64,000 bases of DNA. It comes from a virus. The notes under the pieces were generated by a model. The model saw only the letters and a list, made by a program, of their open reading frames with translations, was not told the origin of the DNA and ran no database searches. The first letter of the stretch is position 1; each line of letters opens with the position of its first letter. Location: positions 1 through 64,000 of IMG/VR virus record IMGVR_UViG_3300017528_000567. The stretch is one strand, 5' to 3'. Shown here in pieces: positions 1 through 64,000 of the stretch. The position numbers and the translations under genes are program-made.

Positions 1-297
1 ATGGGAACGAAGTTGAAACTGGTTGCACAGAAGATCGACATCAGCACCGCGATCCACCAGATCTCGGAAATGACTGCACGTAACGACCACACGGCCGCCT
101 ATGTAGCCGGCGCCAAGGCTCTCGGGGCGAAGGAGCTCGCAAAGAAGCTCGACCTGGTGCGGCAGCTTGTAGACTTGGAGGGCTGTTTACCCTCAAAGCT
201 GTCCGACTACCGGCACGGGCTATACGAACAGCTCATGGCGTTCGCGAAGCAGGAGCTTAGCGCCAAGGATTTCGACCAGTTCTACCGCGCGTTTTGA
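1..297 (+). CDS. Hypothetical protein, 98 aa, at window edge
   Basis: I do not recognise this protein. It is small, probably all-helical, Lys/Leu/Ala rich, with no cysteines apart from one near the middle and no signal peptide or membrane segment. The ATG is the first base of the window, so the promoter cannot be seen and a longer N-terminus cannot be excluded. It ends in TGA and is followed within 15 bases by an inverted repeat that would terminate both this gene and the convergent SprT-like gene. Coding is supported by length, intact frame and fit with its neighbours; function is unknown. Confidence 0.7.
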   Translation: MGTKLKLVAQKIDISTAIHQISEMTARNDHTAAYVAGAKALGAKELAKKLDLVRQLVDLEGCLPSKLSDYRHGLYEQLMAFAKQELSAKDFDQFYRAF

Positions 298-310
298 CCA
301 ACCTGGGAGC

Positions 311-335
311 ATTGGGCGGCGTCTCCCCGCCCAAT
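311..335. terminator. Bidirectional terminator-like hairpin
   Basis: Perfect 9-bp inverted repeat ATTGGGCGG / CCGCCCAAT around a 7-nt loop, between two convergent genes. A second perfect palindrome follows (GTCTACAC 336-343, GTGTAGAC 350-357) over the 3' end of the minus-strand gene. Neither has a long T-run, so intrinsic termination is likely but unproven. Confidence 0.55.
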
Positions 336-337
336 GT

Positions 338-1039
338 CTACACCGCACCGTGTAGACGCTTCATCTCGTCTTGCTTATCGCCAGATGTTGCCCAGCTCGG
401 GTTGCCAATCCTAGGCCCGTGCTGCCATCTGGCGTCCGTCGTTTTAACGAGCTTGGCTCCGTAGGCCTGACCCGCCCTTTCAATGACTTGCTTCATTTTT
501 GCCGACAAGCTCACCCCAATCTGATACCCGTACTTGCCGTTGGGCAATGCGGCAATCAGGACGTAGTAGGGCTTGGTCTCCGCATCCTGGACGTAGGTCT
601 CATCACTCTTCTGGGTGACGAAATCGCTACCCATCTGCGCGTTGATGATCTTCACGTACCGCAGCCACTCCTCCCCATGCCCATCGCTGCGGCGCAAATC
701 TTGAAGGTACCCGCGCACGTACGGCCCCGCTTCGGAGCCTCTCTCCAGCACAATGGCCTGCATGGCCTTGATGGCGTCTAGAAAGGCCGCGTGATGGGCC
801 ATCTCATGCGCCACTACCCGCTCGAGTGTGGCCAGGTTACCCGTCACAGTCTTCTGAACCTCTATCGTGCTGGTCGGCTGCCCGGGGGTCCACTTGCAGG
901 TGCCCAGGTTCCTCGCACCAATGGCATTCTTCACCTTCACGACTGGCGCGACGTCCAGGCCCAACATCGACATGTACTTCGCTACCAAGCCGTGCAGGTC
1001 GGCAGAGGCGATATGTATGTCGCGGTAGTCGTAGGTCAT
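338..1039 (-). CDS. SprT-like zinc metalloprotease
   Basis: Predicted zinc-dependent protease of the SprT/Spartan type, 233 aa. The active-site helix HEMAH lies at residues 78-82 and a downstream His-Gly (SDGHGEEW, about 119-125) supplies the third ligand, the arrangement typical of SprT-like domains. In characterised relatives this fold cleaves DNA-protein crosslinks, so a role in clearing proteins from phage DNA is plausible but inferred. There is no CxxC zinc ribbon after the protease domain, which many SprT proteins have. I chose the ATG giving MTYDYR; a TTG two codons upstream is possible. It is convergent with the first gene and has no close partner on its strand. Confidence 0.75.
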   Translation of the reverse strand: MTYDYRDIHIASADLHGLVAKYMSMLGLDVAPVVKVKNAIGARNLGTCKWTPGQPTSTIEVQKTVTGNLATLERVVAHEMAHHAAFLDAIKAMQAIVLERGSEAGPYVRGYLQDLRRSDGHGEEWLRYVKIINAQMGSDFVTQKSDETYVQDAETKPYYVLIAALPNGKYGYQIGVSLSAKMKQVIERAGQAYGAKLVKTTDARWQHGPRIGNPSWATSGDKQDEMKRLHGAV

Positions 1040-1085
1040 AGGCAAGGCCCTATCCCGGCTTGTTGAGTGGCCTCGGGGAGCTGCC

Positions 1086-1523
1086 TTAGTTCAGCGGGCT
1101 CACGTGAGGGCGGCCCTGCACGGGCTTGAAGTCCTTTTCCAAGACGTCGGCAAGAAGGTCGGCCCCGTTGGCCTTATCGATGAATTTGGCGGCATACTTT
1201 CGCGCCTTTTCAAACGAATCAAACTGCTTCTTGCGCTGGTAGGTGCCGTCAGGGGTGTCGACCTCTACACCGAACTGATCACCGTCCTCGTAGATGCCCC
1301 ACGAGTGTTTGACCCCGCCAGCAAACTGAGCTCGCGCAAGCCAGACGCCGTCTTTGACTTCCTTCCAACCAATCGTCTCGCTAGGTGTGACCTTAGCGAG
1401 CCGAAGACTGAGATCTTCAAGAGCAGACGCAATGCGCCGCCGTGAGGGACGTTCACTCTGCGCGTAAGCAAGGAGGCGGCGCAGTTCGGATTGTAGTTCG
1501 GACGTGTTAGCGATCTTGCGCAT
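1086..1523 (-). CDS. MRKIA-module protein 1 (145 aa)
   Basis: Unknown function. Residues 1-43 form a module (MRKIANTSELQSELRRLLAY, then PSRRRIA..L..LS.RLA) that recurs at the start of the proteins at 8338 and 8947 and in a decayed copy at 7556. The module is amphipathic and helical. The remainder (WKEVKDGVWLARAQFAG...) differs from the paralogues, so the module looks like a swappable tag on different C-terminal domains. The ATG at 1523 is chosen because similarity between copies starts there and a conserved leader precedes it. The frame is open further upstream (to 1703), but that part overlaps the divergent J-domain gene and reads through the leader. Confidence 0.75.
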   Translation of the reverse strand: MRKIANTSELQSELRRLLAYAQSERPSRRRIASALEDLSLRLAKVTPSETIGWKEVKDGVWLARAQFAGGVKHSWGIYEDGDQFGVEVDTPDGTYQRKKQFDSFEKARKYAAKFIDKANGADLLADVLEKDFKPVQGRPHVSPLN

Positions 1524-1590
1524 GGGGTCGGTGCCTTTCAAGAGGCCCGGACTTGTGCGCCGTGCCCTGTCACAGAGCTCGCCGCACAAG
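1524..1590 (-). promoter_or_regulatory. Conserved 5' leader of MRKIA module, copy 1
   Basis: About 60 bases before the ATG are shared with the leaders at 7655, 8270 and 9295: blocks CTCTGT, GGCACGGC, GTCCG(G)GCCTC and AAAGG in the same order and spacing. AAAGG lies 9-14 nt before the start and can act as ribosome binding site. The rest may be promoter or structured RNA. Confidence 0.6.
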
Positions 1591-1653
1591 TGGTTTACTG
1601 CCTGCTTGCTCCCGTTAGGAACGTGGCAGAAATCTTTATACATCCGCTGCGAT

Positions 1654-2853
1654 ATGTTTGACCTTTTTGCGGCTCGTTCGACCCTGACCCTTGACGATGC
1701 CAAGCGAGTATTGGGTGTCCCGCCGGGCGGCTACATGTCTCCCGATGATCTCAAGGCGATCTACCGGCAGAAGGCGCAAGCGGCGCACCCTGACAAGGGC
1801 GGGACGATCAAGCAAATCCAAGATGTGAATGAGGCCTACGACATCTTGCGGGGCAAGGCCAAACCCGCGATGGCGCCGTCATATGATTACCGTCCCCCGC
1901 CGCCGCCCCCTCCCACGCCAAAGCGCGCCGGCCCGATCACCCCAGTCCAGCTAGGCGAGATCGTGGCGTACGCCCGGCACTTCGCCATGAATGCCTTGGA
2001 ATGGAGGAAGCTGGGCTTGCATCGGATTGTGCCGTTTGAGACCAACGCATCCGCCTTCTCTCATCTGACCGATGCCGAAGGATACGCAATATTGAGGATT
2101 CTCAGACAGTGGCGAGAGGATGCTCCAAACGAGCCACTGGCGACGCCAGCGCAAGTCGGCGAGATCCTGCGGCTCCTGCGTTCGTACGAGCAGTACATCA
2201 ATGTCAACCCATCCACATGGGACGACCTCGGGCTCTATCGGATCATCCCATATCCGAACCGCGGAGAAATGGATATCAGGCGCTGGACTGAGGACCAAGC
2301 TGAGAAGGTCCTGCGTATTTTGCGCCCCGCCGTCACATGGGCTGAGAAGTCAAAGCAGCATCAACAACCACCGCCGCCGCCGAAGGCGAAACAGCCACCG
2401 GCCACGAAGAAACAGATCGACCAGATCATACGTCTAAAGCTCACACACGACGAGTGGTATGCGTTCGGGTTGAATCGGATCTCACGCTTCCCAGGAGAGC
2501 TTGCGGACTACTACGATTTGACCGAGGACGACGCGAAAGAAATCCTCGCGATTGTGAAGCAGGCGCGTAAGCCAGCGACCAAGAAACGCGCGCCGCGATC
2601 GAGCCCCTCATCCGAACCCACCTCGCGTGCACGTGAACGCATGTATGAGGCCTACGACCGAGCCGACGGAGACCACGAATTCAAGTTCACAAAAATGCTC
2701 GTCGCGTTGCGTAAGCGCATCAAGGCGACCACGGACCCGGCGAAACGCGCCGGTATCGTCGACATGCTTCGAGAAGAGCTCAACAATCATCGCTGGAGCA
2801 TAGCGGACAAGGTCGTGTTCCGGCACATCCTAGACGTAGAGCTGAGGGCCTGA
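1654..2853 (+). CDS. J-domain protein with three C-terminal repeats
   Basis: DnaJ-type co-chaperone, 399 aa. A J-domain occupies about residues 12-66, with the HPD tripeptide at 45-47 that stimulates Hsp70/DnaK ATPase. A poly-proline linker (81-87) leads to three diverged copies of a 55-60 residue domain at about 95-152, 163-224 and 249-304. Each has a pattern like [TP]..Q..EI..L..., W..LGL.RI.PF and ..L...A..IL.I. A basic linker and a helical C-terminus follow. The gene presumably recruits host DnaK to a phage target bound by the repeats; that target is unknown. Start is the ATG before FDLFAARS; the open frame upstream covers the divergent gene's leader and is not needed. Confidence 0.8.
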   Translation: MFDLFAARSTLTLDDAKRVLGVPPGGYMSPDDLKAIYRQKAQAAHPDKGGTIKQIQDVNEAYDILRGKAKPAMAPSYDYRPPPPPPPTPKRAGPITPVQLGEIVAYARHFAMNALEWRKLGLHRIVPFETNASAFSHLTDAEGYAILRILRQWREDAPNEPLATPAQVGEILRLLRSYEQYINVNPSTWDDLGLYRIIPYPNRGEMDIRRWTEDQAEKVLRILRPAVTWAEKSKQHQQPPPPPKAKQPPATKKQIDQIIRLKLTHDEWYAFGLNRISRFPGELADYYDLTEDDAKEILAIVKQARKPATKKRAPRSSPSSEPTSRARERMYEAYDRADGDHEFKFTKMLVALRKRIKATTDPAKRAGIVDMLREELNNHRWSIADKVVFRHILDVELRA

Positions 2854-2927
2854 TGGACGCTCAAGGGCACATCGCCGCACGAGTCCTATGGCGATTCTCT
2901 GCGGCTTCGTGAAGACGGCCCGTGTGC

Positions 2928-2961
2928 TTGAAGTTTAGCCCCTGTCGATTGTCTTGAGGGC
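2928..2961 (+). promoter_or_regulatory. Leaderless promoter, TTGAAG/TTGTCT type
   Basis: TTGAAG at 2928-2933, 15-nt spacer, TTGTCT at 2949-2954, then 7 nt to the ATG at 2962. The identical geometry occurs at 4853-4886 (minus), 6106, 11556 and 13214. Expected transcription start coincides with the start codon. Confidence 0.75.
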
Positions 2962-3429
2962 ATGACCCAACAAATCACAACCAAGTCAGACGTTGCCCCG
3001 GCCCCGCGCACGGCGTATGCCACACCCGCTGAGAACATTGGCAAAGCCATTGACCTCCTGAACTACCTGCCAAACGGAGTGGCGGCGTGGGTCGAGGCAC
3101 ACGACGGCAATCAAGAGTTGGCTGAAGCAAACGGGGAGCAAATCAAGCAGCTCGTGAACCAACTGGGGGCGATTCTGGCCTCTATGCCAAGATCAGCGGT
3201 CTACAACGTGTACGGAGTAGGCGACAAAACCTTGACCTTCTCGAGCTCGGCAGAGTTGATCGCGGCAATGGCCGGCATGGGAATCAAACATGTTGGCTAC
3301 TCATCTAGGACATCACGCCTTCGCCCCGAGCTGAAAGGGCAACCCACATTCACGTCGCTCAACGGCCCCATGTACGACGGCGGAGGCAAGATCAGATATG
3401 AAGGCCGCGGTGTGGGCACCATGTACTAG
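2962..3429 (+). CDS. Hypothetical protein, 155 aa
   Basis: Not recognised. The N-terminal 20 residues are Ala/Pro/Thr rich and probably disordered. Residues about 23-115 look like a compact alpha/beta domain (ENIGKAIDLLNYLPNGVAAW, then alternating helices), and the C-terminus is Gly/Arg/Tyr rich (DGGGKIRYEGRGVG). No catalytic motif, cysteine or membrane segment is visible. It is preceded by one of the exact leaderless promoters, which fixes the start and suggests independent expression with the other genes of that class. It is convergent with the zincin operon at 3431, one base apart at their stops. Confidence 0.75.
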   Translation: MTQQITTKSDVAPAPRTAYATPAENIGKAIDLLNYLPNGVAAWVEAHDGNQELAEANGEQIKQLVNQLGAILASMPRSAVYNVYGVGDKTLTFSSSAELIAAMAGMGIKHVGYSSRTSRLRPELKGQPTFTSLNGPMYDGGGKIRYEGRGVGTMY

Positions 3430-3430
3430 G

Positions 3431-4297
3431 TCACAGTCGCAACGCCTTCAGCGCGGTGAACTTGTCCGGAGCCTTGGCCTTAAGATGGCCGGGCTCCAGT
3501 GCATAGCTCGCGAAGGACTCTGCGAAGTCTTCAATGTTTGGCTTGCTCTCCGCATAGTCAGAGATGAAAGGCGGCTGACCCCACGGCGGCGCGTTGAGGT
3601 CGACGTGGTGCCGCTCCTCAACACCATGCCCCAGCTCGTGAGTGATGTAGGTCGCCAAGACGTCGATACTAGGCACGTGCCCCTCTCGGAGCACTAGGCG
3701 CATTGTGCCTTGACCATCCCAAGAGGCGTCCTCTGAACCGCGGGCCTTGTTCGCCAGCAGTATCTTGCTCACGACGCCCATGGCGCGTTTTGCGGGCGCC
3801 TTGAGCTTTTTGAAGGCTCGGCTCCACAGCGCTATTAGCTCTGGTGCGTCCTTGCGGTGTTCGAGCGAGCCCTCGTAGGTGACGTTCTTCCCGGTGATTT
3901 TCTCGAGCTCGCGGCGGGCGTCGTAGAACGAGGCCTCCGGCTTGCTCTTCGGGGCTCGCGGCATTGCCACGTCTTTCAGCTCGGCGACCTGTGGCGGTTC
4001 GAGGCCCGACCAGCCCTCGAACCATTGGAACAGCTCGCCAACGGTCTTCGGGACGTCATACACGTCATTCGCCGCAATCTGTTTCAACCAGCTTTGCGTA
4101 CGGCGAATCGTCGACGTCCAGCCCCCGCGCCACTCGGACGTTTCGGAGGTGTTCTCCGCCTCCATGAACGCGATGAGCTTTTGCAGATAGGGGGCAGTGA
4201 CGGGCGCCGATTCGACAAACCGCGCCAGCACGGCGTGAGCAACGGAGTACATGTAGAGGGAGCTTGAAAAGACCTCTACCGACCCCGTTGGCATCAT
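3431..4297 (-). CDS. HELGH zincin metallopeptidase
   Basis: Predicted zinc metallopeptidase, 288 aa. HELGH at residues 220-224 gives two His ligands and the catalytic Glu. A downstream helix IEDFAESFASY (about 255-265) offers the acidic third ligand, as in gluzincin-type proteases. The N-terminus carries a short element AHAVLARFVESA (20-31) similar to tags on the proteins at 7076, 25105 and 26990. Residues 30-200 are helical without known motifs. Its ATG overlaps the stop of the upstream 104-aa gene (ATGA), so the two are translationally coupled. The substrate is unknown: processing of virion proteins or a host target are both possible. The architecture resembles the zincin at 26990. Confidence 0.75.
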   Translation of the reverse strand: MMPTGSVEVFSSSLYMYSVAHAVLARFVESAPVTAPYLQKLIAFMEAENTSETSEWRGGWTSTIRRTQSWLKQIAANDVYDVPKTVGELFQWFEGWSGLEPPQVAELKDVAMPRAPKSKPEASFYDARRELEKITGKNVTYEGSLEHRKDAPELIALWSRAFKKLKAPAKRAMGVVSKILLANKARGSEDASWDGQGTMRLVLREGHVPSIDVLATYITHELGHGVEERHHVDLNAPPWGQPPFISDYAESKPNIEDFAESFASYALEPGHLKAKAPDKFTALKALRL

Positions 4298-4608
4298 GCT
4301 CCTAGTCGCTCCCTGACCTGCTGCAGAACGCCGGTCTCCTCCCGCATCCACCGATCGAGGCGGCTGGTCTCAAAGCTGTCCACCGGCTCAGCTAAATAGG
4401 TGGTGGCCGGTCTAAACACAAAGGATAGACCTTCGGGAGAGGTGAGCTCCTCGGGCGCTTCGTAGGGGTCGTCACTCCCTACCCCGCGTAACTTCCAACC
4501 AAGCGCGCGTGCAACACTGACCCATGCAGACATGGAGGCAGGAGTTGCCTTGAGCACCTCTTTAAATATACCGACACCCGGAGACTGATTTTTGCGCTTC
4601 TTGGTCAT
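4294..4608 (-). CDS. Hypothetical protein, 104 aa, coupled to zincin
   Basis: Not recognised. Basic N-terminus (MTKKRKNQSP) then a helical region containing ASMSAWVSVARALGW, a short acidic turn and a C-terminal helix rich in Arg/Glu. Start chosen at the ATG giving MTKKRK; a longer in-frame reading (to 4698) would run across the stop and 3' end of the next upstream gene. Its stop overlaps the start of the zincin gene, which suggests a stoichiometric partner such as inhibitor, chaperone or substrate adaptor; that is inference from coupling only. Confidence 0.65.
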   Translation of the reverse strand: MTKKRKNQSPGVGIFKEVLKATPASMSAWVSVARALGWKLRGVGSDDPYEAPEELTSPEGLSFVFRPATTYLAEPVDSFETSRLDRWMREETGVLQQVRERLGA

Positions 4609-4636
4609 ACCGTGTCCCTCAATGTACGCTGCAATG

Positions 4637-4852
4637 CTAGTCAACGAGAGATTCGCCAACCTCAAGAATGTCGTAGCCGGTGGACTCGATTGCGGCACTC
4701 ATTGCGGCATCTACCGCCGCATCCTCCGAGCTCGCCAGTGCGACGCACCGAAACCTGGAGGGAAGATCCACCGCATGGATGGGACCGGCCTGGTCGCAGG
4801 TGGAGTCGCCCCAAGTGATATTGCGGAGAGTGACGGTATAACGCCGCGGCAT
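4637..4852 (-). CDS. Hypothetical protein, 71 aa
   Basis: Not recognised. A small, probably alpha/beta protein (PRRYTVTLRNITWG... then SRFRCVALASSEDAAVDAAM and a helix). The pattern of strands followed by an Ala-rich helix resembles the small protein at 13248, which also has the EDA.A.A.A helix. The ATG at 4852 is set by the exact leaderless promoter immediately upstream. It is the first gene of a three-gene minus-strand unit ending with the HELGH zincin (spacing 28 nt to the next start). Confidence 0.65.
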   Translation of the reverse strand: MPRRYTVTLRNITWGDSTCDQAGPIHAVDLPSRFRCVALASSEDAAVDAAMSAAIESTGYDILEVGESLVD

Positions 4853-4886
4853 GTCCTGAAGACAATCGACACGGGGCAAACTTCAA
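4853..4886 (-). promoter_or_regulatory. Leaderless promoter, TTGAAG/TTGTCT type (minus strand)
   Basis: On the minus strand TTGAAG (4886-4881), 15 nt, TTGTCT (4865-4860), 7 nt, ATG (4852). Spacing is identical to the plus-strand copies, so the motif follows the gene start, not the strand. Confidence 0.75.
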
Positions 4887-4905
4887 GGGCACCAGCTGGT
4901 CGTCG

Positions 4906-4927
4906 AGCTGGCGGAATGGACCCAGCT
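4906..4927. repeat. AATGGA-loop hairpin, copy 1 (diverged)
   Basis: AGCTGG / CCAGCT stem around CGGAATGGAC. It keeps the AATGGA core seen in the loops at 8909, 11387 and 15379. It lies between the divergent genes at 4852 and 5030. Confidence 0.4.
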
Positions 4928-4942
4928 TACGGGCTCGTCGCA

Positions 4943-4974
4943 AACCGTTTATGACACATCATGTGAAACGGGTT
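4943..4974. promoter_or_regulatory. Imperfect palindrome between divergent genes
   Basis: AACCGTTT and AAACGGGTT flank ATGACACATCATGTG, which itself contains CACAT/ATGTG. Position between divergent genes suggests an operator, but no regulator can be assigned. Confidence 0.3.
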
Positions 4975-5029
4975 ACGATGTGTGCACGAACGGCACTCCA
5001 ACAATCCTGTGGTAGAAATAGACAGACCC

Positions 5030-5725
5030 ATGACCTACGACTTTCGACGTGAGGCGTCGGACGCCAAGAAGGCACTCAAGGATCTCTACCTGTGGCTCCG
5101 CGGCAAGTACGATCAAGGGTATGGCAACCGTATGAGCCCTCAGCTTGAGGCCGGCCTGCGTGCGTTGGGTGTCGAGCCTGGTGATGAGCTGCCACGGCGT
5201 CCGTCCGGCGCGGTGCCACGTGCTCTGTACGATCTGGTAGTGATGGCTGGAGAGCACCACGTGTATGAGTCCGATCGCGAAGTGCTTCTTGAAGCTGCCA
5301 ACAAGGCGCTCGGCGGCAACGGCCACGAGCTACCGGGGGAAGCAGCGCCAAAGTCCTCATTCACTCGCAACAGCAAGTGTCCGAAATGCGGCAATCCCGG
5401 TCCTCACGAGGACAACGGGAAGAAGGGCCGCGATCAGGTGTTCTACTGCGACGAATGTGGCAAGGCGTTCGGCGGCACCATGATGAACCTGTCAGCTGCC
5501 GGTCGACCGGTCGCGACTTCCGATGGGGAGATCATGTTGGACCTGTACGATTTGACTGGTGACCATGAGCCGGTGTCGCTCGCTCAGTTCATTGCAGACA
5601 ACAGTGCCCCAGATGTGGCACCGCTGGACCTCCAAGACATTGCTGCGTTGCGTCGGCTCCGCGTCGGACAGCACGTTTACCTCGGGATTGGCGGCGGTGG
5701 CGTCAAGATCAAGCGCATCGGGTGA
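5030..5725 (+). CDS. Zinc-ribbon protein, 231 aa
   Basis: Unknown function. N-terminal 100 residues are helical (MTYDFRREASDAKKALKDLY...). A four-cysteine zinc ribbon follows: CPKC at 117-120 and CDEC at 140-143, separated by a Lys/Gly-rich loop. The C-terminal 80 residues include an acidic DLQDIAALRRLRVGQHVYLG segment, possibly a small beta domain. Zinc ribbons of this spacing bind nucleic acid or protein; which applies here cannot be told. I chose the ATG at 5030. A GTG at 4982 is in frame but adds 16 unconvincing residues. The first residues resemble those of the SprT-like protein (MTYD[YF]R), probably by chance. Confidence 0.7.
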   Translation: MTYDFRREASDAKKALKDLYLWLRGKYDQGYGNRMSPQLEAGLRALGVEPGDELPRRPSGAVPRALYDLVVMAGEHHVYESDREVLLEAANKALGGNGHELPGEAAPKSSFTRNSKCPKCGNPGPHEDNGKKGRDQVFYCDECGKAFGGTMMNLSAAGRPVATSDGEIMLDLYDLTGDHEPVSLAQFIADNSAPDVAPLDLQDIAALRRLRVGQHVYLGIGGGGVKIKRIG

Positions 5726-5826
5726 CCTGATTTCCCAGAAAGCTCGCAGAGGCTGGTCGGGATGGACTGCCTCGTGAATGACGCACTTGGTGTAGCCGTA
5801 GGCATGAGCCTCGCCTACACCAGACC

Positions 5827-5866
5827 TTGACATTCTTCCTGTCTTGGAAGTATCGAGAGTTATACA
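5827..5866 (+). promoter_or_regulatory. Sigma70-like promoter close to start codon
   Basis: TTGACA at 5827-5832, an 18-nt spacer to TATCGA at 5851, ATG at 5867. TATACA also directly precedes the ATG. No Shine-Dalgarno sequence is present, so the transcript would again be nearly leaderless. Confidence 0.4.
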
Positions 5867-6079
5867 ATGTACAATTCTCGAGCTAGTACGACCAAGCCGC
5901 TCCTTATCGAGGAAAACGTCCCGCCGAGACGCAAGCCAATCGACTGGGAGGTCTTGACTGCGGATGAGCTCGGCGACCTCGCGCGTCACGGCAAGGATAG
6001 TTCGACCAAGAACACCGCCCTCATGCATCTAGTCAAGCGAGCGAGCATCGTCGATCCGCACGTCCGCAAAACGGCCTAG
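5867..6079 (+). CDS. Hypothetical protein, 70 aa
   Basis: Not recognised. Short basic N-terminus with a Pro/Arg stretch (NVPPRRKPIDW) and a helical C-terminal half (EVLTADELGDLARHG...). No cysteines or membrane segment. Its start directly follows a TATACA box and a sigma70-like promoter, and its stop is about 45 nt before the next leaderless gene, so it is likely expressed on its own. Coding support rests on codon periodicity and a plausible promoter only. Confidence 0.55.
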   Translation: MYNSRASTTKPLLIEENVPPRRKPIDWEVLTADELGDLARHGKDSSTKNTALMHLVKRASIVDPHVRKTA

Positions 6080-6105
6080 AGCATGCGCGGAGCTCAGTGC
6101 TTGCC

Positions 6106-6139
6106 TTGAAGTTCGACCGTTGTCGATTGTCTCTCACGG
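6106..6139 (+). promoter_or_regulatory. Leaderless promoter, TTGAAG/TTGTCT type
   Basis: TTGAAG 6106-6111, 15-nt spacer, TTGTCT 6127-6132, 7 nt, then GTG at 6140. This copy drives a GTG start with the same geometry as the ATG-start copies. Confidence 0.75.
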
Positions 6140-6586
6140 GTGAGCAAGAGCTTGAAGAATCTCAGGGGGCTTCTGCCAGGTGGCTATGTTCGGGGAGAGA
6201 GGCTTAGCCTGGACCGTCTTGGCGACGCCCTGGCCGACGCAATCAACAGGATTGATCGGAGAGCCCGCTGTGTGGCTGAAGACGCCGGCCTGCCGGACCC
6301 CGCGCCGCGCTTCGGGCAAATCCTAGCCGACCTGCATGCGCTCTTGACTGGCGGTACGACCGGGGCGCGCAAGGCGGAAGTAGCAGCCGATCTCCTACAT
6401 GGAGAAGTTACGGGGACCACCCTAACCATCGGCAGCGTCACGCATGACATTGACTGGGTCGTGATGCGTGAAGTGACTGACCCGACAATCATCGTCGAGG
6501 ACGGCACGGTCATCTACCTGCGGAGCTGGGCCGACCACAGGGCCGCGCTGCTCAAGCTCGGCGCTGACCACGTCCCCGGGAGATAG
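6140..6586 (+). CDS. Hypothetical protein, 148 aa, GTG start
   Basis: Not recognised. N-terminal basic segment, then a helical region with LGDALADAINRIDRRARCVA and a C-terminal part with alternating strands (GTTLTIGSVTHDIDWVVMRE, TIIVEDGTVIYLRSW). It may be a two-domain protein with a C-terminal beta domain. Start is the GTG fixed by the leaderless promoter; no upstream ATG is available. It is convergent with the paralogous pair at 6680/7076, with a hairpin between. Confidence 0.7.
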   Translation: MSKSLKNLRGLLPGGYVRGERLSLDRLGDALADAINRIDRRARCVAEDAGLPDPAPRFGQILADLHALLTGGTTGARKAEVAADLLHGEVTGTTLTIGSVTHDIDWVVMREVTDPTIIVEDGTVIYLRSWADHRAALLKLGADHVPGR

Positions 6587-6600
6587 TCACCGGCTGGTGC

Positions 6601-6644
6601 CCGGATAGGCAGGGACTGGCGGCTCGTTCGCGAGCGCTGCCTAG
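6601..6644. repeat. GGATAGGCA hairpin, copy 2 (diverged loop)
   Basis: Begins CCGGATAGGCAGGGA like the other copies, but the right arm is CTGCCTAG at 6637-6644 after an inner GCTCG/CGAGC stem. It lies between convergent genes and may serve as a terminator. Confidence 0.45.
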
Positions 6645-6679
6645 CCTAGAATCCTGGAGAAGTCCTACCTGAGAGCAGG

Positions 6680-7072
6680 CTAGGTGCTCAACGTTTTGTA
6701 GATGGTTGACCAGAAATCTGCGACATCGTTGTCGTCGAGGTGGTGCTGGAGCTTGCCTGTGGGCGCAGTGTCCATGATGCGCTCAGACGTTCTACGCGAT
6801 TTGGGAATGCGTGACGCCACCACGGCAATGATCCGCGCCACCACTACAGGTGCACCCGGCACCTGCTCTCCCGCTCCGCGGCAAGCCTTCCGAAACTTCC
6901 GCAACTTCTGCGCGAAGCTCTTCTCATGAAGTTGGGTCTCCAGCGTGAGCCCATTCTTGTGAGCCAGGCGCTGTAGGCAGAACATGCTAAACGCATTTGC
7001 GAGGCTGGACTCTAGTTCGTTTTCCAGCGCGTTCTGTGCTTCTGGCAGTGGCTTCGCAAGTGCAACCCTCAT
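6680..7072 (-). CDS. Hypothetical protein, 130 aa, paralogue of neighbour
   Basis: Unknown function. Helical and basic. Its C-terminus (LQHHLDDNDVADFWSTIYKT) matches that of the upstream gene (LRVTLDDQDTAGFWTRVDET), and the middle sections share a basic YKAC/FRKAC motif. The two appear to be a tandem duplication that has diverged. It starts 3 nt after the stop of the gene at 7076, so they form one unit. No catalytic motif is seen. Possibly virion-associated like other tagged proteins here, but that is speculation. Confidence 0.7.
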   Translation of the reverse strand: MRVALAKPLPEAQNALENELESSLANAFSMFCLQRLAHKNGLTLETQLHEKSFAQKLRKFRKACRGAGEQVPGAPVVVARIIAVVASRIPKSRRTSERIMDTAPTGKLQHHLDDNDVADFWSTIYKTLST

Positions 7073-7075
7073 GAC

Positions 7076-7510
7076 CTACGGGATAGCACGTTCAGCGGCC
7101 ATGGTCTCATCGACGCGCGTCCAGAAACCTGCGGTGTCTTGGTCGTCCAACGTCACACGTAACTTGTTGATATCCGGGACCTTTTTAATGAACTCGCTGA
7201 CTGCCTTGCGACGAATTCGCTCATCCGCGCTCTTCACATCGGCAATTGTCTCCTGGACGGCCTTACCTCGATCGCTGAATCCTTGGATGGCGTGCTCCAT
7301 CGCGTTAGAGAACGCTGTCAACAGTTTTTTGACCTCGGTGTCCCATGCCGGAACCGAAGCCATGTACCCAGTCTTCCGACCTAGGCAAGCCTTGTAATAC
7401 TCCCGTAGTCCGCCTTTCAGGTGCTTGGCCAGGCCCGCTTTGTAAAGCACCCGATTGTGCGCCATCGCGAATAGGAATCGCCTCGTGATGCGCGTCGCCA
7501 AATCGTCCAT
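7076..7510 (-). CDS. Hypothetical protein, 144 aa, first of tandem pair
   Basis: Unknown function. The N-terminus MDDLATRITRRFLFAMA resembles the R-[VI]-x-x-R-[FY] tag of the proteins at 3431, 25105 and 26990. A basic helical region with EYYKACLGRK and a long amphipathic region (ETEVKK.. AMEHAIQGF) follow, then the LDDQDTAGFW end shared with the downstream paralogue. Whether the tag is functional is unknown. Directly upstream lies the remnant MRKIA module. Confidence 0.7.
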   Translation of the reverse strand: MDDLATRITRRFLFAMAHNRVLYKAGLAKHLKGGLREYYKACLGRKTGYMASVPAWDTEVKKLLTAFSNAMEHAIQGFSDRGKAVQETIADVKSADERIRRKAVSEFIKKVPDINKLRVTLDDQDTAGFWTRVDETMAAERAIP

Positions 7511-7555
7511 GTATTGCTCGCCGCCAATTCTCGTGTCGGTGCTAGTCTCTCACTG

Positions 7556-7654
7556 TCAGCCTCGCAGCAGGGCACTGGTGCCTTGTGCCGCTGTTCCAAG
7601 TGTTCTGAGCTGCAGCTCGAGCTCCAGTTCACTCGTATTGGCGATCTTGCGCAT
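7556..7654 (-). pseudogene. Decayed copy of MRKIA module (32 codons)
   Basis: Reads MRKIANTSELELELQLRTLG and then diverges to a TGA at 7556. Bases 7655-7735 keep the conserved leader of the MRKIA family almost intact. The copy has lost the rest of the module and any C-terminal domain. It either is a remnant or encodes a 32-residue peptide under the same control. The leader being better preserved than the coding part argues that the leader itself is, or recently was, useful. Confidence 0.55.
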
Positions 7655-7735
7655 GGGTCTGGGCGATCCTTTCGAGAGGCTCGGACTTGTGCGCCGTGCC
7701 CTTGTTACAGAGCTCGAACCACAAGTGCTTTACTG
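7655..7735 (-). promoter_or_regulatory. Conserved 5' leader of MRKIA module, copy 2
   Basis: Same ordered blocks as the leader at 1524 (CTCTGT, GGCACGGCGC, AAGTCCG, GCCTC, GAAAGG), including CGGCGCACAAGTCCG in both. This is the closest pair of the four leaders. Confidence 0.6.
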
Positions 7736-7768
7736 CGCAGAAACAACGACGCTAGCGTTGCCCCCAGC

Positions 7769-7783
7769 GGTGTAACAACCCAC
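7769..7783 (+). promoter_or_regulatory. GGTGTAA start-proximal motif
   Basis: GGTGTAA at 7769-7775, 8 nt before the ATG at 7784. No Shine-Dalgarno sequence. It belongs to the GGTGTA[GA]-N8/9-start group. Confidence 0.5.
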
Positions 7784-8260
7784 ATGGATGACATTCGGCC
7801 GCTCGGGTCCGTAGAAGTTAGATGCGCTTACCCAGGATGCAACTGGAGCTTCTGGGTAGATTGCCTGGACCCAAGGCTGCCCGTCGGGCCGTTTGATTGC
7901 GGGGCCGACCACCAAACGCAAGCGCGAGTCAACGCTGCCCTAGAGAAGCTAGACAATGCCGGCCTGGTCTATCAAACAGCCGCGGGACCTGGCTGTGGTT
8001 GCGGAGGGCCGACCCAAAAATCCGGGTGCGAGCCGCCTCCCGCGCAACCCCCTACGATGACGACCGGGTATCTGATGCTACGGCTGCGCGAACCGGACTT
8101 TGATGGGAGTCAAGAGATGTGGGCCGCGGGTCGATTTGCGTGGGCGACTTGGGCCTCTCTCGGCGATCTTGAGGCGCTTCCGTGCGACGCCGGGGCCTAT
8201 CATTGGATGCCCCTTGATGAGGCGAGTCGTAACCGCCCAGCGGGTTACACAGGCCCTTGA
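7784..8260 (+). CDS. Cys-rich hypothetical protein, 158 aa
   Basis: Not recognised. The first 45 residues contain Cys14, Cys19, Cys27, Cys39 and His43 around a Trp/Phe-rich beta stretch (CNWSFWVDC), compatible with a small zinc-binding domain. A second Cys/Gly cluster (GCGCGG near 70-75) and a Pro-rich linker precede a C-terminal region with several Trp residues (FAWATWASLG). Start chosen at the ATG after the GGTGTAA motif; the open frame extends upstream but there overlaps the leader of the opposite-strand module. Function unknown. Confidence 0.65.
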   Translation: MDDIRPLGSVEVRCAYPGCNWSFWVDCLDPRLPVGPFDCGADHQTQARVNAALEKLDNAGLVYQTAAGPGCGCGGPTQKSGCEPPPAQPPTMTTGYLMLRLREPDFDGSQEMWAAGRFAWATWASLGDLEALPCDAGAYHWMPLDEASRNRPAGYTGP

Positions 8261-8269
8261 GCCAAGAAA

Positions 8270-8337
8270 GCTCTTATCTGCTGCGCTCTGTGAAGGCACG
8301 GCTGAGGTCCGGCCTCAACCCAAGGGAGCCTTGACCG
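8270..8337 (+). promoter_or_regulatory. Conserved 5' leader of MRKIA module, copy 3
   Basis: Contains GCTCTGTGAAGGCACGG, AGGTCCGGCCTC and an AAGGGAG ribosome binding site before the ATG, in the family order. It follows the stop of the upstream gene by about 10 nt, so it acts inside a plus-strand unit. Confidence 0.55.
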
Positions 8338-8883
8338 ATGCGTAAGATCGCCAACACCCACGAGCTACAGGACGAGCTGCGGAAGCTCATCGCTTACACA
8401 GGGAGCAATAGGCCCTCTAGAGAACGCATTGCTCTAGAACTGAAGACCCTTTCAACTCGGCTCGCTTCTAGTGGAGGCCCGCTCCTGGACGCCAAGGTCG
8501 AGTGGGCGGTGGAGCTCGGTGAGCTCATGAAAGCACGATTCAGCGGCGTCGGCGGCTGGCGAGACCACCACATCAACATCGACATGCACCGCACAAACTC
8601 TGGATGCACTGTCAATCTAGAGAGCCCCCTTGGATGGACTAGCAACATCTATATCGAGATGGGCGAAGGCGAGCAGGCAGTCCATGTCTATTTCAATGTG
8701 TCAGAGCCCAAGGATACGCCCACGGGTGCAGACGGATTGCCCGACCTCGACGCCATTGACCTGACCGACCTGATCGGGAAACAGAAACGCGAAAGCTTCC
8801 CTATCAAGGACCGCGAGCCTATGGCCAAGGCGATGATGGCCGTGTCACTGTGGATCTCGAAGCAGATTCAAAGCGGCCGTTGA
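8338..8883 (+). CDS. MRKIA-module protein 2 (181 aa)
   Basis: Unknown function. Residues 1-43 are the shared module (MRKIANTHELQDELRKLIAY, PSRERIALELKTLSTRLA). The rest is a different domain: a strand-rich part (INIDMHRTNSGCTVNLES...) with several conserved-looking aromatic residues, then an acidic stretch (LPDLDAIDLTDLIG) and a C-terminal helix. Signs of a modular gene family are the same leader, the same first exon-like module and an unrelated C-terminus. A perfect AATGGA-loop hairpin follows the stop. Confidence 0.75.
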   Translation: MRKIANTHELQDELRKLIAYTGSNRPSRERIALELKTLSTRLASSGGPLLDAKVEWAVELGELMKARFSGVGGWRDHHINIDMHRTNSGCTVNLESPLGWTSNIYIEMGEGEQAVHVYFNVSEPKDTPTGADGLPDLDAIDLTDLIGKQKRESFPIKDREPMAKAMMAVSLWISKQIQSGR

Positions 8884-8908
8884 CGTCGCTCTGCAGCGCG
8901 ACGCTAAC

Positions 8909-8940
8909 CGGATAGGCAGGGAATGGACCCTGCTTATCCG
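8909..8940. repeat. AATGGA-loop hairpin, copy 3
   Basis: CGGATAGGCAGGG / CCCTGCTTATCCG, 13 pairs with one G.U, around the loop AATGGA. It lies between convergent genes, 25 nt after the plus-strand stop. No T-run on either side. Confidence 0.6.
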
Positions 8941-8946
8941 TCTGTA

Positions 8947-9294
8947 TCAGTTGCCTGTGTCTGCTGTGATCAACCAGATCAATTTTCCGAAGACATCGTC
9001 CAGTTCGGTGACAACAGTTGCGAATTTCCGCACGGCAATTTTTGTGTCAGCGCTGAGTCCGCGACTCCCCATCAGTCCGCGGGCGACCTTCTTCACTTGT
9101 TCTATTGGCCCTTCAATACTGGCGACCAAGCGTCCCTCGTCAGTCAGCTCAGCCGTATGCTCGCCGGCAACGCGGGCACGGAGAGACTCGAGCTCGCTGG
9201 CGAGCCGAGAACGGGATGGTTTATCGGTCTGAGCATAGGCAAGCAGGCGGCGCAGCTCGATCTCAAGTTCATCGGCATCGGCAATCTTACGCAT
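8947..9294 (-). CDS. MRKIA-module protein 3 (115 aa)
   Basis: Unknown function. The module is again present at the N-terminus (MRKIADADELEIELRRLLAY, PSRSRLASELESLRARVAGE). The C-terminal 70 residues are helical and amphipathic (IEGPIEQVKKVARGLMG.., FATVVTELDDVFGKLIWLIT) and unrelated to the other two members. A long open frame exists on the opposite strand but lacks any start signal and disrupts the conserved module, so the minus-strand reading is preferred. Confidence 0.75.
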   Translation of the reverse strand: MRKIADADELEIELRRLLAYAQTDKPSRSRLASELESLRARVAGEHTAELTDEGRLVASIEGPIEQVKKVARGLMGSRGLSADTKIAVRKFATVVTELDDVFGKLIWLITADTGN

Positions 9295-9360
9295 TGGTCT
9301 GGCACCTTTCTAGAGTGGAGGCCGGACCTCAACGCCGTGCCTTCAAAAGGCGCGCTCGAT
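9295..9360 (-). promoter_or_regulatory. Conserved 5' leader of MRKIA module, copy 4
   Basis: GAAGGCACGGCGTTGAGGTCC, GGCCTC and AAAGG in the family order, AAAGG 11 nt before the ATG at 9294. Confidence 0.55.
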
Positions 9361-9394
9361 AAGTGGTTGCTCGACGGCCTGCCTATCCAAGATG

Positions 9395-9577
9395 TCATCG
9401 CTTGCGCTTCTTCGCTTGCGGCGTAGGCGCAAGCGACTCCATCCGTTCGGCACGCTCCACCAAAGCCTCTGCCACTGCGTCAGGTGGTAACCCGGTCAAT
9501 TCACCGAGCATCGCGAAATATGCCCCGTCAGGGAGGTCGTCGTCGACAATGAGTAGGGCCGTCGCGATGTCCATCAT
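9395..9577 (-). CDS. Small hypothetical protein, 60 aa
   Basis: Not recognised. Sequence is acidic in the first half (DIATALLIVDDDLPDGAYFA), then a helix (PPDAVAEALVERAERME), and ends in a strongly basic tail AKKRKR. Such charge segregation suggests a protein or nucleic-acid binding peptide. It stands alone on its strand; the next same-strand gene upstream is far away, so it needs its own promoter. A GGTGTAG motif 9 nt before the ATG is the only visible signal. Confidence 0.55.
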   Translation of the reverse strand: MMDIATALLIVDDDLPDGAYFAMLGELTGLPPDAVAEALVERAERMESLAPTPQAKKRKR

Positions 9578-9593
9578 GGGAAGGCTCTACACC
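9578..9593 (-). promoter_or_regulatory. GGTGTAG start-proximal motif
   Basis: GGTGTAG on the minus strand (9593-9587), 9 nt before the ATG at 9577. The gene is isolated, so this region must hold its promoter or translation signal. Confidence 0.5.
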
Positions 9594-9701
9594 GACACGC
9601 AGCCAGGCGTAAAGCCCAGGGGCTCAAGGTCAGCTGCCGATTCGCCACGTGGGCGCGACGCGGCTCATTCGCCGCGGGTTTTGGCCTCCTTTGCGAACGG
9701 C

Positions 9702-9772
9702 TTGAAGTTTCGCTCTGGCCAAGACGTATTTGCAGGAACCGCCTGATATCAGGAACGAGAGGGTCAGACGTC
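9702..9772 (+). promoter_or_regulatory. Variant TTGAAG promoter with longer leader
   Basis: CTTGAAGTTT (9701-9710) matches the upstream half of the leaderless promoters. No TTGTCT follows at 15 nt; CGTATT or TATTTG lies 17-19 nt away. A leader of about 35 nt with GGAACGAGAGGG then precedes the GTG at 9773. It could be a canonical-spacing relative. Confidence 0.4.
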
Positions 9773-11311
9773 GTGACCAAGAAGAAGCCGCCGAACCCCA
9801 ACCCGCAAAAGGCAGAGCTAGACGGATTGGTTTTCATCCTCCGAAATGGGAGATACGAGGTGGAGTTGCCCCACCCGTTCCGACCAGGTAGACATTGGCA
9901 CACCCAGAAGTTCGAGACTCGAGCCAGCGATTTGCAGGAAGCCCGGCGTATCGCTGGTGTCCGTTGCCAAGCTGACGTCGAGCTCGCCGCGCTCGTCGAT
10001 GATGAGGAGGCCAGCCGCCGTCTGGAAGTGCGGGACAAGGTAATCGGCGCCCTGCTCCGCCATTCCTACGGGAGCCTGCCAGCAGTCGAATCTATTCGTT
10101 CTAAAGTGGTCGAGAAGTGGCTGCGGACCATCGAGTCGTTTTCGATCGACCCCTTCACGGCAGTCCAGACCGTTCCGATCGTATTCCCGCCAGATGTGCC
10201 AGGCTCGTGGAAGCCGCCACGTCCGCTCGCATACTGGATGTCCCGCAAGGGTGCCCAAAGCATGCAAGCGCAGGAGACGTACCTCCACACTCAGCGGAGG
10301 ACGACATACAGCAGCGACGTGTTGGACTTCAGTAGCGTGTTGGCCACGTGCGATGAGGAAACCGGCTGGGGTTACGGTGCGAAACTCAAGGGCGTGTCGG
10401 AGACGGTCCATCTACTGGCCCGAGCCCGCAAGAGTCGTGAACTACTAGCGCGCGTCTTCCTACGTGCCTCCCTCCACAACACGATCGTGCGCTTTCGCCT
10501 CTCTGAGGATCCAAACGCCCCCCAACGTCGTCTAGACAACCGGCGGTATCCTGAGACTCCCTACCATGTCGAGTCGGACGACGGTGAGCTTGTCCTGGCC
10601 CTCGCCGGCCTTTGTGGCGAAGACCCGTGGCATCATGCGAGCAAGCAAACATTGCCCGACGTGATGGTTTCGCACGGCGAAAACTACCTTACCAGTTTCC
10701 GGTCCAACGATCATCGCCTTGACAACAGCCGGCAGCGCGAGATTACGGTCCGCAGCCTCAGCGAGCTGGTTGAACTGCTCGCAGTTGAGCACGCCCGGGT
10801 GATTGCCCAGCACGTTGTGGTCCTCTTCGTGGACGAGCAGAACCCAGACCCAGACCTGGAACTCTCCCCATACGGACACGAGGAAAGGCGGCCAGTCCTC
10901 CCGCCTCGTGAACCGCCTTCACGGGATGAGCGCCTACTAGAGATCAAGGCAGACCTGTTCGACGAGCTGAAGAAGTCACCCGCCCTGCAGGCGCAAGCTC
11001 GGAAGCGGATGAAGGATCGCCCCAAGCCGCAACCGCCGAAAGCTGACCCGACGCCCCCAGCCGAGCCGCCCAGCGGTAGCCCTCAAGAGGATCACGAGCT
11101 CCGTGCGGTCGATGCGACCGCGCAAGCAGTCACCGCCTCGGTTGAACCCCCTGCCGAGCTCAAAGCCACCCCGGCCTCAGTTCAAGCGCCCCGTCAGCCG
11201 CGTCGCCACGCTTCGGTCGAGAAGGTGCAGCCCATGGCCAAGACGTACAGCTATCTCGAGAAGCTCAAGGCCCGGAAGCGCAAGCGAACTAACCCACAGG
11301 AGACGACATGA
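9773..11311 (+). CDS. Large hypothetical protein, 512 aa
   Basis: Not recognised. The first 75 residues contain a short beta-rich section (FILRNGRYEVELPHPF, HWHTQKFETRASDLQEARR) that resembles the AP2/integrase-type DNA-binding fold in pattern only. The middle (80-380) is mixed alpha/beta with no visible catalytic motif. Residues 385-512 are low-complexity Pro/Ala/Lys and end in a basic tail (EKLKARKRKRTNPQ), so the C-terminus is probably disordered and may bind nucleic acid. GTG start preceded by a GGAACGAGAGGG ribosome site. A 20-codon frame overlaps the stop as ATGA but is too short to call. Confidence 0.7.
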   Translation: MTKKKPPNPNPQKAELDGLVFILRNGRYEVELPHPFRPGRHWHTQKFETRASDLQEARRIAGVRCQADVELAALVDDEEASRRLEVRDKVIGALLRHSYGSLPAVESIRSKVVEKWLRTIESFSIDPFTAVQTVPIVFPPDVPGSWKPPRPLAYWMSRKGAQSMQAQETYLHTQRRTTYSSDVLDFSSVLATCDEETGWGYGAKLKGVSETVHLLARARKSRELLARVFLRASLHNTIVRFRLSEDPNAPQRRLDNRRYPETPYHVESDDGELVLALAGLCGEDPWHHASKQTLPDVMVSHGENYLTSFRSNDHRLDNSRQREITVRSLSELVELLAVEHARVIAQHVVVLFVDEQNPDPDLELSPYGHEERRPVLPPREPPSRDERLLEIKADLFDELKKSPALQAQARKRMKDRPKPQPPKADPTPPAEPPSGSPQEDHELRAVDATAQAVTASVEPPAELKATPASVQAPRQPRRHASVEKVQPMAKTYSYLEKLKARKRKRTNPQETT

Positions 11312-11386
11312 GTCACCCCGGAGCTCGCATGAGGGGGTGCCCCTCTTGGGATCATCTCGTGTTTCCCTAGACATGCAATTGGCAGG

Positions 11387-11426
11387 TAACCGGATAGGCA
11401 TGGAATGGACCTTGCCTATCCGGTTA
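11387..11426. repeat. AATGGA-loop hairpin, copy 4 (longest)
   Basis: TAACCGGATAGGCATGG / CCTTGCCTATCCGGTTA, 16 of 17 pairs, loop AATGGA. The flank GCACCCCCTGAAAGT (11427-11441) recurs in reverse complement beside the copy at 15379. Region 11312-11589 holds this element and the next promoter, and no convincing gene. Confidence 0.65.
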
Positions 11427-11555
11427 GCACCCCCTGAAAGTCTGGAAAGTCTGTACGGGCGCGACGTGGCCTTGGCTGTGCACGCGGAGTCGCCTACCTA
11501 CGATGAGCTGTACAGCGGGAGTTGGGTGCATGCCGCGTAGTGCCCCCAGATTAGC

Positions 11556-11589
11556 TTGAAGTTTCGGGCCGCTCGTTTGTATCTACGGC
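11556..11589 (+). promoter_or_regulatory. Leaderless promoter, TTGAAG/TTGTAT type
   Basis: TTGAAG 11556-11561, 15-nt spacer, TTGTAT 11577-11582, 7 nt, ATG at 11590. One base differs from the TTGTCT consensus. Confidence 0.7.
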
Positions 11590-13200
11590 ATGGGCAAGCG
11601 AAAGTATAGGACACGGGAAGAGTGGCATGCGGACTTGCGGCAGGTGTGCGCCAGCAAGAACTGGGAGATAGTTGGCAATCTCCCGGACGCGGCGAAGCAA
11701 AAGTTGACCCTGCGCTGCAAAAACCACGAGAAAGGTGTCGATGCGCCGGAGGGCTACTACGAATGGCATCCGGTGCCGGGGGATATCTTTCAGGGTAAAG
11801 GGTGCCGCCTCTGTTCTGGTGTCGCTCCATTGACGAACGCCCAAGTCGCGTTCTCGGCTAGCCAGGTAGGATTGACACTGTTTCCCCAGTCTCAGCGAGT
11901 GACGAACAATAGGGCTTCCCTCCAGTTTCAGTGCAATGAGTGCAGCGACGTTCGACGGTATATCGTATGTAACGTTCGTAACGGGCAAGGCTGCAAACCG
12001 TGCGCTGATAAGAGGAACGGTCTGTCCCGTCGAATCCCAAGAGCTACGATAGTTGCCCGGCTTGCTGTTCACCGACTCAAGTTCGTCAGCGTGGCGCATC
12101 CCGATGGTGATGATGCGCACGTCACCTATACATGTCGGTTCGGCCACATTCATACACAGGTGCTGCACACACTAAAGAAGAGCAAAGGGTGCGCGATTTG
12201 TAGCGTCTTGCCGCGCCGCGAGACGGTACTGAGACAGATTCTCGAATACCTCACGGGGTTCAAGTGGCCGAAGCAGAGAGTCGCCTGGTTGCTAAGCCCG
12301 AAGCGCCGCAAGCTAGAGCTTGACGGCTACTGTAAGGAGGTTGGGTGCGCTTTCGAGCACCAAGGGGAACAACACTACAAATTTGTGGCTCTCTGGAGCA
12401 AATGCCAAAACTACGACCAGTTGAAAGTCGCGGGCTGTCGCGCCGAGGGGGTCAAACTCCTAGTTACTGATGAGAAAGGCTACGATAAAGCCGAGAAGAT
12501 GGGCGGGACGGCGGGCCTCGTGCGTTGGGTAGCTCGGCTACTTGCGGATTTGAACGTACCGATGCGACCAAACCCAGGCCAGTTTAGACTCGAATTCAAC
12601 AGTACAACGGCGGAAGCGCGCACGAGAGAATGTCATGAGTTTGCCAAAGCCAATGACGGCAAGTTCTTGGACCCGGTATGCATCGCAGCCTTAGCAATGA
12701 ATCGCTGGCTCTGTGCGACTCACGGGAAGTTCGAGAGAAGCTTGACCGACATGAAGACAAACAAGAGCTGGTGCCCGAAATGCGGCCGTGAGCTATCTGG
12801 TGAAGCTAGACGCAAACCATTTGTGACACTCTCCGGCTTTCGTAAAGAGTGCAGGCGCATAGGCGTTCGGAGCAGAGACACGTATACGCAGGCTAAGAAG
12901 TCTGGGGCGTTCCAGGTCTTGGCACCGGTAGACGTGATAGATTACTACAAGCTCCCACTGAGCAAGCTATTCCAAAAATCCAGCATGCATGGCGACCCTT
13001 GGCAGTACACGGATGAGCACGACGATCCCGCCGACCTGAAGGACCACCCGAATGCGAAGATTCGGCGCCTCTCGTCGGGGAGGCTCCGTCGTGCCGTGGC
13101 CCTGCCCAAGAAGCAGCCCAAGGTCCCTGCCAACGACAACGTTGATGCACTGGCCGACCGCTTGAACGCTATCTACAGCGGGCGCGAGATCCCCGACTGA
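11590..13200 (+). CDS. Multi-zinc-finger PD-(D/E)XK-like nuclease A
   Basis: Predicted zinc-finger nuclease, 536 aa. Four treble-clef-like fingers are visible: C43/H46/C72/C75; C115/C118/C135/C138; C182/H186/C201/C204; and C375/H378/C395/C398. Between fingers 3 and 4 sits a restriction-endonuclease-fold motif: LELDGY (Asp245), then FEHQGEQHY (Glu256, Gln258), then YDQLKVAGC..EGVKLLV. This layout fits VSR/EDxHD-like or homing-type nucleases that carry DUF4379-type zinc repeats; assignment is by motif, not by search. The paralogue at 13448 keeps Asp245, Glu256 and Gln258 at the same residue numbers. Likely roles are DNA cleavage of rival phage or host DNA, or self-spread as a free-standing homing gene. 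It is transcribed from its own leaderless promoter. Confidence 0.7.
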   Translation: MGKRKYRTREEWHADLRQVCASKNWEIVGNLPDAAKQKLTLRCKNHEKGVDAPEGYYEWHPVPGDIFQGKGCRLCSGVAPLTNAQVAFSASQVGLTLFPQSQRVTNNRASLQFQCNECSDVRRYIVCNVRNGQGCKPCADKRNGLSRRIPRATIVARLAVHRLKFVSVAHPDGDDAHVTYTCRFGHIHTQVLHTLKKSKGCAICSVLPRRETVLRQILEYLTGFKWPKQRVAWLLSPKRRKLELDGYCKEVGCAFEHQGEQHYKFVALWSKCQNYDQLKVAGCRAEGVKLLVTDEKGYDKAEKMGGTAGLVRWVARLLADLNVPMRPNPGQFRLEFNSTTAEARTRECHEFAKANDGKFLDPVCIAALAMNRWLCATHGKFERSLTDMKTNKSWCPKCGRELSGEARRKPFVTLSGFRKECRRIGVRSRDTYTQAKKSGAFQVLAPVDVIDYYKLPLSKLFQKSSMHGDPWQYTDEHDDPADLKDHPNAKIRRLSSGRLRRAVALPKKQPKVPANDNVDALADRLNAIYSGREIPD

Positions 13201-13213
13201 GGCAGCGTATCCC

Positions 13214-13247
13214 TTGAAGTTTGGCCCCCGCCGATTGTCTTTACGGT
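13214..13247 (+). promoter_or_regulatory. Leaderless promoter, TTGAAG/TTGTCT type
   Basis: TTGAAG 13214-13219, 15-nt spacer, TTGTCT 13235-13240, 7 nt, ATG 13248. It starts a two-gene unit made of the 67-aa protein and nuclease B. Confidence 0.75.
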
Positions 13248-13451
13248 ATGACCCAAGTAGCCCTCAAGACGACGCCCACCCTGGAGTTTGTGCTCAAGGT
13301 CGACGGCGAGTACGCCATCGGGATCGAGGCGGCAAGCATCGAGGACGCTCAAGCCTTGGCACTGGCCGATGAGTGGCTGGAGCAGCGCTCTGCGCGCCTC
13401 GTAGAGGTCGGCAACGACAACAACCAGCTCGACTTCGTGGTGGGGCGATGA
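13248..13451 (+). CDS. Small protein coupled to nuclease B, 67 aa
   Basis: Not recognised. Probably a beta-alpha-beta mini domain: strands LEFVLKVDGEYAIGIEA, a helix EDAQALALADEWLEQR, and a last strand RLVEVGNDNNQLDFVV. It is acidic. The pattern resembles the 71-aa protein at 4637. Its stop overlaps the ATG of nuclease B (ATGA), so the two are made together. That pairing is what one expects of an immunity protein, inhibitor or specificity partner; there is no direct evidence for which. ATG set by the leaderless promoter. Confidence 0.7.
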   Translation: MTQVALKTTPTLEFVLKVDGEYAIGIEAASIEDAQALALADEWLEQRSARLVEVGNDNNQLDFVVGR

Positions 13452-15013
13452 GTCACGGAAGGACAATCGAAGAATGGCAAGAGGATGTGCGGAAGATCCT
13501 CAAGAAGAACAACTGCAAGCTAGTCAGCGCGCTGCCATCCAGAATCGATCACGAATTGACGGCGCGTTGCTGCAACCACGAGGAAGGGCCGGACGCGCCA
13601 CTCGGTTATTACGAGTGGCCCACGACGCCAGCCCGGCTGTTCAAGGGCAAAGGCTGTCCGCTCTGCAGTAAACGTGCGCCACTGACGCGGGCACGAATAC
13701 TGGCGTCGGCTAGTCAGGTACACTTGACTCTAGATCCCGTGTCCCAGGATATTCCCGACGGTATCTCCAACACGAACTACCTCGACTTCAGGTGTGACAA
13801 CTGCGGCGTGACTAAACCGCACAGAATAGGAAATATCCGCACCGGCCACGGCTGCAAGAACTGCGCATCCGTTACCATTGGCGAGGCCCGTCGAATCACA
13901 GATGAAGAACTGATTGATTGGCTTGCGTGCGACGACCTCACGCTGATAAGCCGGGAATTTCGCAAGGGGATCGCCTATGTCAAGTTCGGCTGCCGACGCG
14001 GGCACACGCCTACGCAGCCCTGGGGTGTCGTGAGCCGCGGCAATGGCTGCCCGGATTGCGCGATGATGCCGCACGGTGAGACGGTGACGCGACAGCTCTT
14101 CGAGTACCTCACCGGCTTCACGTGGACGAAGGACAGGGTCAGTTGGATGCGGAGCGACTTGGGCAATCCGCTAGAGCTTGACGGATACAATGAGGAGCGT
14201 CGGTGCGGTTTCGAGTTCCAAGGGGAGCAGCATGATGTAGACAACGGCTATTTCCCACGCGCCAAGTACGACCACCTAAAGGTCGAGGGGTGCCGCAAGC
14301 AAGGCGTCACGCTAGTCATCGTGCTCAAGAAAGACTATGACGCGGCGAAGAAGAGTGGTGGCCAAGAAGGGTTATTGCTGTGGGCAATCGGCCTACTCAA
14401 GGCGGCTGGCATACCAATGCTGGCAAACCCAGGCCGGCTGGTGCTCAAACTCAATACGCCCCGAAGTGACGCACTGACCATCGAAGCCAATGCGCTCGCC
14501 GAAGCCAAGGGCGGTGAGTTCGTGGATGATGTCTGCACCGAGGCTGAAGCCGAGCACAACTGGCGCTGCAAGGATCACGGGACGTTCAAGAGAAGCCTGA
14601 GTGTGATGAAGCAACGGGAGTTCTTCTGTCCGTACTGCGGTGGAGAGCAACGCGCTGAAAACCGACGGTTGGAGTATGCGACCATCTCCGTGATCCGCAG
14701 GGAATTTCGCCGGCTAGGTCTTCAGAATGAACGTGAAGTTGCGAAGGCTCGGGACGCAGGAGATTTCGGTGAGATTGTGGTGCCATCGGCCTTGCAGATC
14801 TACCTCGACCTTACGCCCAACCAGGTGTTCCAAAAAACCACCAAGCTGGGCGAGCCCTGGCAATATATCGACGAGCACGATAACCCCGCCGATCTCGCAC
14901 TCCACCCGAGGCGTTACAGCACCCCGATCCACTTGGGGAAGGGCCGAGAAGCCAAGAAGCCGAACAAGCGGTCGCCGGGCGCGGTCTCAAGGCCTGAGCC
15001 GACGGTAGGCTAG
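13448..15013 (+). CDS. Multi-zinc-finger PD-(D/E)XK-like nuclease B
   Basis: Paralogue of the protein at 11590, 521 aa, colinear over nearly the whole length. Fingers are at C41/H44/C70/C73, C116/C119/C136/C139, C182/H186/C201/C204 and a fourth WRCKDHGTF...CPYC. The nuclease-like motif is LELDGY (Asp245), FEFQGEQHD (Glu256, Gln258) and YDHLKVEGC..QGVTLVIV. The shared C-terminal block (FQK.....G.PWQY.DEHD.PADL) is also kept. Unlike nuclease A, it is translationally coupled to a small upstream protein. Two divergent copies kept side by side suggest different specificities. The frame is open upstream to 13373, but the ATGA overlap is the natural start. Confidence 0.7.
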   Translation: MSHGRTIEEWQEDVRKILKKNNCKLVSALPSRIDHELTARCCNHEEGPDAPLGYYEWPTTPARLFKGKGCPLCSKRAPLTRARILASASQVHLTLDPVSQDIPDGISNTNYLDFRCDNCGVTKPHRIGNIRTGHGCKNCASVTIGEARRITDEELIDWLACDDLTLISREFRKGIAYVKFGCRRGHTPTQPWGVVSRGNGCPDCAMMPHGETVTRQLFEYLTGFTWTKDRVSWMRSDLGNPLELDGYNEERRCGFEFQGEQHDVDNGYFPRAKYDHLKVEGCRKQGVTLVIVLKKDYDAAKKSGGQEGLLLWAIGLLKAAGIPMLANPGRLVLKLNTPRSDALTIEANALAEAKGGEFVDDVCTEAEAEHNWRCKDHGTFKRSLSVMKQREFFCPYCGGEQRAENRRLEYATISVIRREFRRLGLQNEREVAKARDAGDFGEIVVPSALQIYLDLTPNQVFQKTTKLGEPWQYIDEHDNPADLALHPRRYSTPIHLGKGREAKKPNKRSPGAVSRPEPTVG

Positions 15014-15034
15014 TAGGCGGGGCGTATCGATGCG

Positions 15035-15068
15035 CTAAAGTCTCGGCTAATTGGTGTACTTACTAGGC
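15035..15068 (+). promoter_or_regulatory. Degenerate leaderless promoter candidate
   Basis: CTAAAG sits exactly where TTGAAG is expected (15035-15040), with GTACTT at the -10 position and 7 nt to the ATG at 15069. Weak match, same geometry. Confidence 0.3.
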
Positions 15069-15296
15069 ATGCAATTGACCGAACCAGAGACCGAAATTCT
15101 GCAGGCGTTCGCTGGGAAACCGTACGCTATCGCAGGCTTCCCCGAGGATTGTAAGGGTCCTATCGATGGCCTGATGGCCTACGGCTTGATCACCTGGAGT
15201 GGTCTCCAGAGACCGATCCCAGGCCAGGACGAGTCTTGGTGGCGTGTTCGCCTGACAGACCAGGGGCGTCGCTACGTTTTGGACGCGGGTTGGTAA
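15069..15296 (+). CDS. Winged-helix-like protein, 75 aa
   Basis: Probable small winged helix-turn-helix. Pattern: LTEPETEILQAFAGKP (helix 1), a short helix around CKGPIDGLMAYGLITW (recognition region) and a wing/strand WWRVRLTDQGRRYVL, a spacing common in MarR- or PadR-like folds and in many phage regulators. It could be a transcription regulator of the leaderless genes, but no target is shown. Start is the ATG before QLTEPE; a GTG upstream at 15051 would add six residues and skip the promoter geometry. A strong intrinsic terminator follows. Confidence 0.6.
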   Translation: MQLTEPETEILQAFAGKPYAIAGFPEDCKGPIDGLMAYGLITWSGLQRPIPGQDESWWRVRLTDQGRRYVLDAGW

Positions 15297-15312
15297 GCGA
15301 GTAGAGGCAATT

Positions 15313-15355
15313 GGAAAAAGGCGGGGCGTGCGGTGTCGCCGTCCCGCCTTTTTCC
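15313..15355 (+). terminator. Intrinsic terminator
   Basis: Perfect 13-bp inverted repeat GGAAAAAGGCGGG / CCCGCCTTTTTCC. The A/T ends of the stem supply the U-run. It ends the plus-strand unit that includes the winged-helix gene. Confidence 0.75.
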
Positions 15356-15378
15356 ATACTTTCAGGGGGTGCAAACCG

Positions 15379-15406
15379 GATAGGCATGGAATGGACCATG
15401 CCTATC
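15379..15406. repeat. AATGGA-loop hairpin, copy 5
   Basis: GATAGGCATGG / CCATGCCTATC, 11 perfect pairs, loop AATGGA. Flank ACTTTCAGGGGGTGC (15359-15373) is the reverse complement of the flank at 11427-11441. It lies after a full terminator, which argues against it being simply another terminator. Confidence 0.6.
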
Positions 15407-15451
15407 ACGCCGGATACCGCAGAGCTCGCTCAAGGGGTCTGGCCGCTGGTG

Positions 15452-15462
15452 TATGATCCGGC
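15452..15462 (+). promoter_or_regulatory. Near-leaderless TATGAT promoter
   Basis: TATGAT at 15452-15457, 5 nt before the ATG at 15463; CTCAAG 17 nt upstream could be a weak -35. No Shine-Dalgarno sequence is present. Confidence 0.4.
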
Positions 15463-16116
15463 ATGCTCTACACCCAATTAGAAACCGACTTGGCCTTGGG
15501 GACGTTGGACGGAATCGTACGCCCAGAATCCCTAGAAAACGTACGTCAACACTACGAGGGGGATGGTCGCTATTATCACGACTTCGATCACGCGGTCGAG
15601 GTCGTGAGCTGGATCAACCGGGCTTGTGAGGACTATACAGAAGAAGCCCTCCACCCGTTCACGCATCAAGAGCTCCGCCTCGCGGCGCTCTTCCATGATG
15701 TGGTCTACACAGCCGCGGGGAGCCCTAGCAACGAACAGCAGAGCTGCGAGCTCATGCGCAACGAGTTGAAGGGGGTAGTTTCCGAGGATTCGTTGGCCCA
15801 GATTGGCCAGCTCATCATGCTCACCGCGCAGCACGGCAAACTTGGCGCCGGTGACGCGCCACTGGCAGGCTGCGTCCTTCTCGACGCCGACATCGCGAGC
15901 CTTGGGCAATATCACTGGGAAACGGTCGTGTACAACAACATGAATGTGGTCGCCGAGCTGCGTCTCAAGTACACGCCCGAGCAAGTGGCGCTGGGACGCA
16001 AAGCTTTCCTTGGTGGCTTGCTAGCAAAAAAGTCGATCTTCCTGTCGGAGTTCTTCCGAACCAGGCTCGAAGATCAGGCCCGCAGAAACATCACGAAGAT
16101 CTTGGCGAGCTCGTAG
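15463..16116 (+). CDS. HD-domain phosphohydrolase
   Basis: Metal-dependent HD-superfamily phosphohydrolase, 217 aa, resembling the COG4339 group. Metal-binding residues are visible as YYHDFDH (His39, Asp40, His43), LFHDVVY (His78, Asp79) and LLDADI (Asp141/143); SNEQQS around 89-94 matches the family's NE.S motif. Members hydrolyse nucleotides or related phosphates; the substrate here is unknown. The next gene, a nucleotidyltransferase, begins 25 nt after its stop, so both are likely one transcript. A synthesising and a degrading nucleotide enzyme side by side hints at RNA-end repair, nucleotide modification or signalling. Confidence 0.8.
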   Translation: MLYTQLETDLALGTLDGIVRPESLENVRQHYEGDGRYYHDFDHAVEVVSWINRACEDYTEEALHPFTHQELRLAALFHDVVYTAAGSPSNEQQSCELMRNELKGVVSEDSLAQIGQLIMLTAQHGKLGAGDAPLAGCVLLDADIASLGQYHWETVVYNNMNVVAELRLKYTPEQVALGRKAFLGGLLAKKSIFLSEFFRTRLEDQARRNITKILASS

Positions 16117-16126
16117 CCGACCCCAT

Positions 16127-16141
16127 GGTGTAGCCCCGTGA
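16127..16141 (+). promoter_or_regulatory. GGTGTAG start-proximal motif
   Basis: GGTGTAG at 16127-16133, 8 nt before the GTG at 16142, between two codirectional genes. Confidence 0.45.
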
Positions 16142-17239
16142 GTGAATTTCGATTGGAATCAATACACGGGGCAACTCAAGTGGCTCCCGGAGCGGACCAT
16201 CTATCTGACGCGGCACGGGTCGCACGCTTACGGCACCTCTTTGCCAACAAGCGACCTGGACCTCCGGGGGATCACCGTCGCTCCGATTCACTATTACCTC
16301 GGGATCAGCGAGACGTTCGAGCAGGCGGTACAAAACGAGCCGGTAGACCTCACTATTTTCGACCTACGAAAGTTCGTCAAGCTCGCGGCCGACGCCAATC
16401 CCAACGCCCTCGAGATCCTTTTCACCGACCCGAGCGACCATCTCGTGGTGCACCCGGTGATGCAGGTTCTGCTCGAAAATCGCGATGCGTTCCTTAGCCA
16501 GAAAGCCAAGCACACCTTCAGCGGTTACGCGAGGGCGCAGCTGCGCCGGATACAAGGCCACCACAGATGGCTGAAGTCCCCGCCAAAGGCGGCGCCAACG
16601 CGGCAGGAGTTTGGGCTCCCTGAACGCACCGTGATCCCCGCCGATCAACTCGCGGCAGCTCAAGCCGCTGTTACCAAGCAAGTCGATCAGTGGAGCTGGC
16701 ATGAGATGGAGCACCTGGACCCCGCCACACGGCAGGCGGTCCAGGACGAGTTCTTGCGCCGCCTTACCGAGATCACCCAGTGGAGCTGGGATCAAGTGGA
16801 CGCCAAGGTTTGGCTAGCCGCGAGTCGCGCGATCGGGCTCGATGATAATTTCATCCGGCTGCTAGACCTCGAGCGCCAGTACACAGGCCGTCTGAAGGAG
16901 TGGCAGCAGTACCAGGACTGGAAAAAGAACCGGAACCCGGCCCGCGCCGCCCTCGAAGAGAAGTACGGGTACGACTCGAAACACGCCATGCATCTGGTTC
17001 GGCTAACCAAGATGTGCCGGGAGCTCTTGACCGAAGGAGTGGTCCGGGTGCGTCGCCCCGATGCCGGGGAGCTACTCGAGATTCGCAATGGCGGTTGGAC
17101 ATACGAGCAACTACTGGAATACTCCGACCTCCAGGACGCCGCGCTCGGCGAGCTCGTGAAGGCTTCCACGCTCCCCAAGCAGCCTGACCGAAAGAAGCTC
17201 GACGAACTGTGCCTGACCATCATAGAGCGAATGGGGTAG
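16142..17239 (+). CDS. Minimal nucleotidyltransferase (COG3541/RlaP-like)
   Basis: DNA polymerase beta-superfamily nucleotidyltransferase, 365 aa. The signature GSHAYGTSLPTSDLDLRG spans residues 26-43 (Gly-Ser, then Asp38 and Asp40 as metal ligands), followed by a strand LTIFDLRKF. The C-terminal two thirds is helical with a repeated QWSW motif and ends in a domain typical of the COG3541 group. Family members are suspected of RNA repair or tRNA end editing, but activity is mostly unproven. GTG start 8 nt after GGTGTAG; a GTG at 16138 is out of frame. It is convergent with the minus-strand operon, with a long hairpin between. Confidence 0.75.
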   Translation: MNFDWNQYTGQLKWLPERTIYLTRHGSHAYGTSLPTSDLDLRGITVAPIHYYLGISETFEQAVQNEPVDLTIFDLRKFVKLAADANPNALEILFTDPSDHLVVHPVMQVLLENRDAFLSQKAKHTFSGYARAQLRRIQGHHRWLKSPPKAAPTRQEFGLPERTVIPADQLAAAQAAVTKQVDQWSWHEMEHLDPATRQAVQDEFLRRLTEITQWSWDQVDAKVWLAASRAIGLDDNFIRLLDLERQYTGRLKEWQQYQDWKKNRNPARAALEEKYGYDSKHAMHLVRLTKMCRELLTEGVVRVRRPDAGELLEIRNGGWTYEQLLEYSDLQDAALGELVKASTLPKQPDRKKLDELCLTIIERMG

Positions 17240-17242
17240 ACG

Positions 17243-17282
17243 AGCCCAGAGAAACAGCGATCGCAACGCTGATCTCTGGGCT
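17243..17282. terminator. Bidirectional terminator hairpin
   Basis: AGCCCAGAGA / TCTCTGGGCT (10 perfect pairs) with an inner AGCG/CGCT stem, between convergent genes. It marks the switch from the mixed-strand region to the all-minus remainder of the window. Confidence 0.6.
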
Positions 17283-17291
17283 GGCCGATCC

Positions 17292-17639
17292 CTAATACCA
17301 GATCTCGAGAACCTTGTGCATGGCGGCCCCATCGCAGCCGTCTGTGCACTGAGAGTCGTAGGGTATGAGAGCCCTAGCTTCTAAGAGGCTTGTCGCGGCG
17401 AGGCGTGGAAAGATGGCCTTACGGATTTTCCCGCGGGGTGACACTTGCCAGTGCCGGACCAAGTACATCCCGGGGCACTCCTTGGTTGAGTCGGTGTGGA
17501 TGACCCAGATGTTGTGGTTGCCCGCCTGGTCACGCCGCTCGAGCCAGCGTCGAGGGATTCGGCCGCCCAAAGGTCCGCCAAGAGCTCGGACCCATTGCGG
17601 CCGATATGGACGAACATTAAACCCCTGTCGCGGCTTCAT
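17292..17639 (-). CDS. Hypothetical protein, 115 aa
   Basis: Not recognised. Basic and rich in Arg/Trp: R..QWVRALGG, RWLERRDQAGNHNIWVIH, MYLVRHWQVSPRGKIRKA, then a helix and a Cys-containing tail. It looks like a small nucleic-acid or ligand-binding domain. The ATG at 17639 lies inside the last codons of the DHH gene (23-nt overlap), making this the last member of the operon that starts at 21650. Confidence 0.6.
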   Translation of the reverse strand: MKPRQGFNVRPYRPQWVRALGGPLGGRIPRRWLERRDQAGNHNIWVIHTDSTKECPGMYLVRHWQVSPRGKIRKAIFPRLAATSLLEARALIPYDSQCTDGCDGAAMHKVLEIWY

Positions 17640-18585
17640 ACTTGCTGACTTTGCTTTGAAAAAGTGAGTACGGATCGCTAGCCCCAAGTGCTGGATCGAA
17701 ACGCACGGAAAACCCAGCAGCCTTGGTATGACCTCCTCCACCCATGCTCTTACAGAAGGCCGCGCAGTCGAACGCGGAGTGGTTGGATCTGAGAGAGTAC
17801 CCAAGGGGGGCTTGTCCATCCACTATGGCAAAATAATCAAACCCTACAACGAGATCGGCTCCATCCTTCACTACTTCACAGGCATCGCTAGTAAGTTTCG
17901 TCCCCTGGAACATGACTACCCGTTTTCCGCCGGGGCTCGTGAAGTGGTAGGCGCCATCGAGAGCCTTGAGAATGGTCCCATGGTGCTGTTCTACCAGCCG
18001 CTGGCCCACCGACCGCCGAGCATCCCACCAAGGTTTGCGAGCCGCTGAGAACGGGGCGTAAACTAACCAGCTCTCCTGTGAGAAGAACCGGATACCTTCC
18101 GCTAGCTCGCATGCTTTGGGCCAGTCCGGGTCGTGCTTCTGCCAGGTGTCTCGAATCCCACTCAACCGGGCAATCTCTGCAGCGAACCGGACTTCATCGT
18201 CATGCGTGGATTTTAGATTCGTCATTGGAAGCCAGACGTGGCGGAAAGCCAGAACCGCTCCGCACACCCCTGGTTCAGTCACTTCATCCCCGAACACACC
18301 ACGCTCTCCGAATGCCTCAACAATGGGCTTAGCGCTCTTATGGTGGTCGAGGATGATGGCCCCCGCATCCACGAACTCCTGATAGCGCGATTCATGCGGA
18401 GAGAAGTCACAGAACAGCGTGTTCGGTTTGACCTCAAGTTTCTCTTGAGCAGCTCCGTACTGGCAAAACTGTATATTCGCGAGCGGTAATGCATCGTGCA
18501 GCAGCATCGCCGAGACAGTGCCGTCAGCACAGTTGTCGTGACATACGATATCAGTGACTTGAGTCAGGGCATCTAGATCTAACAC
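17617..18585 (-). CDS. DHH-family phosphoesterase
   Basis: DHH/DHHA1 phosphoesterase, 322 aa. Visible motifs: CHDNCADGT (Asp17, Asp21 region), LFCDFSP (Asp60), the DHH signature ILDHHKS (Asp80-His81-His82) and, near the C-terminus, SMGGGGHTKAAGF, the GGGH substrate-binding motif of DHHA1. Relatives degrade oligoribonucleotides, cyclic dinucleotides or 3'-phosphoadenosine phosphate. Start is a GTG with a perfect AAAGGAGG seven nt upstream; the longer open frame to 19176 only shadows the macro gene. It is co-transcribed with macro and SLOG proteins, suggesting a shared nucleotide substrate pathway. Confidence 0.85.
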   Translation of the reverse strand: MLDLDALTQVTDIVCHDNCADGTVSAMLLHDALPLANIQFCQYGAAQEKLEVKPNTLFCDFSPHESRYQEFVDAGAIILDHHKSAKPIVEAFGERGVFGDEVTEPGVCGAVLAFRHVWLPMTNLKSTHDDEVRFAAEIARLSGIRDTWQKHDPDWPKACELAEGIRFFSQESWLVYAPFSAARKPWWDARRSVGQRLVEQHHGTILKALDGAYHFTSPGGKRVVMFQGTKLTSDACEVVKDGADLVVGFDYFAIVDGQAPLGYSLRSNHSAFDCAAFCKSMGGGGHTKAAGFSVRFDPALGASDPYSLFQSKVSKYEAATGV

Positions 18586-18617
18586 GTAGAGGCCTCCTTT
18601 CGGAGCCCCTACACCGA

Positions 18618-19091
18618 TCAGGCAAAGTCGTAGACGGTCACTGGAAGTTCCTGGAGCTGCCGAGCCACGATCGGCTCCACAGCTTCCCAAAATGCTCCCC
18701 CTAACCCAGTGCCGATACGCGGCATGTGAACAGAGGCTTTCAACTCCAGCGCTAGTTGCGCGACCTTCTCGAGACAATGTTCGAGCGCTTCGAGCCGGAG
18801 CGGGCGCCTGATCGTACCGTAGCCGGCCTGCGCAATCATATTGACCACGTAGATGCTGGGCTCGACCCGCACATACTGGATGTTGCCGAGCTCGAACGGC
18901 TCCATCTGCTCGTTGCTGTTCGTGCGATGCCAGCGCCGGTATTGTGCCTCGGGTTGAGGCCAACGCTTGGAGATAGCTAGGACGAAGCCGCGGCCCCAGC
19001 CGCCGCGGTCGTTGCAGACATGAACGATCATCCCGGTCTCGTATCGAGCCAGCCGCGGGACGGTTGCGTCGCCCTGGGCGTAGTTGATCAT
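18618..19091 (-). CDS. Macro-domain (ADP-ribose binding) protein
   Basis: Single macro domain, 157 aa. The fold pattern is clear: NYAQGDAT (Asp9), IVHVCNDRGGWGRGF (about 23-36, the Asn and glycine loop lining the ADP-ribose site), IYVVNMIAQAGYG, and SVHMPRIGTGLGGAFWE, the phosphate loop. This matches the Poa1/TARG1-like subgroup that removes ADP-ribose from proteins or nucleic acids or hydrolyses ADP-ribose-1''-phosphate. Start is the ATG overlapping the SLOG stop (ATGA). In a phage, reversing ADP-ribosylation or binding NAD-derived alarm molecules are the obvious inferred roles. Confidence 0.85.
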   Translation of the reverse strand: MINYAQGDATVPRLARYETGMIVHVCNDRGGWGRGFVLAISKRWPQPEAQYRRWHRTNSNEQMEPFELGNIQYVRVEPSIYVVNMIAQAGYGTIRRPLRLEALEHCLEKVAQLALELKASVHMPRIGTGLGGAFWEAVEPIVARQLQELPVTVYDFA

Positions 19092-19570
19092 GACCAATCA
19101 CCGATCCGGTGAACCACGCGCCCGACCTTTTGAGCGTACCTGACGCACGCCGCGGTGCCGCCGGCCCTACTCCCATCCCAGCCGGCGACCAGAACGTCAG
19201 AGTTATCGACCATCCAATGGTTGCGGGCGTGAAGTTTCTTTATGGCCTCCCAACGCGCTTCCGGAGCCACCTGATCGACCACATGAACCCGCGCCGCCTT
19301 CTTGATAAGCGTGTAATAGAGCTGTTGCGCGGGCCATGGCCACTCGAGCTCCTGCCCCGGAAAGGGCACCGCAGCAGTGAACGGGATCCCGAGCTCTAGA
19401 CATACCTCCGTGGCCCATTGGTCAAAACCAAGAGCCATCCCCGAAACAGCTTCTGTGGGCTTGAGATCCAAGAGCTTTTCACGCACGCGAGCTCGGACCC
19501 GATCATGCGTGGCACATGGCTTGAAGCCGCCAAACTTTTGGGGGCGATGGCCCGTGAATGAGACGATCAT
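19088..19570 (-). CDS. SLOG-domain protein (DUF1273/YpsA-like)
   Basis: SLOG-superfamily Rossmann protein, 160 aa. The opening IVSFTGHRPQKFGGF is characteristic of the YpsA/DUF1273 group; EAVSGMALGFDQWATE carries the second conserved Gly/Asp site, and HWMVDNSDVLVAGWDG...GGTAACVRYAQ the third. SLOG domains bind nucleotides and NAD-derived ligands; some sense signals in anti-phage systems (for example ThsA in Thoeris). Start ATG overlaps the upstream stop as TGATG; its own stop overlaps the macro start. The SLOG-macro coupling suggests both act on the same ligand. Confidence 0.8.
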   Translation of the reverse strand: MIVSFTGHRPQKFGGFKPCATHDRVRARVREKLLDLKPTEAVSGMALGFDQWATEVCLELGIPFTAAVPFPGQELEWPWPAQQLYYTLIKKAARVHVVDQVAPEARWEAIKKLHARNHWMVDNSDVLVAGWDGSRAGGTAACVRYAQKVGRVVHRIGDWS

Positions 19571-20229
19571 CAGCCTGCCAAAGCGTTGCGCTTCGCCCGA
19601 ATCGCGTCAAGCAATTCGTTCCGCATGCTCTGGGTCACGATTTTGTCGCGCCGGTCCCTGGTCGAGGCATACCAATCGTTGAGCGCGCCGACCGATCGGA
19701 TCAACTGCAGCTCTAGCGTAAGCTGACTATGAATCTCGACTTCCTGGTACTGCGCCGGAGCGTCCTTGAATTGCTTCGCGGCGTCGCTGGTTGCAGCCTC
19801 TGGTGCCTCTTCAAGCTTGCGCGTCAGCTCGGTCGCCTTACGCACCGCATCGAAAGCGAGCTCAAGCGCCCGCTGGGCATCGAGCTCGCCTCTCCGGTCG
19901 ACATTCAAGAGGGAGTTGATCACGAGCCGCGTGGCTTCAAGAGCTCCGACCGCTGCGTCGTACTGCGCCTGTGATTTGATCCCAGGCATCTGTGATTTGA
20001 ACGCCTCCGCGACCAACTGCTCGGTCCGGGGTGCTGTGGGCTGGGCTTGCTGCTTGAGCAGGTCCCAATCCAACCAATCGAAGTCCTTGGTGAAGTCTCG
20101 CCAGAATGCCTCGTGCTTAGCAGAGCCAGTGCGAAGAGCGTCGACAATGAGGCGTTGCACCTCTCCCCGCCAATGCTCTTCCCCATACTCCACGAATGCC
20201 GCCAGATGTTCTTCTACTGTGATGGTCAT
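19570..20229 (-). CDS. Helical hypothetical protein, 219 aa
   Basis: Not recognised. Almost entirely helical: an acidic, Trp-rich N-terminal part (HLAAFVEYGEEHWRGE, FDWLDWDLLKQQ), a central helical bundle and a C-terminal region with LTLELQLIRSVGALNDWY. Heptad-like spacing suggests a coiled coil or bundle. There are no cysteines or active-site motifs. Start overlaps the previous gene (ATGA) and stop overlaps the SLOG start, so it is tightly linked to the SLOG-macro-DHH set and may be a scaffold or substrate. Confidence 0.7.
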   Translation of the reverse strand: MTITVEEHLAAFVEYGEEHWRGEVQRLIVDALRTGSAKHEAFWRDFTKDFDWLDWDLLKQQAQPTAPRTEQLVAEAFKSQMPGIKSQAQYDAAVGALEATRLVINSLLNVDRRGELDAQRALELAFDAVRKATELTRKLEEAPEAATSDAAKQFKDAPAQYQEVEIHSQLTLELQLIRSVGALNDWYASTRDRRDKIVTQSMRNELLDAIRAKRNALAG

Positions 20230-20510
20230 TGGAGCTTTCGTGTGGCCGCCGCCACAAGCCTCTCTTTGAATTTGTCGGCTACCGCGTCCGCTCCAATTAC
20301 ACCAGCAGCTCTCAGCTTGCGCTCGAAAACGCCGGCCAAGATGTTGGCCCCTTGATGAAGGTTGCGCATAGACTTTAGACAGTCTCGACAGTAGGGAACC
20401 TCTCGCTGGGTATCGTGGCCAATCGTTGCCACCTCTTCATTGGTAAGGTAGAGCACCTCGCCAAAAATGAACATCTCTCCGCACATGCAGCAGTTACTGG
20501 GGCTGGCCAT
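20226..20510 (-). CDS. Small zinc-finger protein, 94 aa
   Basis: Probable C4 zinc finger: CCMC at 7-10 and CRDC at 41-44 separated by a short beta/helix part (FGEVLYLTNEEVATIGHD). The remainder is a helical, basic C-terminus (FERKLRAAGVIGADAVADKF). The finger spacing resembles small nucleic-acid or RNA-polymerase binding phage proteins. It overlaps its upstream neighbour by 17 nt and the downstream gene by 4 nt. Confidence 0.7.
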   Translation of the reverse strand: MASPSNCCMCGEMFIFGEVLYLTNEEVATIGHDTQREVPYCRDCLKSMRNLHQGANILAGVFERKLRAAGVIGADAVADKFKERLVAAATRKLQ

Positions 20511-21120
20511 CCATCAGGTCCTTTACGTGCTGTAATTCAGTGTCTCTAATGTCCAGCTTGCCCGTCTCGATCGCTTCAGCCAGAAGCACTGCTTCCGCGA
20601 GAGGCATAAGACTGCTTCTCGCGTTGGCTTTCTGCAAAATCTCGAGACTCGCGCGAGTGAACGCAACCATGGTGTCTGCGTACGGGACAATCGGCGTCTG
20701 AGCTCCGAGCTCATTTGGGCGACATTGCCGCGGGTCGCCCGTTGAGAACGTGAGACGACACCTCAAGGGTCTCGCTTCGTAAGCAGAGCAAGCCCCCTCC
20801 GCATCTAAGATCGGGCAACGGATGTTACTTAGAAGCCAGATCTCAAATGGGAGCCCAAGCGTCTGGCCTCTCGCTTCCTCTACTTCACGGCGCACACGAG
20901 GTGTCCACTTTTTGTTCTCGTGTAGCCAACGGTACAAGATGAGCCCTTCGGCGATCGTTATCAAAAACGGGTGGCTGCAACACGATGCGCAACCTTTCCG
21001 GCATGACGTGAACGGCTCATTGAGGCGCATCTGCAGCTCGTGCTCATGGCCGGTCTTTATCTGGAGGGCCTTGATGTGCCCAACCGCCCGCTCCGCAAGA
21101 ATAGGAAGATGCCGCTTCAT
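20494..21120 (-). CDS. YkgJ-family cysteine cluster protein
   Basis: Member of the YkgJ/UPF0153 cysteine-cluster family, 208 aa. The first cluster is SCRKGCASCCSHPF (Cys40, 44, 47, 48); the second is RCPILDAEGACSAYEARPLR followed by C, the family's C(P).L....C..Y..RP..CR pattern. These cysteines bind zinc or an iron-sulfur cluster; the function of the family is not established. A helical C-terminus follows. The gene overlaps both neighbours in the eight-gene operon. Confidence 0.8.
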   Translation of the reverse strand: MKRHLPILAERAVGHIKALQIKTGHEHELQMRLNEPFTSCRKGCASCCSHPFLITIAEGLILYRWLHENKKWTPRVRREVEEARGQTLGLPFEIWLLSNIRCPILDAEGACSAYEARPLRCRLTFSTGDPRQCRPNELGAQTPIVPYADTMVAFTRASLEILQKANARSSLMPLAEAVLLAEAIETGKLDIRDTELQHVKDLMDGQPQ

Positions 21121-21650
21121 TCAGGATCCTTGAGCAATCGAAACAAGGTCGAGCTCTTTGGTGCGGCAAGTGCAGCACCGCTCGGCGCCCCAGCGGTCGG
21201 CGCCCCAGCGGTCGGGTGCCTTGTCGGCAGCGGGCTAAAGTGCCGTGGGATCTCCACAGAGCGAGCGGTCCGCCTATCTCGCGAGCCCAGATACACGACC
21301 GTGAGGCGGTCCCCGTACCCCAGACGCAGCTCGGGGTTGAGGTAGAGCGCGCCACCGATCTGAAAATCGTCCAGCTTCACCCAGTCTTGCAGCCGCGTCA
21401 GTTCCGTTCTGGCTCGCCAGACGTGGCCAAGACGCGTGAGACTACAAAATGGCAATGCAGCCGACGGCCACTCTCGCGGGGGGCTGCACCAGACCTCACA
21501 GGCGCCGGTCTGGTCAGCGTCCGACGGCAGTACCTCGGTGCGGCGATCCGCCGACTCGACAACGGCGGTCACGAGCTCGCGGTCTACCTTGCGGACCAGC
21601 CAGAGTAGCCCGCGCCACTGAATGAGGTCTCCTGCATCCACGGTCCCCAA
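21117..21650 (-). CDS. Hypothetical protein, 177 aa, first operon gene
   Basis: Not recognised. Mostly beta strands (GDLIQWRGLLWLVRKVDREL, VEVWCSPP, GGALYLNPELRLGYGDRL, VVYLGSRDRRTARSVEIPRH), compatible with a small barrel. Near the C-terminus a perfect direct repeat encodes PTAGAPTAGAP, a likely flexible linker. No catalytic motif. It opens the operon that runs to 17292; its last codons overlap the YkgJ start (ATGA). An intrinsic terminator of the preceding gene lies just upstream, so this operon has its own promoter. Confidence 0.65.
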   Translation of the reverse strand: MGTVDAGDLIQWRGLLWLVRKVDRELVTAVVESADRRTEVLPSDADQTGACEVWCSPPREWPSAALPFCSLTRLGHVWRARTELTRLQDWVKLDDFQIGGALYLNPELRLGYGDRLTVVYLGSRDRRTARSVEIPRHFSPLPTRHPTAGAPTAGAPSGAALAAPKSSTLFRLLKDPE

Positions 21651-21670
21651 TACACCGCGGCCACAAAAAC

Positions 21671-21728
21671 AGAACGAGGGGGCCGATAACTACCGGTCCC
21701 CTCCAAAACCTCTCAAACCCCTCGTTCT
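21671..21728 (-). terminator. Terminator with two competing hairpins
   Basis: Outer repeat AGAACGAGGGG (21671-21681) / CCCCTCGTTCT (21718-21728). An alternative inner stem pairs 21676-21685 with 21694-21703. On the minus strand the outer stem is followed by a GTTTTTG run. It ends the gene at 21735; the mutually exclusive stems leave room for attenuation. Confidence 0.6.
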
Positions 21729-21734
21729 TCGCTC

Positions 21735-22490
21735 TCAGTGGTTCGCGGCCATAGCCCCACGAACATCGATGCCCCTCTTGGCGAACAATTCGTCAGCCGG
21801 AGTCTCGCCTTCATCGTCGCCGGCCGCTTCACGCACGCGAATCTCCGCCACCTCGATCTGGGTATCCTCTGCCGTCGCCACACGGTAGTGCCCGCGATCT
21901 ACGTTCTTGAACACGTGGACCTTGATGGGCTTCCCATTGGTACCCTTGAGCTCGGTGCCATCCGGCCCCTTTGCGTTCTTCATGCTGGAATTCAGCGTGG
22001 TCGAAATGTAGCTCTTCACGTTGCCGGACTTCAGATGGACACCGGCTGTCTCTAAGGCTGCCTCCAGCTCCGGAGCTGTCCAGATCCGCCGGCCCATGAC
22101 ATACGCGAGGCGCTCAGGAACGGTTCCAGCAATGGATCCACCAGCCGCCTGCTTCGGGCGACCTGGCGCACCTTTCGGCTTGTTCTGAACGACAACCTTT
22201 GCAGCCTTTGCAGGCGTCGCATTAGCTACGGACTTGCCGACGGGGCCGGGCTTGGCGTTGCCCTTCGCGGCAGCCGCGGGCTGCTTTTGAAACAGAACGT
22301 TGTAATCCGCGAACTGCTTTTCAGCCATGTCCGCGTCAACGGTAGCCGCCTCCAGCTCCGTTTGCGCTGCGGACAATCCTGCCTGAGCCACACTGAGACG
22401 CGCCTTGGCGTCATTCAGCTGTTTCGATAGCAGGGTTCGAAGACGAGTGATCTCCTCAGAGATGTTCGGTGACGGGACACTTTCTGACAT
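21735..22490 (-). CDS. Coiled-coil DNA-binding-like protein, 251 aa
   Basis: Unknown role. Residues 5-70 form a coiled coil (EEITRLRTLLSKQLNDAKAR, repeated AQAGLSAAQTELEAA). A Lys/Ala/Pro linker includes an AT-hook-like KGAPGRPKQ. Residues about 130-200 look like a winged helix (VPERLAYVMGRRIWTAPELE, AALETAGVHLKSGNVKSYIS). The C-terminus is acidic. The arrangement suggests a DNA-binding oligomer, perhaps a transcription or nucleoid factor. The ATG giving MSESVP is preferred; it has GGAGA upstream. The leader contains a large inverted repeat (22548-22603). Confidence 0.7.
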   Translation of the reverse strand: MSESVPSPNISEEITRLRTLLSKQLNDAKARLSVAQAGLSAAQTELEAATVDADMAEKQFADYNVLFQKQPAAAAKGNAKPGPVGKSVANATPAKAAKVVVQNKPKGAPGRPKQAAGGSIAGTVPERLAYVMGRRIWTAPELEAALETAGVHLKSGNVKSYISTTLNSSMKNAKGPDGTELKGTNGKPIKVHVFKNVDRGHYRVATAEDTQIEVAEIRVREAAGDDEGETPADELFAKRGIDVRGAMAANH

Positions 22491-22547
22491 TGGTACGCAT
22501 CTCCATTTGCGTGTTTTCCAGACGAAGACCTTCAACGGTAGGGCACT

Positions 22548-22603
22548 GGATAAGCACGAGTGACAAGGTGGGGTTTGGTCCTACTTATTTACTCGACTTA
22601 TCC
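22548..22603 (-). promoter_or_regulatory. Inverted repeat in leader of coiled-coil gene
   Basis: GGATAAG (22548-22554) plus CGAGT pair with ACTCG plus CTTATCC (22591-22603), enclosing about 29 nt. It lies in the 207-nt gap before the gene at 22490; nothing else is evident there. It could be an operator, terminator or structured leader. Confidence 0.4.
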
Positions 22604-22697
22604 TAGCCGAGATTAACACGATCAATGTAACCCAGCAACGTGCACGGGTTGTTGTTGAGGAATGACTTCTACGAAGATCGACTCACTATTGACGTGA

Positions 22698-22955
22698 TCA
22701 GGCTCGGCTTGACGGACCTGTGGAAAGGGGGAACTCACGCTCAATGTCCCCTACATGAATTATGCCGAGCCGGCGTAGGGCTTGTTCGGCCTTCCCCTCC
22801 GCAAGCGCCCTGCGAAGACCGGGCAACTGCCGATCTTGGAGTTCTTCAGCGCGCCGAATCACCAACTGCATGAGTCGATACCAATCAAGGTTGCGTACGG
22901 GCGCCTGAATCTTCCGTTGAGCCTTCGGGGGCGGATTGAACGGTCTTGAGGGCAT
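22698..22955 (-). CDS. Hypothetical protein, 85 aa
   Basis: Not recognised. Basic N-terminus with prolines (MPSRPFNPPPKAQRK), then two helices (NLDWYRLMQLVIRRAEELQD, LRRALAEGKAEQALRRLGII) and a short tail. The ATG at 22955 lies inside the 3' end of the upstream gene with GGAGACC before it. The open frame continues upstream to 23267 but there is the out-of-frame shadow of the coiled-coil gene. Translation is probably coupled. Confidence 0.65.
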   Translation of the reverse strand: MPSRPFNPPPKAQRKIQAPVRNLDWYRLMQLVIRRAEELQDRQLPGLRRALAEGKAEQALRRLGIIHVGDIEREFPLSTGPSSRA

Positions 22956-23286
22956 TATGAATTTCGGTCTCCATTGAAACGATCGTGTCCAGGGGCACAT
23001 CCATCCCGCGGGCAAACATTCGCCTGAACACTGCCGCATGGAATTTGAGCTCGCCCCGCAGAGCTCGGTTCTCGTCTTGAAGCGCGCGCAAATCTTGCGG
23101 GATGTTTTCCAGTTCACGCAGGATTTGCGTGGCACTCTCGAGTTGAGCCTGCAGTGCACCGATCTGGGCAAGGTAGGGCTTGAACTCTTCCGCGATGCTG
23201 GCGAACTCGCGAATCCCTTCAAGCGTCTTTGAGACTTCGGCGTGTGGCGTTTTGCTTTTCGCGGCACGCCGCGCGTGACGATTCAT
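22885..23286 (-). CDS. Coiled-coil hypothetical protein, 133 aa
   Basis: Unknown function. Basic N-terminus (MNRHARRAAKSKTP), then a long coiled coil from about residue 25 to 85 (IREFASIAEEFKPYLAQIGA, then LQAQLESATQILREL). The C-terminal 40 residues are less regular (FRRMFARGMDVPLDTIVSME). Basic heads followed by coiled coils are common in phage scaffold or nucleoid proteins, but no assignment is safe. Start is the ATG with GAGAG upstream; in-frame codons before it overlap the Cys-rich gene. Confidence 0.65.
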   Translation of the reverse strand: MNRHARRAAKSKTPHAEVSKTLEGIREFASIAEEFKPYLAQIGALQAQLESATQILRELENIPQDLRALQDENRALRGELKFHAAVFRRMFARGMDVPLDTIVSMETEIHNALKTVQSAPEGSTEDSGARTQP

Positions 23287-23302
23287 TGAGCTCTCCAGAG
23301 GG

Positions 23303-23722
23303 TCATTGAGCAAACGGCGGCTGTCCGCGAAAGAGCGAGTAGAACGGGATGGAGCCGGAGTTGTTTGGCTGATTGAGCAAGGCTTGCTCAACGTCCGCCT
23401 CCTCGACAGTCGGCAGACGAGGGACTGTCCTTGCCAGTTCCAACAAAGCGGGGTCAGAGGTGACCGTTAAGAGGTCCTCCCTAGCTTGATCATCTCTCTC
23501 CAACGAGTGGATGATCTGCGCATCGCTCATCGTATCCAGCAGGCAGACCCCGGGTGCTGTGACATCGTTGGGCGTACAGCCGCGCTCAACCCACACATTC
23601 CTCAGCCCCGGCTGGTAACGATCGCAACGGGTCCCGGTACCAAGCCCGGTCCCCGGAGGAAACCCCGCGTTAGGACCACAAGGACCACAAGCACAGGGTG
23701 TATTTTGGCATCCGCAAGACAT
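23303..23722 (-). CDS. Cys-rich N-terminus hypothetical protein, 139 aa
   Basis: Not recognised. The first 18 residues are strikingly cysteine-rich (MSCGCQNTPCACGPCGPN), six cysteines that could bind metal, followed by a Gly/Pro linker (GFPPGTGLGTGT) and two more cysteines. The rest is helical with DAQIIHSLERDDQAREDLLT and a proline-rich end. The start is the ATG at this Cys block; six upstream in-frame codons are less likely. Neighbours also carry zinc motifs, suggesting a cluster of small metal-binding proteins. Confidence 0.6.
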   Translation of the reverse strand: MSCGCQNTPCACGPCGPNAGFPPGTGLGTGTRCDRYQPGLRNVWVERGCTPNDVTAPGVCLLDTMSDAQIIHSLERDDQAREDLLTVTSDPALLELARTVPRLPTVEEADVEQALLNQPNNSGSIPFYSLFRGQPPFAQ

Positions 23723-23745
23723 ACCTACGTCAAAACTCAAGAGGA

Positions 23746-24027
23746 TTACTCAACAGCCTTGTTCTGGAGGTCCGAGACCAGAAAGACGATCCGGGTCTCG
23801 TGCATACCTTCACAGGCAAGGCGCATTCGGCAATACAGGACCCCTGCAAGTCGGCGCTGCTCGTGGGAAGCCGGAAAGATGGCATCCCCACACTCGCGAC
23901 AACGCAGAGTCTTAAGATGGTCAATCATGGCAGAGGCAGATTTGACAGAGATAGCTTCTTCTGCCTCTGCTTGGGTAAAATCTATGGAGTCACTCCGGAG
24001 ATTGTCAAGGTCAAGGTCTAGTTTCAT
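23746..24027 (-). CDS. DksA/TraR-like zinc-finger protein, 93 aa
   Basis: Small protein with an acidic helical N-terminus (MKLDLDLDNLRSDSIDFTQA EAEEAIS) and a C4-type finger LRCRECGDAIF (Cys43, Cys46) closed by YC and ACEGMHE (Cys66, Cys72). The CRECG.AI start of the finger is characteristic of TraR/DksA-type proteins, which bind the RNA polymerase secondary channel; the second half is less typical (an extended insertion between the cysteines). Role in transcription is therefore an inference. The 211-nt gap upstream (24028-24238) shows no convincing gene or structure; one 24-codon hydrophobic frame ends 7 nt before this start. Confidence 0.6.
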   Translation of the reverse strand: MKLDLDLDNLRSDSIDFTQAEAEEAISVKSASAMIDHLKTLRCRECGDAIFPASHEQRRLAGVLYCRMRLACEGMHETRIVFLVSDLQNKAVE

Positions 24028-24238
24028 AGCAACACTACTCCAAGAACGCCAGTGTCTTTGCACGCGGCATCAAGCAAGGCAACAGCGTTGCCAGTGATCC
24101 CAACGGCGCCACTATGGCTACGTTATTGTTTGGCTAGTCATCGTCATCGCCAATCGGCCCCCGTCTGGGTTCCGAAATACTGGCCAAGATTCGATCACTG
24201 CCTTCTACTGCCGCACGGCCATAAAACAAAGTGAGCGG

Positions 24239-25072
24239 TCAATGTCCCCGAATCACGGTCAACCCGCGATTTGTGTTCCGCTTCTTAGGTGCCAGAGACT
24301 TGTCGCCGGCATAGCAGTACTGGCAACCATAGAGGCAGGACTCGTTCAACGTGAAGGGGTCGACCATCGCGACACACTCGCACGACTCAAGCGCTAGCCC
24401 GCCACGTGAGAAATCAGAAGCCGGCACGCATGGGGCAAGGAGAAACTTCGCCCCTTGCCAATCATCAAAAGATCGGTCGTCCTTGCACAACATCACCTGA
24501 ATGCCAGCCGGCGCCGCAATCTCTGCCAGACGATTAAGGATCCCGAAGCGCTCGGAGCAACTGCGCGTCTCTGGGGTTGAATCGTTCGGCTGAAGAAATG
24601 AGACAAAGACCTCGCGGCGACCGGCCCGGTGGGCGTACTCCAGTAGGTACCTGAACCGCTCGAGAACCATCTGGGTAGACAGCAGCGGGATCGGGCTGAA
24701 TCGCCAGTGGACGTTACCGAAGGCCTTCACGGCCTCAACCAGCAGCCGCCCAGCTTCATTGATCGTGGGCGTCCCCTTTTCGACCTCGCGCCAACCAGTC
24801 GCTGTCATGTGAATCACAACGTTGTATCCCTTCAGCCTGAGTTGACTAGCGATCAGGTTGGTCGGGTTTTTCGTCCAGAAGACAAGCGCCAGGGTTTCCT
24901 CGGGGGCAAGGGACCAGACGCTAGGGGCGCCAGTCTTCGAATCGAACGCTATCATCTGCTCAGCGGCTAGGCAGCTCTCAAACCAACTCCACTTCGCCGC
25001 AGGAAGATCCGTATAACGAGAGAGGCTGTAAGGGACCGTCTCTACAACGCCGCTCCTAGGAGGTTTCGACAT
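24239..25072 (-). CDS. DUF1848-family protein
   Basis: Protein of the DUF1848 family, 277 aa. Characteristic elements: an N-terminal VETVPYSLSRYTDLPA; ALVFWTKNPTNL; then VIHMTATGW and VHWRFSPIPL, an alternating strand/helix TIM-barrel-like pattern; and a C-terminal cluster CLYGCQYCYAGDKS (C-x3-C-x2-C) that could bind an iron-sulfur cluster at the end, not the start, of the protein. The family is thought to be radical-SAM-like; no activity is established to my knowledge. A GGTGTAG motif lies 8 nt before the ATG. Confidence 0.8.
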   Translation of the reverse strand: MSKPPRSGVVETVPYSLSRYTDLPAAKWSWFESCLAAEQMIAFDSKTGAPSVWSLAPEETLALVFWTKNPTNLIASQLRLKGYNVVIHMTATGWREVEKGTPTINEAGRLLVEAVKAFGNVHWRFSPIPLLSTQMVLERFRYLLEYAHRAGRREVFVSFLQPNDSTPETRSCSERFGILNRLAEIAAPAGIQVMLCKDDRSFDDWQGAKFLLAPCVPASDFSRGGLALESCECVAMVDPFTLNESCLYGCQYCYAGDKSLAPKKRNTNRGLTVIRGH

Positions 25073-25087
25073 GGGACCTTCTACACC
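25073..25087 (-). promoter_or_regulatory. GGTGTAG start-proximal motif
   Basis: GGTGTAG (25087-25081) and AAGGTCCC before the ATG at 25072; spacer 8 nt. Here AAGG could also act as a weak Shine-Dalgarno sequence. Confidence 0.45.
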
Positions 25088-25104
25088 GGAAGCAATGACC
25101 GGAG

Positions 25105-25683
25105 CTACTTGGCCAAACGTGGTCTCGGATGGTAGCTAGACGCACATGGCTCCACTCTAATGCCATGCTTGCGAGCAACATTGTCCAGCGCTAGACGCAC
25201 TAGGCTAGCCACATCGGCGGGAGAATCCCCATTGCCGACGGGATACTCAAGATCGAGCCGCGTTTCACTCATCTCGCCTTCCGCCGGTGCGTGACTCTCC
25301 GTACCCAAGATCTTCAGAGGGATGTCAGCCTCTTCATAGGGGGCCAGATTCTGAATCGTGATATGCTCGCGAGCAATCTCACGGTTGACCGCCATCGGCA
25401 GCGGGCCGTCGGACACCAAGAGCAAACTCATGCGTTTCTTGTCATACGCGGGGCTGGCCTTCTTGGATCGACCCTCTAAGTAATCATCCTGGTGGCACGA
25501 TGGGTCGCTTGGTTTCTTGTGCTTGCAGTAGATGGACCAGGCCGTCGCCCACGCTTGAGAGTCAGAATAGTCAGGGTTCTGCTTCTTCACTTTCTTGAAA
25601 TACGGCTCCACTTTCGCGGGAGCCGACTTCGCACGCCCGGCTTCAAGAAATCGACGCAGCACTCGGTCGGACAGCACGCTCAT
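25105..25683 (-). CDS. Tagged hypothetical protein, 192 aa
   Basis: Unknown function. The N-terminus SDRVLRRFLEAG matches the R-V-L-x-R-[FY]-L tag seen in the zincin at 26990. Residues 23-70 (KVEPYFKKVKKQNPDYSDSQ, AWATAWSIYCKHKKP) form a basic helical domain with two cysteines and a His, reminiscent of small domains seen repeatedly in large phages. The C-terminal 100 residues carry strands with acidic patches (LLLVSDGPLP, SETRLDLEYPVG). It precedes clpX by 31 nt in gene order and may belong to the same virion or protease-related group. Confidence 0.65.
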   Translation of the reverse strand: MSVLSDRVLRRFLEAGRAKSAPAKVEPYFKKVKKQNPDYSDSQAWATAWSIYCKHKKPSDPSCHQDDYLEGRSKKASPAYDKKRMSLLLVSDGPLPMAVNREIAREHITIQNLAPYEEADIPLKILGTESHAPAEGEMSETRLDLEYPVGNGDSPADVASLVRLALDNVARKHGIRVEPCASSYHPRPRLAK

Positions 25684-25713
25684 ACCCAGAGCAGCAGATA
25701 AAAGGGCTAGGCG

Positions 25714-26970
25714 TCATACCGTCGCGATGGGACTGCGCACTACGATACCACTGCCGGGCGTTTGAACCGCTTCCGCTGTGATGTGGATCTCCATGATATC
25801 CGAGTCATTGGGGGCTTCGTATGAATAGGGCTTAAGTACCCGTTTGAGGATGGTCCGCAGCGCCCGTGCACCCGTGGATTGCAACTTTGCAAGACGGGCG
25901 AGCTCGCGTAGCGCATCAGGCTCGAATCTGAGATCAATGCCATCCAAGAGGTACAGCGCTCGGAACTGCTTACAGAACGAGCTCCGCGGGGTCGTGAGGA
26001 TCTCGATCAGCTCTTCCTCCGTGAGCTCTAGCGTAGATGTCAACACCGGAAGCCGCCCAACTAGCTCTGGGATGAGTCCGAACTCTTGGACATCCTCGAC
26101 CGTCACCTCACGGTAGAGCTCGGTCTTGCTGTATTCGGCCCGCAGCTCGTTGCAGAACCCAAGACGGGCGCCCTTGTTGAGTCGCTGCGCAATCACATCC
26201 TCGATCCCTGCAAAAGAGCCGGCGCAGATGAAGAGGATGTTCGTGGTGTCGATCATATCCCTCTCGCGGGCGCCGGAATTGGGAGCGCGCCCTCGCGGAA
26301 TCGGGACCACCGAGCCCTCGATCAGCTTCAAGAGGGACTGCTGCACCCCTTCGCCGGAGACATCACGATAGCCAGAAGCGTTGCGCCCCGATTTGCGAGC
26401 CAGCTTGTCAATTTCGTCGATGAAGATGATCCCCCACTGAGCGCGCTCAACGTCATTGCCCGCAGCCGCCATCAACCCCTGGAGCAAGGACTCGACATCA
26501 TCCCCGACGTAGCCCGCCTGGGTTAGCCGGGTCGCATCGCCGACGTAGAACGGGACGTCAATCATCTTGGCGACCGCGCGTGCGATCGCTGTCTTTCCCG
26601 AGCCCGATGGACCCAGCATCAGAATGTTGCTTTTCTCTACCTCTACGGGCTCACCGTCAATCATGAGAGAGCCGCCCGCCCGTAGGATCTCTCGCCGCCG
26701 ATAGTGCTCATAGACGGCAATCGCCACTTCCTGCTTGGCAGCGTCCTGGCTGATCACGGTCTCTGAGATGCAGGCCGCTATCTCGCGGGGCTTCTTGAGA
26801 GGCTTGTCGTCAACTTTGTCGGCCGCGATGGACTTCGATAAGACATCGCCGATATTGGCGACGCACCGATCGCAAATGCAGGCGCTGTCAGCGTCCGCAG
26901 AGATGAGCTTCTTAACCTCGTTGCGCGGGCGATTGCAGAAATTGCAGCGTTTCTCTGAACGAGCCGGCAT
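25714..26970 (-). CDS. clpX: ClpX-type AAA+ unfoldase
   Basis: ClpX homologue, 418 aa, about the size of host ClpX. N-terminal zinc-binding domain: CNFC at 9-12 and CDRC at 33-36. Walker A GPSGSGKT at 120-127, pore loop GYVG at 153-156, Walker B IIFIDEID at 181-188, sensor and Arg-finger regions following (GLIPELVGRLPV). The ClpP-docking loop is kept as LGF (270-272) in NKGARLGF, so it could pair with host ClpP to degrade or unfold chosen substrates. Start is the ATG before PARSEKRC, with GGTGTAG 8 nt upstream; the open frame further upstream only shadows the zincin gene. The adjacent zincin and tagged protein suggest a proteolysis island. Confidence 0.92.
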   Translation of the reverse strand: MPARSEKRCNFCNRPRNEVKKLISADADSACICDRCVANIGDVLSKSIAADKVDDKPLKKPREIAACISETVISQDAAKQEVAIAVYEHYRRREILRAGGSLMIDGEPVEVEKSNILMLGPSGSGKTAIARAVAKMIDVPFYVGDATRLTQAGYVGDDVESLLQGLMAAAGNDVERAQWGIIFIDEIDKLARKSGRNASGYRDVSGEGVQQSLLKLIEGSVVPIPRGRAPNSGARERDMIDTTNILFICAGSFAGIEDVIAQRLNKGARLGFCNELRAEYSKTELYREVTVEDVQEFGLIPELVGRLPVLTSTLELTEEELIEILTTPRSSFCKQFRALYLLDGIDLRFEPDALRELARLAKLQSTGARALRTILKRVLKPYSYEAPNDSDIMEIHITAEAVQTPGSGIVVRSPIATV

Positions 26971-26985
26971 AGCCCTAGCTACACC
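26971..26985 (-). promoter_or_regulatory. GGTGTAG start-proximal motif
   Basis: GGTGTAG (26985-26979), 8 nt before the clpX ATG and only 5 nt after the stop of the upstream gene. Confidence 0.5.
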
Positions 26986-26989
26986 GAGC

Positions 26990-28150
26990 TCACTTGCTTT
27001 CCGCAGCGATGATCGCGGCGAGCTCGGGCGGCATGTCCATGCCCAAGACAAAGTGTGCGAAGCCTTCCGCGTAATTCTCCCTCGGATGCGTCGCTCCATA
27101 TGGAGTGACCGCCAAAGGTCCGTGCAGGACCTGACCGGTCGAAAGACTGACGTCTTCCTTACCCTTGATGGCCGCGTGCAGCTCCTTCTCATCAAGCTTA
27201 CCCTGTAAATATGACGTCGTGAGAGCGCGCACGTCCCCCTTATGATGAGGGTGCGGACTCTTGAGCCACATCACAAGATTGGCAGACATCGGAGGCATAG
27301 GCTGGCCCAAAGCCTTCTTCTTGACCATCTCTACACACTCATCGGCCAGCTGTTCACGTAGCTTGGCGTCAAAGGGCACGGTCTCGTAGACCTTCTGTGT
27401 AGAGAGCCTAAAATACTCTCGCTTGCCCTCTACGCTCGCGAACTTGGCGTCGTGCCGATGCCCCAATTCATGGACGATCGTATAGACGTCGTCGAACCGC
27501 TTCTTGGCAAGGACGTTTAGCGCCAGGGTGTCGGTACCCGCCTCGTACCAAGCGGCCGTGCCCTTCTTCAGGTGCTTGCTGAGGAAAACCTTGCCGTAGA
27601 GAACCTTGGGGAACTTTTGCCGGACCTTGTCCGCGGCGGCGTCAAAAGCCGCCAGCGCCTCCTCGACTTGCTTTTTCGTGAGTCCCGGAATGGGGATAAC
27701 CGTGAATGGGCCATGCGGGATCTCGCTCTCCGCATCACCAAGCGCCGACGCGATCTCAAGCGTGCGGACGTCCTTCGCCCACTTGGCCATGTTAAAGGCC
27801 ATGTACTTCATCCACTCCAGCCGCTTCTCATCGTCCCCTTTGCGCTGCGCCAGGATGGCAACGTCCTGGTCGAGCAGCCGGCTCGCATCTTTATAGAGCG
27901 AGTTGACCGCGTTCATTTTCTGAACGCTGAGGCCCGCCAACCAGGGCGCGCGATCGCCACCGGGCAGAATGAGGTCCACTACCCGCCTTGCGAAGCTCAC
28001 TGCCGGATCAGCATCACCTTGCCCTAACTTCTCCAGCGCCTCCTTGTACTCGGGGACCAGCGAGACCCCTTTCGCTTTTGCGTGGAGGTAACGAGCCAGC
28101 ACTCGACCGGCCACCGAAACATCAGAGGTCACCCTAGATTCACCTATCAT
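26990..28150 (-). CDS. HELGH zincin metallopeptidase, RVLARYL-tagged
   Basis: Predicted zinc metallopeptidase, 386 aa. The catalytic HELGH is at 227-231 and ENYAEGFAHFVL (about 363-374) provides the acidic third ligand. The N-terminus contains AGRVLARYLHAK (14-25), the clearest copy of a tag shared with three other proteins here. Residues 50-200 are helical. It has the same plan (tag, helical part, HELGH, E-x2-x-E helix) as the zincin at 3431, though the sequences differ. Start ATG overlaps the nitrilase stop (TAATG). Next to clpX; candidate head-maturation or host-protein protease. Confidence 0.75.
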   Translation of the reverse strand: MIGESRVTSDVSVAGRVLARYLHAKAKGVSLVPEYKEALEKLGQGDADPAVSFARRVVDLILPGGDRAPWLAGLSVQKMNAVNSLYKDASRLLDQDVAILAQRKGDDEKRLEWMKYMAFNMAKWAKDVRTLEIASALGDAESEIPHGPFTVIPIPGLTKKQVEEALAAFDAAADKVRQKFPKVLYGKVFLSKHLKKGTAAWYEAGTDTLALNVLAKKRFDDVYTIVHELGHRHDAKFASVEGKREYFRLSTQKVYETVPFDAKLREQLADECVEMVKKKALGQPMPPMSANLVMWLKSPHPHHKGDVRALTTSYLQGKLDEKELHAAIKGKEDVSLSTGQVLHGPLAVTPYGATHPRENYAEGFAHFVLGMDMPPELAAIIAAESK

Positions 28151-28902
28151 TAGACATCCCCGTAAACGATGCAGTCCTCGCTCCAGACCAGCCCCTCACA
28201 CGTCACAGATCGGTCGGGACGGATGATGCAGATCCCGCCCTCCCCGAAGTTGTTGTTGGCTTCATGGCCGTACCGATTCGAGACCACGAGCGACGTACGG
28301 TTGTTCTTGGCGAAGTTGATCCATGCCGTTGCTGGGAAGCCGCCGTCGCCCCAGTTCGCCGAATACACAACCACGTCAGCGTCCCCCGGCTCATAGAGAT
28401 TGTCGCGGTTATCGGCCTTGTCCCGCACGTCACGGCAGATCAGCAGCCCAACTTTATAGGCCTTGCCGTCGACCACGATTCGGCGCACGGGGGGATTGCT
28501 TCGCCCCTCGCTCGCCCATAGCCAGTCATTGCCAAATAGGTTGCACTTCTGATACGACTCAAAACCGCCGTCGGGGCACATGAGAACTTGGCTGTTGAAT
28601 AGGTTGCCAGTGCCCGCCGACTTTTCGACCAAGCCCCATGCGATGTAGACATTGTGCTTGCGCGCCAGAGCTCGGAACACGCTGAAACTGCTGTGCGGAG
28701 CCTCCGACGGGTACTGCAGGATCTCGGCGTTGAGCTCCGCGTCAGCCCGGCTCATAAACGAGTAGCCAGTGGTCGCCAGTTCTGGCAGCACGACAAGCTT
28801 CGCGCCGTTTGTGGCGGCACGGACCACCAGCTCTCTCAAACGTTTGATGTTGCCGGCCCGGTCCATGAACACAGGGCAGGTCTGCACAGTCGCGACACGC
28901 AT
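28150..28902 (-). CDS. Carbon-nitrogen hydrolase (nitrilase superfamily)
   Basis: Nitrilase-fold amidohydrolase, 250 aa. The catalytic triad is readable: Glu41 (VVLPELATTGY), Lys119 (YQKCNLF) and Cys156 (GLLICRDVR), at the usual spacing. The second Glu region and the GDADVVVYSANWGDGG strand fit the family. Substrates of this family range from omega-amides to N-carbamoyl polyamine precursors and the ammonia-producing domain of NAD synthetase. With SpeD in the same genome, N-carbamoylputrescine hydrolysis is one possibility, but the sequence does not decide. No clear ribosome site; follows the HTH gene by 23 nt. Confidence 0.88.
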   Translation of the reverse strand: MRVATVQTCPVFMDRAGNIKRLRELVVRAATNGAKLVVLPELATTGYSFMSRADAELNAEILQYPSEAPHSSFSVFRALARKHNVYIAWGLVEKSAGTGNLFNSQVLMCPDGGFESYQKCNLFGNDWLWASEGRSNPPVRRIVVDGKAYKVGLLICRDVRDKADNRDNLYEPGDADVVVYSANWGDGGFPATAWINFAKNNRTSLVVSNRYGHEANNNFGEGGICIIRPDRSVTCEGLVWSEDCIVYGDV

Positions 28903-28925
28903 ATCTCAGCGCGAGCAAAGGAGGA

Positions 28926-29603
28926 TTAGCTGGCGCTAGCGAACTGCTGTGCCCAGCGCTTGATCTTGGGGCCAGCGAAGGTCTGCCCGAACCCGACCTT
29001 CTGGACCGAGCACATGATCGTGGTTGGGAACTTCACCCCTTGCCGCCCGTCCGCGAACGTGATCCGGTAGTTGCCATCCAAGAAGGAGATAAACCCACGG
29101 TTTAGGTTCGTGAGTACCGCGCCGGGATTGGCCAGATCAGAACGAAACCGAACGAAGGTCACCGTTCCGACAGACACGAGGTCCATCACCTGCAGCTTAC
29201 GGAACAGAGCCCCGCGCGTCTCTGCCGCTTGCATAACGGCATTGGCGACCTCTTTGATGTGCTCGCACCGCAGGAGCTGCACGGCGAAATAGGTGCCCAG
29301 AACGCTCGGCTCAGCGTCAACCTTCGGTGTTGGGTCTACCGCTGCTGGCTTTGCCTCGACGGGCGCCACTGGTGCTACTGGCATCGGCACAGGAGCTCGA
29401 ACCGTCTTCACCGCTGGCTTGATCTTTTCTTTGGCTTTCATGCGTGCCTTTGCTCTCTTTAGCTTTACCTGCTTCGCTGTCTCTTCTTGCCGGAGTCGCC
29501 AAACGGTCGTACGGCTAGTCCCGAACTTGTCCGCGAGCTTAGAGTCAGATGGCTCCGAGGCCAGCTTGTCGACGATCTTCTGCCGTTGCTTGTCTGTTAA
29601 CAC
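28926..29603 (-). CDS. HTH protein with Pro-rich linker, 225 aa
   Basis: Probable DNA-binding protein. Residues 1-40 are a helix-turn-helix of the Hin/homeodomain-like kind (RQKIVDKLASEPSDSKLADK, then FGTSRTTVWRLRQEE). A basic helix and an Ala/Pro/Val linker (55-100) lead to a C-terminal domain of about 115 residues with strands TVTFVRFRSDL, FISFLDGNYRITF and a Gln/Lys-rich end. GTG start with TAGGA upstream. Likely a regulator or structural DNA-binding factor; target unknown. Confidence 0.7.
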   Translation of the reverse strand: MLTDKQRQKIVDKLASEPSDSKLADKFGTSRTTVWRLRQEETAKQVKLKRAKARMKAKEKIKPAVKTVRAPVPMPVAPVAPVEAKPAAVDPTPKVDAEPSVLGTYFAVQLLRCEHIKEVANAVMQAAETRGALFRKLQVMDLVSVGTVTFVRFRSDLANPGAVLTNLNRGFISFLDGNYRITFADGRQGVKFPTTIMCSVQKVGFGQTFAGPKIKRWAQQFASAS

Positions 29604-29642
29604 AATCGATCCAATCCTAGTTGAGCGTGGTGACTGTGATCT

Positions 29643-30200
29643 CTACAAAGCTTTAACGCGCCCTAGGACCTGATCCCAGGTTCGCACACGGAAGCCCTCA
29701 CACTCTGTAAGGTGTTCTGTATTCGGCAAAGCCCACAAGAGACCAACGCCTTGAGGGTGATGCTGTTGCCACTTGATCACATTGATTGGCGAATCGTCGA
29801 CCAGCATGTCCCCAACAATCATGTGCTTGGCCCTAGTGTGAATAATCGAGTTGTGGTCGAACCCTAGCCTAGAGCTCAACCACTCCGTGCGTTCGTGGAC
29901 CCAGTGGCGGCTGTAACGAGGCGGACTCGTGACCGCTACGACCTCTGCGTGCCTACGGATGGCCTCGACGGCCTCCACTACGCCGGGGTACAGCTCGAGC
30001 GAAGCACAGCGGCCTTCTACAAAGAAATCCTCTTCAAATGCCCGGAACTGTTCTGCCGACAGCGTCAGGAACATGTCCCAATGCCTCAGCCTAGATAGTT
30101 CCAGGTCCACTCCGAACTGCTCCCGCACATACTGAATTGCGGGGGTGGCGAAATCACAGAGTACCTGGTCTACATCAACCAATACGCGTTTGGCTTTCAC
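29643..30200 (-). CDS. 5'(3')-deoxyribonucleotidase-like HAD phosphatase
   Basis: HAD-superfamily 5'-nucleotidase of the NT5C type, 185 aa. Motif I is LVDVDQVLCDF (nucleophile Asp9, Asp11), motif II AVTSPP near 93-98, and motif III/IV MLVDDSPINV. Members dephosphorylate (deoxy)nucleoside monophosphates; phage versions probably adjust nucleotide pools. GTG start 9 nt after GGTGTAG, with no Shine-Dalgarno sequence. Confidence 0.85.
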   Translation of the reverse strand: MKAKRVLVDVDQVLCDFATPAIQYVREQFGVDLELSRLRHWDMFLTLSAEQFRAFEEDFFVEGRCASLELYPGVVEAVEAIRRHAEVVAVTSPPRYSRHWVHERTEWLSSRLGFDHNSIIHTRAKHMIVGDMLVDDSPINVIKWQQHHPQGVGLLWALPNTEHLTECEGFRVRTWDQVLGRVKAL

Positions 30201-30216
30201 GCGCCGGCTCTACACC
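30201..30216 (-). promoter_or_regulatory. GGTGTAG start-proximal motif
   Basis: GGTGTAG (30216-30210), 9 nt before the GTG at 30200, immediately after the upstream stop. Confidence 0.45.
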
Positions 30217-30217
30217 G

Positions 30218-30511
30218 CTAGGTAGCCCCGTAGGATCGATCCTCAGCTGGCAAGGCAACCAGCCCCTCGGGGGTCACGAAGTACCCATGACGACAATCGT
30301 GCTCTGCCAGCTCTTGCGGCGTAGCTGGGCGCAGTATCTTGGCTAGCACGAGGTCTTCCATCAACTTCTCGACCCAATGAATCGGATAGCCCCCACACAG
30401 CCACAAAGAGATGGGTCCAACGCAATGCATCTTGGCAGGTTCCTGCCGTAGGTACTGGAGTAAGGACCGTAGAGCCCGCTCCTCGGAGGTTGCATCTCTC
30501 GAATCTGCCAA
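30218..30511 (-). CDS. Small winged-helix-like protein, 97 aa, TTG start
   Basis: Not assigned. N-terminal helix (EERALRSLLQYLRQEP), a hydrophobic Cys/Trp stretch (MHCVGPISLWLCGGYPIHWV), then EKLMEDLVLAKILRPATP and a wing-like HGYFVTPEGLVAL, which together resemble a winged helix such as the protein at 15069. Start is a TTG preceded at 7 nt by GAGG; no in-frame ATG would preserve the first helix. Lies between the AAA-linked unknown and the nucleotidase. Confidence 0.55.
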   Translation of the reverse strand: MADSRDATSEERALRSLLQYLRQEPAKMHCVGPISLWLCGGYPIHWVEKLMEDLVLAKILRPATPQELAEHDCRHGYFVTPEGLVALPAEDRSYGAT

Positions 30512-30545
30512 CGAGTGCCTCTATTGCGCCCAACCACAAGGGAAT

Positions 30546-31676
30546 TCACGGAAGAACCTCAATAGAAACGCCAGATTCCACCACGTCTGTAAAAATGACA
30601 GCACTGACGGCTTCCGGGTCAAGATGCATACACACGTCAATCGATGCATCTAGGTTCCAGCGCGCCTGGGATTCGTAGGCGTCTAGTCGGTAGTCGGATC
30701 TGAAAGTAAGGTAAACATCGCTGTTGAGAAGCACCGACGGGGCCTCCACGGTAAACAAGGACTTCGCATGTAAGCCCATCGCAACCGCATTGGGCTCGGC
30801 GATCAGTAGCCCCTCCGGCCCCAACTCACGGGTCCTCACGTGGACTTTCGCGCACTTGAGATGCGCCAAAGTCGCGATAGCCTTCGCTAGGCTTCTGGTC
30901 CACCCAGCGCGAATCCGGCCCCGGGCCGACCCGTACGAGTCATGCCGGAGATTGTTGGCGAGCCCATCCGCGACTAGCATTGAGACCTGGCTGAACAGGG
31001 TCCACTCGAGCGTCAGGCTGTGCGAGCTCGGAACCGGCTCATTCAGCCTGCACAGCCGCAATAGGCGACCGCTCGCGCCGCGATGATCACTGAGCAGCGT
31101 GGGGAGCTCGCCGCGTAGCTGCTCCGCGAGACTTGTGCGACCGCTCCGAGTTGCGATCCGAAATCTGGCGTCACCCTCTGCTTTTTGAAGCTCACTGCTG
31201 CGCGCCCGTTGCTGTAGCTTGGCGGTCAGGCTCCGATCTTCGGCTCGCCGAAAGTGGTGCTGCACAATGGCGGCTTCTACCTCTGGCTTCAGCCGCATGA
31301 GCGGGGTCGCCAGCTGGTCCGTTCCTTCACGAGCAACCGGGTCTGGTTGATAGAGAGCGTCCGGAGGGACTTGGGCAACAGCAAGCCCTGTGTCCGCGGA
31401 CACCAATAGGGTCTGCTGTTTGTCGCGGGCCTCGAACTCTTCCGCCAAGAATAACGCGGTCGCAGCCCCGATCGATGTGCCCAAGGCCCGCCGCAGCCCC
31501 TCATCTAGGGCGCTCGCCAAGCGATCAACCTCCCATCCTTGAGTAGCAGCATCATCGAACAGCTGCTGGAGCTCCGGACTTGCGTGAATCGCACGGCGAG
31601 CCAAAAGGAGGTCAGCCCTTGGCGGGGCCGTCAAGGCCTCAAGACTTTCAAGCTTCACTAGATTAGACACATGCAC
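30546..31676 (-). CDS. Hypothetical protein, 376 aa, linked to AAA+
   Basis: Not recognised. Long helical N-terminal half (LLLARRAIHASPELQQLFDD, DRLASALDEGLRRALG) and a C-terminal half rich in strands (HVRTRELGPEGLLIAEPNAV, DVYLTFRSDYRLDAYESQAR, AVIFTDVVESGVSIEVLP). There is no catalytic motif or cysteine-based site. A GTG at 31676, one base after the AAA+ stop, is taken as start; another GTG lies two codons downstream. Tight linkage suggests it works with the Ycf46-like ATPase. Confidence 0.65.
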   Translation of the reverse strand: MHVSNLVKLESLEALTAPPRADLLLARRAIHASPELQQLFDDAATQGWEVDRLASALDEGLRRALGTSIGAATALFLAEEFEARDKQQTLLVSADTGLAVAQVPPDALYQPDPVAREGTDQLATPLMRLKPEVEAAIVQHHFRRAEDRSLTAKLQQRARSSELQKAEGDARFRIATRSGRTSLAEQLRGELPTLLSDHRGASGRLLRLCRLNEPVPSSHSLTLEWTLFSQVSMLVADGLANNLRHDSYGSARGRIRAGWTRSLAKAIATLAHLKCAKVHVRTRELGPEGLLIAEPNAVAMGLHAKSLFTVEAPSVLLNSDVYLTFRSDYRLDAYESQARWNLDASIDVCMHLDPEAVSAVIFTDVVESGVSIEVLP

Positions 31677-31677
31677 C

Positions 31678-33228
31678 TCACGTGACTGAGAATTTGCGAT
31701 CATTGCCACTGGGGTCTGCTGCGAAGCGAGCTCTAATGCCGTCATCTATCTCGGGGTCGAAGCCGATCCAGTCGAGCGTCTCGTTGATCTCCGTAACCAT
31801 GGTCTTCACAATGCGCGGCTTACGGCCGAGCTCCCTAAGCAAGATGCCTTCATCCAAGCCGCGCTTCCTAGCGTCAAAGCTCGCCGTCAAAGCTGACTTG
31901 ATGGCTTGCTCGATCTCTCGACCGACCATCAGCTTGGCTTTGTCCGCCAGTGCCGCGAGGTCGAACCCCCTCGTATCTTGGCCCCGCTTAGCGAGATGAA
32001 TCTTGAGAATATCGACGCGGTCCTCGCACGATGGGAGGTCAAAAAACCACCTGTCATCGGTGCGGTTCACAAATTCAACCGGCAAGGTCTTGAGCGAGTT
32101 GGCAGTCATCGCCAAGCACACGGGAGCCTTGGTCTCCTGCAACCATGTCGACAGGATACCAATCGATCGACTCGTAGTGCCAGCGTCGGTCTGCGAAGAA
32201 GAGTGACTGCCGGCGAAACTCTTCTCGGCTTCATCCACCCAGACGATGCAAGGGGCCATAGACTCAATGATGCGAAGCGCACGATACATGTTGGCTTCCG
32301 AGCCCCCGACTTCGGCGGTCCGTAGCTTCCCCATCTCGAGCTGAATCACAGGCAGCCCCCACGCGTTGCCCAACGCCTTTATGCTCAGAGACTTGCCAGT
32401 GCCCCAGACACCAACGGCCAGAACACCCTTGGGCGGCTCAAGTCCAAAGGCTTGCCCTTCTGGGGTCCAGGTCGCTTTCGCCATCTGCACCCACTTCTTG
32501 AAGCGGGAGACTCCCCCTACTTGCTCGAACGAGTACTTGGAGGTGTCGACGTAGTGAACCAGGTCAGTCTTGCGCAGCTGCCGAAACTTGTACCGTGCGA
32601 GCTCGTCCCGGTCCCTGAGCGAGTCACGCTTGTATCCTTGGATGAGCGCTGACTGCACCTCGAAGGATGTCAGGCCTCGAAATATCCCCTCGGGATTCTC
32701 TGGCAACGGCACCTCGAGCTCGCCGCACGTATCGGAGACGACCTTGAGGATCTCATCTGCCGTGAGCCCCGTGTCATGCACCACTTCTGTGTACCGCTGT
32801 AGCTTCTCCGGGATGTAGCGGCGGCTACCAACACAAATGATGATCTTCGCCGTGCCGCTGTCGTTGTGCACTTGGTGCAAGATGTTCAGAAGCCGACGCT
32901 GCACGTGCTGATCCTGTAGCCAGCGCTCTGGGTCGGTGATCACGTAGTACTTGCGCTGTGGGCTCGCCTCGTCCTTGTAGATTGCAGTCAGCGCGTCCTG
33001 GATGTTGATGGTGTCCTTGTCGATCTTGTGTTCCTTGCGCTTCCAATCGTCGATCAGATCGAGCAGCGGGATGAGACCGAAAGCAGCGTTGTAGACGCGG
33101 ACATTAGCGACCTTGTTGTCTCGACGCAGCCCTTCCTTGAGTTGATTGAGAAACCTGTCCTCTTCATCGGTGACGACGTAAATCAACCGTGTGATGCAGT
33201 GGAGATAGAAGCTGAACTCCGGGAGCAT
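31678..33228 (-). CDS. Ycf46-like AAA+ ATPase
   Basis: AAA+ ATPase, 516 aa, closest in layout to the Ycf46/FtsH-type family. Residues 1-200 are a degenerate first domain (PEFSFYLHCITRLIYVVTDE...), where Walker residues are missing. The active module has Walker A GVWGTGKS (273-280), Walker B CIVWVDEAEKSF, sensor 1 MTANS and an Arg finger in EFVNRTDDRW. A C-terminal lid follows. Downstream of DUF2997 and DUF1257 genes, as the Ycf46 family is in other genomes. A terminator hairpin lies between DUF1257 and this ATG; GGTGTAA is 9 nt before the start. Confidence 0.85.
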   Translation of the reverse strand: MLPEFSFYLHCITRLIYVVTDEEDRFLNQLKEGLRRDNKVANVRVYNAAFGLIPLLDLIDDWKRKEHKIDKDTINIQDALTAIYKDEASPQRKYYVITDPERWLQDQHVQRRLLNILHQVHNDSGTAKIIICVGSRRYIPEKLQRYTEVVHDTGLTADEILKVVSDTCGELEVPLPENPEGIFRGLTSFEVQSALIQGYKRDSLRDRDELARYKFRQLRKTDLVHYVDTSKYSFEQVGGVSRFKKWVQMAKATWTPEGQAFGLEPPKGVLAVGVWGTGKSLSIKALGNAWGLPVIQLEMGKLRTAEVGGSEANMYRALRIIESMAPCIVWVDEAEKSFAGSHSSSQTDAGTTSRSIGILSTWLQETKAPVCLAMTANSLKTLPVEFVNRTDDRWFFDLPSCEDRVDILKIHLAKRGQDTRGFDLAALADKAKLMVGREIEQAIKSALTASFDARKRGLDEGILLRELGRKPRIVKTMVTEINETLDWIGFDPEIDDGIRARFAADPSGNDRKFSVT

Positions 33229-33244
33229 GCCGGCCAATTACACC
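33229..33244 (-). promoter_or_regulatory. GGTGTAA start-proximal motif
   Basis: GGTGTAA (33244-33238), 9 nt before the ATG at 33228, directly after a terminator. TGTAAT within it is one base from a consensus -10 box. Confidence 0.5.
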
Positions 33245-33250
33245 AGAAAC

Positions 33251-33290
33251 ACCAAAGGCCCTGCTGGGGGTCGCCAGCAGAGCCTTTGGT
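33251..33290 (-). terminator. Terminator upstream of AAA+ gene
   Basis: ACCAAAGGC-CTGCTGG pairs with CCAGCAG-GCCTTTGGT across a short loop, with one bulge per arm. On the minus strand it is followed by GTTTCT. It separates DUF1257 from the AAA+ gene. Confidence 0.6.
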
Positions 33291-33308
33291 AAATCAGCCA
33301 GCCAGAGC

Positions 33309-33635
33309 TCAGGCCATGTGCCACATGAGCACGATGTTGCCGTCTAGATCGCTCTGTCTTTCGTCGACCGTAGTGCCGTTTTTCGCGTACTCTTGGCGCA
33401 GTTGCGCCTCAGCGTAGTATTGGCGGAGCATGCCAAACTTAGCGGCTGAGTGCCCATGATCAGAGTCCCCAGAGATGATCCCAGTCTCTAGGTCGAGCCT
33501 CGCATGATGAAGCTCGCCCGACGTGATCAACAGCGTCTTACCATGCTCTTGGAAATCTAGGCCAGCCAGGTGCAGACAGTCCTTCGCAAGGTCCGCGTCC
33601 GTGATGTTGAGTTTGTTCGTGATCTTTCTCGACAT
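33309..33635 (-). CDS. DUF1257 (Ycf35-like) protein
   Basis: Small protein of the DUF1257 type, 108 aa. Pattern: start MSRKITNKLNITDADLAKDC, a strand GKTLLITSGELHHARLDL, the GDSDHGHS turn, then FGMLRQYYAEAQLRQEYAKN (the family's LkQrYa..... region) and a C-terminal DGNIVLMWHM strand. Function of the family is not known; it co-occurs with DUF2997 and Ycf46-type AAA+ proteins, exactly the neighbours here. Start at the ATG before SRKI. Confidence 0.75.
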   Translation of the reverse strand: MSRKITNKLNITDADLAKDCLHLAGLDFQEHGKTLLITSGELHHARLDLETGIISGDSDHGHSAAKFGMLRQYYAEAQLRQEYAKNGTTVDERQSDLDGNIVLMWHMA

Positions 33636-33673
33636 GAAAATACCTCTTCTTCTTGGTTCCGGTGTTCTTGGGC

Positions 33674-33850
33674 TCAAGCGTCGGAGGTAGTCTCGATGGT
33701 CGTGTCGCAGTCCGGGCCTGTGACTTCCTCTCCGGTCGTCTGACCGAGACGCTCTGTCAACTTGTAGACTTCCTTGCAGTCACTGCCCTCGCGGTCGAGG
33801 ACCTCTGTGACTATCGTGCCGTCTCTCATAATAGTGGTCTTACCCTTCAT
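33674..33850 (-). CDS. DUF2997-like small protein, 58 aa
   Basis: A 58-residue frame with the DUF2997 pattern: a strand IMRDGTIVTEVLDREGSDCK (Gly-x-x-Cys turn), then VYKLTERLGQTTGEEVTG and an acidic Thr-rich tail. Family members are short and always sit beside DUF1257 genes, which is strong contextual support. Start ATG follows AAGGAAGCGCCTC. A GGTGTAG motif lies further upstream (33894-33900). Function unknown. Confidence 0.75.
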   Translation of the reverse strand: MKGKTTIMRDGTIVTEVLDREGSDCKEVYKLTERLGQTTGEEVTGPDCDTTIETTSDA

Positions 33851-33906
33851 GAGGCGCTTCCTTAGGTGATGGATCTGGTGCGGACGGCATCAGCTACACC
33901 AACGGC

Positions 33907-34542
33907 TCACGCGCCTATCCTCACTTTCGCTCCGGTCTTCACGATCAGAGCATCTGGCGGTGCCTCAACTGGCGGCGATGCGGGCCACTCTGACGGTGTG
34001 GGCTTCTGTCTATTCCCAATCATCTGACCGGGTTTCGCTGGCGTATTCGTAAACGCCAGGTCGGGTCTCGCGGGAGCCGTGGGAGTCTTGGGCTCCGTGG
34101 GCAATGGGGTCGCCTCAGCCACAGGCGGCGGCTCCACGGTAGGAGCTGGCTCAGGCTCGGGCTCGGGGGTTACTATCGGTTCAGGAGTGACCGGCGCCTT
34201 GGCAACAGGTGCTGGTGAGGGGACAGTGACTCTCGTGACTTCCAGGTCTCTCGGGTCAACCCAGTTCGCCGGCTGTGCCGGTCGCGCGGGGTCGATCAAC
34301 AGAAACTTCTGACCAGCGATTGACCCAAATCGCTCATCGTTGGGAAGCATTCTAGGCACTTCAGAGAACAGCCTCTCGTACCAGTTAGAAACCCTGTCCT
34401 CGAACTTTGAGTCGCCGAAACGGCTGCGGCTGCAATCAGGGTTGACGCAACGCACGCAACACTCCGCTGTGAACACATCCAGTGGAGCTCGCGGCTCTAT
34501 GTTGCACTCCGCATACAGGTCAACTCGCTTCTTGGGCGCCAT
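33907..34542 (-). CDS. Pro-rich hypothetical protein, 211 aa
   Basis: Not recognised. Residues 1-95 form a domain with a cysteine group CCVRCVNPDC (28-37) plus Cys14, plausibly a zinc finger, and RFGDSKFEDRVSNWYERLFS. From about residue 96 it is low-complexity Pro/Glu/Thr/Ala (TPEPIVTPEPEPEPAPT) and probably disordered, ending basic. It overlaps the 3' end of the polymerase gene by 23 nt, so it is translated with it and may bind the replication machinery. Confidence 0.65.
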   Translation of the reverse strand: MAPKKRVDLYAECNIEPRAPLDVFTAECCVRCVNPDCSRSRFGDSKFEDRVSNWYERLFSEVPRMLPNDERFGSIAGQKFLLIDPARPAQPANWVDPRDLEVTRVTVPSPAPVAKAPVTPEPIVTPEPEPEPAPTVEPPPVAEATPLPTEPKTPTAPARPDLAFTNTPAKPGQMIGNRQKPTPSEWPASPPVEAPPDALIVKTGAKVRIGA

Positions 34543-37474
34543 ATTCGTTCTCCGCCTCGCACAGAAGATTCAGCCTCCCAAGGCAATCCATGAAGCGTTT
34601 CTTGTTGACGGGGCAGATCCAGGGGCCGAAGAGACTGACGGTCCCGCTCACGTCGGTGAGATGAAGGTCTAGCCCGTCATCTCTGTCAGTCGTGCTGACG
34701 ATGACATCGCAAACTTGGTCAGCCGTCTGCAGGGTGAGCTTTTCGATCCGCAGCTTGAGCTCCCCGCGTTTGAGCCATGGCGGCGGGGCTCCAATCGGCG
34801 AGACCGCTCGAACTGGCTGGGCCGCCGCCCGAATAGGCACCGGCTCTGCGTAGACAGCTTTTGGAGCTTCCGGCTTCGGCTCGGGCGGTGCCCCGCCAGA
34901 GCCTGGACCCGGCGTCGGCGGCAACGCCTTGCCAACGAGCCATGGTGCATCGATGATCCTGAATACATCCCCTTCGAGCACCTCTTGCTGGTCAGGGGCC
35001 TCGGTCACCTGTTTCGTGGCCTTGTCCTTTTCAGCCTTGCGGGTCGTGCTGTACACAAACCCGTTCATCAAGACCTCATGCTTGCGGAGTGGGATCTCGT
35101 TCTCGCAACGGTCGATCTCGCTCTCCTTGATGTCTCGCTCCTTCTTGGCTCGCTCGACGGCAAAGCCCGACTTCCAGTTGAACCCGACGAGTGGCTCAAC
35201 GATCAAAGGTACGACCCACCGCGGATTGTTAGGCAACCGCCAAGGGGACTCCATCAGATCTACAATGATGGGGAGCACCTCCGCGACGCGGTCATACCTC
35301 ACCTCGAAAACAATTTCATCGTGCACGGTTAGAAGCATTCGCACAGAGTCATCACCCCCGTTCTTGAGCCAGCCCTCCTTGTGGAACTTCTTGGTGAGCA
35401 GGATGAGACTAATCTTCATGATGTCGGCGCCGGCACCCTGGATCTGATAGTTGACCGCATGCCGCTCTACTGCCGCCTGCACCGCACGGTCTTCGTGCCT
35501 CGCGTCCGGCAAAGAGAGCCAGCGCCCGAACGCCGTCGTCACCCCGAGCTGGTCCTTCACCTTCTGGTGTTGCTTTTTCACCCAGGCGGCGAAATTCGGC
35601 AGAGCCTTGTCGAACGCATGCTTGCGCCGCTTGGCCTCCATTTCATCGCAGCCCGTGGCAGCCATGAGCGCCTTGGTCCCGCCACCATAGAGAAGCGCGA
35701 AGTTCGCCGCTTTCCCCATGCCTCGTTCCTCTTTACTAACATCCTCCTTACCGAAGAACGCTCGAGCCGTGAGCGTGTGAAGATCACCGGATCCCTTCAA
35801 AAACTCCTCGATCCAGGCCTTCTCGACCGCCACGTTAGTTCCGATGCGTAGCTCTTGACCGGCATAATCTGCCTTGAGTACTGCGAACCCCAGGCGCCCG
35901 ACGAAATCACGTCGGAGGTCCGAGTCCTTCGGGATCCCGTGAACGGGTATCCCGGAGTACCCCTGGTCGGCTTCACCCGCCGGTGCGCTAAATCGTCCTG
36001 AGGCGGCGCCGGTCTGCTTGAATGAGACACGGATCTCATCGTTCTCGTCAGGGTTGTTGGTGAGCCCTAATAGGTAGGTCCCGATGAACTTATCGACTTC
36101 TCGATACCTAACAATGTCCTTCAGAATGGTGGGTGCTTTCGGCGCCTTGGCCAACAGCTCGAGCGTCTCGCCGTCTGTCTTGTACTGGCCGCTCGCGGCG
36201 TTCTTCTCTGGCTTCGGCGTGATGTCGAGCCCACCGGGCTTTTCCCCAAACAAGAACTCAGACAGCTGCTTCGGGGAGTTTGGGTCGACCTCCATGCCAC
36301 GTGCTTCGATGGAGAATCGGCGGATCTTCTCTACGAGCTCCGCCTTAATGGCCTCCTGCTCCAGAAGGAGCCCGCGAACATGCTCCCGGTTGATGCGGAT
36401 GCGAGCTCGCTCCATGGGACGAAGCGCGCATGAGGTTTGCTTTTCGATGCGGTAGATGTTCCCGTGCCGCTCATGGCATAGCGGCACGATCCGCGGCAGC
36501 TTGCAGAGCAGGTAAGTGCAGATTGCATCCGAGCCGGCGTACCTCAAGACACCCGGCTCATCCGGCGCTAAGAGCGCGAAGCGAATGTCCTTCGCTCGAC
36601 CGAAGAACAGGTCCTTCAGCTTGATCATCGTGTACGGATTGCCATCGGGGTCCCGAAGGAACTCTTTAGCCTTGGGCTTGAGGCCCAGCTGCTTATCGCC
36701 CGCGTAGATGCAAAAGGACGCGAGCATGCCATCCTCAAACGATGATGGATGCCACCAATCGATCCCGGTCACTGGATACAGAAACTCTTGATCGAACTGC
36801 GCATTCCAAAAATAGATGACCAGCTTGGGCGGCGAGCACTTGTAAGACAGCGGGTCCGCCGCCTTGTCCTCTGGCGTGCCCTCCGGGATGGCCGCGTGGC
36901 ACAGCCGCGAAATAGCAGCCTCAACCTGCTCGATGGGTCTAACATTCAGATCCGGCCCACCGTCAGTAGGGGTGTGCCTAACAGGAATGTAAAACCCCTC
37001 CTTGCCATCGTGCGAGATGCAGAACCCCACGATCTTGTGCACGGTCTCAGGTGAGTTGTCGGCTCGATACTGAATCCGGTTGTCCAGCCCCTCAGTCTCG
37101 AGGTCCAGCGAACACGAACCGGCCCGGATGCACTCATCCACGATCTGATTCACCTGCTCAACCGAAGTCACCAGGGTGAACTTGTGGTGATTCATCCACG
37201 GTTCTTTTAGGTCGGGCACCGTGCGATCAGGTTTGATCCCGGAGCTCGAAAGGAAATCGAGCGGGTCATCGCCCTCCACCTCTACGAGAAGCTTCCGTTG
37301 AAGGGGTGCCGCTTTCTCAATGGTGGCTAGTTCATCAGCCATCCAGTCTGGTTGATCCTCCTCCTCCTCTGCAGGGGCCGCGACGGGTGCTGCTTCTTTC
37401 ACCGTCGGCGGGGCCTCTTGTTGTTTGTCCACGAGCAACGCTTCGAAGTCTAGATCATCATCGATTTGGCTCAT
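34520..37474 (-). CDS. polA: Family A DNA polymerase with 3'-5' exonuclease
   Basis: Phage replicative DNA polymerase of the Pol I family, 984 aa. An acidic, probably disordered N-terminus (1-90) is followed by the 3'-5' exonuclease: exo I SLDLETEGLD (Asp124, Glu126) and exo II WNAQFDQEFL. The polymerase has motif A KADYAGQELRI, motif B RGMGKAANFALLYGG and motif C LTVHDEIVFEV. About 180 extra C-terminal residues include a Pro-rich linker and a small domain (ELKLRIEKLTLQTADQVC...), possibly for partner binding. No 5'-nuclease domain. ATG overlaps the upstream stop (ATGA). Centre of the replication operon 42612-33907. Confidence 0.93.
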   Translation of the reverse strand: MSQIDDDLDFEALLVDKQQEAPPTVKEAAPVAAPAEEEEDQPDWMADELATIEKAAPLQRKLLVEVEGDDPLDFLSSSGIKPDRTVPDLKEPWMNHHKFTLVTSVEQVNQIVDECIRAGSCSLDLETEGLDNRIQYRADNSPETVHKIVGFCISHDGKEGFYIPVRHTPTDGGPDLNVRPIEQVEAAISRLCHAAIPEGTPEDKAADPLSYKCSPPKLVIYFWNAQFDQEFLYPVTGIDWWHPSSFEDGMLASFCIYAGDKQLGLKPKAKEFLRDPDGNPYTMIKLKDLFFGRAKDIRFALLAPDEPGVLRYAGSDAICTYLLCKLPRIVPLCHERHGNIYRIEKQTSCALRPMERARIRINREHVRGLLLEQEAIKAELVEKIRRFSIEARGMEVDPNSPKQLSEFLFGEKPGGLDITPKPEKNAASGQYKTDGETLELLAKAPKAPTILKDIVRYREVDKFIGTYLLGLTNNPDENDEIRVSFKQTGAASGRFSAPAGEADQGYSGIPVHGIPKDSDLRRDFVGRLGFAVLKADYAGQELRIGTNVAVEKAWIEEFLKGSGDLHTLTARAFFGKEDVSKEERGMGKAANFALLYGGGTKALMAATGCDEMEAKRRKHAFDKALPNFAAWVKKQHQKVKDQLGVTTAFGRWLSLPDARHEDRAVQAAVERHAVNYQIQGAGADIMKISLILLTKKFHKEGWLKNGGDDSVRMLLTVHDEIVFEVRYDRVAEVLPIIVDLMESPWRLPNNPRWVVPLIVEPLVGFNWKSGFAVERAKKERDIKESEIDRCENEIPLRKHEVLMNGFVYSTTRKAEKDKATKQVTEAPDQQEVLEGDVFRIIDAPWLVGKALPPTPGPGSGGAPPEPKPEAPKAVYAEPVPIRAAAQPVRAVSPIGAPPPWLKRGELKLRIEKLTLQTADQVCDVIVSTTDRDDGLDLHLTDVSGTVSLFGPWICPVNKKRFMDCLGRLNLLCEAENEYGAQEAS

Positions 37475-37851
37475 GCATCCTCCCTAACGACCACCACGTA
37501 CACCTCCTCTCTCCAAAGCTTGATGACCTCAGCGACTAAAAGCCGCGGTTCCAGCCCCTCCGACTCGAAACACCACGGCATTTTTTTTAGCAGGAGTCCG
37601 CACTGTTTTGCATCGAACGAAGGGCACGTCCCCTTGTTCGCGCAAGTGCGGGCAGAACGAGGCAGCAGCAAGAGCTTGCCCTTCGGCGGCGGACCAAGCG
37701 AATCCACCAAAGGCCTAGTCCAACCACGCAGAGCGTGATCCATCACATCTTTGCTCACGCTAGGAAGGTCGAGCACCCCTTGCATAGGCAGCCACTCTTC
37801 TTCCCACGCGTCCCCGTAGCAGTAGATGAGATACAGCTGTAAGGTGCCCAT
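37471..37851 (-). CDS. Hypothetical protein before polymerase, 126 aa
   Basis: Not recognised. Strands TLQLYLIYCYGDAWEEEWLP, a Pro/Lys segment GPPPKGKLLLLPRS and three cysteines (CANKGTCPSF, QCGLLLKK). The final part KLWREEVYVVVVRED looks like helix plus strand. Cysteines spaced C-x5-C and C-x? may bind zinc. Start at the ATG 7 nt after the primase-finger gene; stop overlaps polymerase start. Likely a replication accessory protein by position. Confidence 0.6.
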   Translation of the reverse strand: MGTLQLYLIYCYGDAWEEEWLPMQGVLDLPSVSKDVMDHALRGWTRPLVDSLGPPPKGKLLLLPRSARTCANKGTCPSFDAKQCGLLLKKMPWCFESEGLEPRLLVAEVIKLWREEVYVVVVREDA

Positions 37852-37858
37852 CTCTGGG

Positions 37859-38494
37859 CTAGGTAGCTGCAGACGCCTTGGCACGGCTTGCCTCTGATAG
37901 AATGCGGTTCGCGATCTGACTCAACCGTTGTTTTCCGGTCTGCATATCGATCCGGCCACGCTCCAAGTGATGGCGCGTGAGGTCAAGGATTGACCCCAGC
38001 TTGAGATGGCGCGTCAACTCAAAGGAGTCACGGTGTTCCCGCAGTAGCCGCTCGCAGCTGTCAAGCAAGCGTTCCACCTCCACGGCCAAGGGGTCCTCAA
38101 CGCGTCTTTCGTCCTCGCCTCTAGTGAGTGGGGGGTCCGGGACGGTCAACCCGAAGTCGCGCTCTATCTGACGTAAGACATCCGTGAAGCGCTCAGTCCC
38201 CGTGAACTTTTTCCACAGACCGATAGCATCCCAGTTTTCGTGGCACACGAAGCACCAGACATGGGATTGGCTATCGCCTTCCTCTGGAAAATACTTTGCG
38301 CTCGGGTGACTGTCCGTGCCGTGGAAAGGGCATGAGATCTGTTCGGCAGCGGAGCCATGTCTCCGCAGCGTGACCCCGTTACGACTCAGGACATCAGCTG
38401 CGGAGACATGGCTGCGGATGTTGGCAGCCCTCAGCTTATACCAGTCGCGGAAGCGAGACTCGTAGCTGTCGAGCTCGTGACTTTGCCTGGGCAT
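37859..38494 (-). CDS. CHC2-type primase zinc-finger protein
   Basis: DNA primase zinc-binding domain, 211 aa. CPFH at 55-58 and CFVC at 81-84 (Cys55, His58, Cys81, Cys84) with SHPSAKYFPEEG between are the CHC2 signature of DnaG primases. The remainder is helical with no TOPRIM motif (no EGxxD), so the catalytic half is missing from this protein. The polymerising domain may be encoded elsewhere in the genome or supplied by the host. Located directly after the helicase (8-nt gap), as primase subunits usually are. Confidence 0.8.
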   Translation of the reverse strand: MPRQSHELDSYESRFRDWYKLRAANIRSHVSAADVLSRNGVTLRRHGSAAEQISCPFHGTDSHPSAKYFPEEGDSQSHVWCFVCHENWDAIGLWKKFTGTERFTDVLRQIERDFGLTVPDPPLTRGEDERRVEDPLAVEVERLLDSCERLLREHRDSFELTRHLKLGSILDLTRHHLERGRIDMQTGKQRLSQIANRILSEASRAKASAAT

Positions 38495-38502
38495 TGTCCC
38501 CC

Positions 38503-39984
38503 CTAGAGCTGCACGTCAATACCGCCGGTCATCATCGCGTCGTGATCGTCGACCACGAACCCCTCACCGCCCTCCCTTGCCGCCGACGTGATCCTGCGAC
38601 AGGCGAACTGCACACGGGCCGTGAACGGGTCAAAGAGCCGGTTGTCCCGGTTCTTTAGATTCGTGAACTTAGTCGCGCCCATTTTGCGCAGCTCTTCATT
38701 GAGGTACGAGGTCGTGATGACGTCCGCGGTCTTCTCGCAGTTGTTTGCGTACGTAAGGGCATTCATCTTGTAAATGCCGTCGTTCTTGTCAGCCTCGGTC
38801 TTGCCGTTGCGATTGATCTGAAACAGCATGATGACGGGGATTCCGGCATTGTTGTCGAACGTCAGAGCCAGCCGCTTGCAGTCATTGATCACCGAGTTGA
38901 TCTCGATCGTGTAGTCCTTGTTCTTGCGTGCTTTGCGTGCCTCGATCCACTGCCCGTGATCGAATATCACCAGCCCCACCTCGAACTCCCGGTGCAACAT
39001 CTCGAGCTCGGTCTTGATGTCCGCCGTGGTCCACTCACGGTCCGGGGTGACAACCTCGAACGTCGTGTACGTCGGGTTGCTCTCAAAGTCCGTTACGACA
39101 TGGTTGAGGTAGAAGTCTCTCTCCTCGGGCGTGAGCTCGCCGTCCCTGATCTTGCCGTAGTCGAGCGGCTGAAAACCCATTTGCCGAAAACGGGCGTTGG
39201 CCGAGTGTTGGACCAAGATGTTTCTGCGGATCTGCTCGCGCGGCATCTCGAACGAGACGTAGACAACGTTCTTCTTGAAGCGGGTCACCGTGTTGTAAGC
39301 CCAGTTGCAGGCGAGCATTGTCTTGAGCTCACCCGGAAACGCGGCGTGTATCCAGAGCTCGCCCTTCTTGGCGCCCTTGCACGCCTCGTCCATTTCACGG
39401 AGCCCTGAGATGGCCCCAAGGGCCTTGCCGCGGTCGTTCTCTGCTCGCTGGTACTCCTCGCGAATCACGGCACCGTCGGTCCGAATATCACCGTGAATCT
39501 GCGCATTGTTCTCAGTGACACGGAGCTCCTGCAGGTTGGAACTGAGATACACGAACGCCGGCTCCAGCCCCTTCGTGATCTCCCCTGTCTTTTCGTCGGT
39601 CTTGCCTTTCATCAGGATCTCGTTGGCCTCCTTGATGATGTTGTGGGCCTTTCCCCTGACCACCTCGTCCTGCAACGCGCGCAGCAACGCTATGTAGTTA
39701 GTGCGTGCATAGGCACGCTCAATCCCGATCTCGGCGACCCGCAGTGCGAAGTCAGAACGCTCCACACTATTGAAATAGTCTGAGACCGTGGTCGAGGCTG
39801 GCATCTCAAAGTATTGGGCAAAGAAGCCCTGGATGAAGCGGTAGATGCTCTCATCATCAGGCCGACCCCAAGTGATCGTCCCCGAGTCGACAGCCTTGCG
39901 CAGATGCTGAAAGTTGCGAACCAGATTGGCCGACGACACTTCTTGATCGTACTCAATGACAGACCGCAGTAGACGCTTAGTCAT
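38503..39984 (-). CDS. dnaB: DnaB-like replicative helicase
   Basis: Replicative helicase of the DnaB/RecA fold, 493 aa. N-terminal helical region (1-190), then the ATPase: Walker A region HAAFPGELKTML (216-222 FPGELKT, where canonical proteins have PGMGKT, keeping the catalytic Lys-Thr), VVYVSFEMPREQIRRN (H1a), a Walker B-like VGLVIFDHGQW and VIMLFQINRNG. Glu replacing Gly and Leu replacing the second Gly in the P-loop are unusual. Partner of the loader-like protein whose stop overlaps its start (ATGA). Unwinds DNA at the phage fork. Confidence 0.88.
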   Translation of the reverse strand: MTKRLLRSVIEYDQEVSSANLVRNFQHLRKAVDSGTITWGRPDDESIYRFIQGFFAQYFEMPASTTVSDYFNSVERSDFALRVAEIGIERAYARTNYIALLRALQDEVVRGKAHNIIKEANEILMKGKTDEKTGEITKGLEPAFVYLSSNLQELRVTENNAQIHGDIRTDGAVIREEYQRAENDRGKALGAISGLREMDEACKGAKKGELWIHAAFPGELKTMLACNWAYNTVTRFKKNVVYVSFEMPREQIRRNILVQHSANARFRQMGFQPLDYGKIRDGELTPEERDFYLNHVVTDFESNPTYTTFEVVTPDREWTTADIKTELEMLHREFEVGLVIFDHGQWIEARKARKNKDYTIEINSVINDCKRLALTFDNNAGIPVIMLFQINRNGKTEADKNDGIYKMNALTYANNCEKTADVITTSYLNEELRKMGATKFTNLKNRDNRLFDPFTARVQFACRRITSAAREGGEGFVVDDHDAMMTGGIDVQL

Positions 39985-40856
39985 AGTCCTGGAAGCCCCC
40001 CACCTGAATTGTTACGTCCCCCGCGACCCCACTTCTTTAACTTGGAGCGACCCCTGTTCTGCAGAGCGCCGGGCTCCGCCGTGAAGGCCTCCTTGGTCTC
40101 GATTGAACCAACCACGGGCTCGATATCGAGGCCCATCGCCACGGTCTCCCCGAGGGCCTGCATGCTAGCGCGGAGCTCACGGGCCGCCTTGACGTCGCCT
40201 CCTACATCGACGACTTCAAAGTTGTTCGTGATGTATGTCCCTACCGTATCGTTGTAAAACTTGTGCCCATCGCCAAAGTACTCCTCGCCCTCGATGAGCC
40301 AGGTTGGCTTGGATTCGGTCGCCCTGATATTGAGAGCCTCTTGAAGAACGTCGCCCGCCGCCACGTTCTTGTAGCCAAGTTGCCCTAGTCTGACGATCAG
40401 CAGAGAGCAATCGGAGATCAGGTCGCTGAGGTTGTTGAACGTGGCAAGGTCATCCCGGACCTTCTTCGACCGGTTACTGTACGAGAATTGGCCCAACCAC
40501 ACGCGCAAGAGCTTTTCATCGTTCACCATCCGAAAGGAGAAGCCCGGCAACACCGACTTTTTCCCGGACAGTGCCCACCTAAGATGGGCCGCAGCTTCAG
40601 ACCACACGCCCTTGATGAAAAGGTTGTCTAGAGTGCGGTCCCCGATGACCTGATTGGTCTCGGGGTCGAGCTCCGGCATGAAGAGCTCGCTCTTGTGGTG
40701 CTTGGCTCTCGCGAGCTCCGACCCCAGGAACTGGAGCATCATCTCGCGCCGAAGGCAGAGACAGGGCCAGGATGCGATCTCACCATCCCGAACCTCTTCA
40801 CGCCACTGCTCACCGTTGCAGAGACGGCATACCGGAGGACTATTGACTTGAGTCAT
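39981..40856 (-). CDS. Degenerate helicase-loader-like protein, 291 aa
   Basis: Probably a helicase loader. N-terminal zinc-like cluster C10/C13/C32/C34 (CRLC, PCLC). The middle resembles a DnaC-type AAA+ fold in order: FSYSNRSKKVRDDLATFNNL, a strand CSLLIVRLGQLGYKNVAAGD (where an active ATPase has the Walker B Asp), VLQEALNIRATESKPTWLI. No Walker A is visible, so ATP hydrolysis is unlikely. The C-terminal tail is Arg/Gly rich (RGRSKLKKWGRGGRNNSGGG). Its stop overlaps the DnaB start. Confidence 0.65.
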   Translation of the reverse strand: MTQVNSPPVCRLCNGEQWREEVRDGEIASWPCLCLRREMMLQFLGSELARAKHHKSELFMPELDPETNQVIGDRTLDNLFIKGVWSEAAAHLRWALSGKKSVLPGFSFRMVNDEKLLRVWLGQFSYSNRSKKVRDDLATFNNLSDLISDCSLLIVRLGQLGYKNVAAGDVLQEALNIRATESKPTWLIEGEEYFGDGHKFYNDTVGTYITNNFEVVDVGGDVKAARELRASMQALGETVAMGLDIEPVVGSIETKEAFTAEPGALQNRGRSKLKKWGRGGRNNSGGGLPGL

Positions 40857-42612
40857 TGGCTCGGCTCCTAAGGCTGTTGGCTAGGTCAACCGTGAAGTTC
40901 GAGCTGCGGTCAAAGTCCAAGGCTCCGACCGCAGACTCACCAAGGACCTTGTCTATGAGGTCCTTTTTCTTCTGAAGAATCTCGAGCGTGTAGTGGTCGA
41001 TGGTTTTGCGCTGCTTCTCCGTGCTGCGTGGGCGCTCGGCTACAAGGTGCAGCGCGATCACGTGTTGGTGCGGCGAGCCGATACGAATTGGCCGGCCAAG
41101 CAGCTGCACGTAGTTGCCCCAACTCCACGGGGCGTTGTAGAAGATCATGGCTGACGCCGCCTGGAGGTTGATCGCCTCCGAGCCTGCGTCGGAGATGAAG
41201 ATCACCCGTACACTGGATTTCAGGTCCTGAAACGCATCCTGTGCTTTTTTGCGCGCCGGGTTGCTCTTCGTATCCGTGACCTTGCCGCTCACCTCTACAC
41301 TCTCGATCCCGGCCCTTTTGCAGATGTCGCGCAGGCGAGTGATCAGAGACGTGAAGCGGCAGTAGACGATGACTTTCTCATCGCTGAACTCTTCAGTCAG
41401 CAGATCGAGCAAGGCTTGCTCCTTGGCGCCCAAGGCGCGGACTTCCGTTTCCTCGCCGCTGACAACGTCGAGCTCGATCAAGTCTCCCGCGTCGTACTTG
41501 AGCAGAGACATCGAATCGACGGTCTTTTGACAGTAAATCAGCGCGACAAGGGTCTTGTTGTCAGAGTAGTCCTTGAGATTGCCGTCGCCCAAGGCGAGCA
41601 TGCCGGACAAGGCCTCGCTGTACTTTGCGTCCTCAGCGGCCGAGAGCTCGCACGCGACCTCCCGAGTGATGAGCGTCGGCAGCTCGCTCGAGATCTCGTG
41701 CTTGGGTCGGCCCAAGAAGAATGGATCAATCCGGTCGCGGAAGGCCTGCAGGTTCTTGTAGCCTACGACGATCGGGATCTTCCGTGACCCGGCTACGCTC
41801 TGCAGTCTCGTGACGCAGTACTCGCGAAGGAAGGCCGACTTGGTCGTGAAGACCTGCGAGTAGATCACCTTGTAGATCGAGAACCCTTCGATCAGGTTGT
41901 TCTTCAGCAGCGTGGCGGTTAGCCCATAACAACGACTCGCTCGGTCGGACAGCTCTTTGCAGACCTGCCATGTCTTGGTGCGGTCGCTCTTGAATGCCGT
42001 CGCTTCATCGAAGGCAATGGTGAGGTGCGGGATGCGAGCCGTGATCCCGTCGAGGGTCCCACGGACAGGTGGCACCTTCGGGTCTGGCTTGCCTTTGATC
42101 AAAGGTGAGGGCTTTGCCCCTTGATGCCAGTCTCGCACAAGGGGCGCGTACCCCATCAGCATCACCGGCTTCGTGGGTCCCTTGTGCAGGGCGAACTCTA
42201 GATACGTTTGCTTGCGCTCGTTTGGCGTCCCGTCGACAACGTATGTGGTGATGCCCGTGGTGAACTTCTCGATCTCGGAACACCATTGGCGAAGTGCCGA
42301 CTTCGGGCACACCACAATGACCTTGTTGTCGGGCTCTTTTTCCCACGTGTAACAAAGGGATGCGATCAAGACGAGAGTCTTGCCTGTGCCCGTGGCATCG
42401 CCGAGCACCATCCGCTTCATACTCAGCAGGTGGAAGATTGCCTGGACCTGGTAATACCTGATCGAGAGTGGCTGCAGCGTGCCATCCAGGACTTGGATCT
42501 CCTGGCGCAGCATCCCGATTGGCTTGAGCGTTACGTCTTTGCTAGCGCGGACCTTTTTGAGGGTTTCATAGACCTTGGCGTGCTTGGAGGTGGTGTCTTC
42601 AGAGGCTGCCAT
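40840..42612 (-). CDS. SNF2-family SF2 helicase
   Basis: SF2 helicase/translocase of the SNF2 group, 590 aa. Motif I GDATGTGKT (71-79), motif II AFDEATAF (DEAT instead of the usual DEAH), motif III YGLTATLLKN, a long helical insert, motif IV KVIVYCRFT, motif V DAGSEAINLQAA, motif VI QLLGRPIRIGS. Such proteins (e.g. phage UvsW relatives and RapA) remodel DNA-protein or RNA-polymerase complexes. No methyltransferase or restriction partner is adjacent. GGTGTAG 9 nt before its ATG; first gene of the replication set after the virion block. Confidence 0.9.
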   Translation of the reverse strand: MAASEDTTSKHAKVYETLKKVRASKDVTLKPIGMLRQEIQVLDGTLQPLSIRYYQVQAIFHLLSMKRMVLGDATGTGKTLVLIASLCYTWEKEPDNKVIVVCPKSALRQWCSEIEKFTTGITTYVVDGTPNERKQTYLEFALHKGPTKPVMLMGYAPLVRDWHQGAKPSPLIKGKPDPKVPPVRGTLDGITARIPHLTIAFDEATAFKSDRTKTWQVCKELSDRASRCYGLTATLLKNNLIEGFSIYKVIYSQVFTTKSAFLREYCVTRLQSVAGSRKIPIVVGYKNLQAFRDRIDPFFLGRPKHEISSELPTLITREVACELSAAEDAKYSEALSGMLALGDGNLKDYSDNKTLVALIYCQKTVDSMSLLKYDAGDLIELDVVSGEETEVRALGAKEQALLDLLTEEFSDEKVIVYCRFTSLITRLRDICKRAGIESVEVSGKVTDTKSNPARKKAQDAFQDLKSSVRVIFISDAGSEAINLQAASAMIFYNAPWSWGNYVQLLGRPIRIGSPHQHVIALHLVAERPRSTEKQRKTIDHYTLEILQKKKDLIDKVLGESAVGALDFDRSSNFTVDLANSLRSRANDSSQ

Positions 42613-42628
42613 CGTGGGCAGCTACACC
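42613..42628 (-). promoter_or_regulatory. GGTGTAG start-proximal motif
   Basis: GGTGTAG (42628-42622), 9 nt before the SNF2 ATG, in the 25-nt gap after the giant structural gene. No Shine-Dalgarno sequence. Confidence 0.5.
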
Positions 42629-42637
42629 ACCAACCCA

Positions 42638-45600
42638 TCAGCCCCCTCGCGCCAATACGATCGACGCTGGGTCCACTTGCATATGAACGTTGTTCCGCAC
42701 AAGCGGGTGCCCCTCGATACGATAGAGGTCAGCCGCTGAATATCCTTCACCCGTGCCGTTCGTACCGATGGTGATGTTGGACGGGGCCAGATTGAGTTGG
42801 GGCGGGCGGTGCTGGACGCTGGTTACGATGAGCATCATGAGCTCATCACCCGCCGAAACCTCGTTGAGCCCGACATTAGTGACGGCATTTCGCACCAACA
42901 TCGCGCGCCCATGCACTGCGTTCACATGATTGGTCTGGGGAAATGCCGATATGTTTTGCATGGAGAGCGCGCCGCCCAGACATGTCCCACTGGCCGTGAA
43001 CACGGACCCGCCGCGAGTAACGCGATAGTTCGTCAGGAGCGAGTAGTTTGCCTGCTCCCCGTCCACATGCACCAAAATGTCTCCAGGTGAACCCACGCCA
43101 GAAGTGGCAGTGTTGAGCGGGATCTCCTGTTGCTCGAGACTGTTCGGTGGCGCCAAGCCGGCGGCGGGGCCGTTGCCTACGACATCCGCATAGAAGAATG
43201 GGGCCATCGACTGAGTAGCAAATGCCTGACCTCGAAAGTCCTTGTCGCGAAACAAGGCACCAAGCGGCAACCGCTCCGTGCACCCAAGATATTCTGAGCC
43301 AATGTTCGTTACGTCGAGTGCAATGAAGTTGCCCGGGAGGACCTTCGGACGATCGGACGTCGCACCGCTCGGGGGGTAGAAACTCGCGCTCTGGTCTTCA
43401 AAACCAACATTCTTGAAGTCCAGCGGGTCTACAACAGCGTCGCCCGAGTAGCGCCCCGTGCCCAGATCGGTTGAGAAGCTGGTTGCCGCCAGTACCTCCA
43501 GGACTTTTTGGTTAGGACGCGTAAGCGCGGACGTGTTGAGCTTCGTGTTGCTCAGTTGGTAGGCTGAACCAGATGTCAACGGCCCTGGGGAGTAAGGGAT
43601 ATCAGTGTTGTTGGCCTGTGACCCCCATGCGTCACCCTGATAGGGTGTCCGCGAGTAGTTTATCAGGATCTGGTCGCTCTGCTGTGCAGGGCCTGGTAAC
43701 AGCCCGGCAAGCCCAGCAACGGCCTTGTTGATGTTGTTCGCGCGACCTGTCGGCGATTCATCTACATCACCAGTGCCGACCTTCTTCCAGCCATTGGTGT
43801 TGCGCGGCCGTGTCAGGACAAGACGGAACTCCTTGGTCAAATCGAATGACCCGCGATCAAAACCAAACACCACAGCCTCAACCACGTATGACCCATCTGC
43901 GAAGGTTGCCAAGGGAACTGGTGCCTTCGAGATATCGATGGCTTTGGCGTTCAGGATGAACGTCGAGTCGCCGTCCGCATCGGTCTCAATCCACATCGGA
44001 GGGCCGTCTTGTGGCCCCATCGATTGCCGTAGCAAATTGACCGCAGTACCAGTGTCGCCACTCTGGCGCGCGTTCGTGAACGGACTGCTGTTCACGCTGT
44101 AGTCATCAACTTGATAGACGCCAAAGATCCGCGCTATGCCATAGAATGGAGGGAACTCCAGCCCTTGACGACCGAGCCCACGAGGGTCATTGAAGAAGCG
44201 AATACCGGCCCATAGACTACCTTCATTGCCGAGTTCTGCCTTGTTATAGGTGATCGGGGTCGACGTCGACGAAGTTGTCGCGGGCGTCTTCTGACTAAAC
44301 ACCGAGTATTCGTTTGAACCACCACTGCCATGATAGGCTACATAGTTGGCTTCCCCCTCTGGGGGAGTGTCCAGAGTGCTGGTCCGGACCATGTAGTTGA
44401 TCCCCGTCGGAAAGGTGGCAGTCTCGATCGCCAACATCGGCACATGAATTTCACCCCATGCCGGAACAAGATGCCGCGGCAACGAAACGTAGATGCTTTC
44501 GTAGGCATCACTGTCGGGTCCGGTGACGTTGCCCACTCTGGTGCTGCAGAACAATTTGAGGGGGTCCGTCTGAGCCCACTTAGGAATGGGGTTTACGTCC
44601 TTATCGAAGAGCGGCATCAACCCTTGAGAAGCATGAATCGTGAAGCTGACAGCTCCAGCCGGAGCGCCAATGGGCCGATCTACTGTGATCGTCGTACCAA
44701 TGGCCGCAGTAACCGTATACCGACCAGCGCCAGCGCCGGGCTCAGGAATCAGGAGTGCATCCCCCGCAACCACATTGGTCGCGCTCGCGGTGATCGTGGG
44801 GCTATTAACTCCGGGAAGCGTACCCGTTGATACGGTGCCGGCTTTTGGGTCTTGGTTTGGGTTCGCTGATCGACCATCGAGCGTCAAGAGCTTCGGAAAA
44901 TCGATACGGCGAAACGGCGTGACCACCATGGTCTTGCTCCCGAGGTCCGCATACGTCTCTGCAGTGACTGGGAGTGTTCCGTTGAAACCCGTGTTCCGAT
45001 ATTTGCTCCACATCGGAGCCCAGCCTACCCGAGCTCCCTTGTTGCTCGCTGGGACGCCAGCCGATTGCGTTAGGAGGTCCGCATGTGGAGTGATGTAGGA
45101 AACCGAGTGGATAGCGTCGGGCCGACGGGCGAGGCCGCGCCCCGCGCCATAGACGATGTGAGCTCGGATATGTAGCAGGCGAGGCGACGCATCGGATGTG
45201 ATCTGAGGCGGGAAGTTCCCGGCTAACGTAATGACCAGGTCCTGATCCGGGGCTGGGGACGTCGGCGTGACGGTGTACAGACTCGGGGACACATCACCAT
45301 TCTCGCCTTCAAAACGGAGACGTACGGCACCAGAGACCCCATCATTCAACCAACGCACCTGATCGGTAGCGCCCGCTTGAAGCCCGTTTTTCAGCTGATT
45401 CACAGGGAGGACGATGACGTTGTTCGGCCCGAACTGACCTCCTGGCGATTGATGGGTCGTGTTGACCGTGAGCTGCAACGACCAGTTCTCGCCAATCGAC
45501 GCGGCACCAGTCGTAACGGCGATCCCACTCGGTTTACAGATGAGCTCGACCGGCTGAATGGTCGCCGCATCGCTGAACACCATTCGGATGTTGTCCGGAG

Positions 45601-47029
45601 CATCAAGCTTCGTGACTCCCAAGGAAATGGCCGCCGATGTCAGAGCATCTTGATAAGACACGTAGGCACCGCGGGGACCTGTGCCGGTGAGCTTCCAATT
45701 GGCGCGCAGCTGTCCACGTAGGAGCTTGTCTAAGCTGCCTTTGAGCAGGGCCTCGTAGTCGAAGCCGTTCGGATTTACCGCGTGCCGCAGGTCCAGGATG
45801 TCTGTACTGGCGATCTGATCCGAGAATAGGCCGTCAGGGCGACCGGAGACCACACGAACGGGCGCGCCGGCCTTGTGCGCCTCTGCGACCGTGCCGTTGG
45901 AGCCCCGTGTGCCCGGAGCGATGTTGATCGTGGTGCCCGTGATCGACTGATAGAACATGAGCTCATCGTCGACTTGGATGAGCACCGGAGTCGCGGGATT
46001 CGCAGGCAGGGGCAGGAGCGCAACGTTAGTGGAGCCCGCTAAAGGCAACGACGTAGCCGCAGCCGTGACATTACTGAGCAGCGCGGGCGCCGGCAGAAAT
46101 GTCTTGATCCCTGTGCGATTGACCGCGGTGGGATTGCGATTGAAGCCACCATTAAGATTCTGCGAAGGGTTGCCGCTCCAGGCAACGCTGTTGCGTCGAA
46201 AGACAACGGATATGGGGACGGCATAGGAGTAGCCGTCCACCGAACCTAGGAGATTCTGGGTCCCGTCACCAGCACGCCACAAGCCCGGGTCCCCGAGCGC
46301 TTGGCGCATGTTCGTGAACGTGTAACTCGTCGGGGTAGCTGCTGCGCCCTGTGCCTTGACAACCACGGGGTCGAATCCGTCCGGGTTGCCGGTGAGCCCG
46401 ACGAGTCCCTTCACGACACGCACGCGGTACTGAATCTGGACGCGCTGGTTGGTCTCAAAGCCGATCGCCGGATCAACCAAGTCGTCAGGCAAGTAGCTGA
46501 AGCCACCCTCGACGTTACCGAACCGGTAGACGGCACTCGCCGATGGCTTATTGGTCGCGGAAGGATTCGGCTGAATGCGCGCCTTCCACACCTCGAGAAA
46601 GACGAAATCGATGCGGAAGTCGCCAGCCGCCCCAGGCGGTGGATCCAGAGCGATGACGTTCGAGTAGTCGACCTCATTCGGAGAGCCTGGAGGGGAGCCT
46701 GTCCCGGTGCCCGCCACAGGGATCAGCCAGCCATTGACGTTGGCCCACATGATCGGGGCCGTTTCGCCGGTGCGCTGAGGGCCGAATTTGAAGTAGTTGG
46801 ACCACGCAGGATTGGTCAGGAAGGCCTTCTGCTGGTTTGTGTCATTTCCCAAGAACCCGCTCGGCGTACCGCGGAGGACTGCTGACTGCACAGTCTCCAA
46901 CGCCAAGGTCTGCATCAGATTTAGTTCGCCATCACATGGCGGCTTACCTTGTTGCCAGATCGTTTCAGCGTATTGGGTCCCGGCCGATTGTAGAACTCGA
47001 GACACCCCTGGACCAAGGTTCGTTGTCAT
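42638..47029 (-). CDS. Large tail/fibre protein, 1463 aa
   Basis: Virion protein, 1463 aa. Residues 1-420 are colinear with the N-terminus of the 873-aa protein at 50711: a QQGKPPCDGELNL motif (GKPLLDIELNL there), NVNGWLIPV/HVNGWFIPI, FVFLEVWKARI/LVILEVWRRLI, RVQIQYRVR, GLWRAGDG..G.VDGY and RPDGLF....ILDLRH. Inserted before the RPDGLF block is an 80-residue beta domain (ATSLPLAGSTNVALLPLPAN ... ELMFYQS, GTTINIAPGTRG, AHKAGAPVRV) resembling small domains found in many phage tail proteins. The remaining 950 residues are beta-rich repeats with low complexity. Start ATG with AAGGA upstream. Confidence 0.8.
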   Translation of the reverse strand: MTTNLGPGVSRVLQSAGTQYAETIWQQGKPPCDGELNLMQTLALETVQSAVLRGTPSGFLGNDTNQQKAFLTNPAWSNYFKFGPQRTGETAPIMWANVNGWLIPVAGTGTGSPPGSPNEVDYSNVIALDPPPGAAGDFRIDFVFLEVWKARIQPNPSATNKPSASAVYRFGNVEGGFSYLPDDLVDPAIGFETNQRVQIQYRVRVVKGLVGLTGNPDGFDPVVVKAQGAAATPTSYTFTNMRQALGDPGLWRAGDGTQNLLGSVDGYSYAVPISVVFRRNSVAWSGNPSQNLNGGFNRNPTAVNRTGIKTFLPAPALLSNVTAAATSLPLAGSTNVALLPLPANPATPVLIQVDDELMFYQSITGTTINIAPGTRGSNGTVAEAHKAGAPVRVVSGRPDGLFSDQIASTDILDLRHAVNPNGFDYEALLKGSLDKLLRGQLRANWKLTGTGPRGAYVSYQDALTSAAISLGVTKLDAPDNIRMVFSDAATIQPVELICKPSGIAVTTGAASIGENWSLQLTVNTTHQSPGGQFGPNNVIVLPVNQLKNGLQAGATDQVRWLNDGVSGAVRLRFEGENGDVSPSLYTVTPTSPAPDQDLVITLAGNFPPQITSDASPRLLHIRAHIVYGAGRGLARRPDAIHSVSYITPHADLLTQSAGVPASNKGARVGWAPMWSKYRNTGFNGTLPVTAETYADLGSKTMVVTPFRRIDFPKLLTLDGRSANPNQDPKAGTVSTGTLPGVNSPTITASATNVVAGDALLIPEPGAGAGRYTVTAAIGTTITVDRPIGAPAGAVSFTIHASQGLMPLFDKDVNPIPKWAQTDPLKLFCSTRVGNVTGPDSDAYESIYVSLPRHLVPAWGEIHVPMLAIETATFPTGINYMVRTSTLDTPPEGEANYVAYHGSGGSNEYSVFSQKTPATTSSTSTPITYNKAELGNEGSLWAGIRFFNDPRGLGRQGLEFPPFYGIARIFGVYQVDDYSVNSSPFTNARQSGDTGTAVNLLRQSMGPQDGPPMWIETDADGDSTFILNAKAIDISKAPVPLATFADGSYVVEAVVFGFDRGSFDLTKEFRLVLTRPRNTNGWKKVGTGDVDESPTGRANNINKAVAGLAGLLPGPAQQSDQILINYSRTPYQGDAWGSQANNTDIPYSPGPLTSGSAYQLSNTKLNTSALTRPNQKVLEVLAATSFSTDLGTGRYSGDAVVDPLDFKNVGFEDQSASFYPPSGATSDRPKVLPGNFIALDVTNIGSEYLGCTERLPLGALFRDKDFRGQAFATQSMAPFFYADVVGNGPAAGLAPPNSLEQQEIPLNTATSGVGSPGDILVHVDGEQANYSLLTNYRVTRGGSVFTASGTCLGGALSMQNISAFPQTNHVNAVHGRAMLVRNAVTNVGLNEVSAGDELMMLIVTSVQHRPPQLNLAPSNITIGTNGTGEGYSAADLYRIEGHPLVRNNVHMQVDPASIVLARGG

Positions 47030-47085
47030 TTGATGTAATCCTTCATGTCACTTAACTTGAAACTTGATAGGGAGTTTCTAAGAAA

Positions 47086-47115
47086 ACGGGCCAGGGTCCG
47101 GAAACCCTGGCCCGT
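47086..47115 (-). terminator. Intrinsic terminator
   Basis: ACGGGCCAGGGT / ACCCTGGCCCGT, 12 perfect pairs, loop CCGGAA, followed on the minus strand by TTTTCTT. It separates the glycosidase gene from the 1463-aa gene. GGTGTAG lies beyond it (47129-47135). Confidence 0.7.
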
Positions 47116-47155
47116 CATCAACATCCCTCTACACCGATGGCGCTACCGCACTCGC

Positions 47156-49474
47156 TTACTTCGAAGGGCCTGAATCATCAGGCTTCTTCACGAAGAGTGC
47201 CTTGAGCAGCTCGTATATCCATACCGAGACAACGCCCGCCAATGCGAAGTACACCAGGCCCTCAATAAGCATGGTCATCCATGGCTCTGGGTAGAGCCAG
47301 AATAGACCGATGAGGAGGCCCGCCAAGATTGGCTGCAGCGCCAGTGTTTTGTAGCCCAACCGGAAGAACCACGAAGGCTTGCCCGTCTCGTAGTTCTGCT
47401 GAGTGAAAATGTGGTTTCTCAAGATGTAGCTCAAGAGCAATAGGATCAGCACCACCACGATGAACGGTATGCCGGAGAACTGCACCGCCGTCGGCGTACG
47501 AACACCGGTGATCCAGTCTTTGGTGCCGCGAGCCTTCGGCGCTGCCGCTAGACTCTGAGCCACGTGATCGTATACACCCCACGCTCCGCCCGACGCCCAT
47601 GTCCCGTGCAACGTGTACAAGTTGCAGGGCGCGTTCATCTTCGTCGCGAACTTGGTCAGCATGTAGACGTAGGCATCAGCCGATGACTGGTTGGACGCCC
47701 AGACATCCGCGTTCTGCAGGTGATGCATCCCCGCTTCGTAACAACCGAGCATCGGAATGCCGTAATTCGCTGTCTGAGTGACACCGACCGCGATCGGCTC
47801 GCCGCTCACTTTTTCGTCGACCTCACTCTTCCAGCGAGCCAACGTTTCAGTGGCGCCGTTCGTGCCGTTGCCGATGTATGGCGCCAAAGCCATCATGTCG
47901 ATCTTCTGGGCCTTCGGATTCCACTTGGTCGACCTGTAGACGGTGACTAGTGCCTGACTCGTCAGGTCGAGGTTGCCGGACTCCGAGAACACGCGGATGA
48001 CCCGTTTGCCCATCTCACTGGCCCCGAAGACGTCCTGATAGATCTGGTACATCTGCAGAGCTCGGTACATCTCGTGAGAGATACCCTGGTACCACTCGTT
48101 GTCGCCTGGGAGACCGCCAGCCTTACCGGCAGCAATCGCTTGGGCGAACTGCGCAAACGATCCATTCCAGACCTCGTTCGACAGCTCAATATAGGCGCGA
48201 AGATTCGGCTTGAGCTTGCTCTTGATGAGCGTCGCTTCCTGCTTGATATAGTTGTCATCCGCCAGATACGGATGCGTGAACCAGCAATCGACGTTGCCCT
48301 TGTTGCAAAGATCAATCTGCCACTCGATGGCCATACCCGTGGTTGAATCCGGGCTCGAACCATCGATGTAGATCTCAGCGTTCCGAGGATCCGTTGGCAG
48401 CTTCCGCTGATCCCAGCTCGTGATCTTGCTCCAGTTGACAGCGTTGGTATCCATGTGCCGGAACGTCGAATACCCGCTCAGGTCAGTGAGAAAATCCGGG
48501 TTCCAGATGTCGGCGCCAGATGAGTATGCGGTCGCCCAGTTGACGCCACTCTTGTAAATGGACGTGCCGGCCCAGTCCGCGATGAACCACTCTTGCGTAC
48601 CAACCGTCATCTTACCTGGGAGCGGTCCAACGGAGCCGCCAGAGCCGCCACCACCACCGCCGACGGCACCGCTACCACCGGTTGCGATCCCTCCACTGCC
48701 ACCGCGGCCACCACTACCACCACGGCCACCGCTACCACCGACCGCACTACCGCCGCTGCCTCCACGGCCACCGCCGCCACTGCCACCAGAACCGGCCGCG
48801 ACCACATCAAAATAGACGCTCGGAGTGGCGTCATGCCAGCCAGTCTCATCTCGATAGCTCGAGTAAGACTCCCAGCGCCCGACGGGGTCATCTGCCGTGA
48901 AAGTACGCGACGCCTTAACTGTCACGCTACCGTTCGCCGGAATTGTCACATCGGTCACATATGGGAGCAGATCTTCGTAGGGACCGTCAGCGTGCGTGCC
49001 ACCAGGTGGACGCCCCGCGATCGCGATCTCAAGCAGTGTAATCGGAGCACTCGACGTGTTGCCGTAAACGACCGTTCCATTCAGGGTCTGTCCACTCTGC
49101 ACACGCGTCTTGTCGAGCTTCAACGGCGTCTTCACCGTGACCCCACCGGTCACCCCGCCACCTCCGCCACCACGCCCGCCACGTCCAGCAGTGGCAACGC
49201 CACCTACGCCGCCGCGTCCACCGACACCTCCGACACCAGCACGTCCGGCTCCCCCGGTCGCGCCAACACCTCCGGCTCCAGCACCGCCAGACCCCGCAAA
49301 GGATGGGCACATCCACGCCGGGGCACAGCATACTATCGGAGGGCTGCTGCTGCCTGCAGCACCGGTCGGATTACCACCCGTAGTTGGACTTGGCGCGGCG
49401 CCACAGTACACGCCGATTCCCCCGCCAATAATTAGGGCTAGCGCGATTAGAAACCACCACTTGATATTGGACAT
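47156..49474 (-). CDS. Membrane-anchored clan GH-A-like glycosidase
   Basis: 772 aa with an unusual plan. One N-terminal membrane helix (WWFLIALALIIGGGIGVYC, about 6-24); Gly-rich linker; Ig-like beta domain (KTPLKLDKTRVQSGQTLNGT...); a second, longer Gly/Ser/Arg linker; a TIM-barrel-like glycosidase region (about 280-660); then three membrane helices near the C-terminus (IPFIVVVLILLLLSYIL, ILAGLLIGLFWLY, LVYFALAGVVSVWIYELL). The barrel has IELSNEVWNGSF (acid/base Glu) and GCYEAGMHH (nucleophile Glu), the pair expected of clan GH-A. Start with GGGAGACAAAC before ATG. Possible roles: cell-wall or capsule cleavage at the membrane, or a modified holin/endolysin. Confidence 0.7.
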   Translation of the reverse strand: MSNIKWWFLIALALIIGGGIGVYCGAAPSPTTGGNPTGAAGSSSPPIVCCAPAWMCPSFAGSGGAGAGGVGATGGAGRAGVGGVGGRGGVGGVATAGRGGRGGGGGGVTGGVTVKTPLKLDKTRVQSGQTLNGTVVYGNTSSAPITLLEIAIAGRPPGGTHADGPYEDLLPYVTDVTIPANGSVTVKASRTFTADDPVGRWESYSSYRDETGWHDATPSVYFDVVAAGSGGSGGGGRGGSGGSAVGGSGGRGGSGGRGGSGGIATGGSGAVGGGGGGSGGSVGPLPGKMTVGTQEWFIADWAGTSIYKSGVNWATAYSSGADIWNPDFLTDLSGYSTFRHMDTNAVNWSKITSWDQRKLPTDPRNAEIYIDGSSPDSTTGMAIEWQIDLCNKGNVDCWFTHPYLADDNYIKQEATLIKSKLKPNLRAYIELSNEVWNGSFAQFAQAIAAGKAGGLPGDNEWYQGISHEMYRALQMYQIYQDVFGASEMGKRVIRVFSESGNLDLTSQALVTVYRSTKWNPKAQKIDMMALAPYIGNGTNGATETLARWKSEVDEKVSGEPIAVGVTQTANYGIPMLGCYEAGMHHLQNADVWASNQSSADAYVYMLTKFATKMNAPCNLYTLHGTWASGGAWGVYDHVAQSLAAAPKARGTKDWITGVRTPTAVQFSGIPFIVVVLILLLLSYILRNHIFTQQNYETGKPSWFFRLGYKTLALQPILAGLLIGLFWLYPEPWMTMLIEGLVYFALAGVVSVWIYELLKALFVKKPDDSGPSK

Positions 49475-49538
49475 GTTTGTCTCCCACAGGGCACCTTCCA
49501 TAAGAAAAAGCTTATGGTGATCTCGCGTAACCGAAGTA

Positions 49539-49964
49539 TCACGCCGTCAGATCGTCACCTTGAGCTCCACAGGTTCCGGTCGAGTAGTATCGCAACCGCA
49601 TACTGCTCCCGAGCCCCCGAGGACTAAGACCCCGCTCAATGTCCAACACCTGGAAACTCTGCGCTTGGAGCCCCTCTTCCAGCACCTCACGAGCCTTACC
49701 CGGCTCGCCGTCGCCACATGTGTAGAAGTCCACCGCCGCGTAGCCAATCTCCGGCCACGTGTGAATCGACAGGTGAGACTCTTCCAACACAACTACGCCG
49801 GTAACGCCTTGCGGCTTGAACGCATGAAACACCGAGGTGACAATGGTCATTTGAGCCGCCCTAGCCGCTCGCTCCATCAGATCTCGAATCCGGTCCACGT
49901 TATTGAGGGCACCGAATTCGCATCCGATGAACTCGACCACTAGGTGCCTACCGCAGGTATCCAA
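49539..49964 (-). CDS. speD: S-adenosylmethionine decarboxylase proenzyme
   Basis: SpeD of the bacterial class 1B, 141 aa. MDTCGRHLVVEFIGC opens it; the self-cleavage site is EESHLSIHTWPE with Ser63 (pyruvoyl group), His68 and Cys83 (DFYTCGDG) at the same residue numbers as in characterised homologues. The enzyme makes decarboxylated AdoMet for spermidine synthesis; some phage and bacterial homologues have switched to decarboxylating ornithine or arginine. Which holds here cannot be read. TTG start with GGAGG eight nt upstream. No spermidine synthase is seen in the window. It lies between virion genes. Confidence 0.92.
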   Translation of the reverse strand: MDTCGRHLVVEFIGCEFGALNNVDRIRDLMERAARAAQMTIVTSVFHAFKPQGVTGVVVLEESHLSIHTWPEIGYAAVDFYTCGDGEPGKAREVLEEGLQAQSFQVLDIERGLSPRGLGSSMRLRYYSTGTCGAQGDDLTA

Positions 49965-50040
49965 TTCACGGGCCTCCGCTTTTTCAGTAGCAACAGGATT
50001 CTACAAGGACATTCGGGAGGCCGGATTTAACCCAACCGCC

Positions 50041-50676
50041 CTAGTAGATCAGCGCCCAGCCGCCCAGATAGAGACGACGTCCGGGAGCTGGTGTCGTCAT
50101 GTTGGTGAAGGTCAGCTGCACCGCGTTGCCTTGATTAGGCACTGGCACGTTCAATACCGAGCCGTTCGTGATTGGCATACTTGGATTGCCGCTGAAGGCG
50201 ATGTTGCAAAGCAGCAAGTCAGAGTCTTCTTCGACGTATGTCCGAGAGAAGCGCCCCGTGCTTGGATCGTTGTTCGTGAACGAGTATGCCTCCCAAACGA
50301 CAACACACGTTGACGGCGTGTTGTCGAGACCAACACTCGCGGTGATAAGATTGCCCTGGCCGAATATGCAGTGTTGAGCCATGTCTGCACCGACCGAGAC
50401 GTGCAGACTGGATGGCGACACCACACTGGGTGTATCGTCAACCGTCATACAATGGTCAACAAGAATCTTAGGAAACCCAACGTAAGAGGCCTGTATTCCA
50501 GCTTCCTTAGCGAGAAGAAGTTCCGACAGATTCTTCGGTTTGCCACGAATCTGGACCCCGTCAGGAACCCGAATCAGCAGGGCGCCAGTCGAATCGGTCT
50601 GCCCACTCTCTGACGTGGTAACATCGATAATCTGAGAATCCGGCGTGAATGGGTCTACTAGGTAGTGAATGCTCAT
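50041..50676 (-). CDS. Probable virion/tail protein, 211 aa
   Basis: Not assigned beyond virion protein. The first 60 residues (MSIHYLVDPFTPDSQIIDVT, SELLLAKEAGIQ) look like a short adaptor, and the rest is a beta sandwich with strands LHVSVGADMAQHCIFGQGNL, TCVVVWEAYSF, DLLLCNIAFSG, VQLTFTNMTTPAPGRRLYLG. Such modules are typical of tail-fibre tips or decoration proteins. TGGAG ribosome site before the ATG; 34 nt after the 873-aa paralogue. Confidence 0.7.
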   Translation of the reverse strand: MSIHYLVDPFTPDSQIIDVTTSESGQTDSTGALLIRVPDGVQIRGKPKNLSELLLAKEAGIQASYVGFPKILVDHCMTVDDTPSVVSPSSLHVSVGADMAQHCIFGQGNLITASVGLDNTPSTCVVVWEAYSFTNNDPSTGRFSRTYVEEDSDLLLCNIAFSGNPSMPITNGSVLNVPVPNQGNAVQLTFTNMTTPAPGRRLYLGGWALIY

Positions 50677-50710
50677 ATATCAACGGCTCCAGGCTATTGC
50701 CGGGCTAGCG

Positions 50711-53332
50711 CTAGTTGGCTCGCTTGTTCAAAAGAAGTCCCTTGACCCTAAACACACTCGCAGTCGTGCTACTCGTAGTGGCGCTCTCACTGTCGAAAAA
50801 GACACCGTTTGTTTCGTCAAACAGGGCGTATCGAATGAGTAGGATGATCACTAGCTGTCCGCGACGTCCCAAGGGCTCAGTGTCACTCGTCAGCTCCGCC
50901 AAAATGGCGAGCACATTCTTGTGCCGATCCGAGTTGCTCAAGTCTTGAGCATAGGCGTTGGGCACATACGCCCCCAATGGCACTGAGGTGAAGTAGCTTC
51001 GGCCCTCGACGTCGATATCCCCAAGGCCTCGTTGGAACGTCAACGATTCTGGACTAGCGACCATTGAAATATACGTGGGCAGGCAGAGCATGCCCGTAGA
51101 GGCATCGAAATTGGCGACGCTGATCTCAGGGCTCGCGGCGAGCTCTGCCTCACCGTCAAAGTCACCGACCACGGGCGGAAAGATGCCGCCGGTCTGCAGG
51201 TACGCAGTTGGGAAAGGATATGCCTCACCCTGCGAGCCGGAACCAGCTGTTAGGCTTATCAGTTTGCCGGAGACCAGCTTCGGAACAACAGTCAGGCTGA
51301 TGCCAGCGATAGCGCCCCGGGCCATCTGAGGCGCGGCGGCACGGAAGTAAATTGACAGCTGCGGGGTGACCGCAGGGGTGGTCAGCCGCGGTATCGGCCG
51401 CCTCGCCTTATACTTCACAGTGATCTGGACGGGAGTGGCTGGAGTGTTGACGTTGAACGTAACGATTCGCCCGCTGGGGTCCAAGGCTCCGGCTGTTGCC
51501 GACGCGACCGGAGCTGTCGAGACCGAGATGAGCTCGATCGCTCGCTCAGGCAGTGTCATTTTGTTAGTGACTATCGCGTTCCCCTGCGTATAGGTCAGTT
51601 CAAGCGTCTGATACTCGACCTGCACTTCACGGTGGGGCTCATCGAAGCTTTTGAGCCCAGGATTATCGAAGACAGCGTTATCGCAGAAGATCGGTGTTGT
51701 AGAAGGCAGCGGCGCGGTAGTGAGCTCGAAGCTGTCTACCCCATAGGTCTCAACAGGGGTATGGGTCAACCCCACTCCACGCGGGTACGCTACCAGCAGC
51801 GTCACGTACAAACTCTCGTCGGTAAGACCAAGAGGGGCAACGGTGCCGGCGATTGTGATGACCACAGGAGCAACAGGCGCCGACCCAAGCCCCGTAATAG
51901 AGATATGCGGCTCTGCATTCGCTGCCTTGTGTGACTCCGAAGGACCCGCCCAGTGAGCCTCGACCACATCCAAGAACAAAGAACCGTCTGGCGCTAAGCT
52001 GCTCCAGTCGAATGCCGCGTACGGATACACAAGCAGAGACGTTGGACCAATCGTCACCACGCTACCAGCGACCCAACCTCCACCGGGAGCCGGGTATCTT
52101 AGCGTGACCGTCTCATAGATAGAGCGATCGGAGAATCGGCGCCTCACCGCATCGAATTGCTGAATCTCAGCAGCGGGAACCGCCGGTGTCTGAGTGCCCC
52201 CTATCTCATTCGCAACGAATACCGTTGTGCCGTGAGATCCGCCCCCTGCCAAATTGTCAGTGATCTCGGTGCGCAACGAATTGTCGAGGATCGCGTTCGT
52301 GTTCTTCTCAAGAACCTCTTCCAATGACCAACCAGTCGGCGACACACCGTGTCTCAGATCTAGTAGGTCTGCGGCTGCAATGATGTTGTTGAACAGACCA
52401 TCGGGGCGATCAGATGTGCCTGGACTTGCCGCGCCGCCGTTCTGATTGGTTGCACGGTTGAAGGGCGCGGTATTACGGCGGAAGACCGCCAATAGCGGGA
52501 TCGCGTACATGTAGCCATCAACGGTCCCCAGACCGTTGGTCGGGACGCCATCTCCAGCTCTCCAGAGTCCGGTATCACCGTTTGCCCATTGATTCGTGTA
52601 GTTGGGTTCGAGCCCAGGATAGGCGCTGCCATCCGGGGTCGTCGGGTTAGGAGGCACCGTGCGGGCCACCACGTTGAAGTCGTCGATACCGGATGGGTAA
52701 GTGAACACGTCCACATCGGCAATCGCTCGCAACCGATATTGGATCTGCACCCGTTTCGTGGTTTCAACTCCGACGTTGACGTTCAGAATATCGTCATCGA
52801 AGTTGTAGGTTGCGTCGTCAGCTCCAGGAGCGATCTTGACGTTACCATTGAACCAAATCCTGCCTGTTGGGCTCTTGCCAGTCATGTTGGCAGGAGCTGG
52901 CGACGCCGGTGACGCCGGGATCAGTCTCCGCCACACCTCAAGAATCACTAGGTTAGTTTGCTGTCCTCCCCCGGGGCCAGCGCTGAGATTGACACGGTTG
53001 GCAGTAGTCGCGCTATTGGTGCGTTGGATGGGGATAAACCAGCCGTTCACGTGCGCCAACAACGGCGGGATCTCGATCGTGTTGGCCACATTGATCGGAG
53101 CAAAGATGGCGCCGGTCGAGCTCGACGTGGTCAGGAAGTCATCAGATAACCAACCGGACGGCATCAAGCGCCGCACAGCGGCTTGTGCCGCCCCGCCGTC
53201 AATGTCCTGACTGAGGTTTAGCTCGATGTCCAGGAGGGGCTTGCCAGCCTGAGTGACAACAGTTTCCCATGCGTGCTGATCCGGAACCAGATACCCAGAG
53301 ACGGCAGGCCCGTAGTTCTTATCCGCGGTCAT
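50711..53332 (-). CDS. Tail/fibre protein, 873 aa, paralogue of 1463-aa protein
   Basis: Virion protein, 873 aa. The first 380 residues align with the 1463-aa protein (GKPLLDIELNLSQDIDGGAA, HVNGWFIPI, LVILEVWRRLI, GLWRAGDG, RPDGLFNNIIAAADLLDLRH). Unlike that protein it has no inserted beta domain before RPDGLF. The C-terminal 490 residues are beta-rich and different. Both likely share an attachment domain and carry different receptor- or substrate-facing parts. AAAGGATATC precedes the ATG. Confidence 0.8.
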   Translation of the reverse strand: MTADKNYGPAVSGYLVPDQHAWETVVTQAGKPLLDIELNLSQDIDGGAAQAAVRRLMPSGWLSDDFLTTSSSTGAIFAPINVANTIEIPPLLAHVNGWFIPIQRTNSATTANRVNLSAGPGGGQQTNLVILEVWRRLIPASPASPAPANMTGKSPTGRIWFNGNVKIAPGADDATYNFDDDILNVNVGVETTKRVQIQYRLRAIADVDVFTYPSGIDDFNVVARTVPPNPTTPDGSAYPGLEPNYTNQWANGDTGLWRAGDGVPTNGLGTVDGYMYAIPLLAVFRRNTAPFNRATNQNGGAASPGTSDRPDGLFNNIIAAADLLDLRHGVSPTGWSLEEVLEKNTNAILDNSLRTEITDNLAGGGSHGTTVFVANEIGGTQTPAVPAAEIQQFDAVRRRFSDRSIYETVTLRYPAPGGGWVAGSVVTIGPTSLLVYPYAAFDWSSLAPDGSLFLDVVEAHWAGPSESHKAANAEPHISITGLGSAPVAPVVITIAGTVAPLGLTDESLYVTLLVAYPRGVGLTHTPVETYGVDSFELTTAPLPSTTPIFCDNAVFDNPGLKSFDEPHREVQVEYQTLELTYTQGNAIVTNKMTLPERAIELISVSTAPVASATAGALDPSGRIVTFNVNTPATPVQITVKYKARRPIPRLTTPAVTPQLSIYFRAAAPQMARGAIAGISLTVVPKLVSGKLISLTAGSGSQGEAYPFPTAYLQTGGIFPPVVGDFDGEAELAASPEISVANFDASTGMLCLPTYISMVASPESLTFQRGLGDIDVEGRSYFTSVPLGAYVPNAYAQDLSNSDRHKNVLAILAELTSDTEPLGRRGQLVIILLIRYALFDETNGVFFDSESATTSSTTASVFRVKGLLLNKRAN

Positions 53333-53368
53333 GATATCCTTTGATGTAAGTCTTCATCATCCCATCCA

Positions 53369-54016
53369 TCAGAAGGTCAACCGCCACACGATACTAAGGG
53401 TGCTTGTAGCCGGCTTGTTGATGACTGCGAACGTCAAATAGTTTATCAGCGTGTCATGCAGGGTCAGATCAACGGTGGGGTCGTACTGCCCATTGGAGGG
53501 ACTGACTGGCTTACGAACGGCTAGGTTTGTGTCGATGTTGCCGCCCAAGAGCCCCATCTCAACCAGAGGGCCGACCGCCTCGGACTCTGCAAAAGTCGTC
53601 GTGAAATCGACCACGTTTGTTGGGATGGCACTCGGGACACCGTCGCCATCGATGAACTTGGTATCCGCAAAAGTCTTGCGAGCGATCTCCGAGTACAGCG
53701 AGCGCTGTGTATTGGTCGCCGCTGGAGGGCTCTGAAGGGACCAGCCAGTGTCGCCTGTGCCAACGGCAAGAGCATAAATCCCATGCGGCGGCTCAAGACT
53801 GTCCTTCATGAGCCGAGCGATGAGAATCGATGCGTCCAAGACAACCAGGTTCCGCAGCTCGCGCTCCAGCTGGATCACCCCGGTCTCGCCATCTCTCATC
53901 GTGAAGAAGACATCACCGCGGATATAGTTTTTGCCAAAGGTCTCTTGGCAGGCAGCTCTTACGGCAAAGCCCGGAGCTCGCTCTTGGGCTCTGGGTAAGG
54001 TCTCGACACTTCGCAT
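53369..54016 (-). CDS. Probable virion protein, 215 aa
   Basis: Not recognised. Contains VFFTMRDGETGVIQLERELR, LVVLDASILIARLMKD, and a beta C-terminus (DVTLHDTLINYLTFAVINKP, TLSIVWRLTF). Probably a small tail or adaptor protein given both neighbours. GAGGGAGATCAG ribosome site; GGTGTAG is about 25 nt upstream of the ATG (54039-54045), which is outside the usual 8-9 nt spacing. Confidence 0.65.
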   Translation of the reverse strand: MRSVETLPRAQERAPGFAVRAACQETFGKNYIRGDVFFTMRDGETGVIQLERELRNLVVLDASILIARLMKDSLEPPHGIYALAVGTGDTGWSLQSPPAATNTQRSLYSEIARKTFADTKFIDGDGVPSAIPTNVVDFTTTFAESEAVGPLVEMGLLGGNIDTNLAVRKPVSPSNGQYDPTVDLTLHDTLINYLTFAVINKPATSTLSIVWRLTF

Positions 54017-54068
54017 CTGATCTCCCTCTTGTGCAGACAGCTACACCAGCAGCCATCGCATAAGAGGG

Positions 54069-56567
54069 TTAGATGACTAGAGCGTCTGCCTCCACAGTGG
54101 CTTCACCCGCTAGCTCGAAGTCCGGGGTATGGAGCTCAGCTTCACCTGCTAGCAAGAGGCCCACAACTGTAGTGTTCGAAGGCCCTGGGGGTGGGAATGG
54201 AGTCAGGTTGTCCGCGACAATAAAAGCCCCGGGCTTCGTCCAGACTAGGTTCCCGTTGTTCGCATCGGAGCCCACAGCGGTAGCACTCTCTACTTGGACG
54301 CTGCTCGATGAAGGGACCGTCACAATCAAGAAGTTTCCGTTGTTCGCAGGATTGGCGGCTTTCGTGATGGTCAAGATCTGACCCCTGTCAAGATTGCTCA
54401 TCCCCGAAAGCCCTGTGACCGTCATCAACCCACCCGCGACAGCGCCGAGACTGGCGGATGTCCCATCCACCTCGAAGAGTTTCCAGGGCATGCCGTTCAA
54501 CAGAGACACTCGGCCAGGGGGCCATATTCGTGTAACCGTGAGCGATGCCCAATCGTCTGTCGGCCGGGGCACGGTGTCTTCGAGCGGGAACTCGCTCGAG
54601 CCCATGCCAAGATCAAACCGGGCCTCCACAAGACGAGGGAAGGCCGCCCATAGGACCCAGTCAGCCGAGTTGATAACGCTGACTATGGGCGTCGGAACCA
54701 GGTTGAGCCCATGGGTAAGCAATGCACGCGGATCGAGCGGCTGCGGCGGGTGATATTCATCATAGGCCCGCGTACAGACGTCGACTTGGTCAACTTCAAT
54801 GATCGAATTCGCCGCGGAGTTTTCCAGAGCGGGTGAGAAAAAGACGAGCCCGTTATGGATGCCGTACAGACCATACAAAACCTCACCGGAGAATTCCGGC
54901 ACTGGGATCTGAGTCTGTAGAAGGTTCCCCACATACTGAAAGCTATCGGTGTTCGGGACCACGGGGGCATGGGTCAGAGAGACGACCCCGCTAAGGACGG
55001 TGAGCCGATAGTGGCGCGCATGTACCAGTTCTTCGCCCAAGACAAGGGCAATGGACCTAGCCGGATCGGGGTCGGACTGCTCAATAGTGATGGACGTGAT
55101 CGCAACCGGGGTCCCGTTGGAGTCCGTTAAGATGTACTCCGCGAGGTCAGCGAACGAATCAGGGAGCATTGGCTCGGAGAAGACCGCTCGAACACGAGTC
55201 GGCCCAGTGGCCACGGCGTAGAAAGAGGGCTCCACCAAGACGCCGGTGAACTGCGCACTGTTGAGCGCCGGGTCGAGTGGCTGACCAAGAAACCCGCGAG
55301 CCGCAGAAATCGTAACCGTGTAAAGAATGGCCGCCAGAGGCTCGGTGTGGAGGACGACCGACTGCGCAGTCTCCAGCACTATGAAGTCAACGACCAGGGG
55401 CGGCGTAATCGAGTAATTCGCTATCGACAGCAGCAGCGGAAACCCAGGATCGAACATCGCTGTGTAGCGGATGCGAACCTGAGTGGAAGACAAAACCGTA
55501 GCCGATTCGATACCGTAGCTCTGAAGAGAGCTGCCGTATGGGCTTCCCCCGTAGCTATCGACACCGTACGCGCCAACAAATGTTCCGTCTGCGGCGAGCT
55601 CAGAGCTACCAACGATGTCAACCGAGGCTTGTACTCTTGCGTAGTTCGAGACTGCCCCGAGGGTCGAGTCGCCGTGGATCGCAGCAGCCGAACTCGCAGC
55701 GACGGTAGCGGTCGCTCCCATCGTGGCCAGACCGTCGGCCAATACAATGTTGCCTAGCCCCGCGGCAGCCGTCGCAGTTAGCGCAGATGAACCAGCAAGG
55801 CTCGCTACTGCATTGACCCTTGGAGTCGCCGTCAAAGTAGACGAGCCCGCGAGCCCCGCGGTGTTCACCTGACGCAGGCCCGCCACAGCGGTCAGTGACG
55901 ACGCGCCCGCCAGATCTGCATCGATGGCCCCATTGAGGGCGGTCATTGACGACTCGCCAGCCAAGTCTGCTTCTGCCGTAAGCGCACCGGTAACGGTGAC
56001 CGTCAACGTGGAGTCGCCGGGTAGCTCAAGGCCGGCGCTGCCCTGCTGGTTACCTAAAGCCGTCATCGAGGACTGGCCAGCTAAGTCCGCAGTAACGGCC
56101 AAATTGAGGGCGGTCATTGATGACTCGCCCGCCAGGTTCGCTACTCCCTGGACATCAACAATAACCGTCAAACTAGCTTCGCCTGTCAGCTCCGCAGTGG
56201 CATCACGCTGCCTGACAGGCGGCAAGACGACCGACACCATCGAAGACGCAGTGAGGGCCGACTGACGTGGGTATGTGGCGGTTGCATCGGCGGTCTGAAC
56301 CGCCGCCCCAGCAACAGTCACAGTCGTTGTGAAAGAGACGCCGGGCTCACCGGTCAGCGTCGAAGCGCCATCAAGATACGCCTCGGGGAGGCTTCCTGTG
56401 GCATCCAGGGTCGACTCTCCAGCGAGAGTCGCTATGGGACCAATAATGGCCTCAGCGGCTAGAATCGCTGCGCCGGCTTGAGTCGAGCTCACAGCGTAGG
56501 TCGCGCTCGCATCTGCGCCTAATGTCGCCTCTCCATCCAGATTTGCTGAAATGTCTACGATCGCCAT
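54069..56567 (-). CDS. Repeat-rich virion protein, 832 aa
   Basis: Virion protein with two parts. The first 320 residues consist of at least fourteen short repeats around L.G.S.L.A (for example LAGESTLDATG, LAGESSMTALN, LAGASSLTAVA, LAGSSALTATA), spaced about 20-25 residues, probably a beta-solenoid. The middle (about 330-800) has two Ig-like domains of the SbsA/big kind (RIRYTAMFDPGF..., RVRAVFSEPMLPDSF...). The last 40 residues return to the repeat (LAGEAELHTPD, LAGEATVEADA), so the Ig part looks inserted into the array. DNA repeats near 55938 and 56111 are almost identical. Confidence 0.75.
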   Translation of the reverse strand: MAIVDISANLDGEATLGADASATYAVSSTQAGAAILAAEAIIGPIATLAGESTLDATGSLPEAYLDGASTLTGEPGVSFTTTVTVAGAAVQTADATATYPRQSALTASSMVSVVLPPVRQRDATAELTGEASLTVIVDVQGVANLAGESSMTALNLAVTADLAGQSSMTALGNQQGSAGLELPGDSTLTVTVTGALTAEADLAGESSMTALNGAIDADLAGASSLTAVAGLRQVNTAGLAGSSTLTATPRVNAVASLAGSSALTATAAAGLGNIVLADGLATMGATATVAASSAAAIHGDSTLGAVSNYARVQASVDIVGSSELAADGTFVGAYGVDSYGGSPYGSSLQSYGIESATVLSSTQVRIRYTAMFDPGFPLLLSIANYSITPPLVVDFIVLETAQSVVLHTEPLAAILYTVTISAARGFLGQPLDPALNSAQFTGVLVEPSFYAVATGPTRVRAVFSEPMLPDSFADLAEYILTDSNGTPVAITSITIEQSDPDPARSIALVLGEELVHARHYRLTVLSGVVSLTHAPVVPNTDSFQYVGNLLQTQIPVPEFSGEVLYGLYGIHNGLVFFSPALENSAANSIIEVDQVDVCTRAYDEYHPPQPLDPRALLTHGLNLVPTPIVSVINSADWVLWAAFPRLVEARFDLGMGSSEFPLEDTVPRPTDDWASLTVTRIWPPGRVSLLNGMPWKLFEVDGTSASLGAVAGGLMTVTGLSGMSNLDRGQILTITKAANPANNGNFLIVTVPSSSSVQVESATAVGSDANNGNLVWTKPGAFIVADNLTPFPPPGPSNTTVVGLLLAGEAELHTPDFELAGEATVEADALVI

Positions 56568-56580
56568 GGGCTCACTCTAG

Positions 56581-59500
56581 CTAAACATCGATGAAGATTT
56601 GAATCGAGTTAGTCCCTGGGTCTCGCACAAGTATGTAGTCGTGATAGGCGCCGTCGTAGAAATCGAACCGGATGCCCCCGACGGTTTGCCCATTGTTGAG
56701 ATCTACGGCGAGCACATACCGCTCGCCTATAGGCGTGGTCACGAAGGCCAGGCCGACCGTCACACCCGGCGATGAGAAGCCCACCCTCACCTGGCTGTCT
56801 CCCAGGCCAAGACTTGAGTCCTGCACCAAACGTAAGCGAAACTTTACTTCTGTGCGTAGTGAGATCGCGTCTGGAAGCGGGGTGTTGTTGCGGAAGAGAG
56901 TACGTGTGCCAACAGCGTCGGTGCCGTAGGTAAGGATGCCACCAGAGGTTGTGGCAAATTGGTGCGGCGCTGTGCTCTGCTTGGTAGTAACGGAATAGAC
57001 CGCTGCCAAAGTGGTCGGCGGGGCGGGCGTTAGAATCAGTTGCGTTGCCGCCACGGAAACCACGCGGTAGTTCCCCTTCGCCGCGGTGTTCTCGATCTCG
57101 ACTAGGTCTCCAGCTTGCACCCCGTCCGATATAAAGCTGGCGCTGAGATCAATCAGCGACGCCGCGCTACTAGAGAGGGCCGCTATGCCTGTTGCGATCT
57201 CCGTGGAGCGCGACCATGGAGTAGACGCTGTTGCGTCGTTCTCAGGAATGACCGAGCCGTCGTACGAAAGGCAAATCTCCTTCTGAAAGGTTATGTCGCC
57301 AAAAGTGGGCTGGGACTCATCGTCAAACGGGGCGATGAGATCTGGTGCCCCCGTCGAGGTCTCAATGACCTGCAGGCTGTTGTACAGCACATCATCCGGC
57401 ACGAGGATCTCGACCCGCTGCGCCGCCGAATTCAGCGCGAAGTTATGAGCATTGAGAACCATGGCTGGGCTACCAATCCCTGCCAGCGGGACCAAAACCG
57501 GCATGGGGGAACGGACCTCGTACGTCTGCGTCGACGGCACCAACGGAGTGCGATCGTTCAGCAGGGTAAACGCGATGAGGTTCGGGTCCCGCAGAAGGTC
57601 GGGCTCCGTCTGTGGAGGGATACCCTCTGACTCCGACCAAAAATTCGTGTGGTGATGGGGGATGTTCGTTCGATGGTGCTCGAACGAGGCCATGATGTTC
57701 CGCTGATTCAGGACTTGGTGATGCGGAACAATGCCGAGCTCGGAGATCGAGCGCACGGCGCCCAATTTCACGAAGTTCCAAGACGTCTGCGACAGGTTTG
57801 TCGGGTCAAATGCTCCCCAAGTCACCGATGGCAAGCCACTCGAGATAGCGCGTGGGATCCCCGCCGAGCTCGGGGGCAAAGCCGTATTGCTGTAGTCCGC
57901 ATGGATCAGGACCTCGGGAGTGTCGTCGAGAAGAACCGAGACACCGCCGCTCGGGTCCTTAACGATCCTATAGCGGTGAGGTAGCGACCAATTGGTCTCC
58001 GTCACCGTTCGATAGGTCACCTCTGCCGGCTGCTCCGGAAAGATGCCCGTGACCGTTAGTTTCGTATTATCAAACCCGGGGGCCACACTTTGAACCGTGT
58101 AGACTCCCTTGTTAGCCCCATCGTCGATAATCAGCTGGTCGCCGATCACGACACCGCTCGCCACAAAGTTGGCAGTCATGTCCGTGAGCACGTTGCCGTT
58201 TACCGCCGCATCACGGCCAGCTGCAGACACAGGAAGGTGATAGCCAGTGAGCGAGCTCGGATCGTAGCCCTTCCAAATCCCACAGTACTTGCGAGCTGGG
58301 TCACCCGTCCGCCAGTAATTCGAGTACGCCCACACCGCCACGGACCTCGCCTGCATGCTCAGGGGCGTGGATGAGCCAAACGAAGCCATGCCTGTCAACG
58401 ATGAAGGCGCGACCGTGTGAAAAGCACTGTATGGAATCGAGCCTACGAAGGCCCCATCAACGAACAACGACACAAGATTACCGCTCGTAGACTTCGCGAG
58501 TCGATACGTGTGAAAGTCGCCAAACCAATTGAACGCAAACCGTCCGCCGACAACCGGCGCACCATCAGAGTGGAGCTCCACATACCGCAGGCTCGAAACC
58601 TCGATGAGCTGGACACCGACGGCCTTGAGGCTATCGTACACAGAAGACATCACGCCAACGAACCCGACCACATCCGGCGTATAGCTCAGGACATTGACCC
58701 GGAACTCCAGCATGTAGTCGTTCAGGTTGCCGATGACGCGACCCGGATTCGAGACCAGCAGGTTGTCGGGAAGTGAATAGACCAGGCCATCCGTGGTGCT
58801 GGCGTCAGAGATTTGGAGGTGCTGCCCAACCATCACCGCGCTCTGCGTCCCCGTGGCAGCCCACGCATACGGAGCGAAGGCTGGAGGCAGCGAGCGTCCA
58901 CCGTAACTGAACTTCGGGTAGGCCGTGTCGGAGAGGAAACTGAGCTGAATTAGGCGGTCGCCGTCGTCAATCGCCGCCATCACGGCATTTGGCGTGATCC
59001 CGTGCGTGTGGGTACGGATCGCAACGTCGATATCTAGAATGGTATCGTACGACTCCGACAGAAGCGGTTCGATGCGCGCGAAGCCTCGGAAGTCTCCGCT
59101 GACTAACCCCGCAGCACTCGCGGAAGGGAGGTCTGTGGCACTTGTGGAGTCGAGCAGCAGGTGCGTCCCGCCGATGATCGTCTCAGTCCCGTGGAACCCG
59201 ACGGGGGTCCAGGGCTGGGGGTCTGATTCTGGCGGGGTGCTGCCCTCATACGTCACATAGACAGACGGCGCGGCTTGCAGCGGATTCGTCGGGATCGCCG
59301 TATACCGCACGAAGCTCCACACGGAGGAGTTCTCTGCCTCGCGCGACAGGGAACCCCAAAACGGCCCTTGCAACCCGGTAAAGGGTGCGTTCAGTTCCGA
59401 CAGATACGGCAACTGATCCGATGGAACGCGCAGAGTCGCCACGATCGATCCATCCACATAGACGCTGACTATGCCGGCGCGGTCTCTGAAAATCCGATAG

Positions 59501-61674
59501 CCACGCAAGATGGCCCAATCCAGATCGGCGGCCTCACCAGTGGCGTCGCCCATGGTGTCGAGCCCACCGGTCCATGCGTCCGGAGAAGACGGGTCGTTGC
59601 CAAATCCTCGCCGAAGAATACCGAACTGCGGGCCGCTGCCGGAATTCAGGAAGCCGACGACCACCGCCGTTTCTTGGTCGGCGTATCCAGCCGCCACACC
59701 GGTGAACACGCCCTCCTGTGTGGGCACCGCGTCGATTCGCATGCGCCACGCGATCGCAAAAACGTGCTCAAAGGTGAGGTCGACCGTCCTGGTCCAGAAT
59801 AGCCCCTGGCCGGTTGGCGATGGCCCCGTAGTGTTATCCGTAACCACAAGGTCCGTGCCGGACACAACAGCCTGTCCGGCGCCGTGACGTACCCACGGGT
59901 CTGGGGCGAGCTCGGGCAGCGTCGTGCCCTGGTAGTTGATGAAGATCGTCTCGAGCGTACGCGAGAGCGGCGGAAAGGCGATGCGATGGTTCGGCGAGTT
60001 CAGGAGCAGCAGGTTTGGATCGTTCAGCGCTACGGAATAGGCCCGCTCGTACGCGCGATACTTGAGGTCCCTCTGCTGCGGCTGGTCGACCATTGCCAGG
60101 AGATCAACCGGGTCGATCCGGTAAGTGCCGCCAGTCAGGCTCAAAACCGGCGCGTCCAAGATCAACATCGTGTCGCTGAAAACCGTGTCGATCTGCCGGC
60201 GCAGCCCCGCATTTGGTCCGCTCGTGATGGTAACGTACGACGCGGTGTTGATCGTCGTCAGGAATAGAGCGGACGCATCGCTAAGCGTAACGTTCGTGGG
60301 GAATGTGGCCGTCCCGGTCAGTTCGGAGCTCAACACCACGAAGTTCTCAGGCCGAATCAACGTGTTGTTGTAACGGTACTTGTGCCCCGAAGAATCCGTC
60401 GGCCTACCGAGGTCCCGGTTCCAATTGTTGAGCCGGAACTCCTTCGAGTTCAGACGCCGGATATCCACCACGGGGTTTTGAATCCACGAATAATCGACCA
60501 ACACAGTGTCAGACGGGTCAGGCACCGTGGAGAGCACCACCTGACCCAGCAGACCGATCACCGCCTCGGGCGTGACCTCCACGTCGTTGATCGTAACCGC
60601 AACGTCACGAGGGTCATCCGCGATCATCCCCGCACGAGGGTCGACCAGCTCCCACACAATGCTTCCGTTGGCTGCATCCGGGATCGTGAAACTGGCCCGC
60701 ACTTTCGCCACGGTCGCCGACACAATCGACGTGATCCGGTAGGTGCCAGCATTAGCAGTACCGCTCAACCGGAGGTATAGCCCAATCACGCTCGCGGACA
60801 GCGACGCCCCCGGCACAGTGATCTGAACCGCTGTGTTGATCGAACCGGTAGCGCCACTCTGAAGCACGAGCTCTGGTTTGCTGATTGGCCCGTGGTCCGT
60901 GAAGATCGAGCGTGAAGCTAGCGCCGGGCTGCCAGAGAAAAGGGCCTGGTTGAAGACCGGGTCAATGGGGTTGCCAGCGAGGTCATGCGGCGTGCCAACG
61001 GCATTGACCGCGACAATGTAGGAGCCCGTCGACAGCCCAACCGTGTTGAGCAAAACCTGGTTCGCCGCAACGGTCAGAACGCTCGTCACCCGAACCGCAC
61101 TCGGCCCCGTGATCGAGTACTCTGCCGGGGACAGTAGCGCTGCGTCGATCCGCATCGCCTCCGAAAAAGTCACCAAAACCTGGCCCTCGTCGAACTGCTC
61201 GACAGTGGTCACCTTGGGTTTCGAGGAGGAAGCCGTGAAGGTCCACGCTGCTGCGTATGGCGCCCCGCCAAGGAACTCGCTCAAGCCACTGACACGAAGG
61301 GCGTACAAACTGCCATCGGTCGGCTTATTGATCTCGAGTCGGACCTGGATGACCGAAGAGCGGACACTAGCCTCTAACGCTCGCTTCGGGCCGCCGAGCC
61401 CACTCAACTCAGAGCCACCCTCCATGTGCGCGGGCGGGGCAATCAACATCCCATCGGCACCGAGCGAAGACGAGCCAAACATGAAGCTCGTGCTCGGCGA
61501 AACCGCTGCCAGCATCACTGTCACGGGCGGCAAAACTGTGACTGCCCGCACCATAACAGGCACCCCGCCATCAAGGGGCCGCAGCACATAGTTCGCCGCA
61601 TCCAGCACCCCCTGTGGATCCAGAAGGGTCTCGAACGTCACGACGACATAGTTCTCTTGGCTGATTGCCGACAT
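56581..61674 (-). CDS. Giant virion protein with Ig and lectin-like modules, 1697 aa
   Basis: Largest gene here, 1697 aa. The N-terminus carries Ig-like domains (GQVLVTFSEAMRIDAALLSP, SGSYIVAVNAVGTPHDLAGN) akin to those in the 832-aa protein. From about residue 560 there are four or more concanavalin-A/laminin-G-like modules that open with a [VI].Y.G[ST][TV].P...P.PW pattern and end with YRI.RD..G.VSVYVDGS-type strands. A GGSELSGLGG stretch near residue 86 echoes the 832-aa repeats. Probably a long fibre or baseplate-attached adhesin that binds glycans. Confidence 0.75.
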   Translation of the reverse strand: MSAISQENYVVVTFETLLDPQGVLDAANYVLRPLDGGVPVMVRAVTVLPPVTVMLAAVSPSTSFMFGSSSLGADGMLIAPPAHMEGGSELSGLGGPKRALEASVRSSVIQVRLEINKPTDGSLYALRVSGLSEFLGGAPYAAAWTFTASSSKPKVTTVEQFDEGQVLVTFSEAMRIDAALLSPAEYSITGPSAVRVTSVLTVAANQVLLNTVGLSTGSYIVAVNAVGTPHDLAGNPIDPVFNQALFSGSPALASRSIFTDHGPISKPELVLQSGATGSINTAVQITVPGASLSASVIGLYLRLSGTANAGTYRITSIVSATVAKVRASFTIPDAANGSIVWELVDPRAGMIADDPRDVAVTINDVEVTPEAVIGLLGQVVLSTVPDPSDTVLVDYSWIQNPVVDIRRLNSKEFRLNNWNRDLGRPTDSSGHKYRYNNTLIRPENFVVLSSELTGTATFPTNVTLSDASALFLTTINTASYVTITSGPNAGLRRQIDTVFSDTMLILDAPVLSLTGGTYRIDPVDLLAMVDQPQQRDLKYRAYERAYSVALNDPNLLLLNSPNHRIAFPPLSRTLETIFINYQGTTLPELAPDPWVRHGAGQAVVSGTDLVVTDNTTGPSPTGQGLFWTRTVDLTFEHVFAIAWRMRIDAVPTQEGVFTGVAAGYADQETAVVVGFLNSGSGPQFGILRRGFGNDPSSPDAWTGGLDTMGDATGEAADLDWAILRGYRIFRDRAGIVSVYVDGSIVATLRVPSDQLPYLSELNAPFTGLQGPFWGSLSREAENSSVWSFVRYTAIPTNPLQAAPSVYVTYEGSTPPESDPQPWTPVGFHGTETIIGGTHLLLDSTSATDLPSASAAGLVSGDFRGFARIEPLLSESYDTILDIDVAIRTHTHGITPNAVMAAIDDGDRLIQLSFLSDTAYPKFSYGGRSLPPAFAPYAWAATGTQSAVMVGQHLQISDASTTDGLVYSLPDNLLVSNPGRVIGNLNDYMLEFRVNVLSYTPDVVGFVGVMSSVYDSLKAVGVQLIEVSSLRYVELHSDGAPVVGGRFAFNWFGDFHTYRLAKSTSGNLVSLFVDGAFVGSIPYSAFHTVAPSSLTGMASFGSSTPLSMQARSVAVWAYSNYWRTGDPARKYCGIWKGYDPSSLTGYHLPVSAAGRDAAVNGNVLTDMTANFVASGVVIGDQLIIDDGANKGVYTVQSVAPGFDNTKLTVTGIFPEQPAEVTYRTVTETNWSLPHRYRIVKDPSGGVSVLLDDTPEVLIHADYSNTALPPSSAGIPRAISSGLPSVTWGAFDPTNLSQTSWNFVKLGAVRSISELGIVPHHQVLNQRNIMASFEHHRTNIPHHHTNFWSESEGIPPQTEPDLLRDPNLIAFTLLNDRTPLVPSTQTYEVRSPMPVLVPLAGIGSPAMVLNAHNFALNSAAQRVEILVPDDVLYNSLQVIETSTGAPDLIAPFDDESQPTFGDITFQKEICLSYDGSVIPENDATASTPWSRSTEIATGIAALSSSAASLIDLSASFISDGVQAGDLVEIENTAAKGNYRVVSVAATQLILTPAPPTTLAAVYSVTTKQSTAPHQFATTSGGILTYGTDAVGTRTLFRNNTPLPDAISLRTEVKFRLRLVQDSSLGLGDSQVRVGFSSPGVTVGLAFVTTPIGERYVLAVDLNNGQTVGGIRFDFYDGAYHDYILVRDPGTNSIQIFIDV

Positions 61675-61699
61675 TGGTTCTCGCTACAGCTCAGACCCC

Positions 61700-62536
61700 T
61701 TAGAAGTCGTCGCTATGATCCTCTCCGACCACCCGACGGTTGACCTTCCGCCCCAACCGATCCCTGTCCTTGATGCCAGCCCAGTATGACCTGAAGTCAT
61801 CATAGTGATAGATGCCCAGCCTCCACCGCATGGTGTCGAGAATCTGATGGAACGGGTCCTCCGGATGATTCGGGTCCGGCGGAGGGAACACCTCATCCGT
61901 GAAAATGTAGCGGAGCCTGTACAGCGTGTGGGCGGGCCGAACCAAGTCGAGCAGCTGCCGGATAGCTGTGTCCGCCGCAAAGACGTCAGGAGGAAAGCCG
62001 CCCCCCGGAACCGCGAGGTGATCGATGTTGAAACCAAACTGATCCGAGATGTCTAGGCCGCTGGCGCCCTGCCGCACCAGCAAGAACATCTCTGTCACCG
62101 TAACATCACCACTAACGAACAGCTCAACCACGTCCGACATGGACTCCGGGACAGAGCCCTGGAAGTAGATGCGTATCAGGTTGAGAAAAAAGTCCCGGAA
62201 CTCTCGGTCACTGAAACCGAGGTCGGGTATCTTGCTGTTGACCAACACCAGGTAGCCGATCACCGACCACAGAAAGTCCGAGCGGGTCCGGTTGAAATCG
62301 AAGTCGAACGAGACATCCTCCAAGCCGAGCTCGAGCCGAGCCAACTCGACGGCGACCGCTTTCAGGGCCTGCGTATAGTTTGGCCCCTGCACGGCTGACA
62401 CATAGTTCGACGGCAGCAGGTTGAGCAATGTTGTGAAGATCGTCTGGGATCGCTGCATCAAGCGCAGCGAGTATTCCTTGCCCTTCTGCTCGATGGTGCT
62501 GTTTAGGCGACCTGGGTCGTAGACAAATCTAGCCAT
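61700..62536 (-). CDS. Baseplate/tail protein, 278 aa
   Basis: Probable baseplate component. Helical N-terminus (EYSLRLMQRSQTIFTTLLNL, ALKAVAVELARLELGLEDVS), then DFLWSVIGYLVLVNSKIPDL, a mixed part with VSGDVTVTEMFLLVR and a C-terminal RPAHTLYRLRYIFTDEVFPP. The layout matches proteins that sit after baseplate J-like genes in myovirus-type phages (gpI-like), but similarity is weak by eye. Its ATG overlaps the stop of the J-like gene (TGATG). Confidence 0.65.
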   Translation of the reverse strand: MARFVYDPGRLNSTIEQKGKEYSLRLMQRSQTIFTTLLNLLPSNYVSAVQGPNYTQALKAVAVELARLELGLEDVSFDFDFNRTRSDFLWSVIGYLVLVNSKIPDLGFSDREFRDFFLNLIRIYFQGSVPESMSDVVELFVSGDVTVTEMFLLVRQGASGLDISDQFGFNIDHLAVPGGGFPPDVFAADTAIRQLLDLVRPAHTLYRLRYIFTDEVFPPPDPNHPEDPFHQILDTMRWRLGIYHYDDFRSYWAGIKDRDRLGRKVNRRVVGEDHSDDF

Positions 62537-64000
62537 CAGCCCTCCGTAAATTCTCGGTAGGTGACGGTTAGGACGCCTAGGTCGATGACCTCCATCGCAG
62601 ACACCGAAATATCGTGAGATCCCTTGTCACCACGGATGATGTAGCTCACCGCGTATGCGTGATTCGTGGGGCTGTCAGGCGGGACCCCCGACCCGAGCAA
62701 GGACACCACCACGTGATTGGCAGTCAGCCGCAGTCGCTCCGCTTCGTATTGGTTGGGCAGAAACCCCTGGCCAGCCAAAGTTGCATCATCCGAATACCCA
62801 GCGATGATGGCGCCACCTGCCCCAATGATAAATGCCTGCCTCGCAGCCGTGCAGACGGAGGTCAAGTCAAGGGACATGAGCATCACAATGTCGTCCTGGA
62901 ACACGCCCTTGTGCTCCGTGTCGAGCCCCCCACCATCAGTCGTCGGAAACTCAAGCGGATTGGTCAGGATGTACCCGAGGTTCCCGCCATTATCCAACGA
63001 GTCAACACGCCTGTAGGTCGACAGCACGTCTTCCCGCAGCTTCTGGCTTCCATCCGCGTAGGCCATCTTTGCCATGGGCAGAACGTTGAACTGCACTCCG
63101 CTGCTATTATCGATGGCCGAATCCACATTGGACTGCGCCACTCCTTGCCCGATGAGCTTCTTGTTCAGGTCAAGCGAGACGTTGTTCCGCAGGATGGGAT
63201 CCGTCGAATCCTTCGACGCACCACGGGCAAGCTGGACGGTCGTTTCGATATCGATGTCATTCAGGATCGCCTGCTTTGCGAGCACGTCCGCGGTCACATG
63301 CCGCTTGTTGTCGAGGATGATCTGCAGCTGCTGCAGCAGATCGTTGATCACGTAGGTGACCGTGAAGTTCTCGTCATGGAAGTAGTCGACCGACACCTCC
63401 TGGCCGCTCGCAATAGCTGACGCCGCCGTGCGAACGATTTTAGCCGGAGTAGTCGGGGTCCCCGCGACAATGTCAAAGTCCGGCGCCGCCGTTCCCGGAG
63501 GCTGATACTCGAAGGTGCGCTGCTCATTGAACACCCGGATCGTGGTCGTATTGGCCCCGATCGAATCCAGCGGCTCTTGCTCAAAACCGATCAAGACGTG
63601 GAGCTCATCGTTCACCGTGATCGACTCGCCACTCGGAACGTTCCCCGACGGCGTAATGGCTACGTAGTTCTTGGCGATCGTGCTTTCACCATCAAGCAAC
63701 GGATCATCTGTCTTGTAGAGCTTGTAGTGGACACCTTCCGTCAAGGATCCGCTCACCTCACCGACAACCGACACTACGCGTCGCACGGGCTGCAACGTCA
63801 TGTAGAGCTTGTTCTGCGCTTGGAAACGATAGTCCGCGATGACGTTGTCATCCAAGGTCGTGATGGGCTGCGGCACAGCGTTGTCGATCTGAAATGTATT
63901 GTAAGTCAGAATGGTCACGCCATTGAGGTCGTAGTCAGCGCCCAGCGTGACATTGCGCACCCCCAAGCCCTGGGGCGCGTTGTTCAAGATCTCGATCAGC
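62536..64000 (-). CDS. Baseplate J-like protein (partial, runs off the window)
   Basis: The frame is open to the window edge, so the true start is beyond 64000; the first Leu-Asn-Asn (TTG at 63987) is internal. At least 488 codons remain. Features of baseplate J-like proteins: long beta-rich N-terminal region (ITTLDDNVIADYRFQAQNKL, VVSVVGEVSGSL, NDELHVLIGFEQEP), a central helical part (DLLQQLQIILDNKRHVTADV) and C-terminal strands (TVTYREFTEG). Translationally coupled to the 278-aa protein. Confidence 0.65.
   Translation of the reverse strand, partial: LIEILNNAPQGLGVRNVTLGADYDLNGVTILTYNTFQIDNAVPQPITTLDDNVIADYRFQAQNKLYMTLQPVRRVVSVVGEVSGSLTEGVHYKLYKTDDPLLDGESTIAKNYVAITPSGNVPSGESITVNDELHVLIGFEQEPLDSIGANTTTIRVFNEQRTFEYQPPGTAAPDFDIVAGTPTTPAKIVRTAASAIASGQEVSVDYFHDENFTVTYVINDLLQQLQIILDNKRHVTADVLAKQAILNDIDIETTVQLARGASKDSTDPILRNNVSLDLNKKLIGQGVAQSNVDSAIDNSSGVQFNVLPMAKMAYADGSQKLREDVLSTYRRVDSLDNGGNLGYILTNPLEFPTTDGGGLDTEHKGVFQDDIVMLMSLDLTSVCTAARQAFIIGAGGAIIAGYSDDATLAGQGFLPNQYEAERLRLTANHVVVSLLGSGVPPDSPTNHAYAVSYIIRGDKGSHDISVSAMEVIDLGVLTVTYREFTEG

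Follow-up and report, generated by a model that had tools for sequence, protein, structure and literature searches.

Predicted leaderless promoters anchored to start codons in a family of jumbo phages

Five genes in a 64,000-nucleotide stretch of viral DNA (the window; positions 1 to 64,000 of IMG/VR record IMGVR_UViG_3300017528_000567) are preceded at an exact distance by a bipartite element, and we consider that these sites are probably jumbo-phage leaderless promoters in a family-wide programme, read by a phage sigma factor together with host RNA polymerase. Transcription would begin at, or about 1 base from, the start codon, and ribosomes would initiate at an AUG or GUG that forms the 5' end of the message, with no Shine-Dalgarno sequence. 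In the programme as a whole the common form would be a single −10-like element, [CT]GGTGTA[AG]-N8/9-start, and the five sites would be a bipartite form peculiar to this lineage, CTTGAAGTTT-N13-TGTCT-N7-start. The programme would act at early or middle times, mainly on genes that lie beyond the virion block. Leaderless messages in phages are usually described as scattered exceptions. Here the same predicted promoter, fixed relative to the start codon, stands before dozens of genes in each of at least six related jumbo-phage records, so that leaderless initiation would be a built-in expression strategy. For a little-known family of giant phages in which no cultured member was found and few genes are annotated, the pattern directly predicts start codons, transcript starts and a sigma pair.

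The original prediction had described five genes carrying TTGAAG-N15-TTGTCT (TTGTAT in one case)-N7-start codon, and all five were recovered at the positions it had given (Table 1), on both strands and with N15 and N7 exact in 5/5. From hexamer to hexamer they span 2928-2954, 6106-6132, 11556-11582 (the TTGTAT case) and 13214-13240 on the plus strand and 4860-4886 on the minus strand. A comparison with randomised sequence, which it had proposed as a check, bore the pattern out: across all 255,478 bp of the record, TTGAAG-N15-TTGT[CA]T-N7-[AG]TG occurred 5 times, each time at one of these sites, versus 0 times in 60 first-order Markov simulations, and the motif without the start codon had a simulated mean of 0.07 under the same model. 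The conserved stretch covers about 28 bp (CTTGAAGTTT...CGATTGTCT), and the block (CTTGAAGTT...GATTGTCT) exceeds the two hexamers, its spacer being rich in C. A position weight matrix built from the five sites scored them at 33-43 bits; the next-best score was 22.4 bits, at 228539 (minus strand), and the best of a reversed control was 11.5 bits. The record is incomplete, relatives being up to about 400 kb long, so that further sites may exist past its left end. The exact TTGAAG form was not above chance in 14 relatives and was absent from distant relatives, and a scan of the exact pattern across IMG/VR gave one match per contig among the matches listed, which looks like chance. Megablast and tblastn comparisons with named phages yielded next to no matches. 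Three of the sites are unchanged in the close relative G001, yet the two records differ by merely 1.4%, so that this comparison is uninformative for site conservation. A Shine-Dalgarno sequence is absent from the five genes, as had been claimed, but about half of crudely called genes also lack one, and this argument was therefore dropped for the five sites. The description of the genes as unknowns and nucleases needed one correction, in that the 508-aa nuclease-like ORF (13487-15013) lies downstream of the 67-aa ORF.

Table 1. Predicted promoter sites and associated genes in the window
Feature	Position	Strand	Remarks
Bipartite promoter site 1 (putative), CTTGAAGTTTAGCCCCTGTCGATTGTCT	2927..2954	+	N7 before ATG 2962; unchanged in G001
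Putative leaderless gene, 155 aa	2962..3429	+	no Pfam match
Bipartite promoter site 2 (putative), CTTGAAGTTTGCCCCGTGTCGATTGTCT	4860..4887	-	N7 before ATG 4852
Putative leaderless gene, 71 aa	4637..4852	-	ORF 4294-4659 overlaps its downstream end
Bipartite promoter site 3 (putative), CTTGAAGTTCGACCGTTGTCGATTGTCT	6105..6132	+	N7 before GTG 6140
Putative leaderless gene, 148 aa, GTG start	6140..6586	+	
Bipartite promoter site 4 (putative; TTGTAT), CTTGAAGTTTCGGGCCGCTCGTTTGTAT	11555..11582	+	N7 before ATG 11590; in island missing from G001
Putative leaderless gene, 536 aa, zinc-ribbon/endonuclease-like	11590..13200	+	paralogue of 13487-15013
Bipartite promoter site 5 (putative), CTTGAAGTTTGGCCCCCGCCGATTGTCT	13213..13240	+	N7 before ATG 13248; same G001-absent island as site 4
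Putative leaderless gene, 67 aa	13248..13451	+	then 13487-15013 (508 aa)
Related promoter-like site with leader (putative), CTTGAAGTTTcgctctggccaagaCGTATT	9701..9728	+	GTG 9773, GAGG Shine-Dalgarno
GGTGTAG-N9-ATG	5815..5821	-	42-codon ORF
GGTGTAA-N8-ATG leaderless promoter site (predicted)	7769..7775	+	158-codon ORF
GGTGTAG-N9-ATG	9587..9593	-	60-codon ORF
GGTGTAG-N8-GTG	16127..16133	+	365-codon ORF 16142-17239
GGTGTAG-N8-ATG	25081..25087	-	277-codon ORF 24239-25072
GGTGTAG-N8-ATG	26979..26985	-	418-codon ORF 25714-26970
GGTGTAG-N9-GTG	30210..30216	-	185-codon ORF 29643-30200
GGTGTAA-N9-ATG	33238..33244	-	516-codon ORF 31678-33228
GGTGTAG-N9-ATG	42622..42628	-	590-codon ORF 40840-42612

The five sites are a minor variant of a larger, predicted leaderless promoter layout in the phage family. 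The main class is a single element without any −35 element: GGTGTA[AG]-N8/9-[AG]TG (GGTGTAR) stands before 23-40 genes in each of six records, this one and those of five relatives. Counting start codons at 8-9 nt that open an ORF of at least 40 codons, we found one at 23 of 59 GGTGTAR copies in this record, where 1.4 were expected, and at 24/73 copies in G002, 25/107 in G004, 39/149 in G010 and 32/81 in G012. An out-of-sample relative, G006, gave 40 of 137 versus 2.9 expected (P about 1e-33); in the same genome permuted versions of the motif gave values close to background, and the start codons enriched at that distance were ATG and GTG and not TTG. The most diverged relative, G011, had merely 2 such sites among 11. 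Shine-Dalgarno matches were present at 24 of 183 GGTGTAR-motif genes versus about half of other genes. Leaderless promoters should place a −10-like element about 7-8 nt from the start, and such a distance was seen both at the five sites (N7 in 5/5) and in the peak at 8-9 nt for GGTGTAR in six records; the GGTGTAR genes also show the restriction to ATG and GTG starts without Shine-Dalgarno sequences that leaderless genes should have. The proposal of leaderless mRNAs is thus computationally well supported and extends far beyond five genes, the transcript starts themselves being predicted.

A second bipartite form, CTAGAGTTY-N13-TGTARTA, occurs 11 times in G010 and 10 times in G012, and 20 of these 21 sites share a single fixed spacing; in G002 and G006 we recognised no counterpart of the bipartite type. 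Most of these sites have a start codon 5-6 nt further on, which places TGT 12-13 nt from the start, a distance that is 12 nt at the five sites. These relatives swap the −35 and −10 elements jointly (CTAGAGTTT...TGTARTA). It is possible, and we put it forward tentatively, that the early or middle programme of the phage family consists of leaderless mRNAs with two co-evolving designs (GGTGTAR and CTNGARTTT...TGTNT), each served by one of two tandem diverged sigma factors on host RNA polymerase. Few GGTGTAR sites, 9 of 143, lie in the virion block, a depletion which suggests that the sites form an early or middle programme. The early regulon envisaged in the original prediction fits this depletion and the accessory positions of the five genes, and its timing would be early or middle.

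The best candidates for the sigma pair, to be used probably with host RNA polymerase, are two tandem genes on the minus strand of the record (239284-240117 and 240147-241112), and the pair is kept in seven genomes. Their best matches were sigma-factor models, mostly weak: among the NCBIfam matches listed over 10 proteins, 22 of 23 were sigma models, the region order was correct, and in the first protein the two halves of region 2 matched separately as a result of an insertion. Scores were 11.7-15.5 bits for PF04542 (cut-off 24) and 11.5-17.5 bits for TIGR02937 (cut-off 42.9), and the best TIGR02985 match, in an ortholog, reached 29.5 bits (cut-off 126.4; E 7.6e-7, the lowest of all); no tandem-gene match attained a curated cut-off and just one ortholog fell at E<1e-4. 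AlphaFold models were poor (pLDDT 47 and 67), and Foldseek of these low-confidence models gave no PDB match; hhalign of the two proteins was not significant against a two-sequence RpoE/FecI alignment, nor against phiEco32 gp36 (E 0.37-0.43). Of the readers originally offered (a phage sigma factor, a modified polymerase or an alternative sigma), a phage sigma is made plausible by these two divergent candidates, which the proposed genome search brought up and whose link to the motif is putative. Sigma70_r4 matches at 164282-164428 and in orthologs were rejected as sigma factors, since these HTH proteins gave no match to region 2. Beta-prime RNA polymerase (PF04998) was absent in 8 records and present in all 14 controls, and the search turned up no gene for a multisubunit RNA polymerase. 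Among the Pfam families listed for the larger ORFs, nine stretch-spanning genes apart and with 25 families at most in three of the four lists, none was a single-subunit phage RNA polymerase.

Who reads the promoters is the point on which an alternative carries most weight, namely that they are leaderless but are served by the host's primary sigma factor or an alternative one, and that the sigma-like phage genes act elsewhere or are no sigma factors. We regard this as rather unlikely. Early genes precede any phage sigma unless it is packaged, so that the host holoenzyme must read some promoters; moreover, a TTGA-type −35-like and a T-rich −10-like element lie at a workable distance, and the sigma assignment of the tandem genes is weak. 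Against this, the idea of a standard sigma factor as reader of the motif is not supported: instead of TTGACA-N16-18-TATAAT the five sites have TTGAAG-N15-TTGTCT, with both elements off the sigma70 consensus, a spacer of 15 and a −10-like hexamer lacking the key A. The joint replacement of both elements in relatives, together with a main class lacking a −35 element, fits co-evolution with a phage factor.

That the motif is instead a translational, RNA-level element in a longer mRNA is improbable. Its short fixed distance to the start codon, with no other anchor, would suit such an element, and the Start-Associated Sequences (SAS) of Cluster K mycobacteriophages (GGGATAGGAGCCC), repeated and non-palindromic a few nt (3-7 nt) before starts, are likewise confined to non-structural genes and regions; their AGGAG core pairs with 16S rRNA (PMC3203893). 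However, the five-site motif lacks anti-Shine-Dalgarno complementarity, GGGATAGGAGCCC with AGGAG being absent from the aligned five sites, and TTG starts are not enriched. At three weaker copies (9701, plus strand; 228539 and 247342, minus strand) a leader separates the element from a more distant start codon, and two of the three have a Shine-Dalgarno-like sequence, so that the element does not need an adjoining start codon; in G010, likewise, 5 of the 11 bipartite sites are not followed by a start codon at the leaderless distance, and at several of the five there is a leader with a Shine-Dalgarno sequence. The weaker leader-bearing copies favour a promoter over a translation signal. It is more improbable still that one mobile cassette was recently copied to all five sites, making them alike by shared descent and not function. 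Sites 4 and 5 do lie before paralogous nuclease genes in an island absent from G001, but likeness ends with the 28 bp and the start codon or just past it, the upstream flanks differ completely and the downstream genes are mostly unrelated, which mostly refutes this reading.

The preferred reading, phage-directed leaderless promoters, has an analogue in the phiEco32-type system. As described in PMC8948821, sigma factors of this type (phiEco32, 77.5 kb) direct host RNA polymerase to non-sigma70 promoters of middle/late or late genes; phiEco32 gp36 recognises tAATGTAtA, transcription beginning 6-8 bp downstream of it, and the promoter used by 7-11 gp47 is bipartite, its parts spaced by 16 nt. The present family has elements of both kinds, the GGTGTAR class being a single TGTA-containing element before several genes. 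The phiEco32-like phages are smaller, and no leaderless design is reported in the searched text of that paper (PMC8948821), whereas here the sites coincide with start codons. The present jumbo phages also differ in having a tandem pair of more diverged sigma candidates, without significant similarity to gp36. T4-like late promoters (TATAAATA) are AT-rich, use the gp55 sigma subunit and consist of a short −10-like element without a −35. They share with the present system a phage sigma subunit, here a candidate, and that short element, but they serve late genes, whereas the elements described here keep clear of virion genes and have another sequence. The jumbo phages phiKZ and AR9 also have their own promoter specificity, but with multisubunit phage RNA polymerases, in contrast to the 8 records lacking beta-prime, and AR9 5' UTRs measure 26-491 nt (PMC5312081, PMC7598289). 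Mycobacterial leaderless genes (PMC4633059) have mapped starts and the same −10 as ordinary genes, whereas the elements here are TGTCT or TGTAR with predicted starts; the likeness lies in a fixed −10-like element before ATG or GTG, no Shine-Dalgarno sequence, and a start codon that is, or here would be, the transcript start.

The original prediction placed TTGAAG-N15-TTGT[CA]T-N7-start codon before five genes in the window, and all five sites (starts at 2962(+), 4852(-), 6140(+), 11590(+) and 13248(+)) were found as described. The motif with its start codon occurred five times in the whole record (G000) and in none of 60 simulated sequences. A matrix built from the five sites scored a sixth, at 228539(-), far above controls; this site lies 22 nt upstream of an ATG that is preceded by AAGG. 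The 10-mer CTTGAAGTTT has six copies in the record, of which four are at the predicted sites and two, 9701(+) and 247342(-), are upstream of genes with leaders. The element thus occurs in two settings, at the leaderless distance and ahead of genes with a conventional leader, as expected of a promoter and not of a translation signal.

A class of candidate leaderless promoters with a single -10-like element, GGTGTA[AG] (GGTGTAR), surfaced among the words enriched upstream of genes in relatives, and it lay at a remarkably constant distance from the start codon. When each ATG or GTG that begins an ORF of 40 codons or more was tallied at each distance, a test free of gene calls, only distances 8 and 9 stood out (see table). 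The relative G006, fetched later as an out-of-sample test, had such a start at 40 of 137 copies against 2.9 expected, and permuted-motif controls were near background. TTG starts were not enriched at this distance, no conserved -35 element was found for the class, and the count in the most diverged relative, G011 (2/11), was not convincing. Shine-Dalgarno matches in GGTGTAR genes were down to 24/183. Some sites stand back to back (TACACC...GGTGTA) with about 10-50 bp between them, an arrangement that would serve divergently transcribed pairs of leaderless genes. The record also has 38 predicted tRNA genes at about 200-231 kb, and some GGTGTAR leaderless sites come directly after tRNA genes, for example 207579(-) and 210685(-).

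Two distant relatives, G010 and G012, carry CTAGAGTTY-N13-TGTARTA at 11 and 10 sites, respectively, with identical spacing in all sites but one. The start codon lies 5-6 nt past the -10-like element at most of them; the remaining sites have leaders, several with a Shine-Dalgarno sequence. An element of G004 centred on TTGTAATAC is a third bipartite variant; a TTTTA[AG]..TT motif lies upstream of it, and part of its copies have leaders. In G002 and G006, no equivalent bipartite element was recognised. The distance from TGT to the start is 12 nt at the five window sites, 12-13 nt at the G010 and G012 bipartite sites and 13-14 nt in the GGTGTAR class. The bipartite sites of the relatives differ in sequence and keep this distance; from sequence comparison, we conclude that the window element is the local version of a putative bipartite leaderless promoter that has changed in sequence from lineage to lineage but kept its geometry.

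Coordinates of repeated features, and GGTGTA[AG] copies with a start at distance 8-9
Feature	Sequence	Positions	Copies with start
GGTGTA[AG]	G000		23/59
GGTGTA[AG]	G002		24/73
GGTGTA[AG]	G004		25/107
GGTGTA[AG]	G010		39/149
GGTGTA[AG]	G012		32/81
Back-to-back GGTGTAR pairs	G010	77548/77595, 81815/81843, 103136/103164
Back-to-back GGTGTAR pairs	G012	137864/137886
Back-to-back GGTGTAR pairs	G004	306174/306182
TTGTAATAC element	G004	261738, 260669, 291401, 298557, 299984, 301355, 286347
Hairpin family	window	8905-8940, 11387-11422, 15373-15408
Hairpin family	G001 counterpart	near 9679, 10271, 10861
Repeated coding segment	window	1481-1601, 7612-7736, 9251-9371
Repeated coding segment	record	209033-209153

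The virion-gene block, whose limits we set from synteny and head and tail matches, is poor in GGTGTAR sites (9/143 over five records; per-record P 0.003-0.13). This depletion, together with the position of the five sites among accessory genes, favours an early or middle programme.

Eight records were searched for a beta-prime RNA polymerase gene without a match, whereas all control genomes gave one. Searching for sigma region 2 turned up weak hits at syntenic positions in G004, G006 and G010, corresponding to gene 240147-241112(-) of G000; the adjoining gene, 239284-240117(-), is also sigma-like, and the two are adjacent in 7/7 genomes where they were found, down to ~33-38% identity. Across ten proteins, sigma-factor models accounted for 22 of 23 NCBIfam matches, most of them weak; a single ortholog reached E=7.6e-7 with TIGR02985 and E=4.5e-5 with PRK12519. 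In the first protein, region 2 appears to be split into two halves by an insertion of >100 residues. AlphaFold was run on four sequences (pLDDT 47 and 67), and Foldseek of these low-confidence models gave no match. The search for the suggested sigma factor has yielded two tandem candidates, all of whose matches fall below curated cut-offs; their products are probably highly diverged sigma factors.

In the proposed mechanism, a phage sigma would bring host core polymerase to the TGT[AC]-centred element, transcription would begin on the start codon, and ribosomes would initiate at the 5'-terminal AUG or GUG. The measured analogue is the phiEco32 sigma gp36, which reads a single element, tAATGTAtA, and starts 6-8 bp downstream (PMC8948821); by analogy, an equal offset here would have transcripts of all three classes begin within about one base of the start codon. 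For the related sigma of 7-11 the promoter is bipartite, a contrast that the authors of that work connect with region 4 (PMC8948821). Two reviews, from which the word "leaderless" is absent, note that sigma factors are frequent in jumbo phages lacking a polymerase of their own (PMC13282480, PMC7824862). In the openly licensed literature, where absence is weak evidence, searches for leaderless jumbo-phage promoters returned AR9 alone, which has UTRs of 26-491 nt, and no phage promoter paper was found for GGTGTAA. Extracytoplasmic-function promoters have TGAAAC at -35 and CGTC at -10; TGAAGT-N16-TGTC resembles them, which we take as a lead only.

The record (255,478 bp, 58.6% GC; the window is its first 64 kb) is from a jumbo tailed phage, with homologues of baseplate wedge protein, major head protein, terminase and portal, and it also encodes a family A DNA polymerase, a DnaB-like helicase, ribonucleotide reductase, GroEL, RtcB and histidine kinases. 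One protein at 64-144 kb matches Pfam Volactin (E 3e-72), an actin homologue described from archaea. The minus strand holds nearly all genes from ~17 kb to the record end; the first 17 kb use both strands and carry accessory genes. A conserved virion-like protein is shared at 55-75% with the more distant relatives G002, G004, G006, G010, G011 and G012. The close relative G001 shares the exact first base, an ATG; G016, another contig from this metagenome, overlaps the right-hand portion of the record and by extrapolation reaches ~9 kb beyond it; and the 398-kb G010 is syntenic with it in circularly permuted order. The record is therefore most likely a fragment of a ~400 kb genome, cut at a gene start; ~140 kb of G010 is absent from it. 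The common ATG start of two independent assemblies, at window position 1 and at the right end of G001, suggests gene-boundary trimming or a true terminus.

G001 is 98.3-98.6% identical across the first 9.6 kb and lacks an island, 9594-15363 of G000, in place of which it has a 1.2 kb replacement. Two paralogous zinc-ribbon/endonuclease-like proteins (11590-13200 and 13487-15013) lie in this island. Close to its junctions, and between gene modules, is a near-palindromic hairpin family, CCGGATAGGCA[TG]GGAATGGACC[AT]TGCCTATCCG, which could be a terminator or a recombination or cassette boundary. A short coding segment is also repeated in different accessory genes and at 209 kb; DNA identity between copies reaches 83% over 111 bp.
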